Under the pieces are notes generated by a model. That model did no database searches and was not told the DNA's origin. It saw nothing but the letters and a program-made list of their open reading frames with translations. 46,052 nucleotides of DNA from a virus. Where the stretch lies: positions 1 to 46,052 of the IMG/VR virus record IMGVR_UViG_3300017742_000022; one strand, written 5' to 3'. The position numbers were made by a program, and so were the translations under genes. This document shows, in pieces, positions 1-46,052 of this stretch (positions within the stretch are counted from its first letter, which is position 1; each line of letters begins with the position of its first letter).

Positions 1-2
1 AA

Positions 3-236
3 AAACTATCTCCAACCGCTAGAAGGGCTAAAGCTGCTAGAGACAAAGCTTATGCAATGACACCTGAGAGGAGAGAGAAAAAAGCACACGCCCAAAGGCA
101 GCGCAGATCTGATCCGTCCGGAGCTAAAAACAAGGATTGGGACCACAAAGATAAACGATGGGAATCCCCCAGTAAAAACCGTGGTAATGACGGAGAAGGC
201 ACAAAGAAAGAATCAGGAAAAAATTACACAATATAG
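3..236 (+). CDS. Small basic phage protein, C-terminal part (5' end outside window)
   Basis: The frame is open from the left edge to a TAG at 234-236, giving 77 residues with no certain start codon in view. The protein is very rich in Arg, Lys, Ala and Gln (for example TPERREKKAHAQRQR) and ends in a Gly/Asn/Lys-rich tail (KNRGNDGEGTKKES). I recognise the general look of a small conserved protein found in environmental phages, but not a function. Its charge suggests nucleic-acid binding or a disordered virion component; that is inference. It reads in the same direction as the fibre gene 24 bases downstream. Confidence 0.6.
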   Translation, partial: KLSPTARRAKAARDKAYAMTPERREKKAHAQRQRRSDPSGAKNKDWDHKDKRWESPSKNRGNDGEGTKKESGKNYTI

Positions 237-260
237 CTAACGCAACAAAAAAATAACCAA

Positions 261-3200
261 ATGGCAAGAATAATAACTTACGAAGATGATCCTAATATCT
301 CGGACCTGGATAGACTGATAGGTTCGGATGGAAACGATTATAATATAACAAAGAATTTTACGCTTCTAGGGATTGCAGAGTATGTTATTGACGTATTTGT
401 TAACCCAGATGCAACCGATTTTCACATTCCAGTCTTTAATAGTAATGGAACTAGGATAACGGACTCAATAATGCACCAAGATAGCTCTCCTTCAAATGGG
501 GTGCCGGGTACAATAATCACTGTAGATGGCAATTTTAGCGTTGTTGGCAACACAGTACTTGGAACAACCGTAGATAATACTACTATTGTACCTTCTACAC
601 TAAGGATAAGAGGTAAAGTATCCGATAAAAGTGATAATTTTGGCGTCGCTAATCAAATATTGATGTCTGATGAGAACGGTTATGTGCAATGGGGCCCAGA
701 GTGTGGGCAAGGTTTTGTCTTAGGGCAAGGAACATTGCATTATTTGCCATTATGGACGCCAGATAGCGGAACAATTGGTGATTCTTTAGTCTACCAGAAC
801 GGCGACAATGATACACCAGCCACAGAAATATATTTTAAAGGCGGTTTAGCCAGTGAGGGTTCAAAAGTTGCTAATATTACAGATATTGCGCTTGGTAATA
901 AAAATTTCGCCGGTGGCGAAGGCTCTGCTGCATTTAACTTTAGGGCTATCGCATTAGGTAATGACGCATTTGCTTCTGGACATAGGGGTGTGTCAGGAGG
1001 TCACGGCTCTTTTACTGCTGGCTATAATGTTGGAGCAGGTAATGATGGGTTTGGTTTATGGACCGCAGACTACACAGACGCAACAACACTACAATTAAAA
1101 CTAATCAGCGGAACAATAAACGCCGGGGATTACTTAATTGCAAATACCGGAGACGATCCTTCTGCTAAAGTAGAAATATTAAGCGTACAATACCCAACGA
1201 ACACCATACCGTATGAAATAACCATTGCTACTCCAATATCAGTCAACCTAAACCAAGCTTTTGCAATTGAAACAGCAAATCCCGATAGAGGTGATCAGCA
1301 AGCAACAATTGCTATTGGATTCCAATCCGCGTCTAAAGGATTTGGAGCGGCGGCTATTGGGTATGATGCCGTAGCAGATGCAACTGGAGCGCTAGCATTA
1401 GGTAAAGATGCTTTAGCAAACCAGACAAATCAAGTTGCTATTGGATCTGGAAACGTAAAACTAGACGGAACAGCCCAAGATGATACACAAGATAAAGTGC
1501 TTGTTATCGATGCTAATACCAGCATTATAAAATATAGAAGCGCTCTAACCATTTCGCCCGAATTAGGATGGGACACTGTAGATTATTCAACCGGCAATCA
1601 AAACTGGATTGTAGACAAGTATAATGGGTACATGGAAATTCCATTTGGTGTTATACCTCCGGCAAAAAGAGAAATACGACCTGCTGATTTAACAACAGGA
1701 GAAGAAGGTTATTTTGTGTTTGTAGCAAACTCAGCTGATATCCCGGCAGACTTTTTGGATTTTACTTCTATAAATTCTGGTAATATAAACAGGGTAAGGA
1801 CTACCTGGTCTGGTAGTGGCACAAGAACATATATACCCAACAACCAAAACAACGGAAAGTGGGTTACAGGAACAGCCGTTAAGTTTCACTACATAGTAAG
1901 AGAGGACGCTGGTGTAACTACAATATGGTGGGATGCTTGCTGTGAGATTCAAGCATTAAACGATTGCCCCGTTATATTAAGCCCATCTGTGTCTCATACA
2001 ATAAATGAAGATCAAACGTTTTCAGGGGGATTGCCTGCGACTGACGGAGATGGCCCGTTGGCTCTTCAGTGGAGCATAGTTAATCAGCCAGACAATGGAT
2101 CCGTTTCTTTAAACTCCACTACAGGTGCTTATGATTATACACCTGATACTAATTATTTTGGTACCGATTCTTTTACATGGCAAGTGTTTGACGGAGGGTG
2201 CTATTCAGCAGTTGGAACCGTAAACTTTACAATAGATGAAGTTATAGAATATCCAGCATTTAAAATATCTAATGGACTAGGTAATAACTGTGGTGCAGAT
2301 GATGTTGCTCCTTTATTTACCGACACAGCAGGCAATCCTTATAAATGGGAAGGTCATTATTGCGATCCAGATCATGCGGCCTCGGATGTAACCATCACTA
2401 CCTACTATGATGTCGGTGGCGTGTGGACACCTGGGTTACCAGCTAACTGGACTTTTACCAAAGATGAAGTTAGTGGTGTAGCAGTAGATTATAGGTTTAC
2501 ATTAGAATCTTCAAGCGTTGCAGCAGGATTAACAAGAATAAAGTTAGAGATAGAGGATGTAGATCAGAATGAAGGAACACCATATATATTAGAAATTGGG
2601 GCCGCTTTTGACACATTAACTAAAACAGAAATATTATTAGATTATTCTGGAGCAACCGCGGACTCAACGGGTGGTAATTGGATATATCCTGGCGTTACAT
2701 ACGATAATATATGGGATGGAAAAAAGATGGAAAATCTAAGTACCGATACATATAATGGTCATACGGCAGGTGAAACTGCTATAGCAAACAGTGTTTCCCC
2801 TAGCGGCGGTACACTTGTTGCTTTATATCCCTCCGCAACATTTCAAATACGAAAAATAACCGGAGTCGGTGCAAATCCTTTAGAATTTTATTACACATGC
2901 CAACTTGATAGTGGCGCTTTAGCACCTACCTCTAACAATATAGACCCAGGGCTAACAATAGAATTTGACGCTGCGACTCTTAATAGTGAATTTTCAAAAT
3001 CAGGAACTGGTTCACTTATATGGACACTAGAGGTAGAAGACATATTAAGAGCCCCTCTTGCAACGGGTAATATTACGAATATATCACCAACAATTGCACC
3101 TCAGGGTCATGATTGCAACGATGGCGGTATGGCACTAATAGCTTGGGGTTACGACAACGCCGGCACATACCACTCTTTCTTGCTAAGAAGATATGATATA

Positions 3201-3857
3201 GCAAACAAAAATGGTCTTCCTTATCAACACCAAGGACCAACGGAAAATCAATTCTTTGCTAGCAAGTCATGGAACCCCCCATATGCTTACATATCAACCC
3301 CGGCGGCAGTCACAGGACAATGTACTACTCCACCAAATACATCAACCTGGTGGCTTAGAAACGGACCAGGATGGCAGCTTGATGCTTCAGACGTAGACGA
3401 AAGCAACACTGGAGCAATATGGGACAAACAAAACAATCTTGCTAATTTACCTAATCAATCAGGTACAGGGCAAAATAATTATTCCTATATTCCCGCAATT
3501 CAAAATGCCCGTTACGACACCGCTGACAACTCAACAGCCGGCATATACAGAATGGATAGCGCTACAGCTGCAACTATAGCGTCTACAATAACAAGTGGTA
3601 AAATAAACTTTATGGTTGTAGGATTAGGGTTTGCTAATAACGCCAGCGGGCAAGCTACGTGTGATCCAACAAAAGAGTATCAAGCTTGGGTACACGGAGA
3701 TGCGTGTCAAATGAGAATATTTACAGAAAACGCAGCTGGCACAAACCAAATAGAAGTAAAAGACGGATCTAATAGCTTTATAGCTGGAGATGGTAAGTAT
3801 GTTGAAATAGACGTATATGCAACTCCTGGCTCAAACGCAACAGTATTTTCATTCTAA
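261..3857 (+). CDS. Tail fibre / adhesin-like virion protein with YadA-like beta-roll and cadherin-like domain
   Basis: A 1198-residue protein probably displayed on the virion for host binding. The N-terminus (MARIITYEDD, then a TKNFTL motif) resembles that of the next gene, suggesting a shared virion-attachment domain. Residues about 210-265 and 348-398 carry AIALGxxAxAxG-type repeats, as in the beta-roll heads of trimeric YadA-like adhesins; an unrelated stretch of about 80 residues separates the two blocks. Residues about 570-660 look like a cadherin or tandem-95 domain (INEDQTF, then DYTPDTNYFGTDSFTW). The remaining C-terminal half is beta-rich with scattered cysteines and I do not recognise it. 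The start follows an A-rich leader. It opens the fibre module. The adhesin role is inferred from repeats and position. Confidence 0.75.
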   Translation: MARIITYEDDPNISDLDRLIGSDGNDYNITKNFTLLGIAEYVIDVFVNPDATDFHIPVFNSNGTRITDSIMHQDSSPSNGVPGTIITVDGNFSVVGNTVLGTTVDNTTIVPSTLRIRGKVSDKSDNFGVANQILMSDENGYVQWGPECGQGFVLGQGTLHYLPLWTPDSGTIGDSLVYQNGDNDTPATEIYFKGGLASEGSKVANITDIALGNKNFAGGEGSAAFNFRAIALGNDAFASGHRGVSGGHGSFTAGYNVGAGNDGFGLWTADYTDATTLQLKLISGTINAGDYLIANTGDDPSAKVEILSVQYPTNTIPYEITIATPISVNLNQAFAIETANPDRGDQQATIAIGFQSASKGFGAAAIGYDAVADATGALALGKDALANQTNQVAIGSGNVKLDGTAQDDTQDKVLVIDANTSIIKYRSALTISPELGWDTVDYSTGNQNWIVDKYNGYMEIPFGVIPPAKREIRPADLTTGEEGYFVFVANSADIPADFLDFTSINSGNINRVRTTWSGSGTRTYIPNNQNNGKWVTGTAVKFHYIVREDAGVTTIWWDACCEIQALNDCPVILSPSVSHTINEDQTFSGGLPATDGDGPLALQWSIVNQPDNGSVSLNSTTGAYDYTPDTNYFGTDSFTWQVFDGGCYSAVGTVNFTIDEVIEYPAFKISNGLGNNCGADDVAPLFTDTAGNPYKWEGHYCDPDHAASDVTITTYYDVGGVWTPGLPANWTFTKDEVSGVAVDYRFTLESSSVAAGLTRIKLEIEDVDQNEGTPYILEIGAAFDTLTKTEILLDYSGATADSTGGNWIYPGVTYDNIWDGKKMENLSTDTYNGHTAGETAIANSVSPSGGTLVALYPSATFQIRKITGVGANPLEFYYTCQLDSGALAPTSNNIDPGLTIEFDAATLNSEFSKSGTGSLIWTLEVEDILRAPLATGNITNISPTIAPQGHDCNDGGMALIAWGYDNAGTYHSFLLRRYDIANKNGLPYQHQGPTENQFFASKSWNPPYAYISTPAAVTGQCTTPPNTSTWWLRNGPGWQLDASDVDESNTGAIWDKQNNLANLPNQSGTGQNNYSYIPAIQNARYDTADNSTAGIYRMDSATAATIASTITSGKINFMVVGLGFANNASGQATCDPTKEYQAWVHGDACQMRIFTENAAGTNQIEVKDGSNSFIAGDGKYVEIDVYATPGSNATVFSF

Positions 3858-3860
3858 TAT

Positions 3861-4571
3861 ATGGCAAGAATAAGCACCTATGCACTTGATGCAAAACCTG
3901 AAATTAATGACAAGGTTATAGGCACAGACAACGGAATCGGGGAAGCTCAGAAAACAAAAAATTATTCTTTAAGAGAAGTAATGGCCTTGTTTAATGAGCG
4001 GAACCTTGTTGCTGTTGCTGATCAAGTTATTTTTAAATTTCAAGACGATATAACAGAAGGCAGGGAGCACGGTACAATTAGCTTAGAAGGTGGCGGTGGG
4101 CACGGGCTGCCTATGACGGACTTGTTTGATTTAATAGTTAGCACCAAGAATAGCGGCGATATAATCATTGCTGATTATATAAAGACGTTTTTAAGTAAAG
4201 AGTTAATTATAGCTGAGATGGGTAATATAAATAACTTTGTGACCTGCAAGCTAGTTGGCTTAGATAATAACTTTGCTCCTGGCTTTTATAAGTTTTCTTT
4301 TTTTATGAATGAAAGTAATGGCTTTATAAATAAAGAGAAACATTATATTATAGGAGAGTTTGGTGGGCAAGGTGATAAGTTCTTTGAATACCCTCAAGCG
4401 CAGGCTAGCGCGTTTTGGCAAATACAACACGATTTAAATAAAAAACCTTCAGTTACGGTTTCGGCTCCTTTTTCAGATGAAGAGGTAGTCGGCAAAGTAA
4501 CATATATAGATAATAATAACTTAACAATAACTTTTAACGCCGCATTTTCCGGCAAAGCTTACTTAAACTAA
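3861..4571 (+). CDS. Short tail-fibre protein with receptor-tip-like C-terminus
   Basis: A 236-residue protein beginning 3 bases after the previous stop. Its N-terminus (MARISTYALD, then VIGTDN and TKNYSL) parallels the start of the upstream 1198-residue fibre, which I read as a common attachment module. The C-terminal 65 residues contain WQIQHDLNKKPSVTV followed by VTYIDNNNLTITF and GKAYLN. I associate this pattern with the tip domain of many tailed-phage fibres, which folds as a small beta-sandwich for host recognition. Family assignment is from memory of the pattern. The middle part is unrecognised. Confidence 0.7.
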   Translation: MARISTYALDAKPEINDKVIGTDNGIGEAQKTKNYSLREVMALFNERNLVAVADQVIFKFQDDITEGREHGTISLEGGGGHGLPMTDLFDLIVSTKNSGDIIIADYIKTFLSKELIIAEMGNINNFVTCKLVGLDNNFAPGFYKFSFFMNESNGFINKEKHYIIGEFGGQGDKFFEYPQAQASAFWQIQHDLNKKPSVTVSAPFSDEEVVGKVTYIDNNNLTITFNAAFSGKAYLN

Positions 4572-4576
4572 CAAAA

Positions 4577-6178
4577 ATGGCAGATATTAAATACTTAGTC
4601 GGATTAGATGTAGATGGTAACATTAATCTTAACACAAAAGAATTACAGTTCGCATCAATACACCCATTGGCGAACAACCCCACCTCACCATCGCCTTCAA
4701 TTGGTCAAACCTATTGGAACACCGCTAATAACGAATTAAGAGTATACAATGGCACCATATGGATTTCTGTTGGAGCGGATACAAATTACGATCAATGGCA
4801 AATCACTGACGGGACTCAAACAGATGATGTAACAACTAATCAGGTTGTTAAATTTGCTGCTAATGGAACCGCTGGAACAGCTGGAGCCGCATTAACAGGG
4901 ACTGGAACAAATGCAGATCCATATTTAATTACTTATACTTTTCCAAACGATAATACAGAATATACAGCTGACGTAGGGCTAACGTTGACTGGTACTCAGT
5001 TTAGCGTTAATGTAGCAGATAGCCAAACGACTCAGGCTCCGGAAAATATATCAACTTCAGCGAACAGATTGTATCAAGTTGAAACCGATGATGAAGATAA
5101 GCTTGTTGTAAACGTGCCTTGGACAGACACAAATGTTGTTACATACGATTTGGAATCAGCGGCGAACGCTACAGCTGGTGTTGATATTAAATTAGTAGGT
5201 ACTGATTCTACTACAGATATAGTAAACATTATAGGCACAGCCGATGAAGTTGAAATAACTCAGACGGCTACCGCTAATAAATTACAGATTGGTTTGCCAG
5301 ACGATGTAACGATAGCTGGTGAACTAACAGTTTCAGGTACAGGCCAATCAAGCTTTGGCGGACAAGTAACAATACCAACCACCCCATCTGCTGGAACAGA
5401 TGCAGCTTCTAAAGCTTATGTAGATGGTTTGGTATCTGGTGGACTAACATTTAAAGGTACTTTTAGAGCTGATACGGGTGAAATACTCTCAGGCGTAGAC
5501 ACTGGATCTTATCTATATAACTGTCCAGGCGGTGCCGGGACTAGGATTGCGGTTACTACTGGTGATTACTACTTGGTTGCTACGGCTGGTGGCTCTTTCT
5601 ACTGTTCTGGAGACACCTTAGATATTGGAGATTCTGTTATAGCGGTTAGCGATGCGGCAGCAAGCGCTTCGGTTGTTGGTGATTGGTCAATTGTACAGTC
5701 TGACGAAGGAGTTGTATCTATAGCGGCATCCACAACTGGAGATCTACTTGGGATTAATTTAAGTGCAGCTACTGGATCAGTAGAAGTTGGTCTTGATATT
5801 TCGAGCTTAGCTTACGCAGATATTACTCCTTTAGACAAATCCAGTGTTATGATTCCTGTATATGACGGGGATGTAGCGAATGCAAACAAGCATATAGAGT
5901 TATACGATCTTTTAGCTTCAGGCAAATATCATTCAACTATAGGCAATGGGTCTGCAACTACTATAACATTACAAAATTCAGGTGCGACAGCGCCAAACAA
6001 AAATCATGGCCTTGGAAATGATTCCACTGCTTTTATGGTGCAGCTAGTTGATACTTCCTCGGGGGCAACAGTTATAGCCGATGTGGAGAGGGGCTCTGGC
6101 GGTGATGTTGATATAACGTTTAACACTGCTCCAGCGGCCAACTCGATAAGAGTATTGATTAACAATATGAACATATAA
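4577..6178 (+). CDS. Tail-fibre protein, collar-type repeats
   Basis: A 533-residue Thr/Ala/Gly-rich beta protein. An early GQTYWNT...LRVYNGT segment (about residues 43-61) is common in phage fibres. Around residues 255-290 it has SSFGGQVTIP and DAASKAYVDGLVSG, the pattern typical of long fibres of cyanophage-like tailed phages. The last 85 residues (NHGLGNDSTAFMVQL onward) look like a second version of the receptor-tip domain in the preceding gene. No catalytic motif is visible. It is probably a trimeric fibre shaft with a tip. Five bases separate it from the preceding stop, so it is likely co-transcribed. Confidence 0.75.
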   Translation: MADIKYLVGLDVDGNINLNTKELQFASIHPLANNPTSPSPSIGQTYWNTANNELRVYNGTIWISVGADTNYDQWQITDGTQTDDVTTNQVVKFAANGTAGTAGAALTGTGTNADPYLITYTFPNDNTEYTADVGLTLTGTQFSVNVADSQTTQAPENISTSANRLYQVETDDEDKLVVNVPWTDTNVVTYDLESAANATAGVDIKLVGTDSTTDIVNIIGTADEVEITQTATANKLQIGLPDDVTIAGELTVSGTGQSSFGGQVTIPTTPSAGTDAASKAYVDGLVSGGLTFKGTFRADTGEILSGVDTGSYLYNCPGGAGTRIAVTTGDYYLVATAGGSFYCSGDTLDIGDSVIAVSDAAASASVVGDWSIVQSDEGVVSIAASTTGDLLGINLSAATGSVEVGLDISSLAYADITPLDKSSVMIPVYDGDVANANKHIELYDLLASGKYHSTIGNGSATTITLQNSGATAPNKNHGLGNDSTAFMVQLVDTSSGATVIADVERGSGGDVDITFNTAPAANSIRVLINNMNI

Positions 6179-6211
6179 GTTAAAATATAATAAAATTAAA
6201 TAAAATGGAGC

Positions 6212-7546
6212 ATGGCAGTTAGAACCTTATCCGATATATCCGTAGACGGCGAAATTATAATGGAGGGATTGACAGGATATCCACTCACTCTTAAGAACAA
6301 CTCGTCTGCAGGAGTCAACGAAATAGCATCAACAAATCGAGGTTTAAATTTTGTTGTTGGCTCTAATACAACCACATATTTTAAAGACGGATCCACTACT
6401 AATATGACTATATCTGGGTATAGCGGTGATGTTATAATGGGATATGGTGCCGCAAAAGTAGGGATTGGATCAACAAACCCTACCGATAAACTTACTGTAG
6501 AAAATGGAAACATAAGATTAAACACCACCTCTTCTTATCCCGCTCAAGGCCTCTATGCTTATTGGAATAATAGCAGCCCAAACATGGGGGGAATTTCCTG
6601 GCACCAAAATCCAGGGTTTGTTGGATCTGAATGGACGCACTACAAAACAACATCTCCTTATACGAACGCTAGAATAAGACTACAGGGGGATACTGGCAAC
6701 AATGGCGGGATGTTTGTTAATGTTAATAATTCGAACGTTTTGTCAGTAACGGCACAAGGACAAGTTGGGGTTATGTGTGTCCCGCAAGACCCGCTTCATG
6801 TTTACGGAACCTTAAGAGTTGAAGACACTAGCACGTCTACCGCTACTTATGCTGCCATATCAATGGAAGGCAGGGGTATGATGGGAAGCGCCTTCACTTA
6901 TCTAAGGACGGATTACCAAGGTAATTTTTCTGTAGCAAGCGGCTTAAGTGGTGGTTCTATGCTTAGAGGTATATCTGTTGGAATGATAACAAGTAAGGAT
7001 ACTTCTTTTGGTGGTAATCATTGTGTTTTTGAATCAGCAAATTCAAGTGGGGTTCAAAATGACGCGGTTACAATGCTTTTCAAAGCTAACACGGATTCAC
7101 AAACAGGCCAATACAACGAAGTAGGAATAGAAGTTGATAGAATGGACGGTTGGTCGTTTAGCTCAACTAAAAGAGGCAAAATGAGGCTTCAGACTGGAGG
7201 CAACGATCATATAACAATGACGACCAATGTAAGTGAATTTGGCAGTAGCTCCTTTACCCAGTTTAATCAGGTGTGTACTTTTAGTGGGGTTTCAAGTGGC
7301 ATTGGATTTTTCAGCGGCACTACAGCTACCTTTGCAGGAAAAGTTGGCGTTGGAATTAACCCCCCTGTTTCTAAATTAGACGTTAATGGTGGCATTAGAA
7401 TGGCTGATGATACTTCGGCTGCGGCAAGTACAAATGTCGGAACATTAAGATATAGAACATCTGGAAATAATAGCTACGTAGATATGTGCATGCAAACAGG
7501 ATCTTCCACATATGAGTGGGTAAATATAGTACAAAATAATTGGTAA
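6212..7546 (+). CDS. Tail-fibre protein with VGIG-type repeats
   Basis: A 444-residue fibre-like protein rich in Ser, Thr, Gly and Asn. It contains repeated blocks of the form VGIGxxxPxxKLxVxxGNI (about residues 82-100 and 377-394) and a related DPLHVYGTLRV block near residue 193. These repeats are frequent in phage fibres and in Bacteroidota surface proteins, where they build a repetitive beta-structure. No intramolecular chaperone or peptidase motif is seen at the C-terminus. The next gene, 1 base later, could supply the tip. The leader is A/T-rich (AAATTAAATAAAATGG). Confidence 0.7.
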   Translation: MAVRTLSDISVDGEIIMEGLTGYPLTLKNNSSAGVNEIASTNRGLNFVVGSNTTTYFKDGSTTNMTISGYSGDVIMGYGAAKVGIGSTNPTDKLTVENGNIRLNTTSSYPAQGLYAYWNNSSPNMGGISWHQNPGFVGSEWTHYKTTSPYTNARIRLQGDTGNNGGMFVNVNNSNVLSVTAQGQVGVMCVPQDPLHVYGTLRVEDTSTSTATYAAISMEGRGMMGSAFTYLRTDYQGNFSVASGLSGGSMLRGISVGMITSKDTSFGGNHCVFESANSSGVQNDAVTMLFKANTDSQTGQYNEVGIEVDRMDGWSFSSTKRGKMRLQTGGNDHITMTTNVSEFGSSSFTQFNQVCTFSGVSSGIGFFSGTTATFAGKVGVGINPPVSKLDVNGGIRMADDTSAAASTNVGTLRYRTSGNNSYVDMCMQTGSSTYEWVNIVQNNW

Positions 7547-7547
7547 T

Positions 7548-7976
7548 ATGGGAAAAATAATGCAAGCCGATACTTTTAAGGGCCAAACAATGTTTTTAAA
7601 TTGGAGGGGTTATCATAGTAACACAAACAACCTAACGATATATGATACGGGGATGACTACCGCTTTTCCTTATGCTTACGCCACTATAATACCACCTTTT
7701 AAAGGTTGTGTTAATAAGATTAGTATAGTAGACAACCCTTATAGCTCATACAATCAAGGCCCCACGGGAAGCTCTGCTACTTTGCAGGTTTATGTAAACG
7801 GATCTTTGTCCCAGTCAAGAACCTCTTCCTATAGCAATACCGCAGGAGAAGTTGTTTCATTTGATTTTGCAGAAACAGCTACATTCAATGCTAACGACAA
7901 GATTGTGCTTAGATTCCAAGCCAACGGAATTTGGAGATACATAAACACCGGCATATTATTAAAAGAATTAATTTAA
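7548..7976 (+). CDS. Beta-sandwich-like fibre accessory or tip protein
   Basis: A 142-residue protein starting one base after the previous stop. It is rich in beta-prone and aromatic residues and ends in a WRYINTGILLKELI segment. It lacks signal peptide, membrane segments and known catalytic motifs. The composition and position immediately after a repeat-rich fibre suggest a jelly-roll-like domain that caps or decorates that fibre, possibly binding carbohydrate. This is inference from context; I do not recognise the family. Confidence 0.55.
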   Translation: MGKIMQADTFKGQTMFLNWRGYHSNTNNLTIYDTGMTTAFPYAYATIIPPFKGCVNKISIVDNPYSSYNQGPTGSSATLQVYVNGSLSQSRTSSYSNTAGEVVSFDFAETATFNANDKIVLRFQANGIWRYINTGILLKELI

Positions 7977-7986
7977 AATAAAAAAA

Positions 7987-8310
7987 ATGATAAATTACGA
8001 ATGGGACTGCAGAACAGTCGATGTATACCCGCAAAAAGATAATTACGAAAATGTTGTGTATAACGTGCACTATCGTGTAACGGGTGAAGATACAGAAACA
8101 GTTTACACAAGTGATATAATTGGCACCCAAATATTACACGTAGATGATTTAAGCGGCTTTAAATCTTTTGATGAATTAACCAATGAAGATGTTGTAGCTT
8201 GGTGTAAAGCAGCCATGGGTGAAGACCAGGTTACCGCAATAGAAACTACTATAGCATCTAATATTGAAGACCAAATAAATCCCTCTTCAATTATGTTAGT
8301 TATAAATTAA
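7987..8310 (+). CDS. Conserved phage protein near fibre genes (DUF7936-like)
   Basis: A 107-residue acidic protein. The opening YEWDCRTVDVYP, central VYNVHYRVTG and terminal DQINPSSIMLVI match my memory of a small protein family that sits beside tail-fibre genes in many marine tailed phages (possibly the family named DUF7936; that name is from memory). No enzymatic motif is apparent. The function is unknown; a fibre-assembly or virion role is inferred from location. The leader is nearly pure A (ATAAAAAAAATG). Confidence 0.55.
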   Translation: MINYEWDCRTVDVYPQKDNYENVVYNVHYRVTGEDTETVYTSDIIGTQILHVDDLSGFKSFDELTNEDVVAWCKAAMGEDQVTAIETTIASNIEDQINPSSIMLVIN

Positions 8311-8398
8311 AAGTAAAATTCCCTAAAACCGAGTAATAATAATAATATACCTGGCACGGGTAAGTGCAAACCAAATAATAACATAAAAACCAAAACCA

Positions 8399-8689
8399 AT
8401 GACGTTTTATTACGAGACTAATTCGTGGACTAGTCAGCCACAACCAAATGAAAACCGAATTAAACTATGGAACCATATAGCTGATAAAGCAAACTGGCGA
8501 ATAGTTCAACTACCAAACGGTTACTACCAAACAGAATACCAAGATCTTCGCGATGAAGAAACCTGGAAGGATGTTACGCGGCGCGAAACAATGGAGGCCG
8601 CTGAAACTTCAATAGATAAAACTATTGAACACTACAAAAAGAAAGTTGAATTTTTGAACGGACCTAAAGTAGTTAAGACCTTTAAATAA
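8399..8689 (+). CDS. Small conserved phage protein
   Basis: A 96-residue hydrophilic protein with NWRIVQLPNGYYQTEYQD in the middle and a Lys/Glu-rich, probably helical C-terminus. I have an impression of similar sequences next to phage fibre genes, without a known function. It is separated from the upstream gene by an 88-base gap (8311-8398) in which I see only A/T-rich sequence and a weak TACC...GGTA inverted repeat of four base pairs, and from the chaperonin gene by a repeat-containing leader. Confidence 0.5.
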   Translation: MTFYYETNSWTSQPQPNENRIKLWNHIADKANWRIVQLPNGYYQTEYQDLRDEETWKDVTRRETMEAAETSIDKTIEHYKKKVEFLNGPKVVKTFK

Positions 8690-8712
8690 ATACACTGCTA
8701 GCAAAGAGTTAA

Positions 8713-8732
8713 TTAAATTAAATTAAATTAAA
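8713..8732 (+). repeat. TTAAA pentamer x4 forming the leader of the groEL-like gene
   Basis: Four perfect tandem copies of TTAAA end in the A of the ATG at 8732. Similar but shorter A/T runs precede the starts at 6212 and 13654. There is no Shine-Dalgarno sequence. In Bacteroidota an unstructured A-rich leader commonly drives initiation, so this may act as an enhancer of translation; that is inference. Confidence 0.6.
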
Positions 8733-10285
8733 TGGAATACAATAATCCGAGCGAAATAGTAAAAACGCTCACTTTCGGCAGTGATGCTAAAAAACAAATT
8801 ATCCAAGGCGTTGAAAAATTATCAAATGCTGTAAAGAGCACATTAGGAGCTTCAGGTAAATGCGTAATATATGAAGACGCCCTTGGTAGACCGGTGATTA
8901 CAAAAGATGGTGTAACCGTTGCAGAAAGCGTAGTCTTATTACATCCGGTTGAAAACATAGGGGCAACCTTAATAAAGGAAGCCGCTAGCAATACCGTAAA
9001 AGAAGCTGGAGACGGAACAACAACATCAACTGTGTTAGCGCATTCGTTGTTAAAAATTGCAAACAAAAAATTAGATGAAGAAGAAGTTAGAGAACTTAAA
9101 GCAGGCATTATTAGTGGTGCTAACAAAGTTAAAATATATCTTGACAAGTCCAGTACTCAAGTTGAAGGCGAAATGCTTAAAAACGTTGCTATTATTAGCT
9201 GTAATAACGACGAAGAACTTGGAACCAAAATTGGACAAGCTTACGAAAAAGTTGGGAAAAATGGCGTCGTATTAATGGAAGAGTCTGATACAAATGAAAC
9301 TTATGTTGAGTTTGTTGATGGCGCACAATTCGATAGTGGATTAAAATCTCCTCATTTAGCTACAGACGTAAACAAAGGGGTAGCTGTATTAGAAAACCCG
9401 TACGTGCTTATAGTATCCTCGCCAATACCAAACATTAGGAGGGTGCAGAATATATTGGAGCATGTTATAAAACAAAAAAGAAGTTTACTAATTGTAGCAG
9501 ACGTAGAGCAACAGCCATATGCAACACTTTTAGCAAACAAGGTTAAGGGTAATATAAAAGTTAACATAGTAGACCCTCCGGGTTTTGGCCCTACTAAGCA
9601 GCAAACAATTGAGGACTTAGCTTTACTCACTAACGCGGTAATAATAAACGAAGAGTTAGGGGACGATTTAGATCTTATAGACCCTAATGTATTAGGCAGC
9701 GCATTTAAAGCTGTTACGGACGATAAAAACACTGTACTGCAAGTTGGTGAAGCTAGTGAAGAAATTGCTTTACGTATAATTGACGTAGAAAAACAAATAG
9801 AAGAAGAATCTAACCCATTTTTTAAGAAAAAGCTAGAACAAAGATTGTCTATGCTAACCGGTCAGGTTGGAATAGTATACGTTGGAGCAGACTCCAAAGT
9901 TGAGCTTAAAGAAAAAAAGGACCGTGTTGAAGACGCGATACACGCGACAAAAGCTGCCTATAAAGAAGGAATTGTTGCTGGGGGTGGCGTTGCTTTGTTA
10001 AATGCTTCTAAATTAATTAAACCCAAAAACAAGGGTGAAGAGGTATTGCTTGAGGCTATTAAAGAGCCTTACCATATTATATTGGAAAATGCCGGTATCA
10101 ACATTGTTTATCCTCAAATTAAAAATAGAGGCATAGATGTTAAAACAGGCAAAGATGTTAATATGATAAAAGCAGGGATTATAGATCCAGTGTTAGTTAC
10201 TAAGTCTGCATTAAAAAATGCTGTAAGTGTGGTAACAACTATAATATCTGCCGATTGTGTAATAAGCAATAAAAGACTAGCATAA
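8732..10285 (+). CDS. groEL: Phage-encoded GroEL-type chaperonin (Hsp60)
   Basis: A 517-residue group I chaperonin, a little shorter than bacterial GroEL (about 548). It should form an ATP-driven folding chamber in the cytoplasm. Equatorial ATP-site features are present: TLGASG (residues 37-42, canonical TLGPKG), ITKDG with D59, GDGTTT with D94 and VEDAIHAT with D401, corresponding to E. coli D52, D87 and D398. VAGGGVAL is also conserved. The apical polypeptide- and GroES-binding surface is altered: GLKSPHL (203-209) replaces E. coli GYLSPYF. The Gly-Gly-Met tail is absent. The stop overlaps the groES start by one base. It probably folds phage virion proteins; that is inference. Confidence 0.95.
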   Translation: MEYNNPSEIVKTLTFGSDAKKQIIQGVEKLSNAVKSTLGASGKCVIYEDALGRPVITKDGVTVAESVVLLHPVENIGATLIKEAASNTVKEAGDGTTTSTVLAHSLLKIANKKLDEEEVRELKAGIISGANKVKIYLDKSSTQVEGEMLKNVAIISCNNDEELGTKIGQAYEKVGKNGVVLMEESDTNETYVEFVDGAQFDSGLKSPHLATDVNKGVAVLENPYVLIVSSPIPNIRRVQNILEHVIKQKRSLLIVADVEQQPYATLLANKVKGNIKVNIVDPPGFGPTKQQTIEDLALLTNAVIINEELGDDLDLIDPNVLGSAFKAVTDDKNTVLQVGEASEEIALRIIDVEKQIEEESNPFFKKKLEQRLSMLTGQVGIVYVGADSKVELKEKKDRVEDAIHATKAAYKEGIVAGGGVALLNASKLIKPKNKGEEVLLEAIKEPYHIILENAGINIVYPQIKNRGIDVKTGKDVNMIKAGIIDPVLVTKSALKNAVSVVTTIISADCVISNKRLA

Positions 10286-10545
10286 TGAAAGCAATAAACC
10301 ATTTTGTAATAGTCAACAAGATAAAAGAGGCGCCGAAAAAAGTAGGAGGTCTTGAATTAACGGAAAAGCAGAATAAAGACGTAAGATATATAAAAGGCGA
10401 GGTACTTAGTGTGGGAGACCAAGTAAAAGAATTAGTTTCTGAAGGTGATATTGTAAGATATGACAAACACGCTGGGCACGGCATTGAATGGCAAGAAAAT
10501 TTGTATTACGTTATAAAGATTACTGATATAGTGCTTGTGGAATGA
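10285..10545 (+). CDS. groES: Phage-encoded GroES-type co-chaperonin
   Basis: An 86-residue cpn10, somewhat shorter than bacterial GroES (97). Visible features are the N-terminal strand FVIVNKI, the mobile loop with GGLEL (E. coli GGIVL; L23 and L25 occupy the GroEL-contacting positions), KGEVLSVGD, the GDIVRYD strand and a C-terminal YVIKITDIVLVE. It should cap the GroEL-like ring encoded immediately upstream; TAATG couples the two genes. The order groEL then groES is reversed from the usual bacterial operon. It overlaps the next gene by 4 bases. Confidence 0.9.
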   Translation: MKAINHFVIVNKIKEAPKKVGGLELTEKQNKDVRYIKGEVLSVGDQVKELVSEGDIVRYDKHAGHGIEWQENLYYVIKITDIVLVE

Positions 10546-10982
10546 TTTTAACGCCCTCGGACTTACAGCAAATGAATTTACTTAAGTATTACAGGCTCAT
10601 AAGAAAATGGGCTTGTAAAACTTATAATTTAAAAGATGCTGATTTAGAATTGCTTATTTACTTAGATTGCAAAAAGCGATTTACACGTAATAATTTTATT
10701 GAAGGAGCGTACACCTATAGCTGGGATAAAAACCGATGGGAACGTCTTCGCAAAGAAGGTTGGATAGATGTTTGGCGGGAGCGCAACAGAACCACGATGA
10801 AGTATGCAATATATAAGACATCGTTTAAATGCCAAACTTTAATTAAAAGAATATACAGAATAATGTTGGCTGAAGAGGATTTGCCAACGTCTGAAAGAAG
10901 TACATTTTATAAAAACAAAACATATACTGATAAAGTTTATAACAAAGCTATTGACGATATGATTAAAGATAAAGAAAGATAA
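10542..10982 (+). CDS. Winged-helix-like conserved phage protein
   Basis: A 146-residue basic protein with probable helices then a wing. The segments LLIYLDCKKRFTRNNF and WDKNRWERLRKEGWI, followed by a strand-turn-strand (VWRERNRTTMKYAIY), are laid out as in winged-helix DNA-binding domains of the MarR type. The C-terminal part (RIYRIMLAEEDLP) is helical. I believe homologues are common in environmental phages, with no established function. It overlaps groES by ATGA and sits ahead of a set of small virion-like proteins. It might be a late regulator or DNA-binding virion component; both are inference. Confidence 0.55.
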   Translation: MILTPSDLQQMNLLKYYRLIRKWACKTYNLKDADLELLIYLDCKKRFTRNNFIEGAYTYSWDKNRWERLRKEGWIDVWRERNRTTMKYAIYKTSFKCQTLIKRIYRIMLAEEDLPTSERSTFYKNKTYTDKVYNKAIDDMIKDKER

Positions 10983-10984
10983 TT

Positions 10985-11143
10985 ATGGCGTATAAAGGAT
11001 ACAAAGGATGTGGCCCAAACAAATTAGGAGCACCAAAGTCACCGGCTAAAATAGCTCCATTAGTTGCTGCATTAGCACCTGCTTTAGTTAAAGGCGCTGC
11101 AGGAGCGTTAGCTGGAAAGTTAATGGGCGGTAAAAAAGAATAA
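10985..11143 (+). CDS. 52-aa small Ala/Gly-rich protein with hydrophobic segment
   Basis: A 159-base gene between the winged-helix-like gene (2 bases upstream) and the next gene (one-base TAATG overlap). It encodes a GYKGCGPNKLGAPKSPAK head, then an Ala/Leu/Val-rich stretch (residues about 27-46) and GGKKE end. The hydrophobic stretch could be an amphipathic or membrane helix. The SPAK motif recalls SPxK motifs in several neighbours. The function is unknown. The tight spacing is the main support for it being real. Confidence 0.6.
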   Translation: MAYKGYKGCGPNKLGAPKSPAKIAPLVAALAPALVKGAAGALAGKLMGGKKE

Positions 11144-11520
11144 TGGCATTTAAGTTAAAGTCTAAAGGAGAAGTATTTGGCATCAACGAAGAACTGTCTG
11201 AGTTTGGTAGACCGGTGTTTGAAAAATCTTTAGACAATGGGGTTATAGCTGAAGCGAATAGAGACGGCACTACTTTTATAAACAAAAATGTTTCTGCTCA
11301 ACAAAAGAAAGAAGCGGTAGATCACGAAAACGTACACCACGATCAAATGCTTCAAAATAGATTGCAATATAGTAATGAGGAAGTGATTTGGAAAAAAGAC
11401 ACCAGATCTCCTGCTAGAAAATACGAAAGAGTTGGAGGAGCGCTTTTTAGTGCGGGCCAAAAGCTACAAGAAGGACACGCTTCATTTGAGTGGGAAGATG
11501 AAGCTTATAAAAACGATTAA
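11143..11520 (+). CDS. Small zincin-like protein (HEXXH)
   Basis: A 125-residue protein. H61-E62-N63-V64-H65 forms an HEXXH metallopeptidase motif within AVDHENVHHDQM. A downstream FEWEDEAY near the C-terminus could supply a glutamate as the third zinc ligand, as in gluzincin-type small proteins. The first residues (MAFKLKSKGEVFG) resemble starts of other small phage proteins. No signal peptide is visible. It may be a virion-associated or cytoplasmic peptidase, perhaps acting in virion maturation; no maturation protease is otherwise obvious in the head block. The motif is seen; the activity is inferred. Confidence 0.65.
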   Translation: MAFKLKSKGEVFGINEELSEFGRPVFEKSLDNGVIAEANRDGTTFINKNVSAQQKKEAVDHENVHHDQMLQNRLQYSNEEVIWKKDTRSPARKYERVGGALFSAGQKLQEGHASFEWEDEAYKND

Positions 11521-11521
11521 A

Positions 11522-11827
11522 ATGAAAGCAACACCTATAACACAAAAATGTAAAAGTTCACCAATGAAGATGAACATGGCTTTGGTAGAGGGAAACGCCC
11601 AAACTTTAGATAGATTTGAAGATTCTATAGGAGGTATGGTTAGCACGGCCCTTGATAAGGATAAAAAAACTCAGCAAGTAGCCCCAGAAAAAGCAGCTAC
11701 AGCCGAGCCACCGAAGGTAGACTATACTAAAAAATTTAAAGAAATGGGGGAAGATCTATCTAAAAAAGATTTTAACATAGAAGTACCCGATATGTCAACA
11801 GCAATAAAAAACCTATCTGGATTTTAA
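11522..11827 (+). CDS. Small basic-head protein with SPMKM motif
   Basis: A 101-residue protein. I chose the ATG at 11522, 1 base after the previous stop, over an earlier in-frame one at 11432 that would overlap the HEXXH gene by 89 bases. The N-terminus (KATPITQKCKSSPMKMNMALVEG) carries the SPxK motif also present in neighbours. The rest is Lys/Asp/Glu-rich and probably partly disordered and helical, ending in MSTAIKNLSGF. There are no catalytic motifs. It may be a minor virion protein; the function is unknown. Confidence 0.6.
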   Translation: MKATPITQKCKSSPMKMNMALVEGNAQTLDRFEDSIGGMVSTALDKDKKTQQVAPEKAATAEPPKVDYTKKFKEMGEDLSKKDFNIEVPDMSTAIKNLSGF

Positions 11828-11838
11828 AAACTAACAAA

Positions 11839-12804
11839 ATGAATAAACCAATCACATCAAGAGTGCAGCACGCTACAGACAAAGGCATGGTTCGCCAACC
11901 GCTTTTAAACATGGGCTCACCTGTAAAACAAAAAGTAAAGCTTGAAAACAAAGCTAAAGAAACTATAGAGCAAACCGACTCTTATCAAGGCGGCAAACTA
12001 GGCGTTCAAACATCAAGAACTACAGTTAAGCCGGATAAGCTTGTAAAAGGCAAAGAAATAATGAAGAAGGTTAACACGGACACTTATGATGGCTCTGGTG
12101 GGTATGCTTCTAACGAGGATTGGAACGCGTTCTTAAAAACACCTAAAGGAAAAGAGTACTTAGAGAAAAACACTAAGGAGGTTGGCACAGGAACATACGA
12201 GCCTGATACTTACACTCCAGGTACTACAACTAAAACTACAGATTTTAATTCATACAAAGTAGCTGTTAAGGGTGATGCTAAACGACCATGGCAAAGACGG
12301 TTTGACAACAGAGCTATTAAGATTGGCGGAAGAGAAACTAGACAGGCTGGAAATAAAATTGATAAAACAAATAGAAAGCTTAGCGAATACGCTAAATACG
12401 ATACGAATAAAGATGGTAAATTTAGCGCGGCAGAAAAAAACGTTATGGGCAAAGGCGGATTTTTAGGTTTAGGTAAATCACAAAAAAAGTTTGAAAAACT
12501 CGGGCGAAAGCTTGCTGAAAACAAGGCGGAATATGAAGGGTTTAAAGGTGGTAGAGATGCTGCTATTGCCCAATCTAAACAATCAGTTGGCAAAGGCGGT
12601 AAAATTGATTTAGGCGAAAGAGATGCTCGTTTAAGCGATGCAGGTGGGTTTGATAAGCAGAAAGCGGCATTATCAAGCGCAGCTAATATGAAAAGCAGCC
12701 CTTATAAAATGATGCCTAAAAGCCCAGCTATGAAAGCTTTAATTGGTAATCAGAAAAATTTGCCAGACGCTTTAAAACAAAAAATCTTAAATTCAAAAGG
12801 ATAA
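11839..12804 (+). CDS. Lys-rich virion-like protein with EF-hand loop
   Basis: A 321-residue, strongly basic protein with low-complexity regions. Residues 188-199 read DTNKDGKFSAAE, a complete EF-hand calcium-binding loop with acidic or amide residues at positions 1, 3 and 5, glycine at 6 and glutamate at 12. Flanking Lys/Ala/Glu-rich helices (RKLSEYAKY, LGRKLAENKAEYEG) fit a helix-loop-helix. It has several SPxK-like motifs (GSPVKQK, SSPYKMM, KSPAMK). I do not recognise a family. It is probably a structural or packaged protein, judged by position among similar small basic proteins. The leader is AAAACTAACAAAATG. Confidence 0.6.
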   Translation: MNKPITSRVQHATDKGMVRQPLLNMGSPVKQKVKLENKAKETIEQTDSYQGGKLGVQTSRTTVKPDKLVKGKEIMKKVNTDTYDGSGGYASNEDWNAFLKTPKGKEYLEKNTKEVGTGTYEPDTYTPGTTTKTTDFNSYKVAVKGDAKRPWQRRFDNRAIKIGGRETRQAGNKIDKTNRKLSEYAKYDTNKDGKFSAAEKNVMGKGGFLGLGKSQKKFEKLGRKLAENKAEYEGFKGGRDAAIAQSKQSVGKGGKIDLGERDARLSDAGGFDKQKAALSSAANMKSSPYKMMPKSPAMKALIGNQKNLPDALKQKILNSKG

Positions 12805-12808
12805 TATT

Positions 12809-13105
12809 ATGGCTTATATTCAAAACTCCCCGTTTAAAAAAAGCGGGGCTTGGGCCAGAAAAGAAGGTCAATCAGAAACTGGAGGGCTCAACCAAAAAGG
12901 TGTTGACGCTTACAGAAGGGAAAACCCGGGATCTAAATTAAAAACAGCAGTAACAACTAAGCCTTCTAAATTAAAACCAGGTAGCAAGGCCGCTAAGCGT
13001 AGAAAATCATTTTGCGCTAGAATGAGTGGTGTAAAAGGTCCAATGAAAAAACCAAACGGTAAACCAACAAGAAAGGCTTTAGCGTTAAGAAAATGGAATT
13101 GCTAA
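12809..13105 (+). CDS. Conserved small phage protein, DUF6321-like
   Basis: A 98-residue very basic protein. The segments WARKEGQSETGGLNQKG, RRENPGSKLK, KRRKSFCARMSG and ALALRKWNC match a small protein family I know from many phages (recalled as DUF6321; the name is from memory). Three blocks rich in Arg/Lys with Gly suggest DNA or RNA binding. The N-terminal NSPFKKSG again shows the SPxK motif. The function is not established. It ends by TAATG overlap with the next small gene. Confidence 0.7.
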   Translation: MAYIQNSPFKKSGAWARKEGQSETGGLNQKGVDAYRRENPGSKLKTAVTTKPSKLKPGSKAAKRRKSFCARMSGVKGPMKKPNGKPTRKALALRKWNC

Positions 13106-13245
13106 TGGAACTGAAAGGATTAGGGGATACTATAGAAAAATTTACAAAAGCAACCGGAATAAAAAAGCTGGCTGATAAAATCCCCGGCGGGTGCGGTTGC
13201 AATAAAAGAAAAGAGAAGTTAAATAAAATGTTTCCATACAAATGA
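13105..13245 (+). CDS. 46-aa conserved phage protein with CGC motif
   Basis: A 141-base gene with overlaps at both ends (TAATG upstream, ATGA downstream). It encodes GLGDTIEKFTKATGIKKLAD, then GGCGCNKRKEKLNKMFPYK. The pattern of a helix, a Cys-Gly-Cys turn and a basic helix ending in LNKxFPY is one I recognise from many phages, always small and uncharacterised. The two cysteines could bind metal or form a disulphide. It directly precedes the holin-like gene; the function is unknown. Confidence 0.65.
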   Translation: MELKGLGDTIEKFTKATGIKKLADKIPGGCGCNKRKEKLNKMFPYK

Positions 13246-13643
13246 AAAAAATTTGGGAATGGCTTACGGGATCAGTAATAAAAGAAGTAGGGCAGGTTTT
13301 AGATAATCTTACTACAACAAAAGAGGAAAAACTAGAAGCCCAAAGGCTAATTACAGAAATCCTTGAAAAAGCCGACAAGGAAGCACAAGAGCAAGTTACT
13401 AGAAGATGGGAATCGGATATGAACTCAGACTCCTTCCTTTCAAAGAACATAAGGCCAATGGTGCTTATATATTTAACGGTTATATTTACCGCATTGTGTT
13501 TTTTTGATGGTAACATTGGGGAGTTTGCAATAACTGAAGAATATATACCAATTTTTCAATCTTTATTAATAACAGTATACGGGGCGTATTTTGTTGGGCG
13601 TACCTGGGAAAAAGCAAAAAAATCCAGCAATAACAAAAATTAA
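13242..13643 (+). CDS. Holin-like membrane protein (3TM-holin type)
   Basis: A 133-residue protein with an amphipathic or helical N-terminal half (residues 1-65, rich in Glu/Lys) and two clear hydrophobic segments at about 72-88 and 102-118, followed by a basic tail (GRTWEKAKKSS). The layout, with RPMVLIYL and QSLLITVYGAYFVGRTWEK, resembles the 3TM-holin family also associated with gene-transfer-agent release. It would permeabilise the inner membrane at lysis. It lies about 30 kb from the amidase, so a second, endolysin-linked membrane protein at 43871 competes for the role. Confidence 0.65.
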   Translation: MKKIWEWLTGSVIKEVGQVLDNLTTTKEEKLEAQRLITEILEKADKEAQEQVTRRWESDMNSDSFLSKNIRPMVLIYLTVIFTALCFFDGNIGEFAITEEYIPIFQSLLITVYGAYFVGRTWEKAKKSSNNKN

Positions 13644-13653
13644 ATTAAATAAA

Positions 13654-13914
13654 ATGAGTAAAGTAAAGGATTTAGTATCAAAAGTAGAAAACGGAGAACT
13701 CTCTGATTTGCAAGAACTTGTAAAAGCAATTAATCAGTATCAATTACAAATAGGTGGCCTAGAGGCACAAAAGCATGATTTATTGCATCAGTTAGTAGGT
13801 ATTAAGAAAAGCTTAAATGAACTTCAACAAAAGCTTGAAGATAAATACGGAAACGTTTCTATAGATATTCAAAGCGGAGAAATCAAAGAAAATGAATCTC
13901 CTAAGGAAGATTAG
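13654..13914 (+). CDS. Small coiled-coil protein
   Basis: An 86-residue protein. I chose the ATG at 13654 after the leader AAATTAAATAAA rather than an upstream in-frame start overlapping the holin. It is mostly a heptad-like helix (LQELVKAINQYQLQIGGLE, then HQLVGIKKSLNELQQKLEDKY) with an acidic tail (NESPKED). The pattern suggests a coiled-coil oligomer, perhaps a small scaffold or spanin-like accessory, but it has no signal or membrane segment. Its end overlaps the next gene by 23 bases. Confidence 0.6.
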   Translation: MSKVKDLVSKVENGELSDLQELVKAINQYQLQIGGLEAQKHDLLHQLVGIKKSLNELQQKLEDKYGNVSIDIQSGEIKENESPKED

Positions 13915-14110
13915 TATAGGAAAAGACTATAAAAATGACGCCATGCACTACTCTGTTGGACAGGAAGTGTATGGTGGTCATACTATAGTTAACATTATAG
14001 AGGAAGAACAAAAGTACTCTATCTATATACAAAAGGGAAATGACGTTATACCTTGGAAAGATTTTAATAAAAATATGGCAATAGCCATAGAATATAATAT
14101 AGATTATTAA
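13892..14110 (+). CDS. Conserved 72-aa phage protein
   Basis: A 72-residue protein opening MNLLRKISIGKDYKNDAMHY, followed by VGQEVYGGHTIVNI and a strand-rich remainder (YSIYIQKGNDVIPWKDF). I recognise this combination as widespread in environmental phages, always in small-gene clusters before the terminase; no function is known to me. The size and beta pattern suggest a small SH3-like barrel; that is inference. It overlaps its upstream gene by 23 bases and the next by TAATG. Confidence 0.55.
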   Translation: MNLLRKISIGKDYKNDAMHYSVGQEVYGGHTIVNIIEEEQKYSIYIQKGNDVIPWKDFNKNMAIAIEYNIDY

Positions 14111-14700
14111 TGCACGGTGTTTTTGATTTTGTTATAAAGCCAGTTAGCGAAAGATATAACAACTCTAAAACAATTGACAACACAGAACTAATATTAAATA
14201 CCGATTTACAGGATCATAATTTTGTTTCAAGAATAGGTATTGTAATGGGCTTGCCTATAAATAACCAAACAGGTATATGTTTAGGCGATGAAGTTATTGT
14301 GCATCATAACGTTTTTAGAAGATACAGAGATATTAGAGGTGTTGAAAAAAATAGCAGAAGCTATTATAAGGACGACTTATATTTTGTGAATGAGATGCAG
14401 ATATACGCTTATAAGCATATAATTAAGTGGATACCATTATCGGGATATAATTTTGTTGCTCCTATAAAAGAAGACAAAATGTTTTCTATTGATTTTGAAA
14501 AACCTTTAAAAGGCATATTAAAATATAAAGATCCAGCTTTAAAAAGTGTAGAGCCTGGTGATGTAGTCGGTTTCCGACCTGGTATGGAATATGAGTTTAT
14601 TATTAATAAACAAAAATTGTATCGCATACCAACCAATCAAATTACAATTAAATATGAATATCAAGGAAACGAAGAAGAATATAATCCAAGCTGGACATAA
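14110..14700 (+). CDS. Putative tandem GroES-fold (cpn10-like) protein
   Basis: A 196-residue protein that I read as two cpn10-like halves. Residues 1-105 show FDFVIKP, a loop with ELILN, RIGIVMGLP, GDEVIVHHNVFRRY and a closing FVNEMQIYAYK; this order matches GroES strand, mobile loop, core, dome and final strand. Residues 106-196 repeat it: GYNFVAPIK, a loop, KGILKY, EPGDVVGFRPGMEYEF and RIPTNQITIKYE. The segment VIVHHNVFRRY is one I have seen in conserved phage proteins without assigned function. It may act with the chaperonin at 8732 or assemble the terminase-portal. Overlaps: TAATG upstream, 47 bases with the next gene. Confidence 0.55.
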   Translation: MHGVFDFVIKPVSERYNNSKTIDNTELILNTDLQDHNFVSRIGIVMGLPINNQTGICLGDEVIVHHNVFRRYRDIRGVEKNSRSYYKDDLYFVNEMQIYAYKHIIKWIPLSGYNFVAPIKEDKMFSIDFEKPLKGILKYKDPALKSVEPGDVVGFRPGMEYEFIINKQKLYRIPTNQITIKYEYQGNEEEYNPSWT

Positions 14701-14929
14701 AGCGGTTGAGGAGTTAATCAAAGTAGCTAAAGAAGCTATTGTTGATTCAGACGATGACATCTCAGCCGATAGATTAAAAAACGCTGCTGCTACAAAAAAG
14801 TTAGCTATATTCGACGCTTTTGAAATACTTAATAGAATACAAGAAGAAGAAAATCTTTTGCTAGAAAAACCAAAAGAAGAGCCTTCTAAAAAAACTTTTA
14901 GCGGATTTGCTGAAAAAAGATCTAGATAA
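14654..14929 (+). CDS. Putative small terminase subunit
   Basis: A 91-residue helical protein beginning inside the end of the previous gene. I chose the ATG at 14654 (MNIKETKKNIIQAG) because the earlier alternative lies deep in that gene. It contains a helix pair (AVEELIKVAKEAIVDSDD, then ISADRLKNAAATKKLAIFDA) and a charged C-terminus (EEPSKKTFSGFAEKRSR). Its last base is the first base of terL (TAATG), the classical place for the small terminase subunit that recognises phage DNA. I believe homologues precede TerL in related phages. The assignment rests on position and helical character. Confidence 0.6.
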   Translation: MNIKETKKNIIQAGHKAVEELIKVAKEAIVDSDDDISADRLKNAAATKKLAIFDAFEILNRIQEEENLLLEKPKEEPSKKTFSGFAEKRSR

Positions 14930-17139
14930 TGTACGAGCAAAGCTTATATAGCGTAATAACGCCAATTAAGAAAAATACAATATCTAGATTAAACAAATCT
15001 AAGAAATGGAAATACGGCTACAGCAAAGAACATGATATTGTTGTAATAAGCAAGACTGGACAAATAGGTGAAATATATAATATACAGAATTTAAAAATAG
15101 CTTTACCCAAAGAGCCAGCTAAAATAGATAAGTCGCATGATAAATGGACGGTAGAAGAATATCCTAAAGAGTTAAAACGAATACAAAGCGTTTTTGATTG
15201 GCGAGATTATCCTGATGACTTCAAAGAAAAATGGGAACCATATATAGATGAACAATTTAAACGAAGAGACGAAGGCCATTGGTTTAATAATAAGGGCATG
15301 GCTACTTACATTACTGGTACTCACTTTATGTACCTGCAGCACTCCAAAATTGACGTTGGGAAGCCAGACTTTAGGGAAGCAAACAGATTATTCTTTATAT
15401 TCTGGGAGGCTTGTAAAGCAGACTCACGAGCTTATGGAATGTGCTACCTTAAGAACCGTCGTTCAGGATTTTCATTTATGTCTTCAGCAGAAACCGTTAA
15501 CTTGGCAACAATTACGTCAGATGCACGGTACGGTATCTTGTCTAAGTCTGGAGCGGATGCTAAGAAAATGTTCACAGACAAGGTTGTACCAATATCAGTC
15601 AACTACCCGTTCTTTTTCAAACCGATCCAGGACGGTATGGACAGGCCCAAGACAGAACTTGCCTATAGAATACCAGCCAGTAGACTCACTAGAAAATCCA
15701 TACAAAATAAACAGGATCAAGAGTTATTGGAAGGGCTCGACACAACGATTGACTGGAAGAACACTGGTGATAACTCCTACGATGGGGAGAAGCTTAAACT
15801 CCTCGTCCACGATGAATCGGGAAAATGGGAAAGGCCGGACAACATCCTCAACAACTGGAGGGTTACGAAAACAACGCTAAGACTAGGAGCAAGAATTATC
15901 GGTAAGTGCATGATGGGGTCAACGTCAAACGCTTTAGATAAAGGAGGCGAAAATTTTAAAAAGCTTTATAATGACTCAGACGTCACGAAAAGAAACCGCA
16001 ATGGACAGACTAAGTCAGGATTATATTCTTTGTTCATTCCTATGGAATGGAATTACGAAGGATTCATTGACAATTATGGAATGCCTGTATTCGAAGACCC
16101 ACCAGCAAACTGTATTGGCCCACACGGGGACGCTATCGAAGTCGGAGTCATCGAGCATTGGAATAATGAAGCGGAAGGATTAAAAGGCGACCAGGACGCT
16201 TTAAATGAGTTTTATAGACAGTTTCCACGCACGGAAGAGCATGCGTTTAGAGATGAAACAAAGAACAGTATATTTAACCTTGTTAAATTATACGAACAAA
16301 TAGATTATAACGAAGATTTATCAAGTACTAATGTAGTAAATATTGGTAGCTTTTCGTGGGAAAATGGAATAAAAGACACTAAAGTTAAATTTACGCCAAA
16401 CCCGAACGGTAGGTTTAAAATAACTTGGGTTCCTAATTATGAATTGCAAAATAAGCAATACACAAAAAATGGTCTTAGGTTTCCCGGCAATGAACATATT
16501 GGCGCTTTTGGGTGCGATAGTTATGACATATCAGGAACAGTTGACGGCAAGGGATCTAAGGGTGCACTACATGGGTTAACTAAGTTTAGCATGGAAAATG
16601 CTCCTCCAAATTCATTTTTTTTAGAATACATTGCAAGACCACAAACTTCTGAAATGTTTTTTGAAGATGTACTTATGGCTTGTGTGTTTTATGGAATGCC
16701 CATATTAGCTGAAAATAACAAACCTAGGTTATTGTACTATTTTAAAAGAAGAGGGTACAGAGGCTACTCAATGAACAGACCGGATAAGATATGGAATAAG
16801 TTATCGGTAGCTGAAAAAGAAATAGGTGGAATTCCAAACTCCAGCGAAGATATTAAACAAGCTCACGCAGCTGCTATAGAAGCTTATATAGATAAATACG
16901 TAGGTTTAAAAGCAGATGGTCAATATGGGGACATGTATTTCAACAACACCTTAAACGATTGGGCAAAATTTGATATAAATAAAAGAACAAAGTTTGACGC
17001 CGCTATAAGTTCAGGCCTTGCTATAATGGCCTGTAATAGGCATTTATATAGGCCAGTTGCCCCTGTTCAAAAACAAAAGTTAAATTTAAATATTGCTAAA
17101 TATAAAAATAGCGGTACAATATCGAAAATAATAAAATAA
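14929..17139 (+). CDS. terL: Terminase large subunit (packaging ATPase and nuclease)
   Basis: A 736-residue motor protein that cuts concatemers and pumps DNA into the head through the portal. The Walker A region is deviant, KNRRSGFSF at 175-183, with lysine at the first position, as I recall for lambda gpA (KSARVGYSK), instead of GKT. Walker B is LLVHDE (D295, E296), followed by a GSTSNALDKGG coupling motif (330-340). The RNase H-like nuclease domain starts with GAFGCDSYD (D530), continues through the AENN region (about 594-597) and ends near RTKFDAAIS. A stretch of the ATPase region has GC content and codon use unlike the rest of the gene. It sits 3 bases before the portal gene. Confidence 0.95.
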   Translation: MYEQSLYSVITPIKKNTISRLNKSKKWKYGYSKEHDIVVISKTGQIGEIYNIQNLKIALPKEPAKIDKSHDKWTVEEYPKELKRIQSVFDWRDYPDDFKEKWEPYIDEQFKRRDEGHWFNNKGMATYITGTHFMYLQHSKIDVGKPDFREANRLFFIFWEACKADSRAYGMCYLKNRRSGFSFMSSAETVNLATITSDARYGILSKSGADAKKMFTDKVVPISVNYPFFFKPIQDGMDRPKTELAYRIPASRLTRKSIQNKQDQELLEGLDTTIDWKNTGDNSYDGEKLKLLVHDESGKWERPDNILNNWRVTKTTLRLGARIIGKCMMGSTSNALDKGGENFKKLYNDSDVTKRNRNGQTKSGLYSLFIPMEWNYEGFIDNYGMPVFEDPPANCIGPHGDAIEVGVIEHWNNEAEGLKGDQDALNEFYRQFPRTEEHAFRDETKNSIFNLVKLYEQIDYNEDLSSTNVVNIGSFSWENGIKDTKVKFTPNPNGRFKITWVPNYELQNKQYTKNGLRFPGNEHIGAFGCDSYDISGTVDGKGSKGALHGLTKFSMENAPPNSFFLEYIARPQTSEMFFEDVLMACVFYGMPILAENNKPRLLYYFKRRGYRGYSMNRPDKIWNKLSVAEKEIGGIPNSSEDIKQAHAAAIEAYIDKYVGLKADGQYGDMYFNNTLNDWAKFDINKRTKFDAAISSGLAIMACNRHLYRPVAPVQKQKLNLNIAKYKNSGTISKIIK

Positions 17140-17142
17140 CGT

Positions 17143-19569
17143 ATGGCTGAGTCAGTTGTAAAAAGTTTTTTTCCTAGCCAAGTTGCTAGTGACGAAGAAA
17201 AAATGTCATCAGAGTATGGCCTTCGGGTAGGTAGAGCTATTCAGGACGAGTGGTTTAAATCGGACTCCGGTACTTCGAGATATAGAAGCAATCAAAATAC
17301 ATTCCATCATTTAAGGTTATACGCAAGAGGCGAACAGCCAATACAAAAGTATAAAGATGAATTATCAATAAATGGGGATTTATCATATCTTAATTTAGAT
17401 TGGAAACCAGTACCAATTATTTCTAAATTTGTAGACATATTGGTTAATGGTATTTCAGAAAGGTCTTTTGATATAAAAGCTTATTCACAAGATCCTTATG
17501 GTGTAAGCAAAAGAACTGCTTATATGGAATCCATTATACGTGATATGCAGACCAAAGAGCTAAACGAATTTGCAGAAGCAGAATTTGGTATTAATCTTTT
17601 TGAAAACAATCCAGATCTTTTACCCGATAGCCAAGAAGAATTAGAGTTACATATGCAGCTAACGTATAAACAAGCTGTAGAGTTAGCTGAAGAGCAGGCA
17701 ATACAGACTTTGTTAAAGGGTAATAATTATGATTTAACAAAGAAAAGAGTTATATACGACCTATCTGTTATAGGTATTGGGGCTGTAAAAAATAGATTTA
17801 GCAAATCAGAGGGCGTTGTTGTTGATTATGTTGACCCCGCTAATTTAGTTTATTCGTACACTGAATCACCATATTTTGATGATATATACTATTGCGGTGA
17901 AGTTAAAAGCATACCTTTAAATGAATTAAAAAAGCAATTTCCTGATTTAACGCAAGAAGATCTTGAGCAAATATCCAAGCAGGGCTTTCAAAATAACGGC
18001 TTTTACGATAGAACAATAAGAAATTACGATCAGTCTGATAGCAATACGGTGCAAGTATTGTACTTTAATTTTAAAACTTATATGAACGAAGTTTACAAAG
18101 TTAAAGAAACAGCTACAGGCGCAAGTAAAATACTTGTTAGAGATGATCAATTTAATCCGCCTATTGAAATGCTTGAAGAGCAATTTGGAAAACTTTCAAG
18201 ATCATTAGAGGTTTTATATGAGGGTGTTTTGGTTTTAGGAACTAACTTTTTGCTAAAATGGGATATGGCAAAAAATATGATGCGTCCAAAAAGTGATCAC
18301 ACTAAAGTGCTCATGAATTACAGTATTGTAGCCCCAAGAATGTATAAAGGTAAAATAGAATCTATAGTCAGCCGCATAACAGGGTTTGCGGATATGATAC
18401 AGCTGACGCATCTTAAATTACAGCAAGTAATGTCAAGAATGATACCTGACGGCGTTTATCTTGATGCAGATGGTTTAGCTGAAATAGATTTAGGCAACGG
18501 AACAAACTACAACCCACAGGAGGCATTAAATATGTTTTTCCAAACAGGTTCTGTTATAGGTAGGTCTATGACTCAAGAGGGAGACATGAATCCTGGCAAA
18601 GTCCCTGTGCAAGAAATAGCAAGTGGGTCTGGCGGTCAAAAATTGCAGTCTTTAATATCTACGTATAATTATTATTTGCAAATGATACGTGATGTTACAG
18701 GTCTTAATGAAGCTAGAGATGGCAGTACCCCTGATTCAAGAGCTTTAGTTGGTATTCAGAAAATGGCCGCTGCGAATTCTAATACCGCAACAAGGCATAT
18801 ATTGGACGCTGGTCTTTTTATAACTGCTCAAACCGCGGAGTGCTTATCATTAAGAATATCAGATATATTGGAATATTCACCATCAAGAGATGCTTTTGTA
18901 CAAAAAATAGGTGGGCATAATGTTGCTACATTAAAAGAAATGTCAGATTTGCACCTTTATGATTTTGGTATATTTTTAGAATTAGCGCCAGACGATGACG
19001 AACGTTCAATGTTGGAAAATAACATACAGACAGCTTTGTCAGCTGGCCTTATAGACCTATCTGATGCAATCGACATAAGAGAAATTAAAAATATAAAGTT
19101 AGCAAATCAAGTTTTAAAAATACGTAGAAAGCGTAAGCAAGAGCAAGACCAGCTAATACAGCAGCAGAATATACAAGCTCAAGCGCAAGCAAACGCACAA
19201 GCTCAAGAGGTAGCTGCCGCTGCTGAAGTACAAAAGAATCAAGCTTTAACGTCTCAAAAAGCTCAGCTGTTGCAAATGGAAAATAATTTTGAATTGCAAA
19301 AAATGCAAGCTGAGGTTGCAGCTAAAAAAGAATTGATGGCTCAGGAATTTCAATATAATATGCAATTAAAAGGCGTAGAGACATCAGGTCAAGCACAGAA
19401 AGAAACGCAAAAAGAAGACAGAAAAGACGAAAGAACAAAGCTGCAAGCAACCCAACAAAGCCAACTTATAGAGCAAAGAAAAAACAATACACCTCCTCAA
19501 AACTTCGAATCTAGCGGAAACGATATTATTGGCGGAGGATTTGACTTAGGTTCCTTCGAGCCTAGGTAA
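17143..19569 (+). CDS. Portal protein
   Basis: An 808-residue protein directly after terL, the standard place for the portal that forms the dodecameric DNA gate and head-tail vertex. The core (residues about 30-650) has portal-like features: an early RYRSNQNTFHHLRLYARG, KPVPIISKFVDILVN (as in portals starting with membrane- or wall-like helices), a central YVDPANLVYSYTES and a GLNEARDGSTPDSRAL motif near the crown. From about 661 to 785 it is Gln/Ala-rich and probably a long coiled coil or barrel, unusually long. No enzymatic motif. Stop is 32 bases before the scaffold-like gene. Confidence 0.9.
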   Translation: MAESVVKSFFPSQVASDEEKMSSEYGLRVGRAIQDEWFKSDSGTSRYRSNQNTFHHLRLYARGEQPIQKYKDELSINGDLSYLNLDWKPVPIISKFVDILVNGISERSFDIKAYSQDPYGVSKRTAYMESIIRDMQTKELNEFAEAEFGINLFENNPDLLPDSQEELELHMQLTYKQAVELAEEQAIQTLLKGNNYDLTKKRVIYDLSVIGIGAVKNRFSKSEGVVVDYVDPANLVYSYTESPYFDDIYYCGEVKSIPLNELKKQFPDLTQEDLEQISKQGFQNNGFYDRTIRNYDQSDSNTVQVLYFNFKTYMNEVYKVKETATGASKILVRDDQFNPPIEMLEEQFGKLSRSLEVLYEGVLVLGTNFLLKWDMAKNMMRPKSDHTKVLMNYSIVAPRMYKGKIESIVSRITGFADMIQLTHLKLQQVMSRMIPDGVYLDADGLAEIDLGNGTNYNPQEALNMFFQTGSVIGRSMTQEGDMNPGKVPVQEIASGSGGQKLQSLISTYNYYLQMIRDVTGLNEARDGSTPDSRALVGIQKMAAANSNTATRHILDAGLFITAQTAECLSLRISDILEYSPSRDAFVQKIGGHNVATLKEMSDLHLYDFGIFLELAPDDDERSMLENNIQTALSAGLIDLSDAIDIREIKNIKLANQVLKIRRKRKQEQDQLIQQQNIQAQAQANAQAQEVAAAAEVQKNQALTSQKAQLLQMENNFELQKMQAEVAAKKELMAQEFQYNMQLKGVETSGQAQKETQKEDRKDERTKLQATQQSQLIEQRKNNTPPQNFESSGNDIIGGGFDLGSFEPR

Positions 19570-19601
19570 TAATAATAGTAATAATTATATAATATTTTAT
19601 C

Positions 19602-20804
19602 ATGTTAGAAAACCAAGAAGAGGTTCTTGACTCCCAAGAGGAAGTGCAAGAGCAAGCTGCTGCTGAAAATAAAGCACCAGAGCAAAATGTAGACTCACCT
19701 GTATCCCAGGATGATGAAGGCACAATAAAAGTAGATTTTACTAAACTCAATAAAGAAGAAAATGCCGTTCAAGAGCAAAGCGCAGATGACAGCGATGTTG
19801 TTATCGGAGAATCCCAAGACAGTAGCAACAGCGAAGAAGTGGTTGAAGAAGTACGGGAGTCCGAACAAGAAGAATCAACTGTTCTCGAAGAAGTAACCGA
19901 AGAAGAAGTTGTTGAACAAGTAGAGGAGCTCACTGAGCAAGTTGAGCAAGCTATAGTTGAGGCTGATGCCGGCATTGATTTACCAGAAAATATTCAAAAA
20001 GTTGTTGACTTTATGAATGACACGGGAGGAAGTCTAGAAGACTATGTAAAACTCAATACCGATTATTCTGCATTAAACGAAGCACAGCTTATTAAAGAGT
20101 ATTATGAAACCACTAAGCCTCACTTAGATAAAGAAGACATAGAACTTCTTATGGAAGACTTTTCATATGACGAAGAGTTAGATGAGCCAAAAGAAATACG
20201 TAAAGCTAAAATTGCTTTTAAAGAAGAAGCTGCTAAAGCAAAGCAACATCTTGAAAAAATTAAAAACAATTATTACGAAGAAATTAAAGCTGGATCAAAA
20301 TTAAATCCAGAACAACAAAAAGCCGTTGACTTTTTTAACAGGTACAATAAAGAACAAGAAACCGTTAAAAAGGAAAACGAACAACAAGCAAAAATATTTT
20401 TACAGCAAACTGATACTGTTTTTAGTGAGAATTTCAAAGGTTTTGATTATTCTGTTGGAGACAAAAAGTATAGGTTTAAAGTTAAAGATACCACAGAGGT
20501 TAAAGACACCCAAAGCGACATCAATAATTTCGTCAAGAAGTTCTTGAACGACAAAAATGAAATGGTAGACGCAAAAGGTTATCACAAATCTCTATTTACA
20601 GCAATGAATGCTGATGCTATTGCTAATCACTTTTACGAACAAGGTAAAGCTGATGCAATGAAAAGCAGTATTGAAAAATCTAAAAACGTAGATATGGATC
20701 CGAGAGGGACTCATGAAAAAGTTACTACGGCAAATGGTTGGCAAATACGTGCGGTTCCAAACAATAGTGTTAGTGGTTCAAAGTTGAAAATTAAAAAAAG
20801 ATAA
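19602..20804 (+). CDS. Putative scaffolding protein
   Basis: A 400-residue acidic protein between portal and capsid genes. Residues about 3-130 are dominated by Glu, Gln, Val and Ser (EEVVEEVRESEQEESTV type) and are likely disordered. Residues about 130-280 are helical and charged. The C-terminal part is basic (KYRFKVKD, SKLKIKKR). Acidic N-terminus, helical body and basic C-terminus placed immediately before the capsid gene are typical of scaffolds, whose basic tail binds the capsid protein. No protease motif is visible, so I do not call a maturation protease. Confidence 0.7.
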   Translation: MLENQEEVLDSQEEVQEQAAAENKAPEQNVDSPVSQDDEGTIKVDFTKLNKEENAVQEQSADDSDVVIGESQDSSNSEEVVEEVRESEQEESTVLEEVTEEEVVEQVEELTEQVEQAIVEADAGIDLPENIQKVVDFMNDTGGSLEDYVKLNTDYSALNEAQLIKEYYETTKPHLDKEDIELLMEDFSYDEELDEPKEIRKAKIAFKEEAAKAKQHLEKIKNNYYEEIKAGSKLNPEQQKAVDFFNRYNKEQETVKKENEQQAKIFLQQTDTVFSENFKGFDYSVGDKKYRFKVKDTTEVKDTQSDINNFVKKFLNDKNEMVDAKGYHKSLFTAMNADAIANHFYEQGKADAMKSSIEKSKNVDMDPRGTHEKVTTANGWQIRAVPNNSVSGSKLKIKKR

Positions 20805-20826
20805 TTAACCATTAAAAAATAAAAAA

Positions 20827-22257
20827 ATGGCATTTGCAACTTCGCCAACCTCGTTGGCAAACTTAAGTCACTTAACCCCACGCCCTATTAAAGGGTTGTT
20901 TGGTGACAACTATCTTTCTGTAGGAGAGATGGATTTTACACAACAATTTCTACCTGAAGTATACGAAAAAGAAGTAGAGAGATACGGTAACCGTACTATC
21001 TCTGGATTTTTACGTATGGTTGGGGCTGAAATGCCTATGGCTTCTGATCAAGTAGTATGGTCTGAGCAAGGGCGCTTACACATCGCTTATGATGACGTAG
21101 AAGTAGTAGATACAACTAACCTTACATTCCCAGCTGGCCACTTGATTGGACCAGGAATGACAATCGTTGTGTCTAAAGGATTTACAACTCAAAAAGCTTA
21201 TGTAAAGACCGTAACAGGGCAAAATGTAGAAGTAGACACTTACGGTGAAGTATCTGGTATTACAGTTACTGGTGCTGACGTAAAAGTATTTGTTTACGGA
21301 TCTGAATACTCTAAAGGGACTTCACAAGCTGGTAATTCAGTTGACGCTTCTTTCACAACTTTCAACAACAAACCAATTATCTTGCGTGACAAGTATAATG
21401 TAAACGGTTCTGATGTTGCTCAAATTGGTTGGGTAGAAGTAACTACTGAAGCTGGAACTTCTGGTTACCTTTGGTACTTAAAATCTGAGCACGAAGCTCG
21501 TATCCGTTTTGAAGATCAACTTGAAATGGCTATGGTAGAAGCTGAGAAATCATTAAACATTGACGGAACAACAAGAGATATTGCACAAGCTGCTGGATTT
21601 GGTGGTGGTGGAACAATCACTGGTTCTGACGGTTTATTCTCTGTGCTTGAAACTCGTGGTCTTGTATATAATGACGCTGATTTTGGAGCTGCTGGCGCTG
21701 GTGGTGCACCAAGCCCAGGGCTAGGTGAATTTGATACTATTTTAGCTGAGCTAGATAAGCAAGGAGCTATCGAGGAAAACATGCTTTTCTTAGATAGAAC
21801 AACTTCTTTGTCTATTGACAATATGCTTGCGCAGCAAAATACTTACGGAGCTGGTGGTACATCTTACGGTGTATTTGACAACTCTGCAGATATGGCGTTG
21901 AACTTAGGGTTCTCTGGATTCCGTAGAGGTTCTTATGACTTCTATAAAACTGACTGGAAATATCTAAACGATTCTACTACTCGTGGATTAGTTGCTGATG
22001 TGGATGGCGTTTTGGTACCGGCTGGAACTTCAACAGTTTATGATCAACAATTAGGAAAAAATATCTCACGACCATTTCTACACATCCGCTACAGAGCTTC
22101 TGAAGCTGATGACCGTAGATTAAAGTCTTGGGTAACTGGTTCAGTTGGTGGTAACTTCACAAGTGACGCGGATGAAATGAATGTTCATTTCTTATCTGAA
22201 AGAGCACTATGTGTACAAGCTGCTAACAACTTCGTATTGTTGAAATCAACAGTCTAG
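20827..22257 (+). CDS. Major capsid protein
   Basis: A 476-residue protein in the expected position after portal and scaffold. Its codon use stands out: arginine is often CGT and third positions are more often C/G than in neighbours, which mostly use AGA, a sign of high expression. The sequence has an N-terminal arm, a mixed alpha/beta body with GFLRMVGAEMPMASDQVVW, a Gly/Ala-rich loop near residues 258-297 and a C-terminal RPFLHIRYRASEADDRRLK. I infer an HK97-like fold from family knowledge, not from motifs. The leader is A-rich (ATTAAAAAATAAAAAA). A hairpin follows the stop. Confidence 0.85.
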   Translation: MAFATSPTSLANLSHLTPRPIKGLFGDNYLSVGEMDFTQQFLPEVYEKEVERYGNRTISGFLRMVGAEMPMASDQVVWSEQGRLHIAYDDVEVVDTTNLTFPAGHLIGPGMTIVVSKGFTTQKAYVKTVTGQNVEVDTYGEVSGITVTGADVKVFVYGSEYSKGTSQAGNSVDASFTTFNNKPIILRDKYNVNGSDVAQIGWVEVTTEAGTSGYLWYLKSEHEARIRFEDQLEMAMVEAEKSLNIDGTTRDIAQAAGFGGGGTITGSDGLFSVLETRGLVYNDADFGAAGAGGAPSPGLGEFDTILAELDKQGAIEENMLFLDRTTSLSIDNMLAQQNTYGAGGTSYGVFDNSADMALNLGFSGFRRGSYDFYKTDWKYLNDSTTRGLVADVDGVLVPAGTSTVYDQQLGKNISRPFLHIRYRASEADDRRLKSWVTGSVGGNFTSDADEMNVHFLSERALCVQAANNFVLLKSTV

Positions 22258-22269
22258 TATTACTTTAAT

Positions 22270-22310
22270 GTAGTAATTACCCTCGTTGAATCTACGGGGG
22301 TAGTTATTAC
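22270..22310 (+). terminator. Hairpin after the capsid gene (weak rho-independent terminator or processing site)
   Basis: Left arm GTAGTAATTACCC (22270-22282) pairs with GGGTAGTTATTAC (22298-22310): 13 base pairs including two G-U pairs, with a 15-base loop. It is followed by a T-rich but interrupted run (CTTTATTAACATTTTTATTAT). It would partly end or stabilise the 3' end of the capsid transcript, giving more capsid message than downstream message. The function is inferred from structure. Confidence 0.65.
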
Positions 22311-22339
22311 CTTTATTAACATTTTTATTATATTATATT

Positions 22340-23164
22340 ATGGCTAAGAAAGCTAAAGCAGAAGAAGCAATTGAGGTTGCACCTCAACCAACTAGTGCAA
22401 AAAATGCACCAGTTCAAAAACCCGCAAAACTAACGTGGGAAATTAAAGATAGATTATACACGTTAAAAAGCAATAAGCGACCTTTAGTATTCACAATACC
22501 TTCAAGACATACGGCTAAGCGGCCGTTACTTTGGTTTGACGAAGAGCAAGGGTATCAAAGAGAGCTAAAATATGCCACTAATCAAAGGTCTCCATTTGTT
22601 GATGAACAACAAGGGCCAGCTACACTGGGTAGAATTGTAATGAGAGATGGCGCGCTGCGTGTACCAAAAGAAAACCAAGTTTTACAAAAATTACTTTCTT
22701 TATATCATCCATTTAGAAATGAAGTTTACGAAGAATACAAACCAGCCCAACAAGCAGCAAACCAATTAGATTGGATTGAAGCGGAGATAGCGGCTTTAAA
22801 TTTAGCTAAATCACTTAGTGTTGATGAGTTAGAAGCTATATTAAGAGTTGAGTTTGGTAATAAAGTAAACGAACTGTCTAGCAGTGAATTAAAAAGAGAC
22901 GGGCTAATTTTTGCTAAAAGAAAGCCATTGTTATTCTCGGAGCTAGCTCAAGATGACAACGTGCAATTAAGAAACTTTGGTATTAAAGCGGTTGAAGCTA
23001 GAATTATTCAGCTATCCGCGGATCAAAGAACATTTACATATGGTGATGCCAAAAGAAAACTTTTAACTATACCGTTTGATGAAAACCCATATTCAGCATT
23101 AGCTGCTTGGTTTAAAACAGACGACGGTGTTGAGGTTTATAAGGCAATTGAAAAACGACTTTAA
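22340..23164 (+). CDS. Post-capsid virion protein of unknown function
   Basis: A 274-residue protein that starts with a Lys/Ala/Pro-rich disordered segment (residues 1-30) and continues with a helix-rich charged body. Motifs seen: KRPLVFTIPSRHT, LWFDEEQGYQRELKYATNQ, ELEAILRVEFGNKV, and a C-terminal ALAAWFKTDDGVEVYKAIE. I do not recognise a family with certainty. Position after the major capsid protein and between two hairpins suggests a head decoration or connector protein. It could also be a regulatory or assembly factor; the reason for its being bracketed by hairpins is unclear. Confidence 0.6.
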   Translation: MAKKAKAEEAIEVAPQPTSAKNAPVQKPAKLTWEIKDRLYTLKSNKRPLVFTIPSRHTAKRPLLWFDEEQGYQRELKYATNQRSPFVDEQQGPATLGRIVMRDGALRVPKENQVLQKLLSLYHPFRNEVYEEYKPAQQAANQLDWIEAEIAALNLAKSLSVDELEAILRVEFGNKVNELSSSELKRDGLIFAKRKPLLFSELAQDDNVQLRNFGIKAVEARIIQLSADQRTFTYGDAKRKLLTIPFDENPYSALAAWFKTDDGVEVYKAIEKRL

Positions 23165-23173
23165 TAGTCACTC

Positions 23174-23212
23174 ATAGTGGTTAGGCCATCTTTGAGGTGG
23201 CTTAATTACTAT
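23174..23212 (+). terminator. Intergenic hairpin after the post-capsid gene
   Basis: The arms ATAGTGGTTAGGCCA (23174-23188) and TGGCTTAATTACTAT (23198-23212) form 15 base pairs with three G-U pairs and a 9-base loop. There is no T-tract after it (ATAATAGAATATGG follows), so it is a poor terminator. It is more likely an RNA-processing or stability element, or an attenuator; that is inference. It resembles the hairpin after the capsid gene in stem length and G-U placement on the 3' arm. Confidence 0.5.
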
Positions 23213-23224
23213 AAATAATAGAAT

Positions 23225-23983
23225 ATGGCTGTAAGCATAGATACTGTTTATCAAAGAGTATTATCAATACTCAACAAAGAACAACGAGGGTATGTTACGC
23301 CTCAGGAATTTAATTTATTTGCAAATCAAGCGCAGTTAGATTTATTTGAGCAATACTTTTACGATATAAATCAATTTGGTAGATTACCAGGTAATGATAC
23401 TGAATATTCAGATATGCTAAAGTTACTTGATGAAAAAATAGCTATATTTGAAACACGTGATAATCTAGTGTATTCAATAGCAGATAGTTCATTTATACTG
23501 CCACAAAATATGTACCGCCTTGGTACTGTAATATACAAAAATTCCACAACAAAATTAATACTAGACCCTGCTTTAGGGCCAGAAACACCTCAAACAACGA
23601 TAGAAGAAGTTACTGTAGAAAGGATTAATGCAAATGAGTTTTTATATATAAATTCTTCTCCACTTACAAAACCCAAAAACGTTAGACCTATATATGTAGC
23701 CGATAACAGAGGCCTTAAAGTATATGGAGATCAAGAAATACAACTAGATGTAGATTTAACGTATATAAAGCAGCCTGCTAAAGTTGAATGGAAATACCAA
23801 ATGGTATTAGGTGAAGCTTTATATGATTCAACATATTCCGTTGATTTTGAACTGCACACCTCTGAGGAAACTGAATTGGTTATAAAGATACTTGAGCTAG
23901 CAAGTTTAGCAGCAAAAGAGTTAGCCGTTAATCAGCTCGCGACACAAGAAGAGGTTAGGAATACACAACAAGAAAAATCATAA
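23225..23983 (+). CDS. Head-tail connector / adaptor-like protein
   Basis: A 252-residue protein. The N-terminal half is helical (TVYQRVLSILNKEQRGYVT, FNLFANQAQLDLFEQYF), the layout seen in connector or ring proteins of podoviruses, where a helical bundle docks on the portal. The second half is beta-rich (NMYRLGTVIYKNSTTKL; QEIQLDVDLTYIKQPAKVEW) and ends in a helix. No catalytic motif. Together with the next gene it probably forms the tail-tube adaptor under the portal. The assignment rests on gene order and secondary-structure pattern. Confidence 0.6.
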   Translation: MAVSIDTVYQRVLSILNKEQRGYVTPQEFNLFANQAQLDLFEQYFYDINQFGRLPGNDTEYSDMLKLLDEKIAIFETRDNLVYSIADSSFILPQNMYRLGTVIYKNSTTKLILDPALGPETPQTTIEEVTVERINANEFLYINSSPLTKPKNVRPIYVADNRGLKVYGDQEIQLDVDLTYIKQPAKVEWKYQMVLGEALYDSTYSVDFELHTSEETELVIKILELASLAAKELAVNQLATQEEVRNTQQEKS

Positions 23984-23986
23984 TAA

Positions 23987-24892
23987 ATGGGATTACTTAC
24001 TCAAAATAACGAACAATATTATCTCGGAGCAGATGGCCAGTGGAACAGTTGGGATGAAAATTACGGTGATTACCAATTTACAACTATAAAGGATGTTATT
24101 AATAACTTTATGATTTCCTATATTGGTGAAGGGAAAATAATTAGCAAAATAAAAAGAACTGATGTTTTGTTCCATGCAATGCGTGGTATACAAGAATTTA
24201 ACTTTGACATATTACCTTCAAACAAATCTGTTGAAATAGAAATAGGACCTCAGCTGTATTTTGTTTTGCCACAAGATTATGTTAACTACGTAAAGCTAAC
24301 GTGGAACGATAACGGTGTGGAACGTATTATATACCCTACATCAAAAACAAGCAATCCTTTGCCAATATTACAAGATCATAATTATGAATATTTATTTGAT
24401 CAGCAGAATAGAGAAATTTTAGAGTCGCAAGAATCTAATACATGGCATGACTTCAGGCAACGTGGCAATGGTGACGGTAATGATTTAAGCGAACGCGAAT
24501 TAGATTTAATTAAAAGAGGTAACATTGGACAAAGATACGGTTTAGATCCGCAATACATGCAATCTAATGGCGTGTTTTTTATAGACCCAATACAGGGATT
24601 AATTAGGTTTAGCTCGGATATGGTAAATCGCATTGTAACTCTAAAATATGTTTCTGATGGATTGGCTACAGATGAAGAAATGGTAATTCATAAGTTAGCT
24701 GAAGAAGCTTTATATAAATATATTGCTTACGCTATTTTATCTGTTAGGCCAAACATACCAGAATATGTTGTACAAAGATTTAAAAAAGAATCTTCAGCAG
24801 CTAAAAGAAACGCTAAATTAAGATTATCAAATATAAAATTAGAAGAGATTACTCAAATAATGAGAGGTAAATCTAAGCAAATAAAACATTAA
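23987..24892 (+). CDS. Tail adaptor / nozzle-ring-like protein
   Basis: A 301-residue protein with an N-terminal helical segment (TTIKDVINNFMISYIGEGK, VLFHAMRGIQEFNFD), a beta-sandwich middle (FVLPQDYVNYVKLTW, SNGVFFIDPIQGLIRF) and a strongly basic C-terminus (SSAAKRNAKLRLSNIKLEE). I associate the pattern 'RGIQEFNFD ... PQDYVNYVKL' with a tail-ring protein common in Bacteroidota phages of the crAss-like and related types. It follows the connector gene by 3 bases and precedes the giant tail protein. The role is inferred. Confidence 0.65.
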   Translation: MGLLTQNNEQYYLGADGQWNSWDENYGDYQFTTIKDVINNFMISYIGEGKIISKIKRTDVLFHAMRGIQEFNFDILPSNKSVEIEIGPQLYFVLPQDYVNYVKLTWNDNGVERIIYPTSKTSNPLPILQDHNYEYLFDQQNREILESQESNTWHDFRQRGNGDGNDLSERELDLIKRGNIGQRYGLDPQYMQSNGVFFIDPIQGLIRFSSDMVNRIVTLKYVSDGLATDEEMVIHKLAEEALYKYIAYAILSVRPNIPEYVVQRFKKESSAAKRNAKLRLSNIKLEEITQIMRGKSKQIKH

Positions 24893-24893
24893 C

Positions 24894-27800
24894 ATGGCAG
24901 AATTCTTGCACACCTTTCGTGGCGGTAAAATGAACAAGGACCAAGACGAAAGATTAATACCAGAAGGCCAGTATAGAGATGCTTTAAATTTAGAAATATC
25001 CACATCTGAAGGATCGGATACGGGTGCTTTACAAAATATAAAAGGTAATACTGAGGTTTTAAACAAAACATATAATCCATCTACATCTTCGTTTATAGAA
25101 TGGGGAAGTGATTATATTAATAGTTTAACTAATGCCATATGTATAGGCAGCTTTGTAGACACGTTGACTAATAAAATATATTGGTTTATAGCCTCTGACG
25201 AAGTTAGCGTTGTGGCACAATTTTTAGACTCAGATAAAACTGTTTCGCCTCTCTTGGTTGAAAACAAGGCAATATCAAACTTTTTAAACTTTAGAAAAGA
25301 AAACCTAATAACTGGTGTAAGTGTTATAGATAATGTTTTATATTGGACAGACGATCAGACTGAGCCTAAAAGATTGAACATTGCTGACTTTCAAAATTCC
25401 ACCCCTAATTTTACAACTCACTCTAAAATATACAGCAGAGACTTTGTAGAAGAAGATATTACTGTAATAAAAAAATCCCCATTAACCTCTCCTAATATAG
25501 CAATGTTTGCCAGCGTTGTTGGCGGTCCGGGTACAGGTATAACTCCTGTAACTTCTGAATACACCGTAACAGATCAAGAAAACTTTACATTTATACCAGC
25601 TAATGCTGATCCAGAAGACTACATTTCTATGCCCACCTACGCTGAGGCGCAAGAAAATCCAACTAATTATCCTGCTGGGATTACAGGGCAAGTAACTATA
25701 ACCACTAGCGCTGCTCCAACTTGGGCTGCAGGGAGTATAGTAAATTTAGTGGGTAGCCGCATAAACGACTCAAACGAAATAAATGAGTTTGGTATTAGAG
25801 CAGAAGTTGTTTCTGGATCAGGAACTACTTCTATTACTATAAATATTTTATCCATATCTCAAGACATAATTAAAGCCTATGATGATCTTGGCAATATAGA
25901 GCCGATTGTTTGGGAAATTTTATTGGAAGAAGATGCGCCTATGTTCGAGTTTAGGTTTGTACGTTTTGCGTACAGATGGAAATACAAAGATAATCAGTAT
26001 TCTACCTTCTCTCCTTGGACAGAACCAGCGTTCTTAGGTAACGAATTTAAATATGTATCGTCTGACGCTTACAATATTGGTATGACCAATAATATAAGAA
26101 AGTTAGATATATTAGATTTAACCTGGGGTAATGACGATGTTAAAGAAATTGAGATTCTATATAAAGAGTCTATATCTAATGCTGTTTATCTGGTTGATAC
26201 AATTGACGATAAATCAATAACTTCTTTTAGTATAAAATCTGAGATTATTGGCGCGGTAATTGATTCTAATCAAATAATAAGACCATGGGACAACGTACCT
26301 CGCAAAGCTAAGGCGCTAGAGATAACGAAGAATAGAATAGTGTACGGCAACTATTTGCAGAACTATAATGTACCTGCTGTAATAGATATTAGTGTAGATA
26401 AGCAAACGCTAACACACCCTGGCGCTAATGACGAGGATTTGTTAAGAATGCCTTACGATTCTATAAAGTCACTAAGAACGTACCAAGCAGGCCTTTTGTA
26501 TCTAGATGGGTATGGCAGAGAAACACCTGTGTTTACAAATAATAACGCGTCTATAGCGATACCTAAGTCAGATGCCTCGTCTGTAGTTAGCTTGAAATTT
26601 TTAGCTAATCATGCACCTCCTTCGTGGGCAACGCATTTTAAATATTTTATAAAAGAAACATCAAACGAATATTACAATTTAGCATTAGATCGCTATTACA
26701 ACGCTGAAGATGGGAATGTATGGATAAGCTTCCCTTCGTCTGAAAGAAACAAAATAACAGAAGAATCCTACTTAGTCTTAAAAAAGCAGCACGACACAGA
26801 TATATATGTTGCGGAGGAAGCAAGGTATAAGGTTTTAGCTATAGAGCCTGAAGCTCCGGATTTTATTGCGACATTTAACAGGTCTGTAGCATTTGCTAGG
26901 GTACAAATTGAAACAGGGTTTGAGCCTGATTTTATTAGACTAGAATTTAATGGCCCATCAAATGTAACCAACCTCCCGTTCCAAGAAGCTTTTACATCAG
27001 AGCATTTGCTTGTAATAAGATTTGGTGGATCAAGAACAGCGGAATACAGAATAGCAAGTGGAGGCCCAACTGGAGCAGGTGGCCTTTATGAAGTTTTATT
27101 GGACGAACCATTAGGTGAAGACGCAAACTTTTTAAGTGATCTAGCGCAAGGTGCAACAGTTTCAATAAATGTTTTTAAAGAAGTTAAAGAAAATAAGCCT
27201 GAATTTGAAGGTAGATTTTTTGTAAAAATTAATAGAGATTTTGCGTTTCAAGAAAATGTAATTAAGCCTTTTGACGCCATGAACAGAGTGTACGGTGTTC
27301 TAGGAGAGCAGCGAATAAACGTATTTAAACAAAGCACCAATACAGAAGGGAACGGCAATAGATTTGGTTGGAATTATCAAGATCCAGGAGAAGATGATGA
27401 TCCCTGGTTTGAATGCTGTGGAGATGAATTTTCTCGAGAACAAGTTATGGGCTTTGGTGCTTGGGGAGGTAATGGCGTCAACAAAGGTGCGAATACGAGG
27501 GCATGGTATAATCCACCAACAAACGGGGAATCATCGTTTGGGTTTGGATGCGCGGGTGTTGGCGGTAGTGATTATTTAGGTCCTTTAGCGGGAGATATTG
27601 GTCAAGACAATGGTTTACTGCAGCCAGGGGTTTTAGTAAGATTTATAGATAGCAGAAACGGCGACAAAAGTAACGTATATGGCGTTGAAGATGTAGAGGC
27701 TGGTAGGTCAAGAAGAGGCAAGATGAGAACTTGCGGGTGGTTTCCTTGCACAAATTGCTGTCCTGATAGCGACGCGGGTAATCACATGTACACTTTAGCC

Positions 27801-30689
27801 GTTAAGTTAGAAGAGCCGCTTGGTCCTAATGGAAATATAGACTTTTTTGCAAAATTCAACGGGGATAGAAATTCATTAGATAAAGACCGTGGAGGATCCA
27901 ATCCTCGTATACAAGTTTTGGAAGAGGTTATTGGATCAGGCAACAAAACCTTGTCATCAACAAACCCAGCTATTTTTGAAACAGAGCCTAGAGAAGCAAT
28001 TGATTTAGACCTATACTATCAAGCATCTGACGCATTCCCTATAAGTGAGCATGGAGTAGAAAAAACACTAGATTGGCACAACTGCTACTCTTATGGTAAC
28101 GGCGTTGAATCAAACCGCATTAGAGATGATTATAATCAACCTACAATAGACAAGGGGCCAATAGTGTCTGCTCCATTAGATGAGCCTTACGGAGAAGAAA
28201 GAAAGCCTAATGGTCTTATTTACTCGGGTATATATAATTCTAACTCTAATATAAATAATTTAAACCAATTTATACAGGGGTTACAAATAACTAAGGATCT
28301 TAATCCTATATACGGCGGCATTAAGAAATTGCATACAAGAGATACTGATCTTGTTACTTTTTGCGAGGATAAAGTATTAAAAATACTAGCTAATAAAGAC
28401 GCATTATTTAACGCCGATGGAAATACAAATCTAACCGGAACAAACAATGTGCTGGGGCAATCTGTACCATTTGCTGGAGAATTTGGTATATCAAATCACC
28501 CAGAATCTTTTGCTAAGTTTGGATATAGAGTTTATTTTACGGATCAAGCAAGAGGTGCTGTTTTAAGGTTATCAAGAGATGGAATAGAAGAGGTCTCTAG
28601 ATATGGAATGGGCGATTTCTTTGGTGACAATTTAATAGTCAATGATAGATTAATCGGTTCTTACGATATTACCTCTGGGGAATACAACTTAACATTGGCT
28701 AATTTAACCGAAGAGTGGCAAGATAAATTATCTGTAAAAGTTTTTGATAGATTAAACCAAGATCCAGATTGTCCAGTACCCACTAAAAAGTTACCAACCA
28801 CTAAAACTACAGTGTCATTTGCTGAAAACATAAACGGCTGGTCTAGTAGAAAAACTTTTATACCTGAAAGTGGCGCTTACTTAAATGATAATTATTATAC
28901 ATTTAAATCGGGGGCTATTTGGCAACACAAAAGTAATGACAGCTACAATAGTTTTTACGGCATAGGGCCACAAAGCAAAGGTGGTAAGTATTATGAAAGC
29001 TCTGTTGATTTAATAATAAACGATGCCTCTCCTGTAGTTAAAGGTTTTAAAACATTAAACTATACCGGCACAGAATCTTTAGAATACATTTATTCTGTTG
29101 TTGACGGATCGAATGATTTAAGAGAATTTTCAATAGCTGAAATTGTAGCTCAAGGTTTAACCCCAACAGGCGTTACAACTTCACCGGGGTGGTATGCTAA
29201 TTCAGTTTACACTGACCTGCAAGAAGGTCAAGTTAAAGAATTCATAACAAAAGAAGGCAAACATTTTAACCACATAAAAGGGTTATCAACGTTTTTCAAC
29301 GACAATTGTGATACTAATGTTAACACGCCTGAGTTTTCTGTACAAGGCATAGGTAGAGCAGACCAGCTAACCGGCGACACTGAACCTACTGCTTTTTATA
29401 TAAATGTATGTATAGATCCTTCGTGTTACGTAGAAGAGGAATTACCAAACGTGGTGGATCAGTTTTATGAAGGAACAGAAGACATTCCTTTAACTGTGCA
29501 ACTGCAAGGCCCTACTAATTGTTCTCAAGCTACAACGTATAGTTTAGTATTAGATTCTACCTCAGGTGGAAATTTAACATTAAACTCAAGCGGCTCTTTT
29601 GTATTTAATCCTAATTTAAATTTTTATGGGCAAGCAGGAACATTTGTAGTTGAAGCATGCTGTGGTTCTATATGTAATACTTTTACTGTTACTTTAGAGT
29701 TTTTAGAAGTGCCCGAAGATCCTTATTTTGTTAGTATAGCTCCAACGCCGAACTTATTGCCAGGTGATTGCTTTACTTATAATCCTATAATATTAGCAGA
29801 CCCAGATCACGAGTCACAGCAATTATTTATTCAAAGACCTGTTCCTAATTTACCAGCTTGGATGGCACAACCTGAACCTATTAATGACGGCACAGGTAAT
29901 TGGTATATACCAAATAGCTGTGTACCAGCCGGGCAGCAACCTGGCTTGATAGATTTCACTATGACAGTGGAAGATCCTGATGGAAATACGGGTACGCAAC
30001 AAGTAGTAGGTGACACTATTGCCGCGGCTGTGGCTAATTTAGAGTTTTTAATAACAACTAGACGCGCACAAACAGCAAGAACCTGGGTTGATCCAAATGC
30101 AATAGATCCTACTCCAGTCCAAATGGCTGCTATTGACGGTAGTAATCACGGATGCGGAAGAGGTACTTACATGCTTACAGGGAATGGCGTAACATTTGCT
30201 AGAGTTTATGTGGGTAATACGTTTGATGATCTAACACCTCCTCCGGGGAGTCAACATTGTTTTGATTCATATAGTACAGACGCCAACGGCAATCCAAACA
30301 GCCCAACGGGAGACGTGTTATGGTCGGGTACAATACCTTCCGCGGTTGCTCAAGGCGTTACGGACACAGATCTTAGACATCAGGCTCCATTCCAAAAATA
30401 TATTACTGCAAATGATGACTTTGACACTACCAGAGACAGATATAATTTAGTAACCATAGATATAGAAACAGCTCAACAAATAATAGCAAATTCACCTGAC
30501 CCTAATAATCCTAGTTACATTGTTTTTGGATTAATTCCAGATACTTATGTTGCGGGTGGAGTTTTAAATACACACGGGGACGGGGTTACAATGCAAATAT
30601 TTAAAGAGGAGCAAGAAGTTTATGCGGCAGTACAACCAAATAACTCCGCTTTAACGTTAGATGTTTTAACTGGAGATATAATACCTTAA
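24894..30689 (+). CDS. Very large tail / stabilisation-type structural protein
   Basis: A 1931-residue virion protein. The N-terminal HTFRGGKMNKDQDERLIP followed by QYRDALNLEISTSEG and GALQNIKGN is a pattern I know as a tail 'stabilisation' protein of crAss-like and related phages, predicted to fold as a beta-propeller or nozzle. Residues about 200-800 are beta-rich with many aromatic motifs. Cysteine clusters (ECCGDE at 840-845; CGWFPCTNCC at 947-956) are unusual for a cytosol-assembled phage protein and may bind metal. Residues about 1505-1605 resemble a cadherin or tandem-95 domain (EGTEDIPLTV). The C-terminal 300 residues are unrecognised. The role is inferred from the N-terminus and gene order. 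Confidence 0.75.
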   Translation: MAEFLHTFRGGKMNKDQDERLIPEGQYRDALNLEISTSEGSDTGALQNIKGNTEVLNKTYNPSTSSFIEWGSDYINSLTNAICIGSFVDTLTNKIYWFIASDEVSVVAQFLDSDKTVSPLLVENKAISNFLNFRKENLITGVSVIDNVLYWTDDQTEPKRLNIADFQNSTPNFTTHSKIYSRDFVEEDITVIKKSPLTSPNIAMFASVVGGPGTGITPVTSEYTVTDQENFTFIPANADPEDYISMPTYAEAQENPTNYPAGITGQVTITTSAAPTWAAGSIVNLVGSRINDSNEINEFGIRAEVVSGSGTTSITINILSISQDIIKAYDDLGNIEPIVWEILLEEDAPMFEFRFVRFAYRWKYKDNQYSTFSPWTEPAFLGNEFKYVSSDAYNIGMTNNIRKLDILDLTWGNDDVKEIEILYKESISNAVYLVDTIDDKSITSFSIKSEIIGAVIDSNQIIRPWDNVPRKAKALEITKNRIVYGNYLQNYNVPAVIDISVDKQTLTHPGANDEDLLRMPYDSIKSLRTYQAGLLYLDGYGRETPVFTNNNASIAIPKSDASSVVSLKFLANHAPPSWATHFKYFIKETSNEYYNLALDRYYNAEDGNVWISFPSSERNKITEESYLVLKKQHDTDIYVAEEARYKVLAIEPEAPDFIATFNRSVAFARVQIETGFEPDFIRLEFNGPSNVTNLPFQEAFTSEHLLVIRFGGSRTAEYRIASGGPTGAGGLYEVLLDEPLGEDANFLSDLAQGATVSINVFKEVKENKPEFEGRFFVKINRDFAFQENVIKPFDAMNRVYGVLGEQRINVFKQSTNTEGNGNRFGWNYQDPGEDDDPWFECCGDEFSREQVMGFGAWGGNGVNKGANTRAWYNPPTNGESSFGFGCAGVGGSDYLGPLAGDIGQDNGLLQPGVLVRFIDSRNGDKSNVYGVEDVEAGRSRRGKMRTCGWFPCTNCCPDSDAGNHMYTLAVKLEEPLGPNGNIDFFAKFNGDRNSLDKDRGGSNPRIQVLEEVIGSGNKTLSSTNPAIFETEPREAIDLDLYYQASDAFPISEHGVEKTLDWHNCYSYGNGVESNRIRDDYNQPTIDKGPIVSAPLDEPYGEERKPNGLIYSGIYNSNSNINNLNQFIQGLQITKDLNPIYGGIKKLHTRDTDLVTFCEDKVLKILANKDALFNADGNTNLTGTNNVLGQSVPFAGEFGISNHPESFAKFGYRVYFTDQARGAVLRLSRDGIEEVSRYGMGDFFGDNLIVNDRLIGSYDITSGEYNLTLANLTEEWQDKLSVKVFDRLNQDPDCPVPTKKLPTTKTTVSFAENINGWSSRKTFIPESGAYLNDNYYTFKSGAIWQHKSNDSYNSFYGIGPQSKGGKYYESSVDLIINDASPVVKGFKTLNYTGTESLEYIYSVVDGSNDLREFSIAEIVAQGLTPTGVTTSPGWYANSVYTDLQEGQVKEFITKEGKHFNHIKGLSTFFNDNCDTNVNTPEFSVQGIGRADQLTGDTEPTAFYINVCIDPSCYVEEELPNVVDQFYEGTEDIPLTVQLQGPTNCSQATTYSLVLDSTSGGNLTLNSSGSFVFNPNLNFYGQAGTFVVEACCGSICNTFTVTLEFLEVPEDPYFVSIAPTPNLLPGDCFTYNPIILADPDHESQQLFIQRPVPNLPAWMAQPEPINDGTGNWYIPNSCVPAGQQPGLIDFTMTVEDPDGNTGTQQVVGDTIAAAVANLEFLITTRRAQTARTWVDPNAIDPTPVQMAAIDGSNHGCGRGTYMLTGNGVTFARVYVGNTFDDLTPPPGSQHCFDSYSTDANGNPNSPTGDVLWSGTIPSAVAQGVTDTDLRHQAPFQKYITANDDFDTTRDRYNLVTIDIETAQQIIANSPDPNNPSYIVFGLIPDTYVAGGVLNTHGDGVTMQIFKEEQEVYAAVQPNNSALTLDVLTGDIIP

Positions 30690-30690
30690 T

Positions 30691-32493
30691 ATGAGTAATA
30701 CAGTAAACGTAGGAAATTTTTCAGTAGAATGCTTTCATTCTCTAGACGCTATAAGTGCTGGCACTGTTATAACAGACTTTGAAAACATTATACTTACATT
30801 AGTGCCTGACCCGGGTTATTCTTTAGATGCAGATAATTTTAGTGTTATATTGCCGTACCCAAATTTTGTGTCTAATGTAGTTTTTAGCCAAAGCGCTATA
30901 AACGTTGACAATGTTTTGTGTACTGTTACGTTAACGCCAGGCTCGGTTATGCCTGCTTACGACATAATAATAGATTTATGTATAAAAGGAATAGCCACTA
31001 CAGCCGAAACGACGGTATCAGGAACAGTAACGTACGCGCAAGCTGTAAATGTATTGCCCACAACTTTGAACGCCTCATATTCGTCACCTGGTGACTTTGG
31101 CCAAACAAAAAATGTGTTTACTCAGGTGATATCAGCTGAGCCTGGCACTTATTTTGTTAACACTCCCGTTATAGCTATAACAAGTGGTAATATGGCTGAT
31201 TACAGTGTATCGTATTCACACTCTACAAACGCTCAAAACCAAGTAATAAGCACGACTATAGAAGTATTTTATACTTTTGGGAACGCAAGTATTGCTGGGG
31301 ATTCGTGGGAAATAGCAGCGGTAGCCTTTGCTCCAACCTTAAAAATAGACTCATATTCTTTTGACTCTTCAACGCTCCCTCAAGCAGGGGCTTCAAGAGC
31401 GTATACTGTATCAGGCGATGTTGGTGCTAATTATACGTTGACATCTAATAAACCTATATTTTCCGGAAGTAACACGTATAACGGAACAATACAATTAACT
31501 GGTAGTGATATTGCTACAGCAACATTTCCAGCTGTAACAAGTAATGAAGCGTATAGCATAACAATTGATGGCGCTTTTTATGGAGGTTTTAACCAACAGG
31601 TTACTGTTAATTTAAATCAATACATTTCAATAAACGTAACGTATAACACATTTACAGCTAGGTCTATAAGTGTTTCTCCCGCTAACTATATTTCAACTGG
31701 ACTATCAAAACAGCCTGGAGCGCCCCTTAGTCTTTCCTTTAATATAACCAACAACACAGGTAATACATTAGTTGCGCTGTCTCCTATAAATGATGCGTAT
31801 ATTATAAATCTACCTGAATACCCTATAACTTTCGATGGTGGTGGTTCTAGTGATGTACAAAAAGTAACAGACGTAACTAATATAACCGCTGGAATGAGTT
31901 TTTATGATACTAATTTGCCGGATGGTATAACGGTATTAAGCGTAAACACGGCTTCAAAAGAAATAACATTTAGCGATACAATAACAGTTTTAAATAATTC
32001 TACCGCAACATTAAGCTTAGCAAATAACAATCAGGTTTTCCTAACTAATATAGACATGGAAAATGACCCTGGAGATCCTAATAACTGGACATTAACCAGC
32101 GAGGTATACACTCAAGCTTATGGCTGGGATGACGTAACGTTTTCATTTGATCTAGACACTATATTAGTAGTTCCTGATCCTCCTGGTAGCGTAACTACAC
32201 AGCCAGGAACAGTTGGCGCAGATCCAATAACTGGCTCCCCTGTTCTAATTGCGGGCGGGACAAATATAAATGCAAACGGCGGAACAATACAAAGAAAAGG
32301 CATACAGGTTTTAGACTTAACCACTCCAAACGCAAACGCCCAATTTTATAATTGCAATTGCGGTGGTGGTACAGCTAATTACACGGCAGAATTTCCTTTG
32401 GTTTCAGGTATTACTTATGAATATAAAGCGGTCGTGTACAGTATAGGGGGATCTTACGGAGAAGGAGCGACATTAACATATACACACCCTTAA
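30691..32493 (+). CDS. Tail-associated beta-rich structural protein with Fn3-like end
   Basis: A 600-residue protein with repeated beta-strand segments rich in Thr, Ser, Val and Asn, and no catalytic residues visible. The last 110 residues (INANGGTIQRKGIQVLDL, then YNCNCGGGTANYTAEFPLVSG and ITYEYKAVVYSIGG) match the form of Fn3-like domains repeated in Bacteroidota surface proteins. The earlier part may contain several related beta-sandwiches. It follows the giant tail protein and probably decorates the tail or fibre base. Not recognised as a named family; confidence is in the gene, less so in the role. Confidence 0.6.
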   Translation: MSNTVNVGNFSVECFHSLDAISAGTVITDFENIILTLVPDPGYSLDADNFSVILPYPNFVSNVVFSQSAINVDNVLCTVTLTPGSVMPAYDIIIDLCIKGIATTAETTVSGTVTYAQAVNVLPTTLNASYSSPGDFGQTKNVFTQVISAEPGTYFVNTPVIAITSGNMADYSVSYSHSTNAQNQVISTTIEVFYTFGNASIAGDSWEIAAVAFAPTLKIDSYSFDSSTLPQAGASRAYTVSGDVGANYTLTSNKPIFSGSNTYNGTIQLTGSDIATATFPAVTSNEAYSITIDGAFYGGFNQQVTVNLNQYISINVTYNTFTARSISVSPANYISTGLSKQPGAPLSLSFNITNNTGNTLVALSPINDAYIINLPEYPITFDGGGSSDVQKVTDVTNITAGMSFYDTNLPDGITVLSVNTASKEITFSDTITVLNNSTATLSLANNNQVFLTNIDMENDPGDPNNWTLTSEVYTQAYGWDDVTFSFDLDTILVVPDPPGSVTTQPGTVGADPITGSPVLIAGGTNINANGGTIQRKGIQVLDLTTPNANAQFYNCNCGGGTANYTAEFPLVSGITYEYKAVVYSIGGSYGEGATLTYTHP

Positions 32494-32495
32494 TT

Positions 32496-32828
32496 ATGGA
32501 CGAAATAACATTAATATTCCCAGAGCCTATACAAGTTTCGGTTCAAATAGGAGACACTGCTTACTATACAAATGATCCAAATGGTGAAACAATAAAGAAA
32601 ATTGGAGTTATAACAGCAATTGATTATGCTAATAACTCTATTACCTGCGAAATACAACCCGCCGCTCAAAGACCTTCACTCACTAGCTTTATATTGTTTA
32701 GTAAAACAAACTCAACCAATATAAATTCACTTACAGGTTACTATCTAAATGCTCAATTCAGAAACAATTCTTTAAATAGTGTAGAAATGTTTTCTGTGGG
32801 AACAGAGATTTTTGAGAGTAGTAAATAA
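32496..32828 (+). CDS. Small beta-rich structural protein
   Basis: A 110-residue protein starting 2 bases after the previous stop. Strands such as IQVSVQIGDTAYYTND, KIGVITAIDYANNSITCEI and SFILFSKTNSTNINSL suggest a small beta-barrel. The pattern GDTAYYTN...GxITAID is typical of small phage proteins of the SH3-like type that fill structural joints. No family is recognised. Its stop is 33 bases before the ejection-protein cluster, which has its own A-rich leader. Confidence 0.55.
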   Translation: MDEITLIFPEPIQVSVQIGDTAYYTNDPNGETIKKIGVITAIDYANNSITCEIQPAAQRPSLTSFILFSKTNSTNINSLTGYYLNAQFRNNSLNSVEMFSVGTEIFESSK

Positions 32829-32861
32829 CACGTAATAATAAAACTATAAATAAATAAATAT

Positions 32862-33521
32862 ATGTTACCAATATTAGGAGCTGTCAAAGGGCTCGCTGGA
32901 ATTGCCGGCGGCATAATTGGTAGCGGTAAAAGAAAAAGAGAATTACGGGATGCTCAAACAGCATATAACAGACAGATGGCTAATTTTAAAAATTTAGATA
33001 CATCTAACGCGTATGCTAACATGGAAAACACCATGGAAGACTTAACTGTAAATCAAGGCCAAGCGCAATTTGCAGCAGAACAGCAACAGCAAGCCTTAGC
33101 GAATACTATGTCTGGTCTGCAAGGAGCTGCTGGCGGATCTGGAATTGCAGCATTAGCACAATCGTTAGCAAACCAACAATCACAAAATTTAAGAACTGCA
33201 TCCGTTAGCATAGGCCAGCAAGAGCAAGCAAACCAAATGGCAGAGCGAAACATGGCAAGCCAACTTGATATGCAAGAGCGCGCAGGCGAGCTACAATCTA
33301 GGCAAGCTAAAAAATCTCAAACAGAAACGTTATTAGGTATGTCTCAACAAAGGCTTGGCGCAGCTAAAGCAGCTAAAGCAGCAGCTACGAAGTCAATAAT
33401 AGGTGGGGTTACCGGTTTAGCCGGGGCTGTATTGCCGTCAATACCAGGCTTATCTGAAATGGGTGGTGGCGATGGAAGCTTTGGCTTTATGGAAAACATG
33501 ATGGGCGCACAGTCAGGATAA
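32862..33521 (+). CDS. Internal virion / ejection protein, T7 gp14-like
   Basis: A 219-residue Ala/Gln/Gly-rich protein. The N-terminus has a hydrophobic, glycine-rich segment (GAVKGLAGIAGGIIGSGKR, residues 5-24). The centre is a Gln/Ala-rich coiled-coil-like region with YANMENTMEDLTVNQGQAQF, and the C-terminal part is Ala/Gly-rich with a second hydrophobic helix (SIIGGVTGLAGAVLP). This layout resembles T7 gp14 and similar podoviral internal proteins that insert in the outer membrane on ejection. It heads a run of three genes of growing size, as in T7 gp14-gp15-gp16. Confidence 0.65.
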   Translation: MLPILGAVKGLAGIAGGIIGSGKRKRELRDAQTAYNRQMANFKNLDTSNAYANMENTMEDLTVNQGQAQFAAEQQQQALANTMSGLQGAAGGSGIAALAQSLANQQSQNLRTASVSIGQQEQANQMAERNMASQLDMQERAGELQSRQAKKSQTETLLGMSQQRLGAAKAAKAAATKSIIGGVTGLAGAVLPSIPGLSEMGGGDGSFGFMENMMGAQSG

Positions 33522-33531
33522 AAAAAAATAT

Positions 33532-34779
33532 ATGGCAAATCAACAATTAATACAAGGGGAATTATTTGCTGCAACTGGAGGACTTAAGGATGGAGGTTTT
33601 TTAGATGTAGGCGGTATTGTAGGTGCTGAACTTGAAAAAGCTAATAAAGGTATTCAAGCAGGCAGAGAAAGAGCAAGGCGTCTTGTAAAAGAGCAGGAAA
33701 TCAAAGCTAAAGCTGTAGACAAGCAAATAGCAGGCTATGTTAATAAAATGAAATCAAATGTTGATTTAACAGGGGTTTCACCGGAACAGCAAAAAGCTAT
33801 TCAAAGTTACTTAGTTAACCAAAAAAACGAATACGTAAAAGCGGCTAACGAGATAGTAAACTACTCCGCGAGTGATCCGGAATACATGCACTATGCCGAC
33901 ATAATGAATTCCGTCAACAATTCTTTTGTTAATTTATCTAGTACATTAAAAACATACAAAGCTAATCAAGCAGAGTTCGTTGATGACTTTCAAAACAACA
34001 GGCTATCTAACGGCGATCTAGTACGTAAAAAACAGGCGGGAGAAATATATGATCCTAAAACAAATTTTAGCATAGAGAATGGAGATTTTATTTTTAGCAC
34101 CTCGGATGGCAAAAAAGTTAATTTTAGGGATTTTAAGAATCCATCGGAAAAAGCTTTTAAGACAGCAACGTCTATAGCCACAATTGCTAACACAGTATAT
34201 AAAGCAGGAGCAAAGCTTAACCCAACGCAAGCGTCAAGCATAAGATTACAGCTTGAGGAAGCATTTAACACAAACCCAGACGCATTACGCTCTATAGCGG
34301 CAGACGGTTTTTTTAACGGTCAACCTATGGCTATTAATCAAGAAGCTCTCAATAACGTTGAAAACACAGACGAACTTCAAACAATAGTTATAAATCAATT
34401 AATGGAGGGTATTTCGGCGAGCGCGCTCCAGGGTTACAATGACAAGCAATCTAAAATTAATCGGGGAAGCGGATCAAGTACCTCGGGTTATAAATCTCCA
34501 GAAACAAAATATTTAACATCTACAGAATCACCAACAGGTAAAGCTGGTAATTTTGCTATTTATTTACCTAAAGATCCAAATGGTAAAATTAAATATGTAC
34601 CAATTGGAAAGACTAATAATTCTAACCAAACGCCAACTACAACGCCTGCGTCTGCAGTAGAGTTTCCAGATATAATGGAGGAGGCAGAAAAGTTTATTAA
34701 AAAAACATATCCCGATCTTAAGGAAGGAACTCAAGAGTTTGCGGATAAGTTAATGGAAAAATATAATTCACTTATATAG
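33532..34779 (+). CDS. Internal virion / ejection protein, T7 gp15-like position
   Basis: A 415-residue, Lys/Asn/Gln-rich protein of helical appearance. The first 30 residues include an LIQGELFAATGGLKDGGF segment, after which residues 40-200 form long charged helices (GRERARRLVKEQEIKAKAVD, QKAIQSYLVNQKNEYVKAANE). Residues about 300-370 are low-complexity (GSGSSTSGYK). No enzymatic motif. Between the gp14-like protein and the giant polyvalent protein, it occupies the position of T7 gp15, whose oligomer spans the periplasm. This is inference from order and composition; sequence similarity was not established. Confidence 0.55.
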   Translation: MANQQLIQGELFAATGGLKDGGFLDVGGIVGAELEKANKGIQAGRERARRLVKEQEIKAKAVDKQIAGYVNKMKSNVDLTGVSPEQQKAIQSYLVNQKNEYVKAANEIVNYSASDPEYMHYADIMNSVNNSFVNLSSTLKTYKANQAEFVDDFQNNRLSNGDLVRKKQAGEIYDPKTNFSIENGDFIFSTSDGKKVNFRDFKNPSEKAFKTATSIATIANTVYKAGAKLNPTQASSIRLQLEEAFNTNPDALRSIAADGFFNGQPMAINQEALNNVENTDELQTIVINQLMEGISASALQGYNDKQSKINRGSGSSTSGYKSPETKYLTSTESPTGKAGNFAIYLPKDPNGKIKYVPIGKTNNSNQTPTTTPASAVEFPDIMEEAEKFIKKTYPDLKEGTQEFADKLMEKYNSLI

Positions 34780-34781
34780 TT

Positions 34782-37700
34782 ATGTCAAAATATAAATTAG
34801 CAAGCGGAGAAGTTGTTGATACTAAAGATTATACTGAAAATCAACTTACTTACTTTAAATATAAAAATCCTGATGCAAGCATTGTAGAGGATTTTCAAAA
34901 CGGGGTTGTGGAGACGGGTGCGTCTGTAACTCCAGGAATAAACGTAGCGTCCGACAATGGGGTCTCCAGTTCGGGAGATGGTTCATTGGATTTAGTATCA
35001 AATCTTAAAGGTGTTAAATTTGATAACGAAACAAATACATATGTAGAAGGTACTGATTATCAAGATTTATTTGAGCAAGAAGAAGAAGAAGGCGTTAAGA
35101 CTTTACAGGAGCTTTATAAAAATTCAGGTTTAAATTTTGAAGAATCTAATTTTCAAACAGATTATATTACGGATAGCCCTGCGCAAATTTCTAGCATGTT
35201 TGATGTTGTCAAGGTCACAATACCCGGCGTAGATGATTCTGTAAAATTACAATTTGATACTACTGATCCTGGAGCTTGGAAAAGTAATTTAAATATTTTA
35301 GAAAAATTTACAAAAAAGCACGAAAAGTTTTTACAAGCACCTGTAAACACTTCTACTAAAGAAAAATATTTATCTTGGGAAAATAATAACCAAGAAATTA
35401 AAAATGCTGGTCTTGAAAATACAAATAAGTATTTAAAGTCAGAAGATTTATTTGATACAAAAACTAAAACCGTAAGAAGCGGTTACTCATCACCTTATGG
35501 GGGAGCTGCTGTTGTGTCGCAAGAGTATACAGTTGTAACGCAACCGTATGAAAAAGAATTAAACCAAGCTAATACATTGCTAAAACAGCAATATCCAGAT
35601 TTATCTAGCGAGCAATTAGAAGAGGCTTCTAAAAAAGTTGTTAGGAATCAACTTTATGAGCAAGCTATGAACGAGGCTAAGTACAATGCCCGTGAAAACG
35701 CTATCTCTGAAGGTGTTTTGACGCAAGAAGAAATGTATGCAGGTGGGAGCTTGGTTAAAAGTGATTTAGCTAAAGAATACAATACTGCTACCAAAAAGCT
35801 TGAAACATTAATAGACACAAGAGGTGAAACCGTTGATATTATAAAAATAGTTAACAGCGGGGAATATTCTGCAGACGATCAAAATAAAGTTTTACAATGG
35901 GGAGCTAAAAATAATATATTTATAGATCCTATGGCTGAAACTGTTGTTTTAGAGAACGGACAAGAAGTAAGCAGTAGTTTCGTAGAAGTTGCGAATCAAT
36001 TAAACGCAACAATGTCTGCGACAGAGATTTTGTTTAAAAACATTAGTGACCAACAAAACGTTGCAACTGAAAAAATTAAAGATACTAATTTAACCATAGA
36101 GGCAGCTTCAAAAAATTACGATCTCCACGAAAAATACCTTACAAATGTAGGCTTAGGTTTTGCGGATATAGCGGTTGGAGGCGTTTATTTATTAGGCTCC
36201 ATACCTATGCTGCTTGCTGACGATGAGACACAAGCCGGCTGGGATGCGTTTGGAGCTGGTTATTCGCAAGCTTCTCAAGAGATAAGAAATAGTTTTGTAA
36301 GAGACGTTCAATTTAACGAAGCATTTAAAGACTATAACTTTGGTAAATTTGCAGCGCAGGAAATATCTAATCAAATACCTATAATAGCCACAATGATTAT
36401 GTCTGGCGGTACTGCAGCTCCTTATGTTATTGGTGCTACAACAGCAGGCGGCAAAATGATGGACATGCAAGCCGAAATATCTAATGGTACTGCAGATTAC
36501 AGTAGAACAGAGGTTTGGCTAAAGTCACTAGGGTATGGTGCCGCTGAAGGTGTTTTTGCGGGATTAACTACTGTTCCTATACTGAAAAGAGCAAATCAAG
36601 CTTGGGTTAATGCTGGTAAGGACCAATTGGTTAAAAACAATATGATTAACTTCTTTAAAAGTTATAACAAAAAAGGTATTGTATTTGAAGGTCTTTTAGA
36701 ATCCGGTGGCGAAATTGCTACAGTAGGAACGCAAAATTTGATAGATGGCAATACATTCACGCAAGGTATGGACCACGCGGGCTTCTCTGGTTTTGGTTTT
36801 GGTATTGCTTTTGCTGGAGTGCCATTTTTAAAAGGAATGTACAATTCTAAATTCACTAGCTTTAATAAACTTCAAAAAGCACGTACATTACAAAAAGAAA
36901 TAGACGACCTAGGTAAGCGTTGGGAAACAGCGCAAACAGACAACGCTAGAACTAAAATATCTGAAATGATCGCTGCAAAAAGCGATAAACTTGCAGACGA
37001 AATTAAAAAGCAAGAAGATATAATAAACAATAACCTAACAGAAAGAGGTGGCCAATATGTATTTAATATAATACAAAAACAAGCTGATCTTCAAAACAAG
37101 GCACAGCAAATTGCTAATGACCCAGATCTTTCGCAAGATTTAAAGAAAAAGCAAATTGCAGAATTGCAGGAAGAATTTGATGTCCTAGTTAGAATAAAAG
37201 ACCACGCGGTGTCTGACACCAGCATGCTTAAAAATGAAACTGAGTTTACTGCTTTTGAAGCTTTAGATAAAGAAGCTTACGATAATTACATAGATACAGC
37301 AACTCAGCAGTTAAGTGACGAAAAAGGCGGTAAAACATCTTCTGAAAACGACATAAAAGATAGGGCTTACAATCTTTATTTTGGCGATCAAGTAAGGGCT
37401 GAAAATTCTAAACAACAATCTGGTAAAGGCGCCTTCTTAGGTAAAGACGGATTTATATCTTTTGAAACAAGACAAGAAGCCAACAATTACATAGACTCTA
37501 GAGAAGATCTATCGCCTGAAGATAAACAAAAGCTTAAAAACGGTATTGACAATGGTAATGACGGAGCGGCTGTAGAGTCTGAAGGTAATATAAAATCTTT
37601 AACTATAGCGGTTGTTGAAAACCAAGTAGCCAACCAAAGAAAATACACAAGGACGCACGAGGTTGGGCACCAAGCTTTTTGGGAAATATTTAAAGACCAA

Positions 37701-40700
37701 AAAAATCAAGGTGCATTTGATCAAATATCTGAACAATTGTTAACCACATTAAAAGCGACAGACAGAGCTACATACGATCAGTTATTAAACGATAGCATAT
37801 ACGTTAATGGTGCTATGGATTCTGCTGAGGTTATTTCTAAGTTTTTAGAATATGTGGCAGATGGCAAAATAACAAACGCACAAAGAGCAAAAGGTATATC
37901 AGGTTTGTTTGGTACAATGGTTCAAAAAACTTTTGGCACTGATTACGACTTTAACTTTAAAGGTGAGCAGGACATATTTAACTTTGTGGTGGGCATGGCA
38001 CAAAAAATTAAAAGCGGCCAGCTAACGACAAAAGATATTACATCTGCAAAAGAAACTAATTTGGTTAAAAAATTAACCACAGAGCAAAAAGGTAAATCTA
38101 AGCAAAGACGAAAAGCATTTTCATTGGCTTCCGCTCAAGAATCATTAGGTAATATACCACAAGAAAATATAAAAGGTGCGAAGGCTCAGACTGATATTGC
38201 TATGGAGCTCCCTGGTATGGTAAAAGCTCAAGTTGCTAAAAGATTTAATTTAAGACCCCAACAATTAGAAGGCTTTACAGATGCCGTTGTTGAAAGAATG
38301 TATTTAGGCCAGGAAACTACTAAATGGGACGGCAGGGGTGAACTGTACGGCTTTTTAAATGGCCGTATTGCTTTAAGAATAAAAGATGTTGTAAGAGACG
38401 AGTATAAAAAACCTCAACAAGACAGGCTATATTTATCTTCAATAGACAATCTACAAGCAGAAGATCAAAAAGGCTTAGCACAAGAAGAAGCTACAGCCCC
38501 TACTAAAGTTAGCGATAGAAAGCAATATAGAAATTTAGCAGACAGTAAAGTATTATCTACGGAGCAAGCAGGTTCTGTAAAACAAAAAATACTATCTACC
38601 ACAAGAGTATTAAAGTCTAAACTTGACGAAAGCATTTCCGCTAATCGTACCGTAACACCAATTGTTGCTGAAATTAAAAAGCAAATGGGTAAGCAAGCGG
38701 ATATTGAGTTTAAGAAAATGCTCGGCGCTAAAAAAGATGGTGAGTTACGAAAAAACTTATTAAAGCTTAAAAAGCCTATATTAGAAAACATGACCACCAC
38801 ATGGCTAATGCAATCTATGCCATTTGCGGTACAGAAGCAGGTTAATGGTAGATTTACTTCTGACTGGAAAGGAAAAAAAATAGACAGAGAAACTGTAAGC
38901 ACAGATAAAGCAGGAAGAACAGCGGGTGCGGAATTAGTAAGAAGAATTCCGAATGCCGTTAATAACGTTAGCGATGCGGATTTCTTAGGCTATATGTTTA
39001 AAGGTGATGCTGTTATACGAGGAAGAAAAGAAGCGCTTGCAAAAGCAATGGCAGAAGAGTATTCTTTTGATATAATTAGTAAAGAACTGCAAGACCCTGA
39101 CAGCGACATCAGAAAAGCTTTTGAACAAAATCAAACATTATTGGGTGTAGAGCTGTTAGATAATTACGCGCAAGAATTTAATAGACAAGCGGAAAGAGGA
39201 AACATTAAGTTTTCAATGAGCCCTCAGCAAATGCAGGATATAAGCAAACACCTTGACCAGCTTAAAGATATTTTAATAAATCAAAAAGCCGGTAAAGTAA
39301 CAAAAGCTAATTTAAGAAACGCAATGACTAGGGTTTATATAGAGGAGAACAATACGTCGCTAACCTCTGATCTTATAAATAAATTTGCTAATGACGCTGC
39401 TCTTACTATCGATAAATACTTTAAAAAGCAAAAAGATATAAATGTTGCGAGCTTTAAAAACTTTGTTTTAAATGGTGTTTTGAAATTAGAAAACTCTACT
39501 AATTTATTAAAAACTGTTGGCATAACAGCAGAGGACGTATTCGGTAGTTATACTAACCTAGGTAATACACCTCAGGTTATAGAAAGACGACGTGCGCTAG
39601 AACAAGAGTACAATATAAAGCTTGTAGAAGAAAAAGGTAAAAAAGGTATAGAGCTTATAGTAAAATACATGAAAGGTCACAACGCTACCTCATCAAAAAT
39701 TGGTGGCGGTAGAGGCCAATTCTACGCTAATGTAGGTGATTATTATAATAACAATCTAGCTAACATACCAGGCGTTACAATAAAAGGTAGTAAGGTATTT
39801 TATAAAGGCGAGCTTATAGATGGGAAGACGCCCGCTCAAAAAGTATATAAAACAGTAGACAAAAAGAAAGTGCCAATATCAGAGGCTGAATTTGCTGAGC
39901 AGTATGACGAAAGAAATGCGGCGGCTAAAGAGGCTTTTGATTTAATGGTAGACTTTTTAGGTTTTGTAAGATCTAAGAACGACCCTGTACTCTGGGTTGC
40001 TACAATGAAAAGTTTGGATAGCAACATGGAGTCGATACTCAAAGCTTCCGCAAATGTAGAGTATTATTATGTAGGCAAAACAAATGCAGAGCTACGCTAC
40101 GAGCACATTGTACCGACAAATTACATGATGCTGCAATTAACAAATCATTTTTGGAATAAGAAAATGGATTTAAATGCTTTGCAAAGTGCCTATTCGGTGG
40201 CTATTATACCGAAAGATATGGATGAAAATGTTAACTTACAGTTTCAATCCACTATGACTTTAAACTGGAATCCTTTAACAGATCCGGCTTGGTATAGATA
40301 TTATAACCATACTACTTTTGGAATGGACTTTATGTTGCCTATACGTAAAATTGGCGGCGTAGATAAAGGTAAGGTTTTTGGTGAAGAATGGTCTAAATTT
40401 AATTCCATTCTTAAAACCAAAGCCGCTCAAACAGTGGCGGATTTTAAAATGACTGACGAGGCTATTGCCAAAGCTACTACAATGGCTTTTTCTAGCGCTC
40501 CAAAAGGAATAAGCGTATGGGATTTTGACGACACGCTCGCAAGAACAAAAAGTAATGTTTTATATACAATGCCCGACGGTACAAAAGGCAAATTAGACGC
40601 TGCTGAATTTGCTGCAAAAAGCGAAGAGTTTGCATCTAAAGGGGCTGAGTTTGATTTTAGCGAGTTTAGCAAAGTTATGAACGGCTCCAAAGGACCATTC

Positions 40701-43223
40701 TTTGAAAAAGCAATTGCTCGTAATAAAAAGTTTGGCAATGAAAATGTTTATATATTAACTGCTAGACCGGCAAATTCAAAATATGCTATACACAAATTTT
40801 TAAAAGGTATAGGCCTAGACATACGCTTGGAGAATATATTTGGATTAGCGGACGGAAACCCTAAGGCTAAAGCTGATTGGATGATAACAAAGGTGAACGA
40901 AGGTTATAATGATTTTTATTTTGCAGACGACCATATGGGCAATGTTAAGGCTGTCCGTGATGTTTTAAATGCTTTTGATGTTAAAGGTAAGGTTCAACAA
41001 GCTAAAATTAAATTTAGTGAAACTCTAGATACCAAGTTTAACGAAATGATCGGAAGACAAACCGGGGTTGATTCTGTAAAAGAGTTTTCAAAAGTTGTTG
41101 CTAGGAGAAGAGGTAAAAGAAAAGGCAAGCTTAAGTTTTTTATTCCACCAGGCGCAGAAGATTTTAGAGGATTAACACAATATACTTTTGCCGGCAAAGG
41201 CAAACAAGGTGAGGCGGATCAAAAGTTTTTTGAAGAAGCTTTAATGGATCCTTATTTCCAAGGTGTTGCTTCAATAGAAAGAGACAGACAAGCTATAAAA
41301 ACAGCTGTTAAAAGTTTGCTTTCTACGTATAAGCCGGTTAAGAAAAAACTTAATAAGTTAACGCCTGATGGCGATTACACTTTTGATGCTGCTATTAGAG
41401 TTTACTTATGGACAAAAGCTGGTTATGAGATACCTGGTATATCTAAAAGAGATCAAAAGAAACTTTACGATTTAGTATCTAAAGATCAAGAATTAAATGG
41501 ATATGCAGAAGGGTTGCTGCTAACAGCAAAAGTAGATGCGTGGCCTGAGCCTTCTGAATACTGGGATGCGCAAACAACTTTAAGTGACCTTAACAATCTT
41601 ACTGAAAAAGTAAATAGAAAACAGTATTTAACTAAGTTTATTGAAAATGCTGATATAATATTTAGTCCAAAAAATCTAAATAAAATAGAGGCGCTTTACG
41701 GTAGAGCAACCAGGGACGCAATAGAAGATGCTTTGCATGCCATGAAGACCGGTAGCAATAGACCCAGCGGCAGTAATAAAATAACAAATAGATGGTTAAA
41801 CTGGGTTAACAATTCTGTTGGTACTATAATGTTCTTCAACAGAAGATCCGCGTTGCTACAGACTATTTCGTCTATTAACTTTATAAATTGGTCCGATAAC
41901 AATCCATTAAAAGCTGGGCTTGCGTTTGCAAATCAACCACAATACTGGAAAGATTTTGCAATGATATTTAATTCAGATAAATTGAAGCAAAGAAGAGGCG
42001 GGTTAAAATCAGATGTTCAAGAGGCTGAAATTGCTAATGCCGCTAAAAATGCTAAAGACAAAGCAACAGCCATAACATCTTATCTATTAAAGATAGGTTT
42101 CACACCTACACAAATAGCAGATAGTTTTGCAATTGCCGCGGGTGGTGCTACCCTATATAGAAATAGAGTAAACACATATTTAAAGCAAGGTTTAAATAAA
42201 GCTGAAGCAGAGGTAAAAGCTTTTCAAGATTTCAGTAAGCTTTCTGACGAAGCTCAGCAGTCAGGTGATCCAGCATTGGTATCGTCACAACAAAGAAGTG
42301 TGGCTGGGCGTCTTATATTGGCTTTTCAAAACACTCCTATGCAATATACTAGATTAATGAAAAAGTCTGCTCAGGACCTTATAAATGGCCGAGGCGACGC
42401 TAAAACACATATATCTAAGATACTTTATTATGGAACAATACAGAACTTTATATTTAACTCTCTACAAAACGCGTTATTTGCGTTAGTGCCTGGTTTTGAC
42501 GAAGAAGAGCTTGATGAAGATGAGAGAGCTAAGGCTGAAGAAAAAAAGCAGGTTAGAATATTAAATGGTATGGTTGACTCTATTCTTAGAGGTACCGGTA
42601 TGTATGGAGCAATAGTTTCTACGGCTAAAAATACTATTATGAAATTTAAAGATCAAGAGGATAGAGGTTTTATGGCTGATCATACGTATACTATTATAGA
42701 GGCTGCAAATATATCACCGCCTATTGGTTCTAAGCTTAGAAAAATGTACTCTAGTATTCAAACATATAAGTTCGATAAAGACGTTATAGAAAAGCACCCA
42801 TGGGACGTTACTATAGATGGTAAATTTAATTTGTCTCCTACATATAATATAATAGGCAATATGTCCTCTGCTATATTGAACTTACCGCTTGATAGAGCTA
42901 TAATGGAGGCTCAAGCTGTAGCGGAAGCACTAGATGCTAGAAACACTAAATTTCAAAGGGTAGCTTTAGGATTAGGGTGGAGAACTTGGGATGTTGGAGC
43001 TGAGAATGAAGAATTTGATTTAATAAAAGCTGTAGCAAAAATTAAAAGAAAAAAAGCTGGTGTAGAAAAATCAAAAGCTACAAGAAAAGAAAATAAAAGA
43101 AAAGAGCAGGAAAGAATAAGCAATATGTCTGAAAAAGAATACAACGAGTATATGGACGCTAAAATAATGAAGAGAAGAGAAGCTGCTAGGAAGTCTGCAG
43201 AAACCAGAAGACAAAATAAATAA
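34782..43223 (+). CDS. Giant large polyvalent / ejection-type protein (zincin, sigma-like, HAD domains)
   Basis: A 2813-residue protein, the largest in the window, in the T7 gp16 position. Visible parts: a charged N-terminus; glycine/alanine-rich hydrophobic segments at about 457-480, 533-600 and 647-690 that could cross a membrane; coiled coil at about 695-830; an HEXXH zincin at 959-963 with a likely third ligand near E1016; a sigma-70 region-2-like block at about 1135-1240 (GELYGFLNGRIALRIKD); a HAD phosphatase-like domain with D1914-F-D1916-D-T1918, LTAR (T1993) and D2049-D2050; and a conserved C-terminal region (RSALLQTISSINFINW, SFAIAAGGATLYRNR, LILAFQNTPMQYTR). I know the C-terminal block from giant polyvalent phage proteins thought to enter the cell with the DNA. 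Enzyme activities are inferred. Confidence 0.8.
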   Translation: MSKYKLASGEVVDTKDYTENQLTYFKYKNPDASIVEDFQNGVVETGASVTPGINVASDNGVSSSGDGSLDLVSNLKGVKFDNETNTYVEGTDYQDLFEQEEEEGVKTLQELYKNSGLNFEESNFQTDYITDSPAQISSMFDVVKVTIPGVDDSVKLQFDTTDPGAWKSNLNILEKFTKKHEKFLQAPVNTSTKEKYLSWENNNQEIKNAGLENTNKYLKSEDLFDTKTKTVRSGYSSPYGGAAVVSQEYTVVTQPYEKELNQANTLLKQQYPDLSSEQLEEASKKVVRNQLYEQAMNEAKYNARENAISEGVLTQEEMYAGGSLVKSDLAKEYNTATKKLETLIDTRGETVDIIKIVNSGEYSADDQNKVLQWGAKNNIFIDPMAETVVLENGQEVSSSFVEVANQLNATMSATEILFKNISDQQNVATEKIKDTNLTIEAASKNYDLHEKYLTNVGLGFADIAVGGVYLLGSIPMLLADDETQAGWDAFGAGYSQASQEIRNSFVRDVQFNEAFKDYNFGKFAAQEISNQIPIIATMIMSGGTAAPYVIGATTAGGKMMDMQAEISNGTADYSRTEVWLKSLGYGAAEGVFAGLTTVPILKRANQAWVNAGKDQLVKNNMINFFKSYNKKGIVFEGLLESGGEIATVGTQNLIDGNTFTQGMDHAGFSGFGFGIAFAGVPFLKGMYNSKFTSFNKLQKARTLQKEIDDLGKRWETAQTDNARTKISEMIAAKSDKLADEIKKQEDIINNNLTERGGQYVFNIIQKQADLQNKAQQIANDPDLSQDLKKKQIAELQEEFDVLVRIKDHAVSDTSMLKNETEFTAFEALDKEAYDNYIDTATQQLSDEKGGKTSSENDIKDRAYNLYFGDQVRAENSKQQSGKGAFLGKDGFISFETRQEANNYIDSREDLSPEDKQKLKNGIDNGNDGAAVESEGNIKSLTIAVVENQVANQRKYTRTHEVGHQAFWEIFKDQKNQGAFDQISEQLLTTLKATDRATYDQLLNDSIYVNGAMDSAEVISKFLEYVADGKITNAQRAKGISGLFGTMVQKTFGTDYDFNFKGEQDIFNFVVGMAQKIKSGQLTTKDITSAKETNLVKKLTTEQKGKSKQRRKAFSLASAQESLGNIPQENIKGAKAQTDIAMELPGMVKAQVAKRFNLRPQQLEGFTDAVVERMYLGQETTKWDGRGELYGFLNGRIALRIKDVVRDEYKKPQQDRLYLSSIDNLQAEDQKGLAQEEATAPTKVSDRKQYRNLADSKVLSTEQAGSVKQKILSTTRVLKSKLDESISANRTVTPIVAEIKKQMGKQADIEFKKMLGAKKDGELRKNLLKLKKPILENMTTTWLMQSMPFAVQKQVNGRFTSDWKGKKIDRETVSTDKAGRTAGAELVRRIPNAVNNVSDADFLGYMFKGDAVIRGRKEALAKAMAEEYSFDIISKELQDPDSDIRKAFEQNQTLLGVELLDNYAQEFNRQAERGNIKFSMSPQQMQDISKHLDQLKDILINQKAGKVTKANLRNAMTRVYIEENNTSLTSDLINKFANDAALTIDKYFKKQKDINVASFKNFVLNGVLKLENSTNLLKTVGITAEDVFGSYTNLGNTPQVIERRRALEQEYNIKLVEEKGKKGIELIVKYMKGHNATSSKIGGGRGQFYANVGDYYNNNLANIPGVTIKGSKVFYKGELIDGKTPAQKVYKTVDKKKVPISEAEFAEQYDERNAAAKEAFDLMVDFLGFVRSKNDPVLWVATMKSLDSNMESILKASANVEYYYVGKTNAELRYEHIVPTNYMMLQLTNHFWNKKMDLNALQSAYSVAIIPKDMDENVNLQFQSTMTLNWNPLTDPAWYRYYNHTTFGMDFMLPIRKIGGVDKGKVFGEEWSKFNSILKTKAAQTVADFKMTDEAIAKATTMAFSSAPKGISVWDFDDTLARTKSNVLYTMPDGTKGKLDAAEFAAKSEEFASKGAEFDFSEFSKVMNGSKGPFFEKAIARNKKFGNENVYILTARPANSKYAIHKFLKGIGLDIRLENIFGLADGNPKAKADWMITKVNEGYNDFYFADDHMGNVKAVRDVLNAFDVKGKVQQAKIKFSETLDTKFNEMIGRQTGVDSVKEFSKVVARRRGKRKGKLKFFIPPGAEDFRGLTQYTFAGKGKQGEADQKFFEEALMDPYFQGVASIERDRQAIKTAVKSLLSTYKPVKKKLNKLTPDGDYTFDAAIRVYLWTKAGYEIPGISKRDQKKLYDLVSKDQELNGYAEGLLLTAKVDAWPEPSEYWDAQTTLSDLNNLTEKVNRKQYLTKFIENADIIFSPKNLNKIEALYGRATRDAIEDALHAMKTGSNRPSGSNKITNRWLNWVNNSVGTIMFFNRRSALLQTISSINFINWSDNNPLKAGLAFANQPQYWKDFAMIFNSDKLKQRRGGLKSDVQEAEIANAAKNAKDKATAITSYLLKIGFTPTQIADSFAIAAGGATLYRNRVNTYLKQGLNKAEAEVKAFQDFSKLSDEAQQSGDPALVSSQQRSVAGRLILAFQNTPMQYTRLMKKSAQDLINGRGDAKTHISKILYYGTIQNFIFNSLQNALFALVPGFDEEELDEDERAKAEEKKQVRILNGMVDSILRGTGMYGAIVSTAKNTIMKFKDQEDRGFMADHTYTIIEAANISPPIGSKLRKMYSSIQTYKFDKDVIEKHPWDVTIDGKFNLSPTYNIIGNMSSAILNLPLDRAIMEAQAVAEALDARNTKFQRVALGLGWRTWDVGAENEEFDLIKAVAKIKRKKAGVEKSKATRKENKRKEQERISNMSEKEYNEYMDAKIMKRREAARKSAETRRQNK

Positions 43224-43225
43224 CT

Positions 43226-43450
43226 ATGTACACACCTATAACTAAAAAAGCAAAATGTAAAGATATCTATAAAGAAAATTCAATGGATATATCTATGAAC
43301 GCTGATGGATCAGGAGGAAGTTTTAAGTCTCCTATAAAATTAAAAGACGCATGCTACCGCAAAGCTAAAGCTAAGTACGACAAATTTCCCTCGGCTTATG
43401 CTTCTGGATATATAGCAAAATGCAGAAAAAGAAAAGGTAATATAAAATGA
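43226..43450 (+). CDS. Small basic conserved phage protein
   Basis: A 74-residue Lys-rich protein 2 bases after the giant gene. SPIKLKDACYRKAKAKYDKFPSAYASGYIAKCRKRKG at the C-terminal half is a pattern (YxxFPSAYASG, then CRK) that I recognise from many phages, often as a short minor virion protein. Three cysteines are near basic residues and might bind metal. Function unknown. The stop overlaps the next gene by ATGA (43447-43450). It shares the SPxK motif with the cluster at 11-13 kb. Confidence 0.65.
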   Translation: MYTPITKKAKCKDIYKENSMDISMNADGSGGSFKSPIKLKDACYRKAKAKYDKFPSAYASGYIAKCRKRKGNIK

Positions 43451-43608
43451 TAGAGGCTTTGCGTCATGCGTTTGGCCTATGCGGAGAGCACTGGCATCCT
43501 AATATTTTTACCGCTATCGCGTCTACTCCGTTTGTAGCAACCGCTGTTTATTATATAAAATGTAAATGTGGAGTATGGTTTAAACATAATAAAAGTTGTA
43601 ATAAATAA
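43447..43608 (+). CDS. 53-aa small protein with CGEHWHPN head and hydrophobic segment
   Basis: A 162-base gene too short for many callers, overlapping its upstream neighbour by ATGA. The protein has ALRHAFGLCGEHWHPNIF, a hydrophobic segment (about residues 21-37, TAIASTPFVATAVYYIK) and a Cys-rich, basic tail (CKCGVWFKHNKSCNK; C39, C41, C51). I have seen the CGEH.HPN opening in environmental phages beside lysis genes. A single membrane helix with a cytoplasmic or periplasmic cysteine tail is likely; a lysis-accessory role is inferred from location. Confidence 0.55.
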   Translation: MIEALRHAFGLCGEHWHPNIFTAIASTPFVATAVYYIKCKCGVWFKHNKSCNK

Positions 43609-43610
43609 TC

Positions 43611-43874
43611 ATGGGATTTCAAATGAAAGGATCTCCGTTTAAAGTACGAAAAACGGAAAAAGGTTTAGCCCTTAAGCGTTGGTTTAAGGAGGAGTGGAAA
43701 ACACCTAAAGGTAATGAAGATTACACTGAAGGTGAAAATACATTTCGTCCAACCAAAAAAATATCCAAAGACACGCCGTCTACATGGAGTGAACTAACCC
43801 CTGCTGAAAAAGCCCGAGGACAAAAAGAAAAGAATACTAAGGGTAGAGTGAGCAGATATAAAAAGAAAAAATGA
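43611..43874 (+). CDS. Small basic protein, DUF5872-like
   Basis: An 87-residue basic protein. The elements SPFKVRKTEKG, LKRWFKEEWKTPKG, RPTKKISKDTPSTW and LTPAEKARGQKEK follow the layout of a small conserved phage and algal-virus family I recall as DUF5872 (name from memory). It ends in RYKKKK. The N-terminal KGSPFK repeats the SPxK motif of other small proteins here. No function known; DNA binding or virion association is possible. The stop overlaps the next start (ATGA at 43871-43874). Confidence 0.6.
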   Translation: MGFQMKGSPFKVRKTEKGLALKRWFKEEWKTPKGNEDYTEGENTFRPTKKISKDTPSTWSELTPAEKARGQKEKNTKGRVSRYKKKK

Positions 43875-44026
43875 GTCTACAAGAAATAAAATTATACGCT
43901 ATAAACGGAAGCACATTAGGAGTGACTACATTTACTCAAATAGAAGATTGGTTGAAAATAATACTACTAGTTGTAACTATAGGTTATACTATATCAAAAT
44001 GGTCGAAAGTTCGTGAGGAAGATTAA
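43871..44026 (+). CDS. 51-aa single-TM protein, candidate holin beside the endolysin
   Basis: A 156-base gene overlapping the gene before (ATGA) and the amidase after (14 bases). It encodes MSLQEIKLYAINGSTLG, a hydrophobic segment at about residues 28-43 (WLKIILLVVTIGYTIS) and a charged tail (KWSKVREED). One membrane helix, small size and overlap with the endolysin are typical of holins and pinholins. The overlap suggests translational coupling with the amidase. The role is inferred; the 3TM-type protein at 13242 is the alternative holin. Confidence 0.6.
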   Translation: MSLQEIKLYAINGSTLGVTTFTQIEDWLKIILLVVTIGYTISKWSKVREED

Positions 44027-44444
44027 TAAGATTATATTGCACTGCACCGCTACACCAGAGTGTAGGCCTACAAGCGTAGATGAAATTCGATCGTGGCATA
44101 AAGCCCGAGGCTGGTCTGATATTGGGTATCATTATATTGTGCATATAGACGGAACAATATCCGAGGGTAGACCTGTTGAAAGACAGGGTGCTCACGTGAA
44201 AAGTCACAATAAAGATTCAATTGGAATAGCTTATGTAGGCGGTATAGATAAAGATAATTTTCAACCTCTTGACACCAGAACAGAAGAACAAATAAGTTCT
44301 TTATACGAAATAATAATGAACTTAATGAAAGATTACCCAAACGCTACTCTTCATGGCCACAACGAGTTTTCAAGCAAAGCTTGCCCAAGTTTCGAAGTAG
44401 CCAAAGAGTATGAAAACATAATATGTTTTTTTGGTAGGCAATAA
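44013..44444 (+). CDS. N-acetylmuramoyl-L-alanine amidase endolysin (T7 lysozyme type)
   Basis: A 143-residue zinc amidase that cuts peptidoglycan at lysis. Compared with T7 lysozyme, the zinc ligands are H10, H116 and C124 (T7 H17, H122, C130), with K122 and Y39 in the places of catalytic K128 and Y46. The 8-residue spacing between the second ligand and cysteine is the same. The start is GTG at 44013, inside the end of the holin candidate; the core begins at once (KINKIILHCTATPE), so no longer start is required. In T7 the protein also binds RNA polymerase; there is no phage RNA polymerase in view. Its stop abuts the stop of the minus-strand lipoprotein without a spacer. Confidence 0.9.
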   Translation: MRKINKIILHCTATPECRPTSVDEIRSWHKARGWSDIGYHYIVHIDGTISEGRPVERQGAHVKSHNKDSIGIAYVGGIDKDNFQPLDTRTEEQISSLYEIIMNLMKDYPNATLHGHNEFSSKACPSFEVAKEYENIICFFGRQ

Positions 44445-44864
44445 TTAATTACAAGCGTCATCAACTCTTTCGTACCAAACATCGCTTATAGCTAAAGAAT
44501 ACCATTCTTCATTACAATAATCTCCTTCGTTTTGAACGATAAGCTCGCCTGTTCCAAAATAACCTCCTTCAACTGTTAATATGCGTTGATTATTTATTGT
44601 TTCTATAAACCAATCGTACTCAGCAGTAGCATCTAATACCGACCAATCATCCTGGTTGTAAAAATCTATAGGGATTCTAAGCATAGTGCCTGCCGACATA
44701 TCTGCCGCTGCATAAACAACAATAGCGTCACTTTCTAAATTTTTTAATATCCAAGTCCCCTCAATATTAAACACATTTATTTCTTGAGTTTCAGATAATT
44801 CAATGTCAGCATCTTCTTGTGTGCAAGAAAATGAAAATAATAATAAAAATAATAATTTTTTCAT
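44445..44864 (-). CDS. Lipocalin-like lipoprotein, possible surface-exposed moron
   Basis: A 139-residue protein with a signal peptide (MKKLLFLLLFSFS) and lipobox cysteine C14. The residues after the cysteine, TQEDAD, are acidic and recall the lipoprotein export signal of Bacteroidota, which sends lipoproteins to the outer surface; that signal is established for this phylum, the match here is my reading. The mature part (IEGTWILKNLES, then beta-strands) resembles small lipocalin-like Bacteroidota lipoproteins. It reads against the late genes, right after a terminator. A phage-encoded lipoprotein can alter or block receptors; that role is inference. Confidence 0.75.
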   Translation of the reverse strand: MKKLLFLLLFSFSCTQEDADIELSETQEINVFNIEGTWILKNLESDAIVVYAAADMSAGTMLRIPIDFYNQDDWSVLDATAEYDWFIETINNQRILTVEGGYFGTGELIVQNEGDYCNEEWYSLAISDVWYERVDDACN

Positions 44865-44869
44865 AATTT

Positions 44870-44906
44870 AATAAAAATAAAAAGAGGCGCCACCATAGCG
44901 CCCCTT
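44870..44906 (-). terminator. Rho-independent terminator after nrdA
   Basis: Read on the minus strand, AAGGGGCGC (44906-44898) pairs with GCGCCTCTT (44890-44882): 9 base pairs with one G-U, a 7-base loop, then TTTATTTTTAT. The high GC of the stem against AT-rich surroundings and the following T-rich run make this a convincing intrinsic terminator. It ends transcription from the ribonucleotide reductase gene, 17 bases after its stop, and lies directly before the lipoprotein start. Confidence 0.85.
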
Positions 44907-44923
44907 AATTAACAACTAACTAA

Positions 44924-46052
44924 CTAACCATCACACGCAAGACAATCTTCACTCATCGCTTGCTGTGCAATATCTCCACGTAGAACACTCTCTGTTCTCG
45001 TATAATACAAAGTCTTAACTCCGTTTTTCCAGGCATCAAAGTGCACTTTATTAAGCCACTTAGGCGTTGCTTCACTAGGAAAAGCTAAATTCAAACTAAC
45101 TGATTGATCTATGTACTGCTGGCGTAATCCAGCTTGATTAACCAACTCTAGTTGATTTATTTCTTTAAAAGTTTTAAAAACTTCTTTAGCTGGTATATCA
45201 TGCCCCATAGTAATATCACTAAGCTCGTCAATATCCTGAACCGAACCTCCGTCAGCAAGGATCTTATTCCATATTTCATTTGTATTTAATTTGTGTTTTC
45301 TTAACAACTTTAAAAGTGTAGGATTTTTACGTATAAACGTACCTTTAGCAGACTGCTCTGTGAATACATTAGCGGCCCATGGCTCTATGCCTGGCGAGAC
45401 ATTTCCACTAAGCTTTGAATTGCTAACAGTGGGAGCAACAGCACGCAAGTGAGTATTACGGTAACCAGTGCCAACACACCACAAAGGCTCACCATAAGTT
45501 TCAGCAAGATCTCTGGAAGCTCTCTCGCTTTCGATTTTAATTTGCGAAAAGATTTTCCTAGTTTCAAACTGAGATAATAAACCTTCGAAAGGAATACCCT
45601 TCTCTTGTAAGTAAGTATGCCAGCCGAGGACTCCCAGTCCCAATGCTCTCCCTTTCTGTGCAGATCGTATAGAATTCTCGAATCCGCGTAATCCTTTCGC
45701 CCTTTGAATAAATTCTTCCATAACACCGTCAAGAAACCAAATGGCGTCATAAATAAGGTTAGTGTCTTTCCATTCTTCATATCTTGCTAAGTTTAATGAT
45801 GATAAGCAACATACGAAGCTGTGATTCTCATCTGTGTGTAATGCAATCTCTGAACATATGTTTGTCATATGCACTTTTAATCCGTTTTCTTTATATGCTT
45901 TTGGATTTGCTTTGTTAACGTTTCCTTTAAATAATATATACGGTTCTCCAGTTGCTTTTCGCTTTCTAAGTAGTTTACTCCATCTAGTCCTAGCATTCGC
46001 ATCTCCTTGTTCAAGGCGTCGCATAAACTTATCACCCACAACTGCGCATTGA
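44924..46052 (-). CDS. nrdA: Class I ribonucleotide reductase large subunit, C-terminal part (5' end beyond window)
   Basis: About 376 residues are visible, and the frame stays open to the right edge, so the GTG at 46039 is not the real start. The enzyme reduces ribonucleotides to deoxyribonucleotides for phage DNA synthesis. Landmarks against E. coli NrdA: TNICSEI contains the N437, C439 (thiyl radical) and E441 equivalents; VCCLSSLNL supplies the C462 partner; LGVLGWHTYLQ and the PTVSNSKLSGNVSPGIEP phosphate-binding loop are present; KTLYYTRT has Y730-Y731; and the tail EDCLACDG has a CxxC pair for re-reduction. The central portion is GC-richer than the rest. It needs a small subunit (NrdB), probably outside the window. 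Confidence 0.9.
   Translation of the reverse strand, partial: QCAVVGDKFMRRLEQGDANARTRWSKLLRKRKATGEPYILFKGNVNKANPKAYKENGLKVHMTNICSEIALHTDENHSFVCCLSSLNLARYEEWKDTNLIYDAIWFLDGVMEEFIQRAKGLRGFENSIRSAQKGRALGLGVLGWHTYLQEKGIPFEGLLSQFETRKIFSQIKIESERASRDLAETYGEPLWCVGTGYRNTHLRAVAPTVSNSKLSGNVSPGIEPWAANVFTEQSAKGTFIRKNPTLLKLLRKHKLNTNEIWNKILADGGSVQDIDELSDITMGHDIPAKEVFKTFKEINQLELVNQAGLRQQYIDQSVSLNLAFPSEATPKWLNKVHFDAWKNGVKTLYYTRTESVLRGDIAQQAMSEDCLACDG

Follow-up and report, generated by a model that had tools for sequence, protein, structure and literature searches.

The window analyzed here, a virus record of 46,052 bases, raises the question of what a phage does with a single 2813-residue protein that holds a zincin, a HAD domain and a remotely sigma-like block in one chain. 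The initial annotation had described a virion protein of such polyvalent composition. The combination was borne out in part, and the position and size of the gene fully: a single unbroken ORF at 34782-43223 on the plus strand encodes 2813 amino acids and takes up 18.3% of the window. Two scans of IMG/VR yielded about 120 relatives (in the second scan, 80 were kept of 498 confirmed). Pfam and PDB searches with the whole protein returned noise only.

Genomic setting and virion homologues

The ORF is the final gene of the structural block and is preceded by genes for GroEL, GroES, terminase, portal and virion proteins.

17143..19569, plus strand: portal protein (phrog_6547; 43-54% identity to portals of flavobacterial and related phages)
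24894..30689, plus strand: 1931-residue virion structural protein in the position of phi40:1 gp97 (phrog_14478, E 4.5e-135)
32862..33521, plus strand: 219-residue ORF, by gene order the positional match of the virion protein phi40:1 gp99
33532..34779, plus strand: 415-residue ORF, by gene order the positional match of the virion protein phi40:1 gp100; a sequence match was searched for and none was found
34782..43223, plus strand: large polyvalent protein gene, virion type, 2813 amino acids, 315 kDa (uninterrupted ORF; about 120 IMG/VR relatives)

In sequence, the portal shares 43-54% identity with its counterparts in Maribacter phage Panino, the Flavobacterium elemo phages and an environmental podovirus. 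Because of this identity and of the upstream genes, the window is assigned by sequence to a podovirus-like relative of the flavobacterial Pervagoviridae, Pachyviridae and Elemovirus group, and its host is presumably a flavobacterium.

GroEL and GroES are phage encoded (at 8732-10285 and 14110-14700, by PHROG matches), with GroES directly 5' of terminase, as is also the case in phi38:1 and the elemo phages. Methylated GroEL has been reported among the free-virion proteins of phi38:1 (PMC13288928). The ORFs at 24894-30689 and 32496-32828 match separate parts of phrog_18548 (positions 3-88 and 148-239), a family of unknown role, as if one ancestral protein had been divided between two ORFs. At the end of the window, the minus strand (44924-46039) encodes part of a ribonucleotide reductase large subunit; it covers only positions 441-795 of the 975 in phrog_84 and may belong to a split, interrupted or cut-off gene.

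In phi38:1 and phi40:1 (Pervagoviridae), the order of genes from GroES, terminase and portal to gp97-gp101 is the same as in the window, with gp101 last, and phi40:1 gp97 to gp101 are all annotated from experimental MS/MS proteomics. The gp101 proteins of the two phages (1691 amino acids) are 99.9% identical. Likewise, phi18:3 gp123 (Pachyviridae; 1935 amino acids), which occupies the same gene position and is likened to the window protein on that ground, is annotated as a virion protein from experimental MS/MS proteomics. In hhalign, window residues 430-819 were aligned with phi38:1 gp101 (E 1e-10), residues 425-882 with gp18 of Flavobacterium phage elemo (E 1e-14) and residues 427-813 with gp74 of Tenacibaculum phage Gundel_1 (E 8e-13), all of these being single-comparison E-values. 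The helical module at residues 430-800 is the part held in common with MS-proven virion proteins.

In neither gp101 was a zincin, a HAD or the conserved C-terminal core detected. As the HAD and C-terminal parts were not found in gp101, the MS/MS evidence from phi40:1 covers the shared helical module only. Elemo gp18 and Gundel_1 gp74 combine the homologous helical module with an HEXXH motif; by profile-profile comparison, the zincin is related to that of elemo gp18, and window residues 2453-2620 are related to a C-terminal stretch of Gundel_1 gp74. Their cargo is different (DUF3293, weakly GNAT-like), and they have neither a HAD nor an enriched linker motif.

The view of a virion-type protein in the place of the last ejection protein thus agrees with a syntenic homologue (phi40:1 gp101) and a positional counterpart (phi18:3 gp123), both with MS/MS support. 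By analogy with the homologue documented in virions, the 2813-residue protein would itself be packaged, and it may then be injected. The more specific comparison with T7 gp16 held for position; however, homology to T7 gp16 was not found, and Pfam, PHROG and PDB searches did not detect a T7 gp16-type N-terminal transglycosylase domain.

Modules of the 2813-residue chain

As far as each module was detected, 115 near-full-length relatives share one constant module order: helical module, zincin, sigma-like block, 'post', 'mid', HAD and C-terminal core. This constant order, the exchangeable HAD slot and the motif at module borders, the most telling features of the protein, show up only when relatives are compared and were thus out of reach of the initial annotation. 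In the window protein, these modules and their key residues are placed as follows.

34782..36068, plus strand: residues 1-429, N-terminal part varying by lineage (sparsely occupied and weakly conserved in the family alignment)
36069..37181, plus strand: residues 430-800, conserved helical module whose hydrophobic helices are marginal (hhalign, hydropathy)
37554..38099, plus strand: residues 925-1106, zincin metallopeptidase (HEXXH...E invariant in 46 relatives)
37656..37670, plus strand: residues 959-963, HEVGH active-site motif
37827..37829, plus strand: Glu1016, predicted third zinc ligand (from its invariance)
38172..38651, plus strand: residues 1131-1290, block remotely like sigma-70 region 2 (profile comparisons; low model confidence)
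38649..39230, plus strand: residues 1290-1483, 'post', a conserved module of unknown fold (profile matches in 113 of 115 relatives)
39882..40475, plus strand: residues 1701-1898, 'mid', an alpha/beta module before the HAD (profile, model)
40491..41015, plus strand: residues 1904-2078, HAD phosphatase-type domain in an exchangeable slot (motifs, PDB fold search, phrog_415)
40521..40535, plus strand: residues 1914-1918, HAD motif I, DFDDT (invariance in relatives)
40581..40595, plus strand: residues ~1934-1938, HAD flap hairpin (nested-domain insertion points in relatives L005, L013, L027 and L103)
40926..40931, plus strand: residues 2049-2050, HAD motif IV, DD (invariance in relatives)
41064..43016, plus strand: residues 2095-2745, conserved all-helical core (BFVD matches to large polyvalent protein folds)

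Sequence upstream of the helical module ranges in length from ~40 to ~1075 amino acids across relatives. Membrane segments had been proposed at ~457-690. The region does fall within the conserved helical module; however, only segment 456-474 (KD 1.7) reaches the usual transmembrane threshold, segments 532-552, 583-601 and 665-684 being marginal (KD 1.2-1.5), and the membrane reading is a weak one.

The identity of the zincin, which had been proposed from the HEXXH motif at 959-963, is certain on sequence grounds. H959, E960, H963 and E1016 are the only invariant columns among 46 aligned zincin segments with 17% mean identity, and only 0.007 HEXXH copies would be expected from composition. The zincin profile matches 114 of the 115 near-full-length relatives, and pLDDT is mostly 75-93 across residues 820-1026 of the local zincin model. 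A PDB fold search with the long 401-1520 model gave no match and was uninformative. In one relative (L037, ORF residue 1061), the zincin motif is a residue longer, HEALIH; this HEXXXH variant has been described for polyvalent metallopeptidases (PMC5512222).

The HAD domain that had been placed at 1914-2050 is likewise certain by motif and fold class. Motifs I-IV are present, and the model has a Rossmann-like fold with a flap, whose hairpin corresponds to strands 356-360 and 366-370 of model A. Across 47 relatives, D1914xD1916xT1918, T1993, K2037 and D2049-D2050 do not vary. PDB fold searches returned HAD phosphatases at probabilities of 0.72-0.97, with E-values of only ~0.4-1, and the Pfam HAD match reached only E 0.077. 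The polynucleotide kinase family phrog_415 matches 33 of the 47 HAD segments (best E 4.6e-11). A further likeness to polynucleotide kinase-phosphatases is that a P-loop kinase takes or invades this slot in other relatives; the window-family domain differs from those enzymes in being embedded in a virion-type protein. As the HAD segment has no sequence match in PDB, its substrate is a guess. The outcome in which the chain lacked zincin, sigma-like and HAD folds was checked for and did not occur.

These catalytic signatures bear on the possibility that the protein is mainly a structural component of an ejection channel, functionally like T7 gp15/gp16, with enzyme domains that are degenerate or serve only assembly or passage through the cell wall. 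The gene adjoins virion protein genes, large parts of the models are helical, and the homologues phi38:1 gp101 and Panino gp69 have no detectable HEXXH or HAD. However, within the zincin nothing but the catalytic residues is invariant, the HAD motifs are conserved while their slot is swapped for other enzymes, as expected of a payload, and no lysozyme or transglycosylase domain was found in the 2813-residue protein. We regard a mainly structural role as very unlikely.

The sigma-70-like block that had been claimed at ~1135-1240 was upheld in part. A 39-sequence profile compared with all PDB sequences placed sigma factors in the top three positions (E 0.05, 0.11 and 0.39), with alignments in the classical region 2 register. 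Forward scores exceeded reversed ones for 27 of 30 bacterial sigma factors, compared with 47% of other ORFs, and hhalign gave E 0.003 against sigma, while seven control profiles reached no better than 0.037. However, Pfam Sigma70 matched neither the window nor 32 relatives, the AlphaFold model of the block is of low confidence and no PDB fold match was found. Sequence comparison points to a similarity to sigma-70 region 2 that is genuine though distant, short of a proven sigma domain or family membership. A functional sigma-70 domain that the particle brings in and that starts phage transcription with host RNA polymerase would add to the explanation that we favor below, and the rank, register and scores of the sigma factors are in its favor. 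Against it, besides the missing Pfam match and confident model, no residue is invariant among 39 relatives, reversed helical decoys reach scores similar to those of sigma, and the promoter-binding region 4 was not identified (no Pfam match to its HTH; a few profile alignments do extend beyond region 2). A working sigma domain thus seems quite unlikely.

No Pfam or PDB sequence relative was found for the C-terminal core, and no Pfam LPD family matched the 2813-residue protein. The predicted fold of the core, however, matches BFVD proteins named large polyvalent protein-associated, PolyVal-ART and MuF, and also a Gundel_1 structural protein. As this fold matches annotated polyvalent proteins, the protein is placed, by its model, in the polyvalent class (PMC5512222): it is very large, encoded by a late gene, and has two unrelated enzymatic domains and a domain fold shared with polyvalent proteins. 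Given the gp101 homology, the gene position and these fold matches, it is probably a phage large polyvalent protein that is packaged and ejected. In terms of charge, residues 1-1113 (34782-38120), zincin included, are acidic (pI 4.8), and the four predicted fragments of residues 1114-2813 (38121-43220) are all basic (pI 9.1-9.5).

An exchangeable slot and a peptide motif at module borders

The HAD was found in 110 of the 115 near-full-length relatives. In four of the remaining five (L037, L123, L126 and L133), an AAA_33/zeta-type P-loop kinase fills the slot (E 1e-12 to 2e-16). The fifth, L023, has a segment that alone gave no Pfam match and is assigned as DUF6934-like because it resembles the DUF6934 repeats of L036. 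In L036 itself, two tandem DUF6934-like copies, each bordered by IKFS, are inserted after the HAD (ORF residues ~2204-2632).

The slot is also invaded from within. Four relatives (L005, L103, L013 and L027) carry an extra domain within the HAD, inserted behind a 'VLYTMP'-type sequence at a point that in the model is the flap hairpin. The L027 insert (ORF residues 2109-2309) is an AAA_33/zeta-type P-loop kinase (E 1e-12), which puts a kinase-phosphatase pair within one domain slot. The L005 insert resembles ART-PolyVal (E 0.005, short of the Pfam cut-off), while those of L013 and L103 had no Pfam match to ART-PolyVal and are ART-like by eye only. An intein at the HAD motif was considered and rejected, the inserts being ART-like or kinase domains. 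A PF18760 search of 297 genomes of one bacterial phylum gave two matches.

The borders between modules carry a short motif, [VI]-X-F-S, in which X is mostly K, Q, A or M and the next residue after S is usually K, R, E or Q; in full it reads [VI]-[KQAM]-F-S-[KREQ].

38112..38123, plus strand: residues 1111-1114, possible linker motif KAFS at the border of zincin and sigma-like block (weakest of the four)
39204..39215, plus strand: residues 1475-1478, linker motif IKFS at border J1, post|mid (within low-confidence linker 1472-1480)
40482..40493, plus strand: residues 1901-1904, linker motif MAFS at border J2, mid|HAD
41007..41018, plus strand: residues 2076-2079, linker motif IKFS at border J3, HAD|core (within low-confidence linker 2074-2079)

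The motif occurs in 183 of 343 junction windows (53%) compared with 81 of 6625 other windows (1.2%), where the border windows were set by profiles ending near the motif and homologous positions across relatives are not independent; KAFS 1111-1114 was left out of these statistics. The three borders J1, J2 and J3 are non-homologous. Some relatives have the same X at all three (VAFS in L002 and L055, VMFS/LMFS in L101, QFS in L083). Where the same XFS peptide recurs within a protein, the codons differ in 89 of 103 pairs and the serine codon families in 62 of 103. As the codons differ, it is the peptide, not the DNA, that is conserved, and DNA recombination sites at the borders are unlikely. Co-variation of X across borders exceeds that in shuffles, but it was not significant in a matched-pair test controlled for relatedness (p 0.16, 0.49 and 0.26) and is not claimed as proof of protease-site coevolution.

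Nor does the motif appear to be a general feature of large polyvalent proteins: it was not seen in P1 DarB, DdrB and DarA, in N4 gp50, in the phi38:1, Gundel_1 and elemo proteins or in one Bacteroidota polyvalent protein, and the three loose matches in RPP1 vRNAP are of another kind.

Processing, delivery and relation to known systems

From their sequence and placement, the border motifs may be sites of proteolysis at which a payload would be released, the simplest candidate protease being the zincin of the protein itself. The explanation that we favor, and consider somewhat more probable than all others together, is that of a polyvalent protein that is produced late, goes into the virion and is ejected together with the genome. 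Packaging and passage would be served by the helical module (430-800) and the helical core (2095-2745), and the zincin (925-1106) would cleave the protein at its [VI]-X-F-S linkers between modules, before or after ejection. Cleavage would free a HAD phosphatase most like those of polynucleotide kinase-phosphatases, perhaps acting on RNA ends or nucleotides, and possibly also the sigma-like domain, which could help to recruit host RNA polymerase. The HAD slot would then be a cassette site, exchanged among lineages as host defences change. A stricter version, a self-processing effector chain whose zincin reads the motif at every border and, ahead of all phage gene expression, frees a set of proteins that includes a sigma-like factor and a swappable enzyme acting on RNA or nucleotides, appears unlikely.

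Alternatively, the protein may be packaged and ejected uncut, with the zincin attacking host or envelope proteins and [VI]XFS serving as a flexible linker or docking motif. Indeed, N4 virion RNA polymerase is packaged unprocessed although it bears a zincin, and effector zincins have been discussed for the class (PMC5512222); moreover, the canonical motif is absent from about half of the junction windows. What argues against an uncut chain is that one specific peptide, and not just a linker-like composition, turns up at three non-homologous borders and is written there with serine codons of different families, and that the ejected polyvalent proteins P1 DarB/DdrB and N4 gp50 show no such enrichment. 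An uncut chain is therefore somewhat unlikely in our judgment.

N4 virion RNA polymerase (gp50) resembles the window protein as a giant ejected zincin protein encoded beside virion genes, but it carries a T7-type RNA polymerase and has no linker motif in the stretch examined. Large polyvalent proteins as a class (Iyer et al. 2017, PMC5512222) are alike in size, late expression, zincin and unrelated enzyme domains, and share ART-like variants and the C-terminal fold with the window family. In contrast to them, the window protein has no Pfam LPD matches, and its family keeps a strict module order, exchanges a single slot and carries a motif at module borders. The part of that text searched does not list HAD or sigma among its domain types. 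Polyvalent proteins were already known, as were their zincins and the delivery presumed for them. New are the fixed frame with its single exchange slot, the effector-type domains nested in the HAD flap, the border motif, the specific domain combination and the sigma-like block; in the non-subscription literature searched, we found no description of the combination, block, slot, nesting or motif.

The 2017 class description left open the role of the metallopeptidase and the processing of polyvalent virion proteins (PMC5512222). The present family puts a candidate cleavage code on defined residues, and the cassettes swapped at its one slot form a natural series. Culturable relatives exist among Cellulophaga, Flavobacterium and Tenacibaculum phages, and a homologue has already been seen in the virions of one. 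If the favored explanation is true, marine flavobacterial phages would exchange their early weapons without rebuilding the frame that delivers them.
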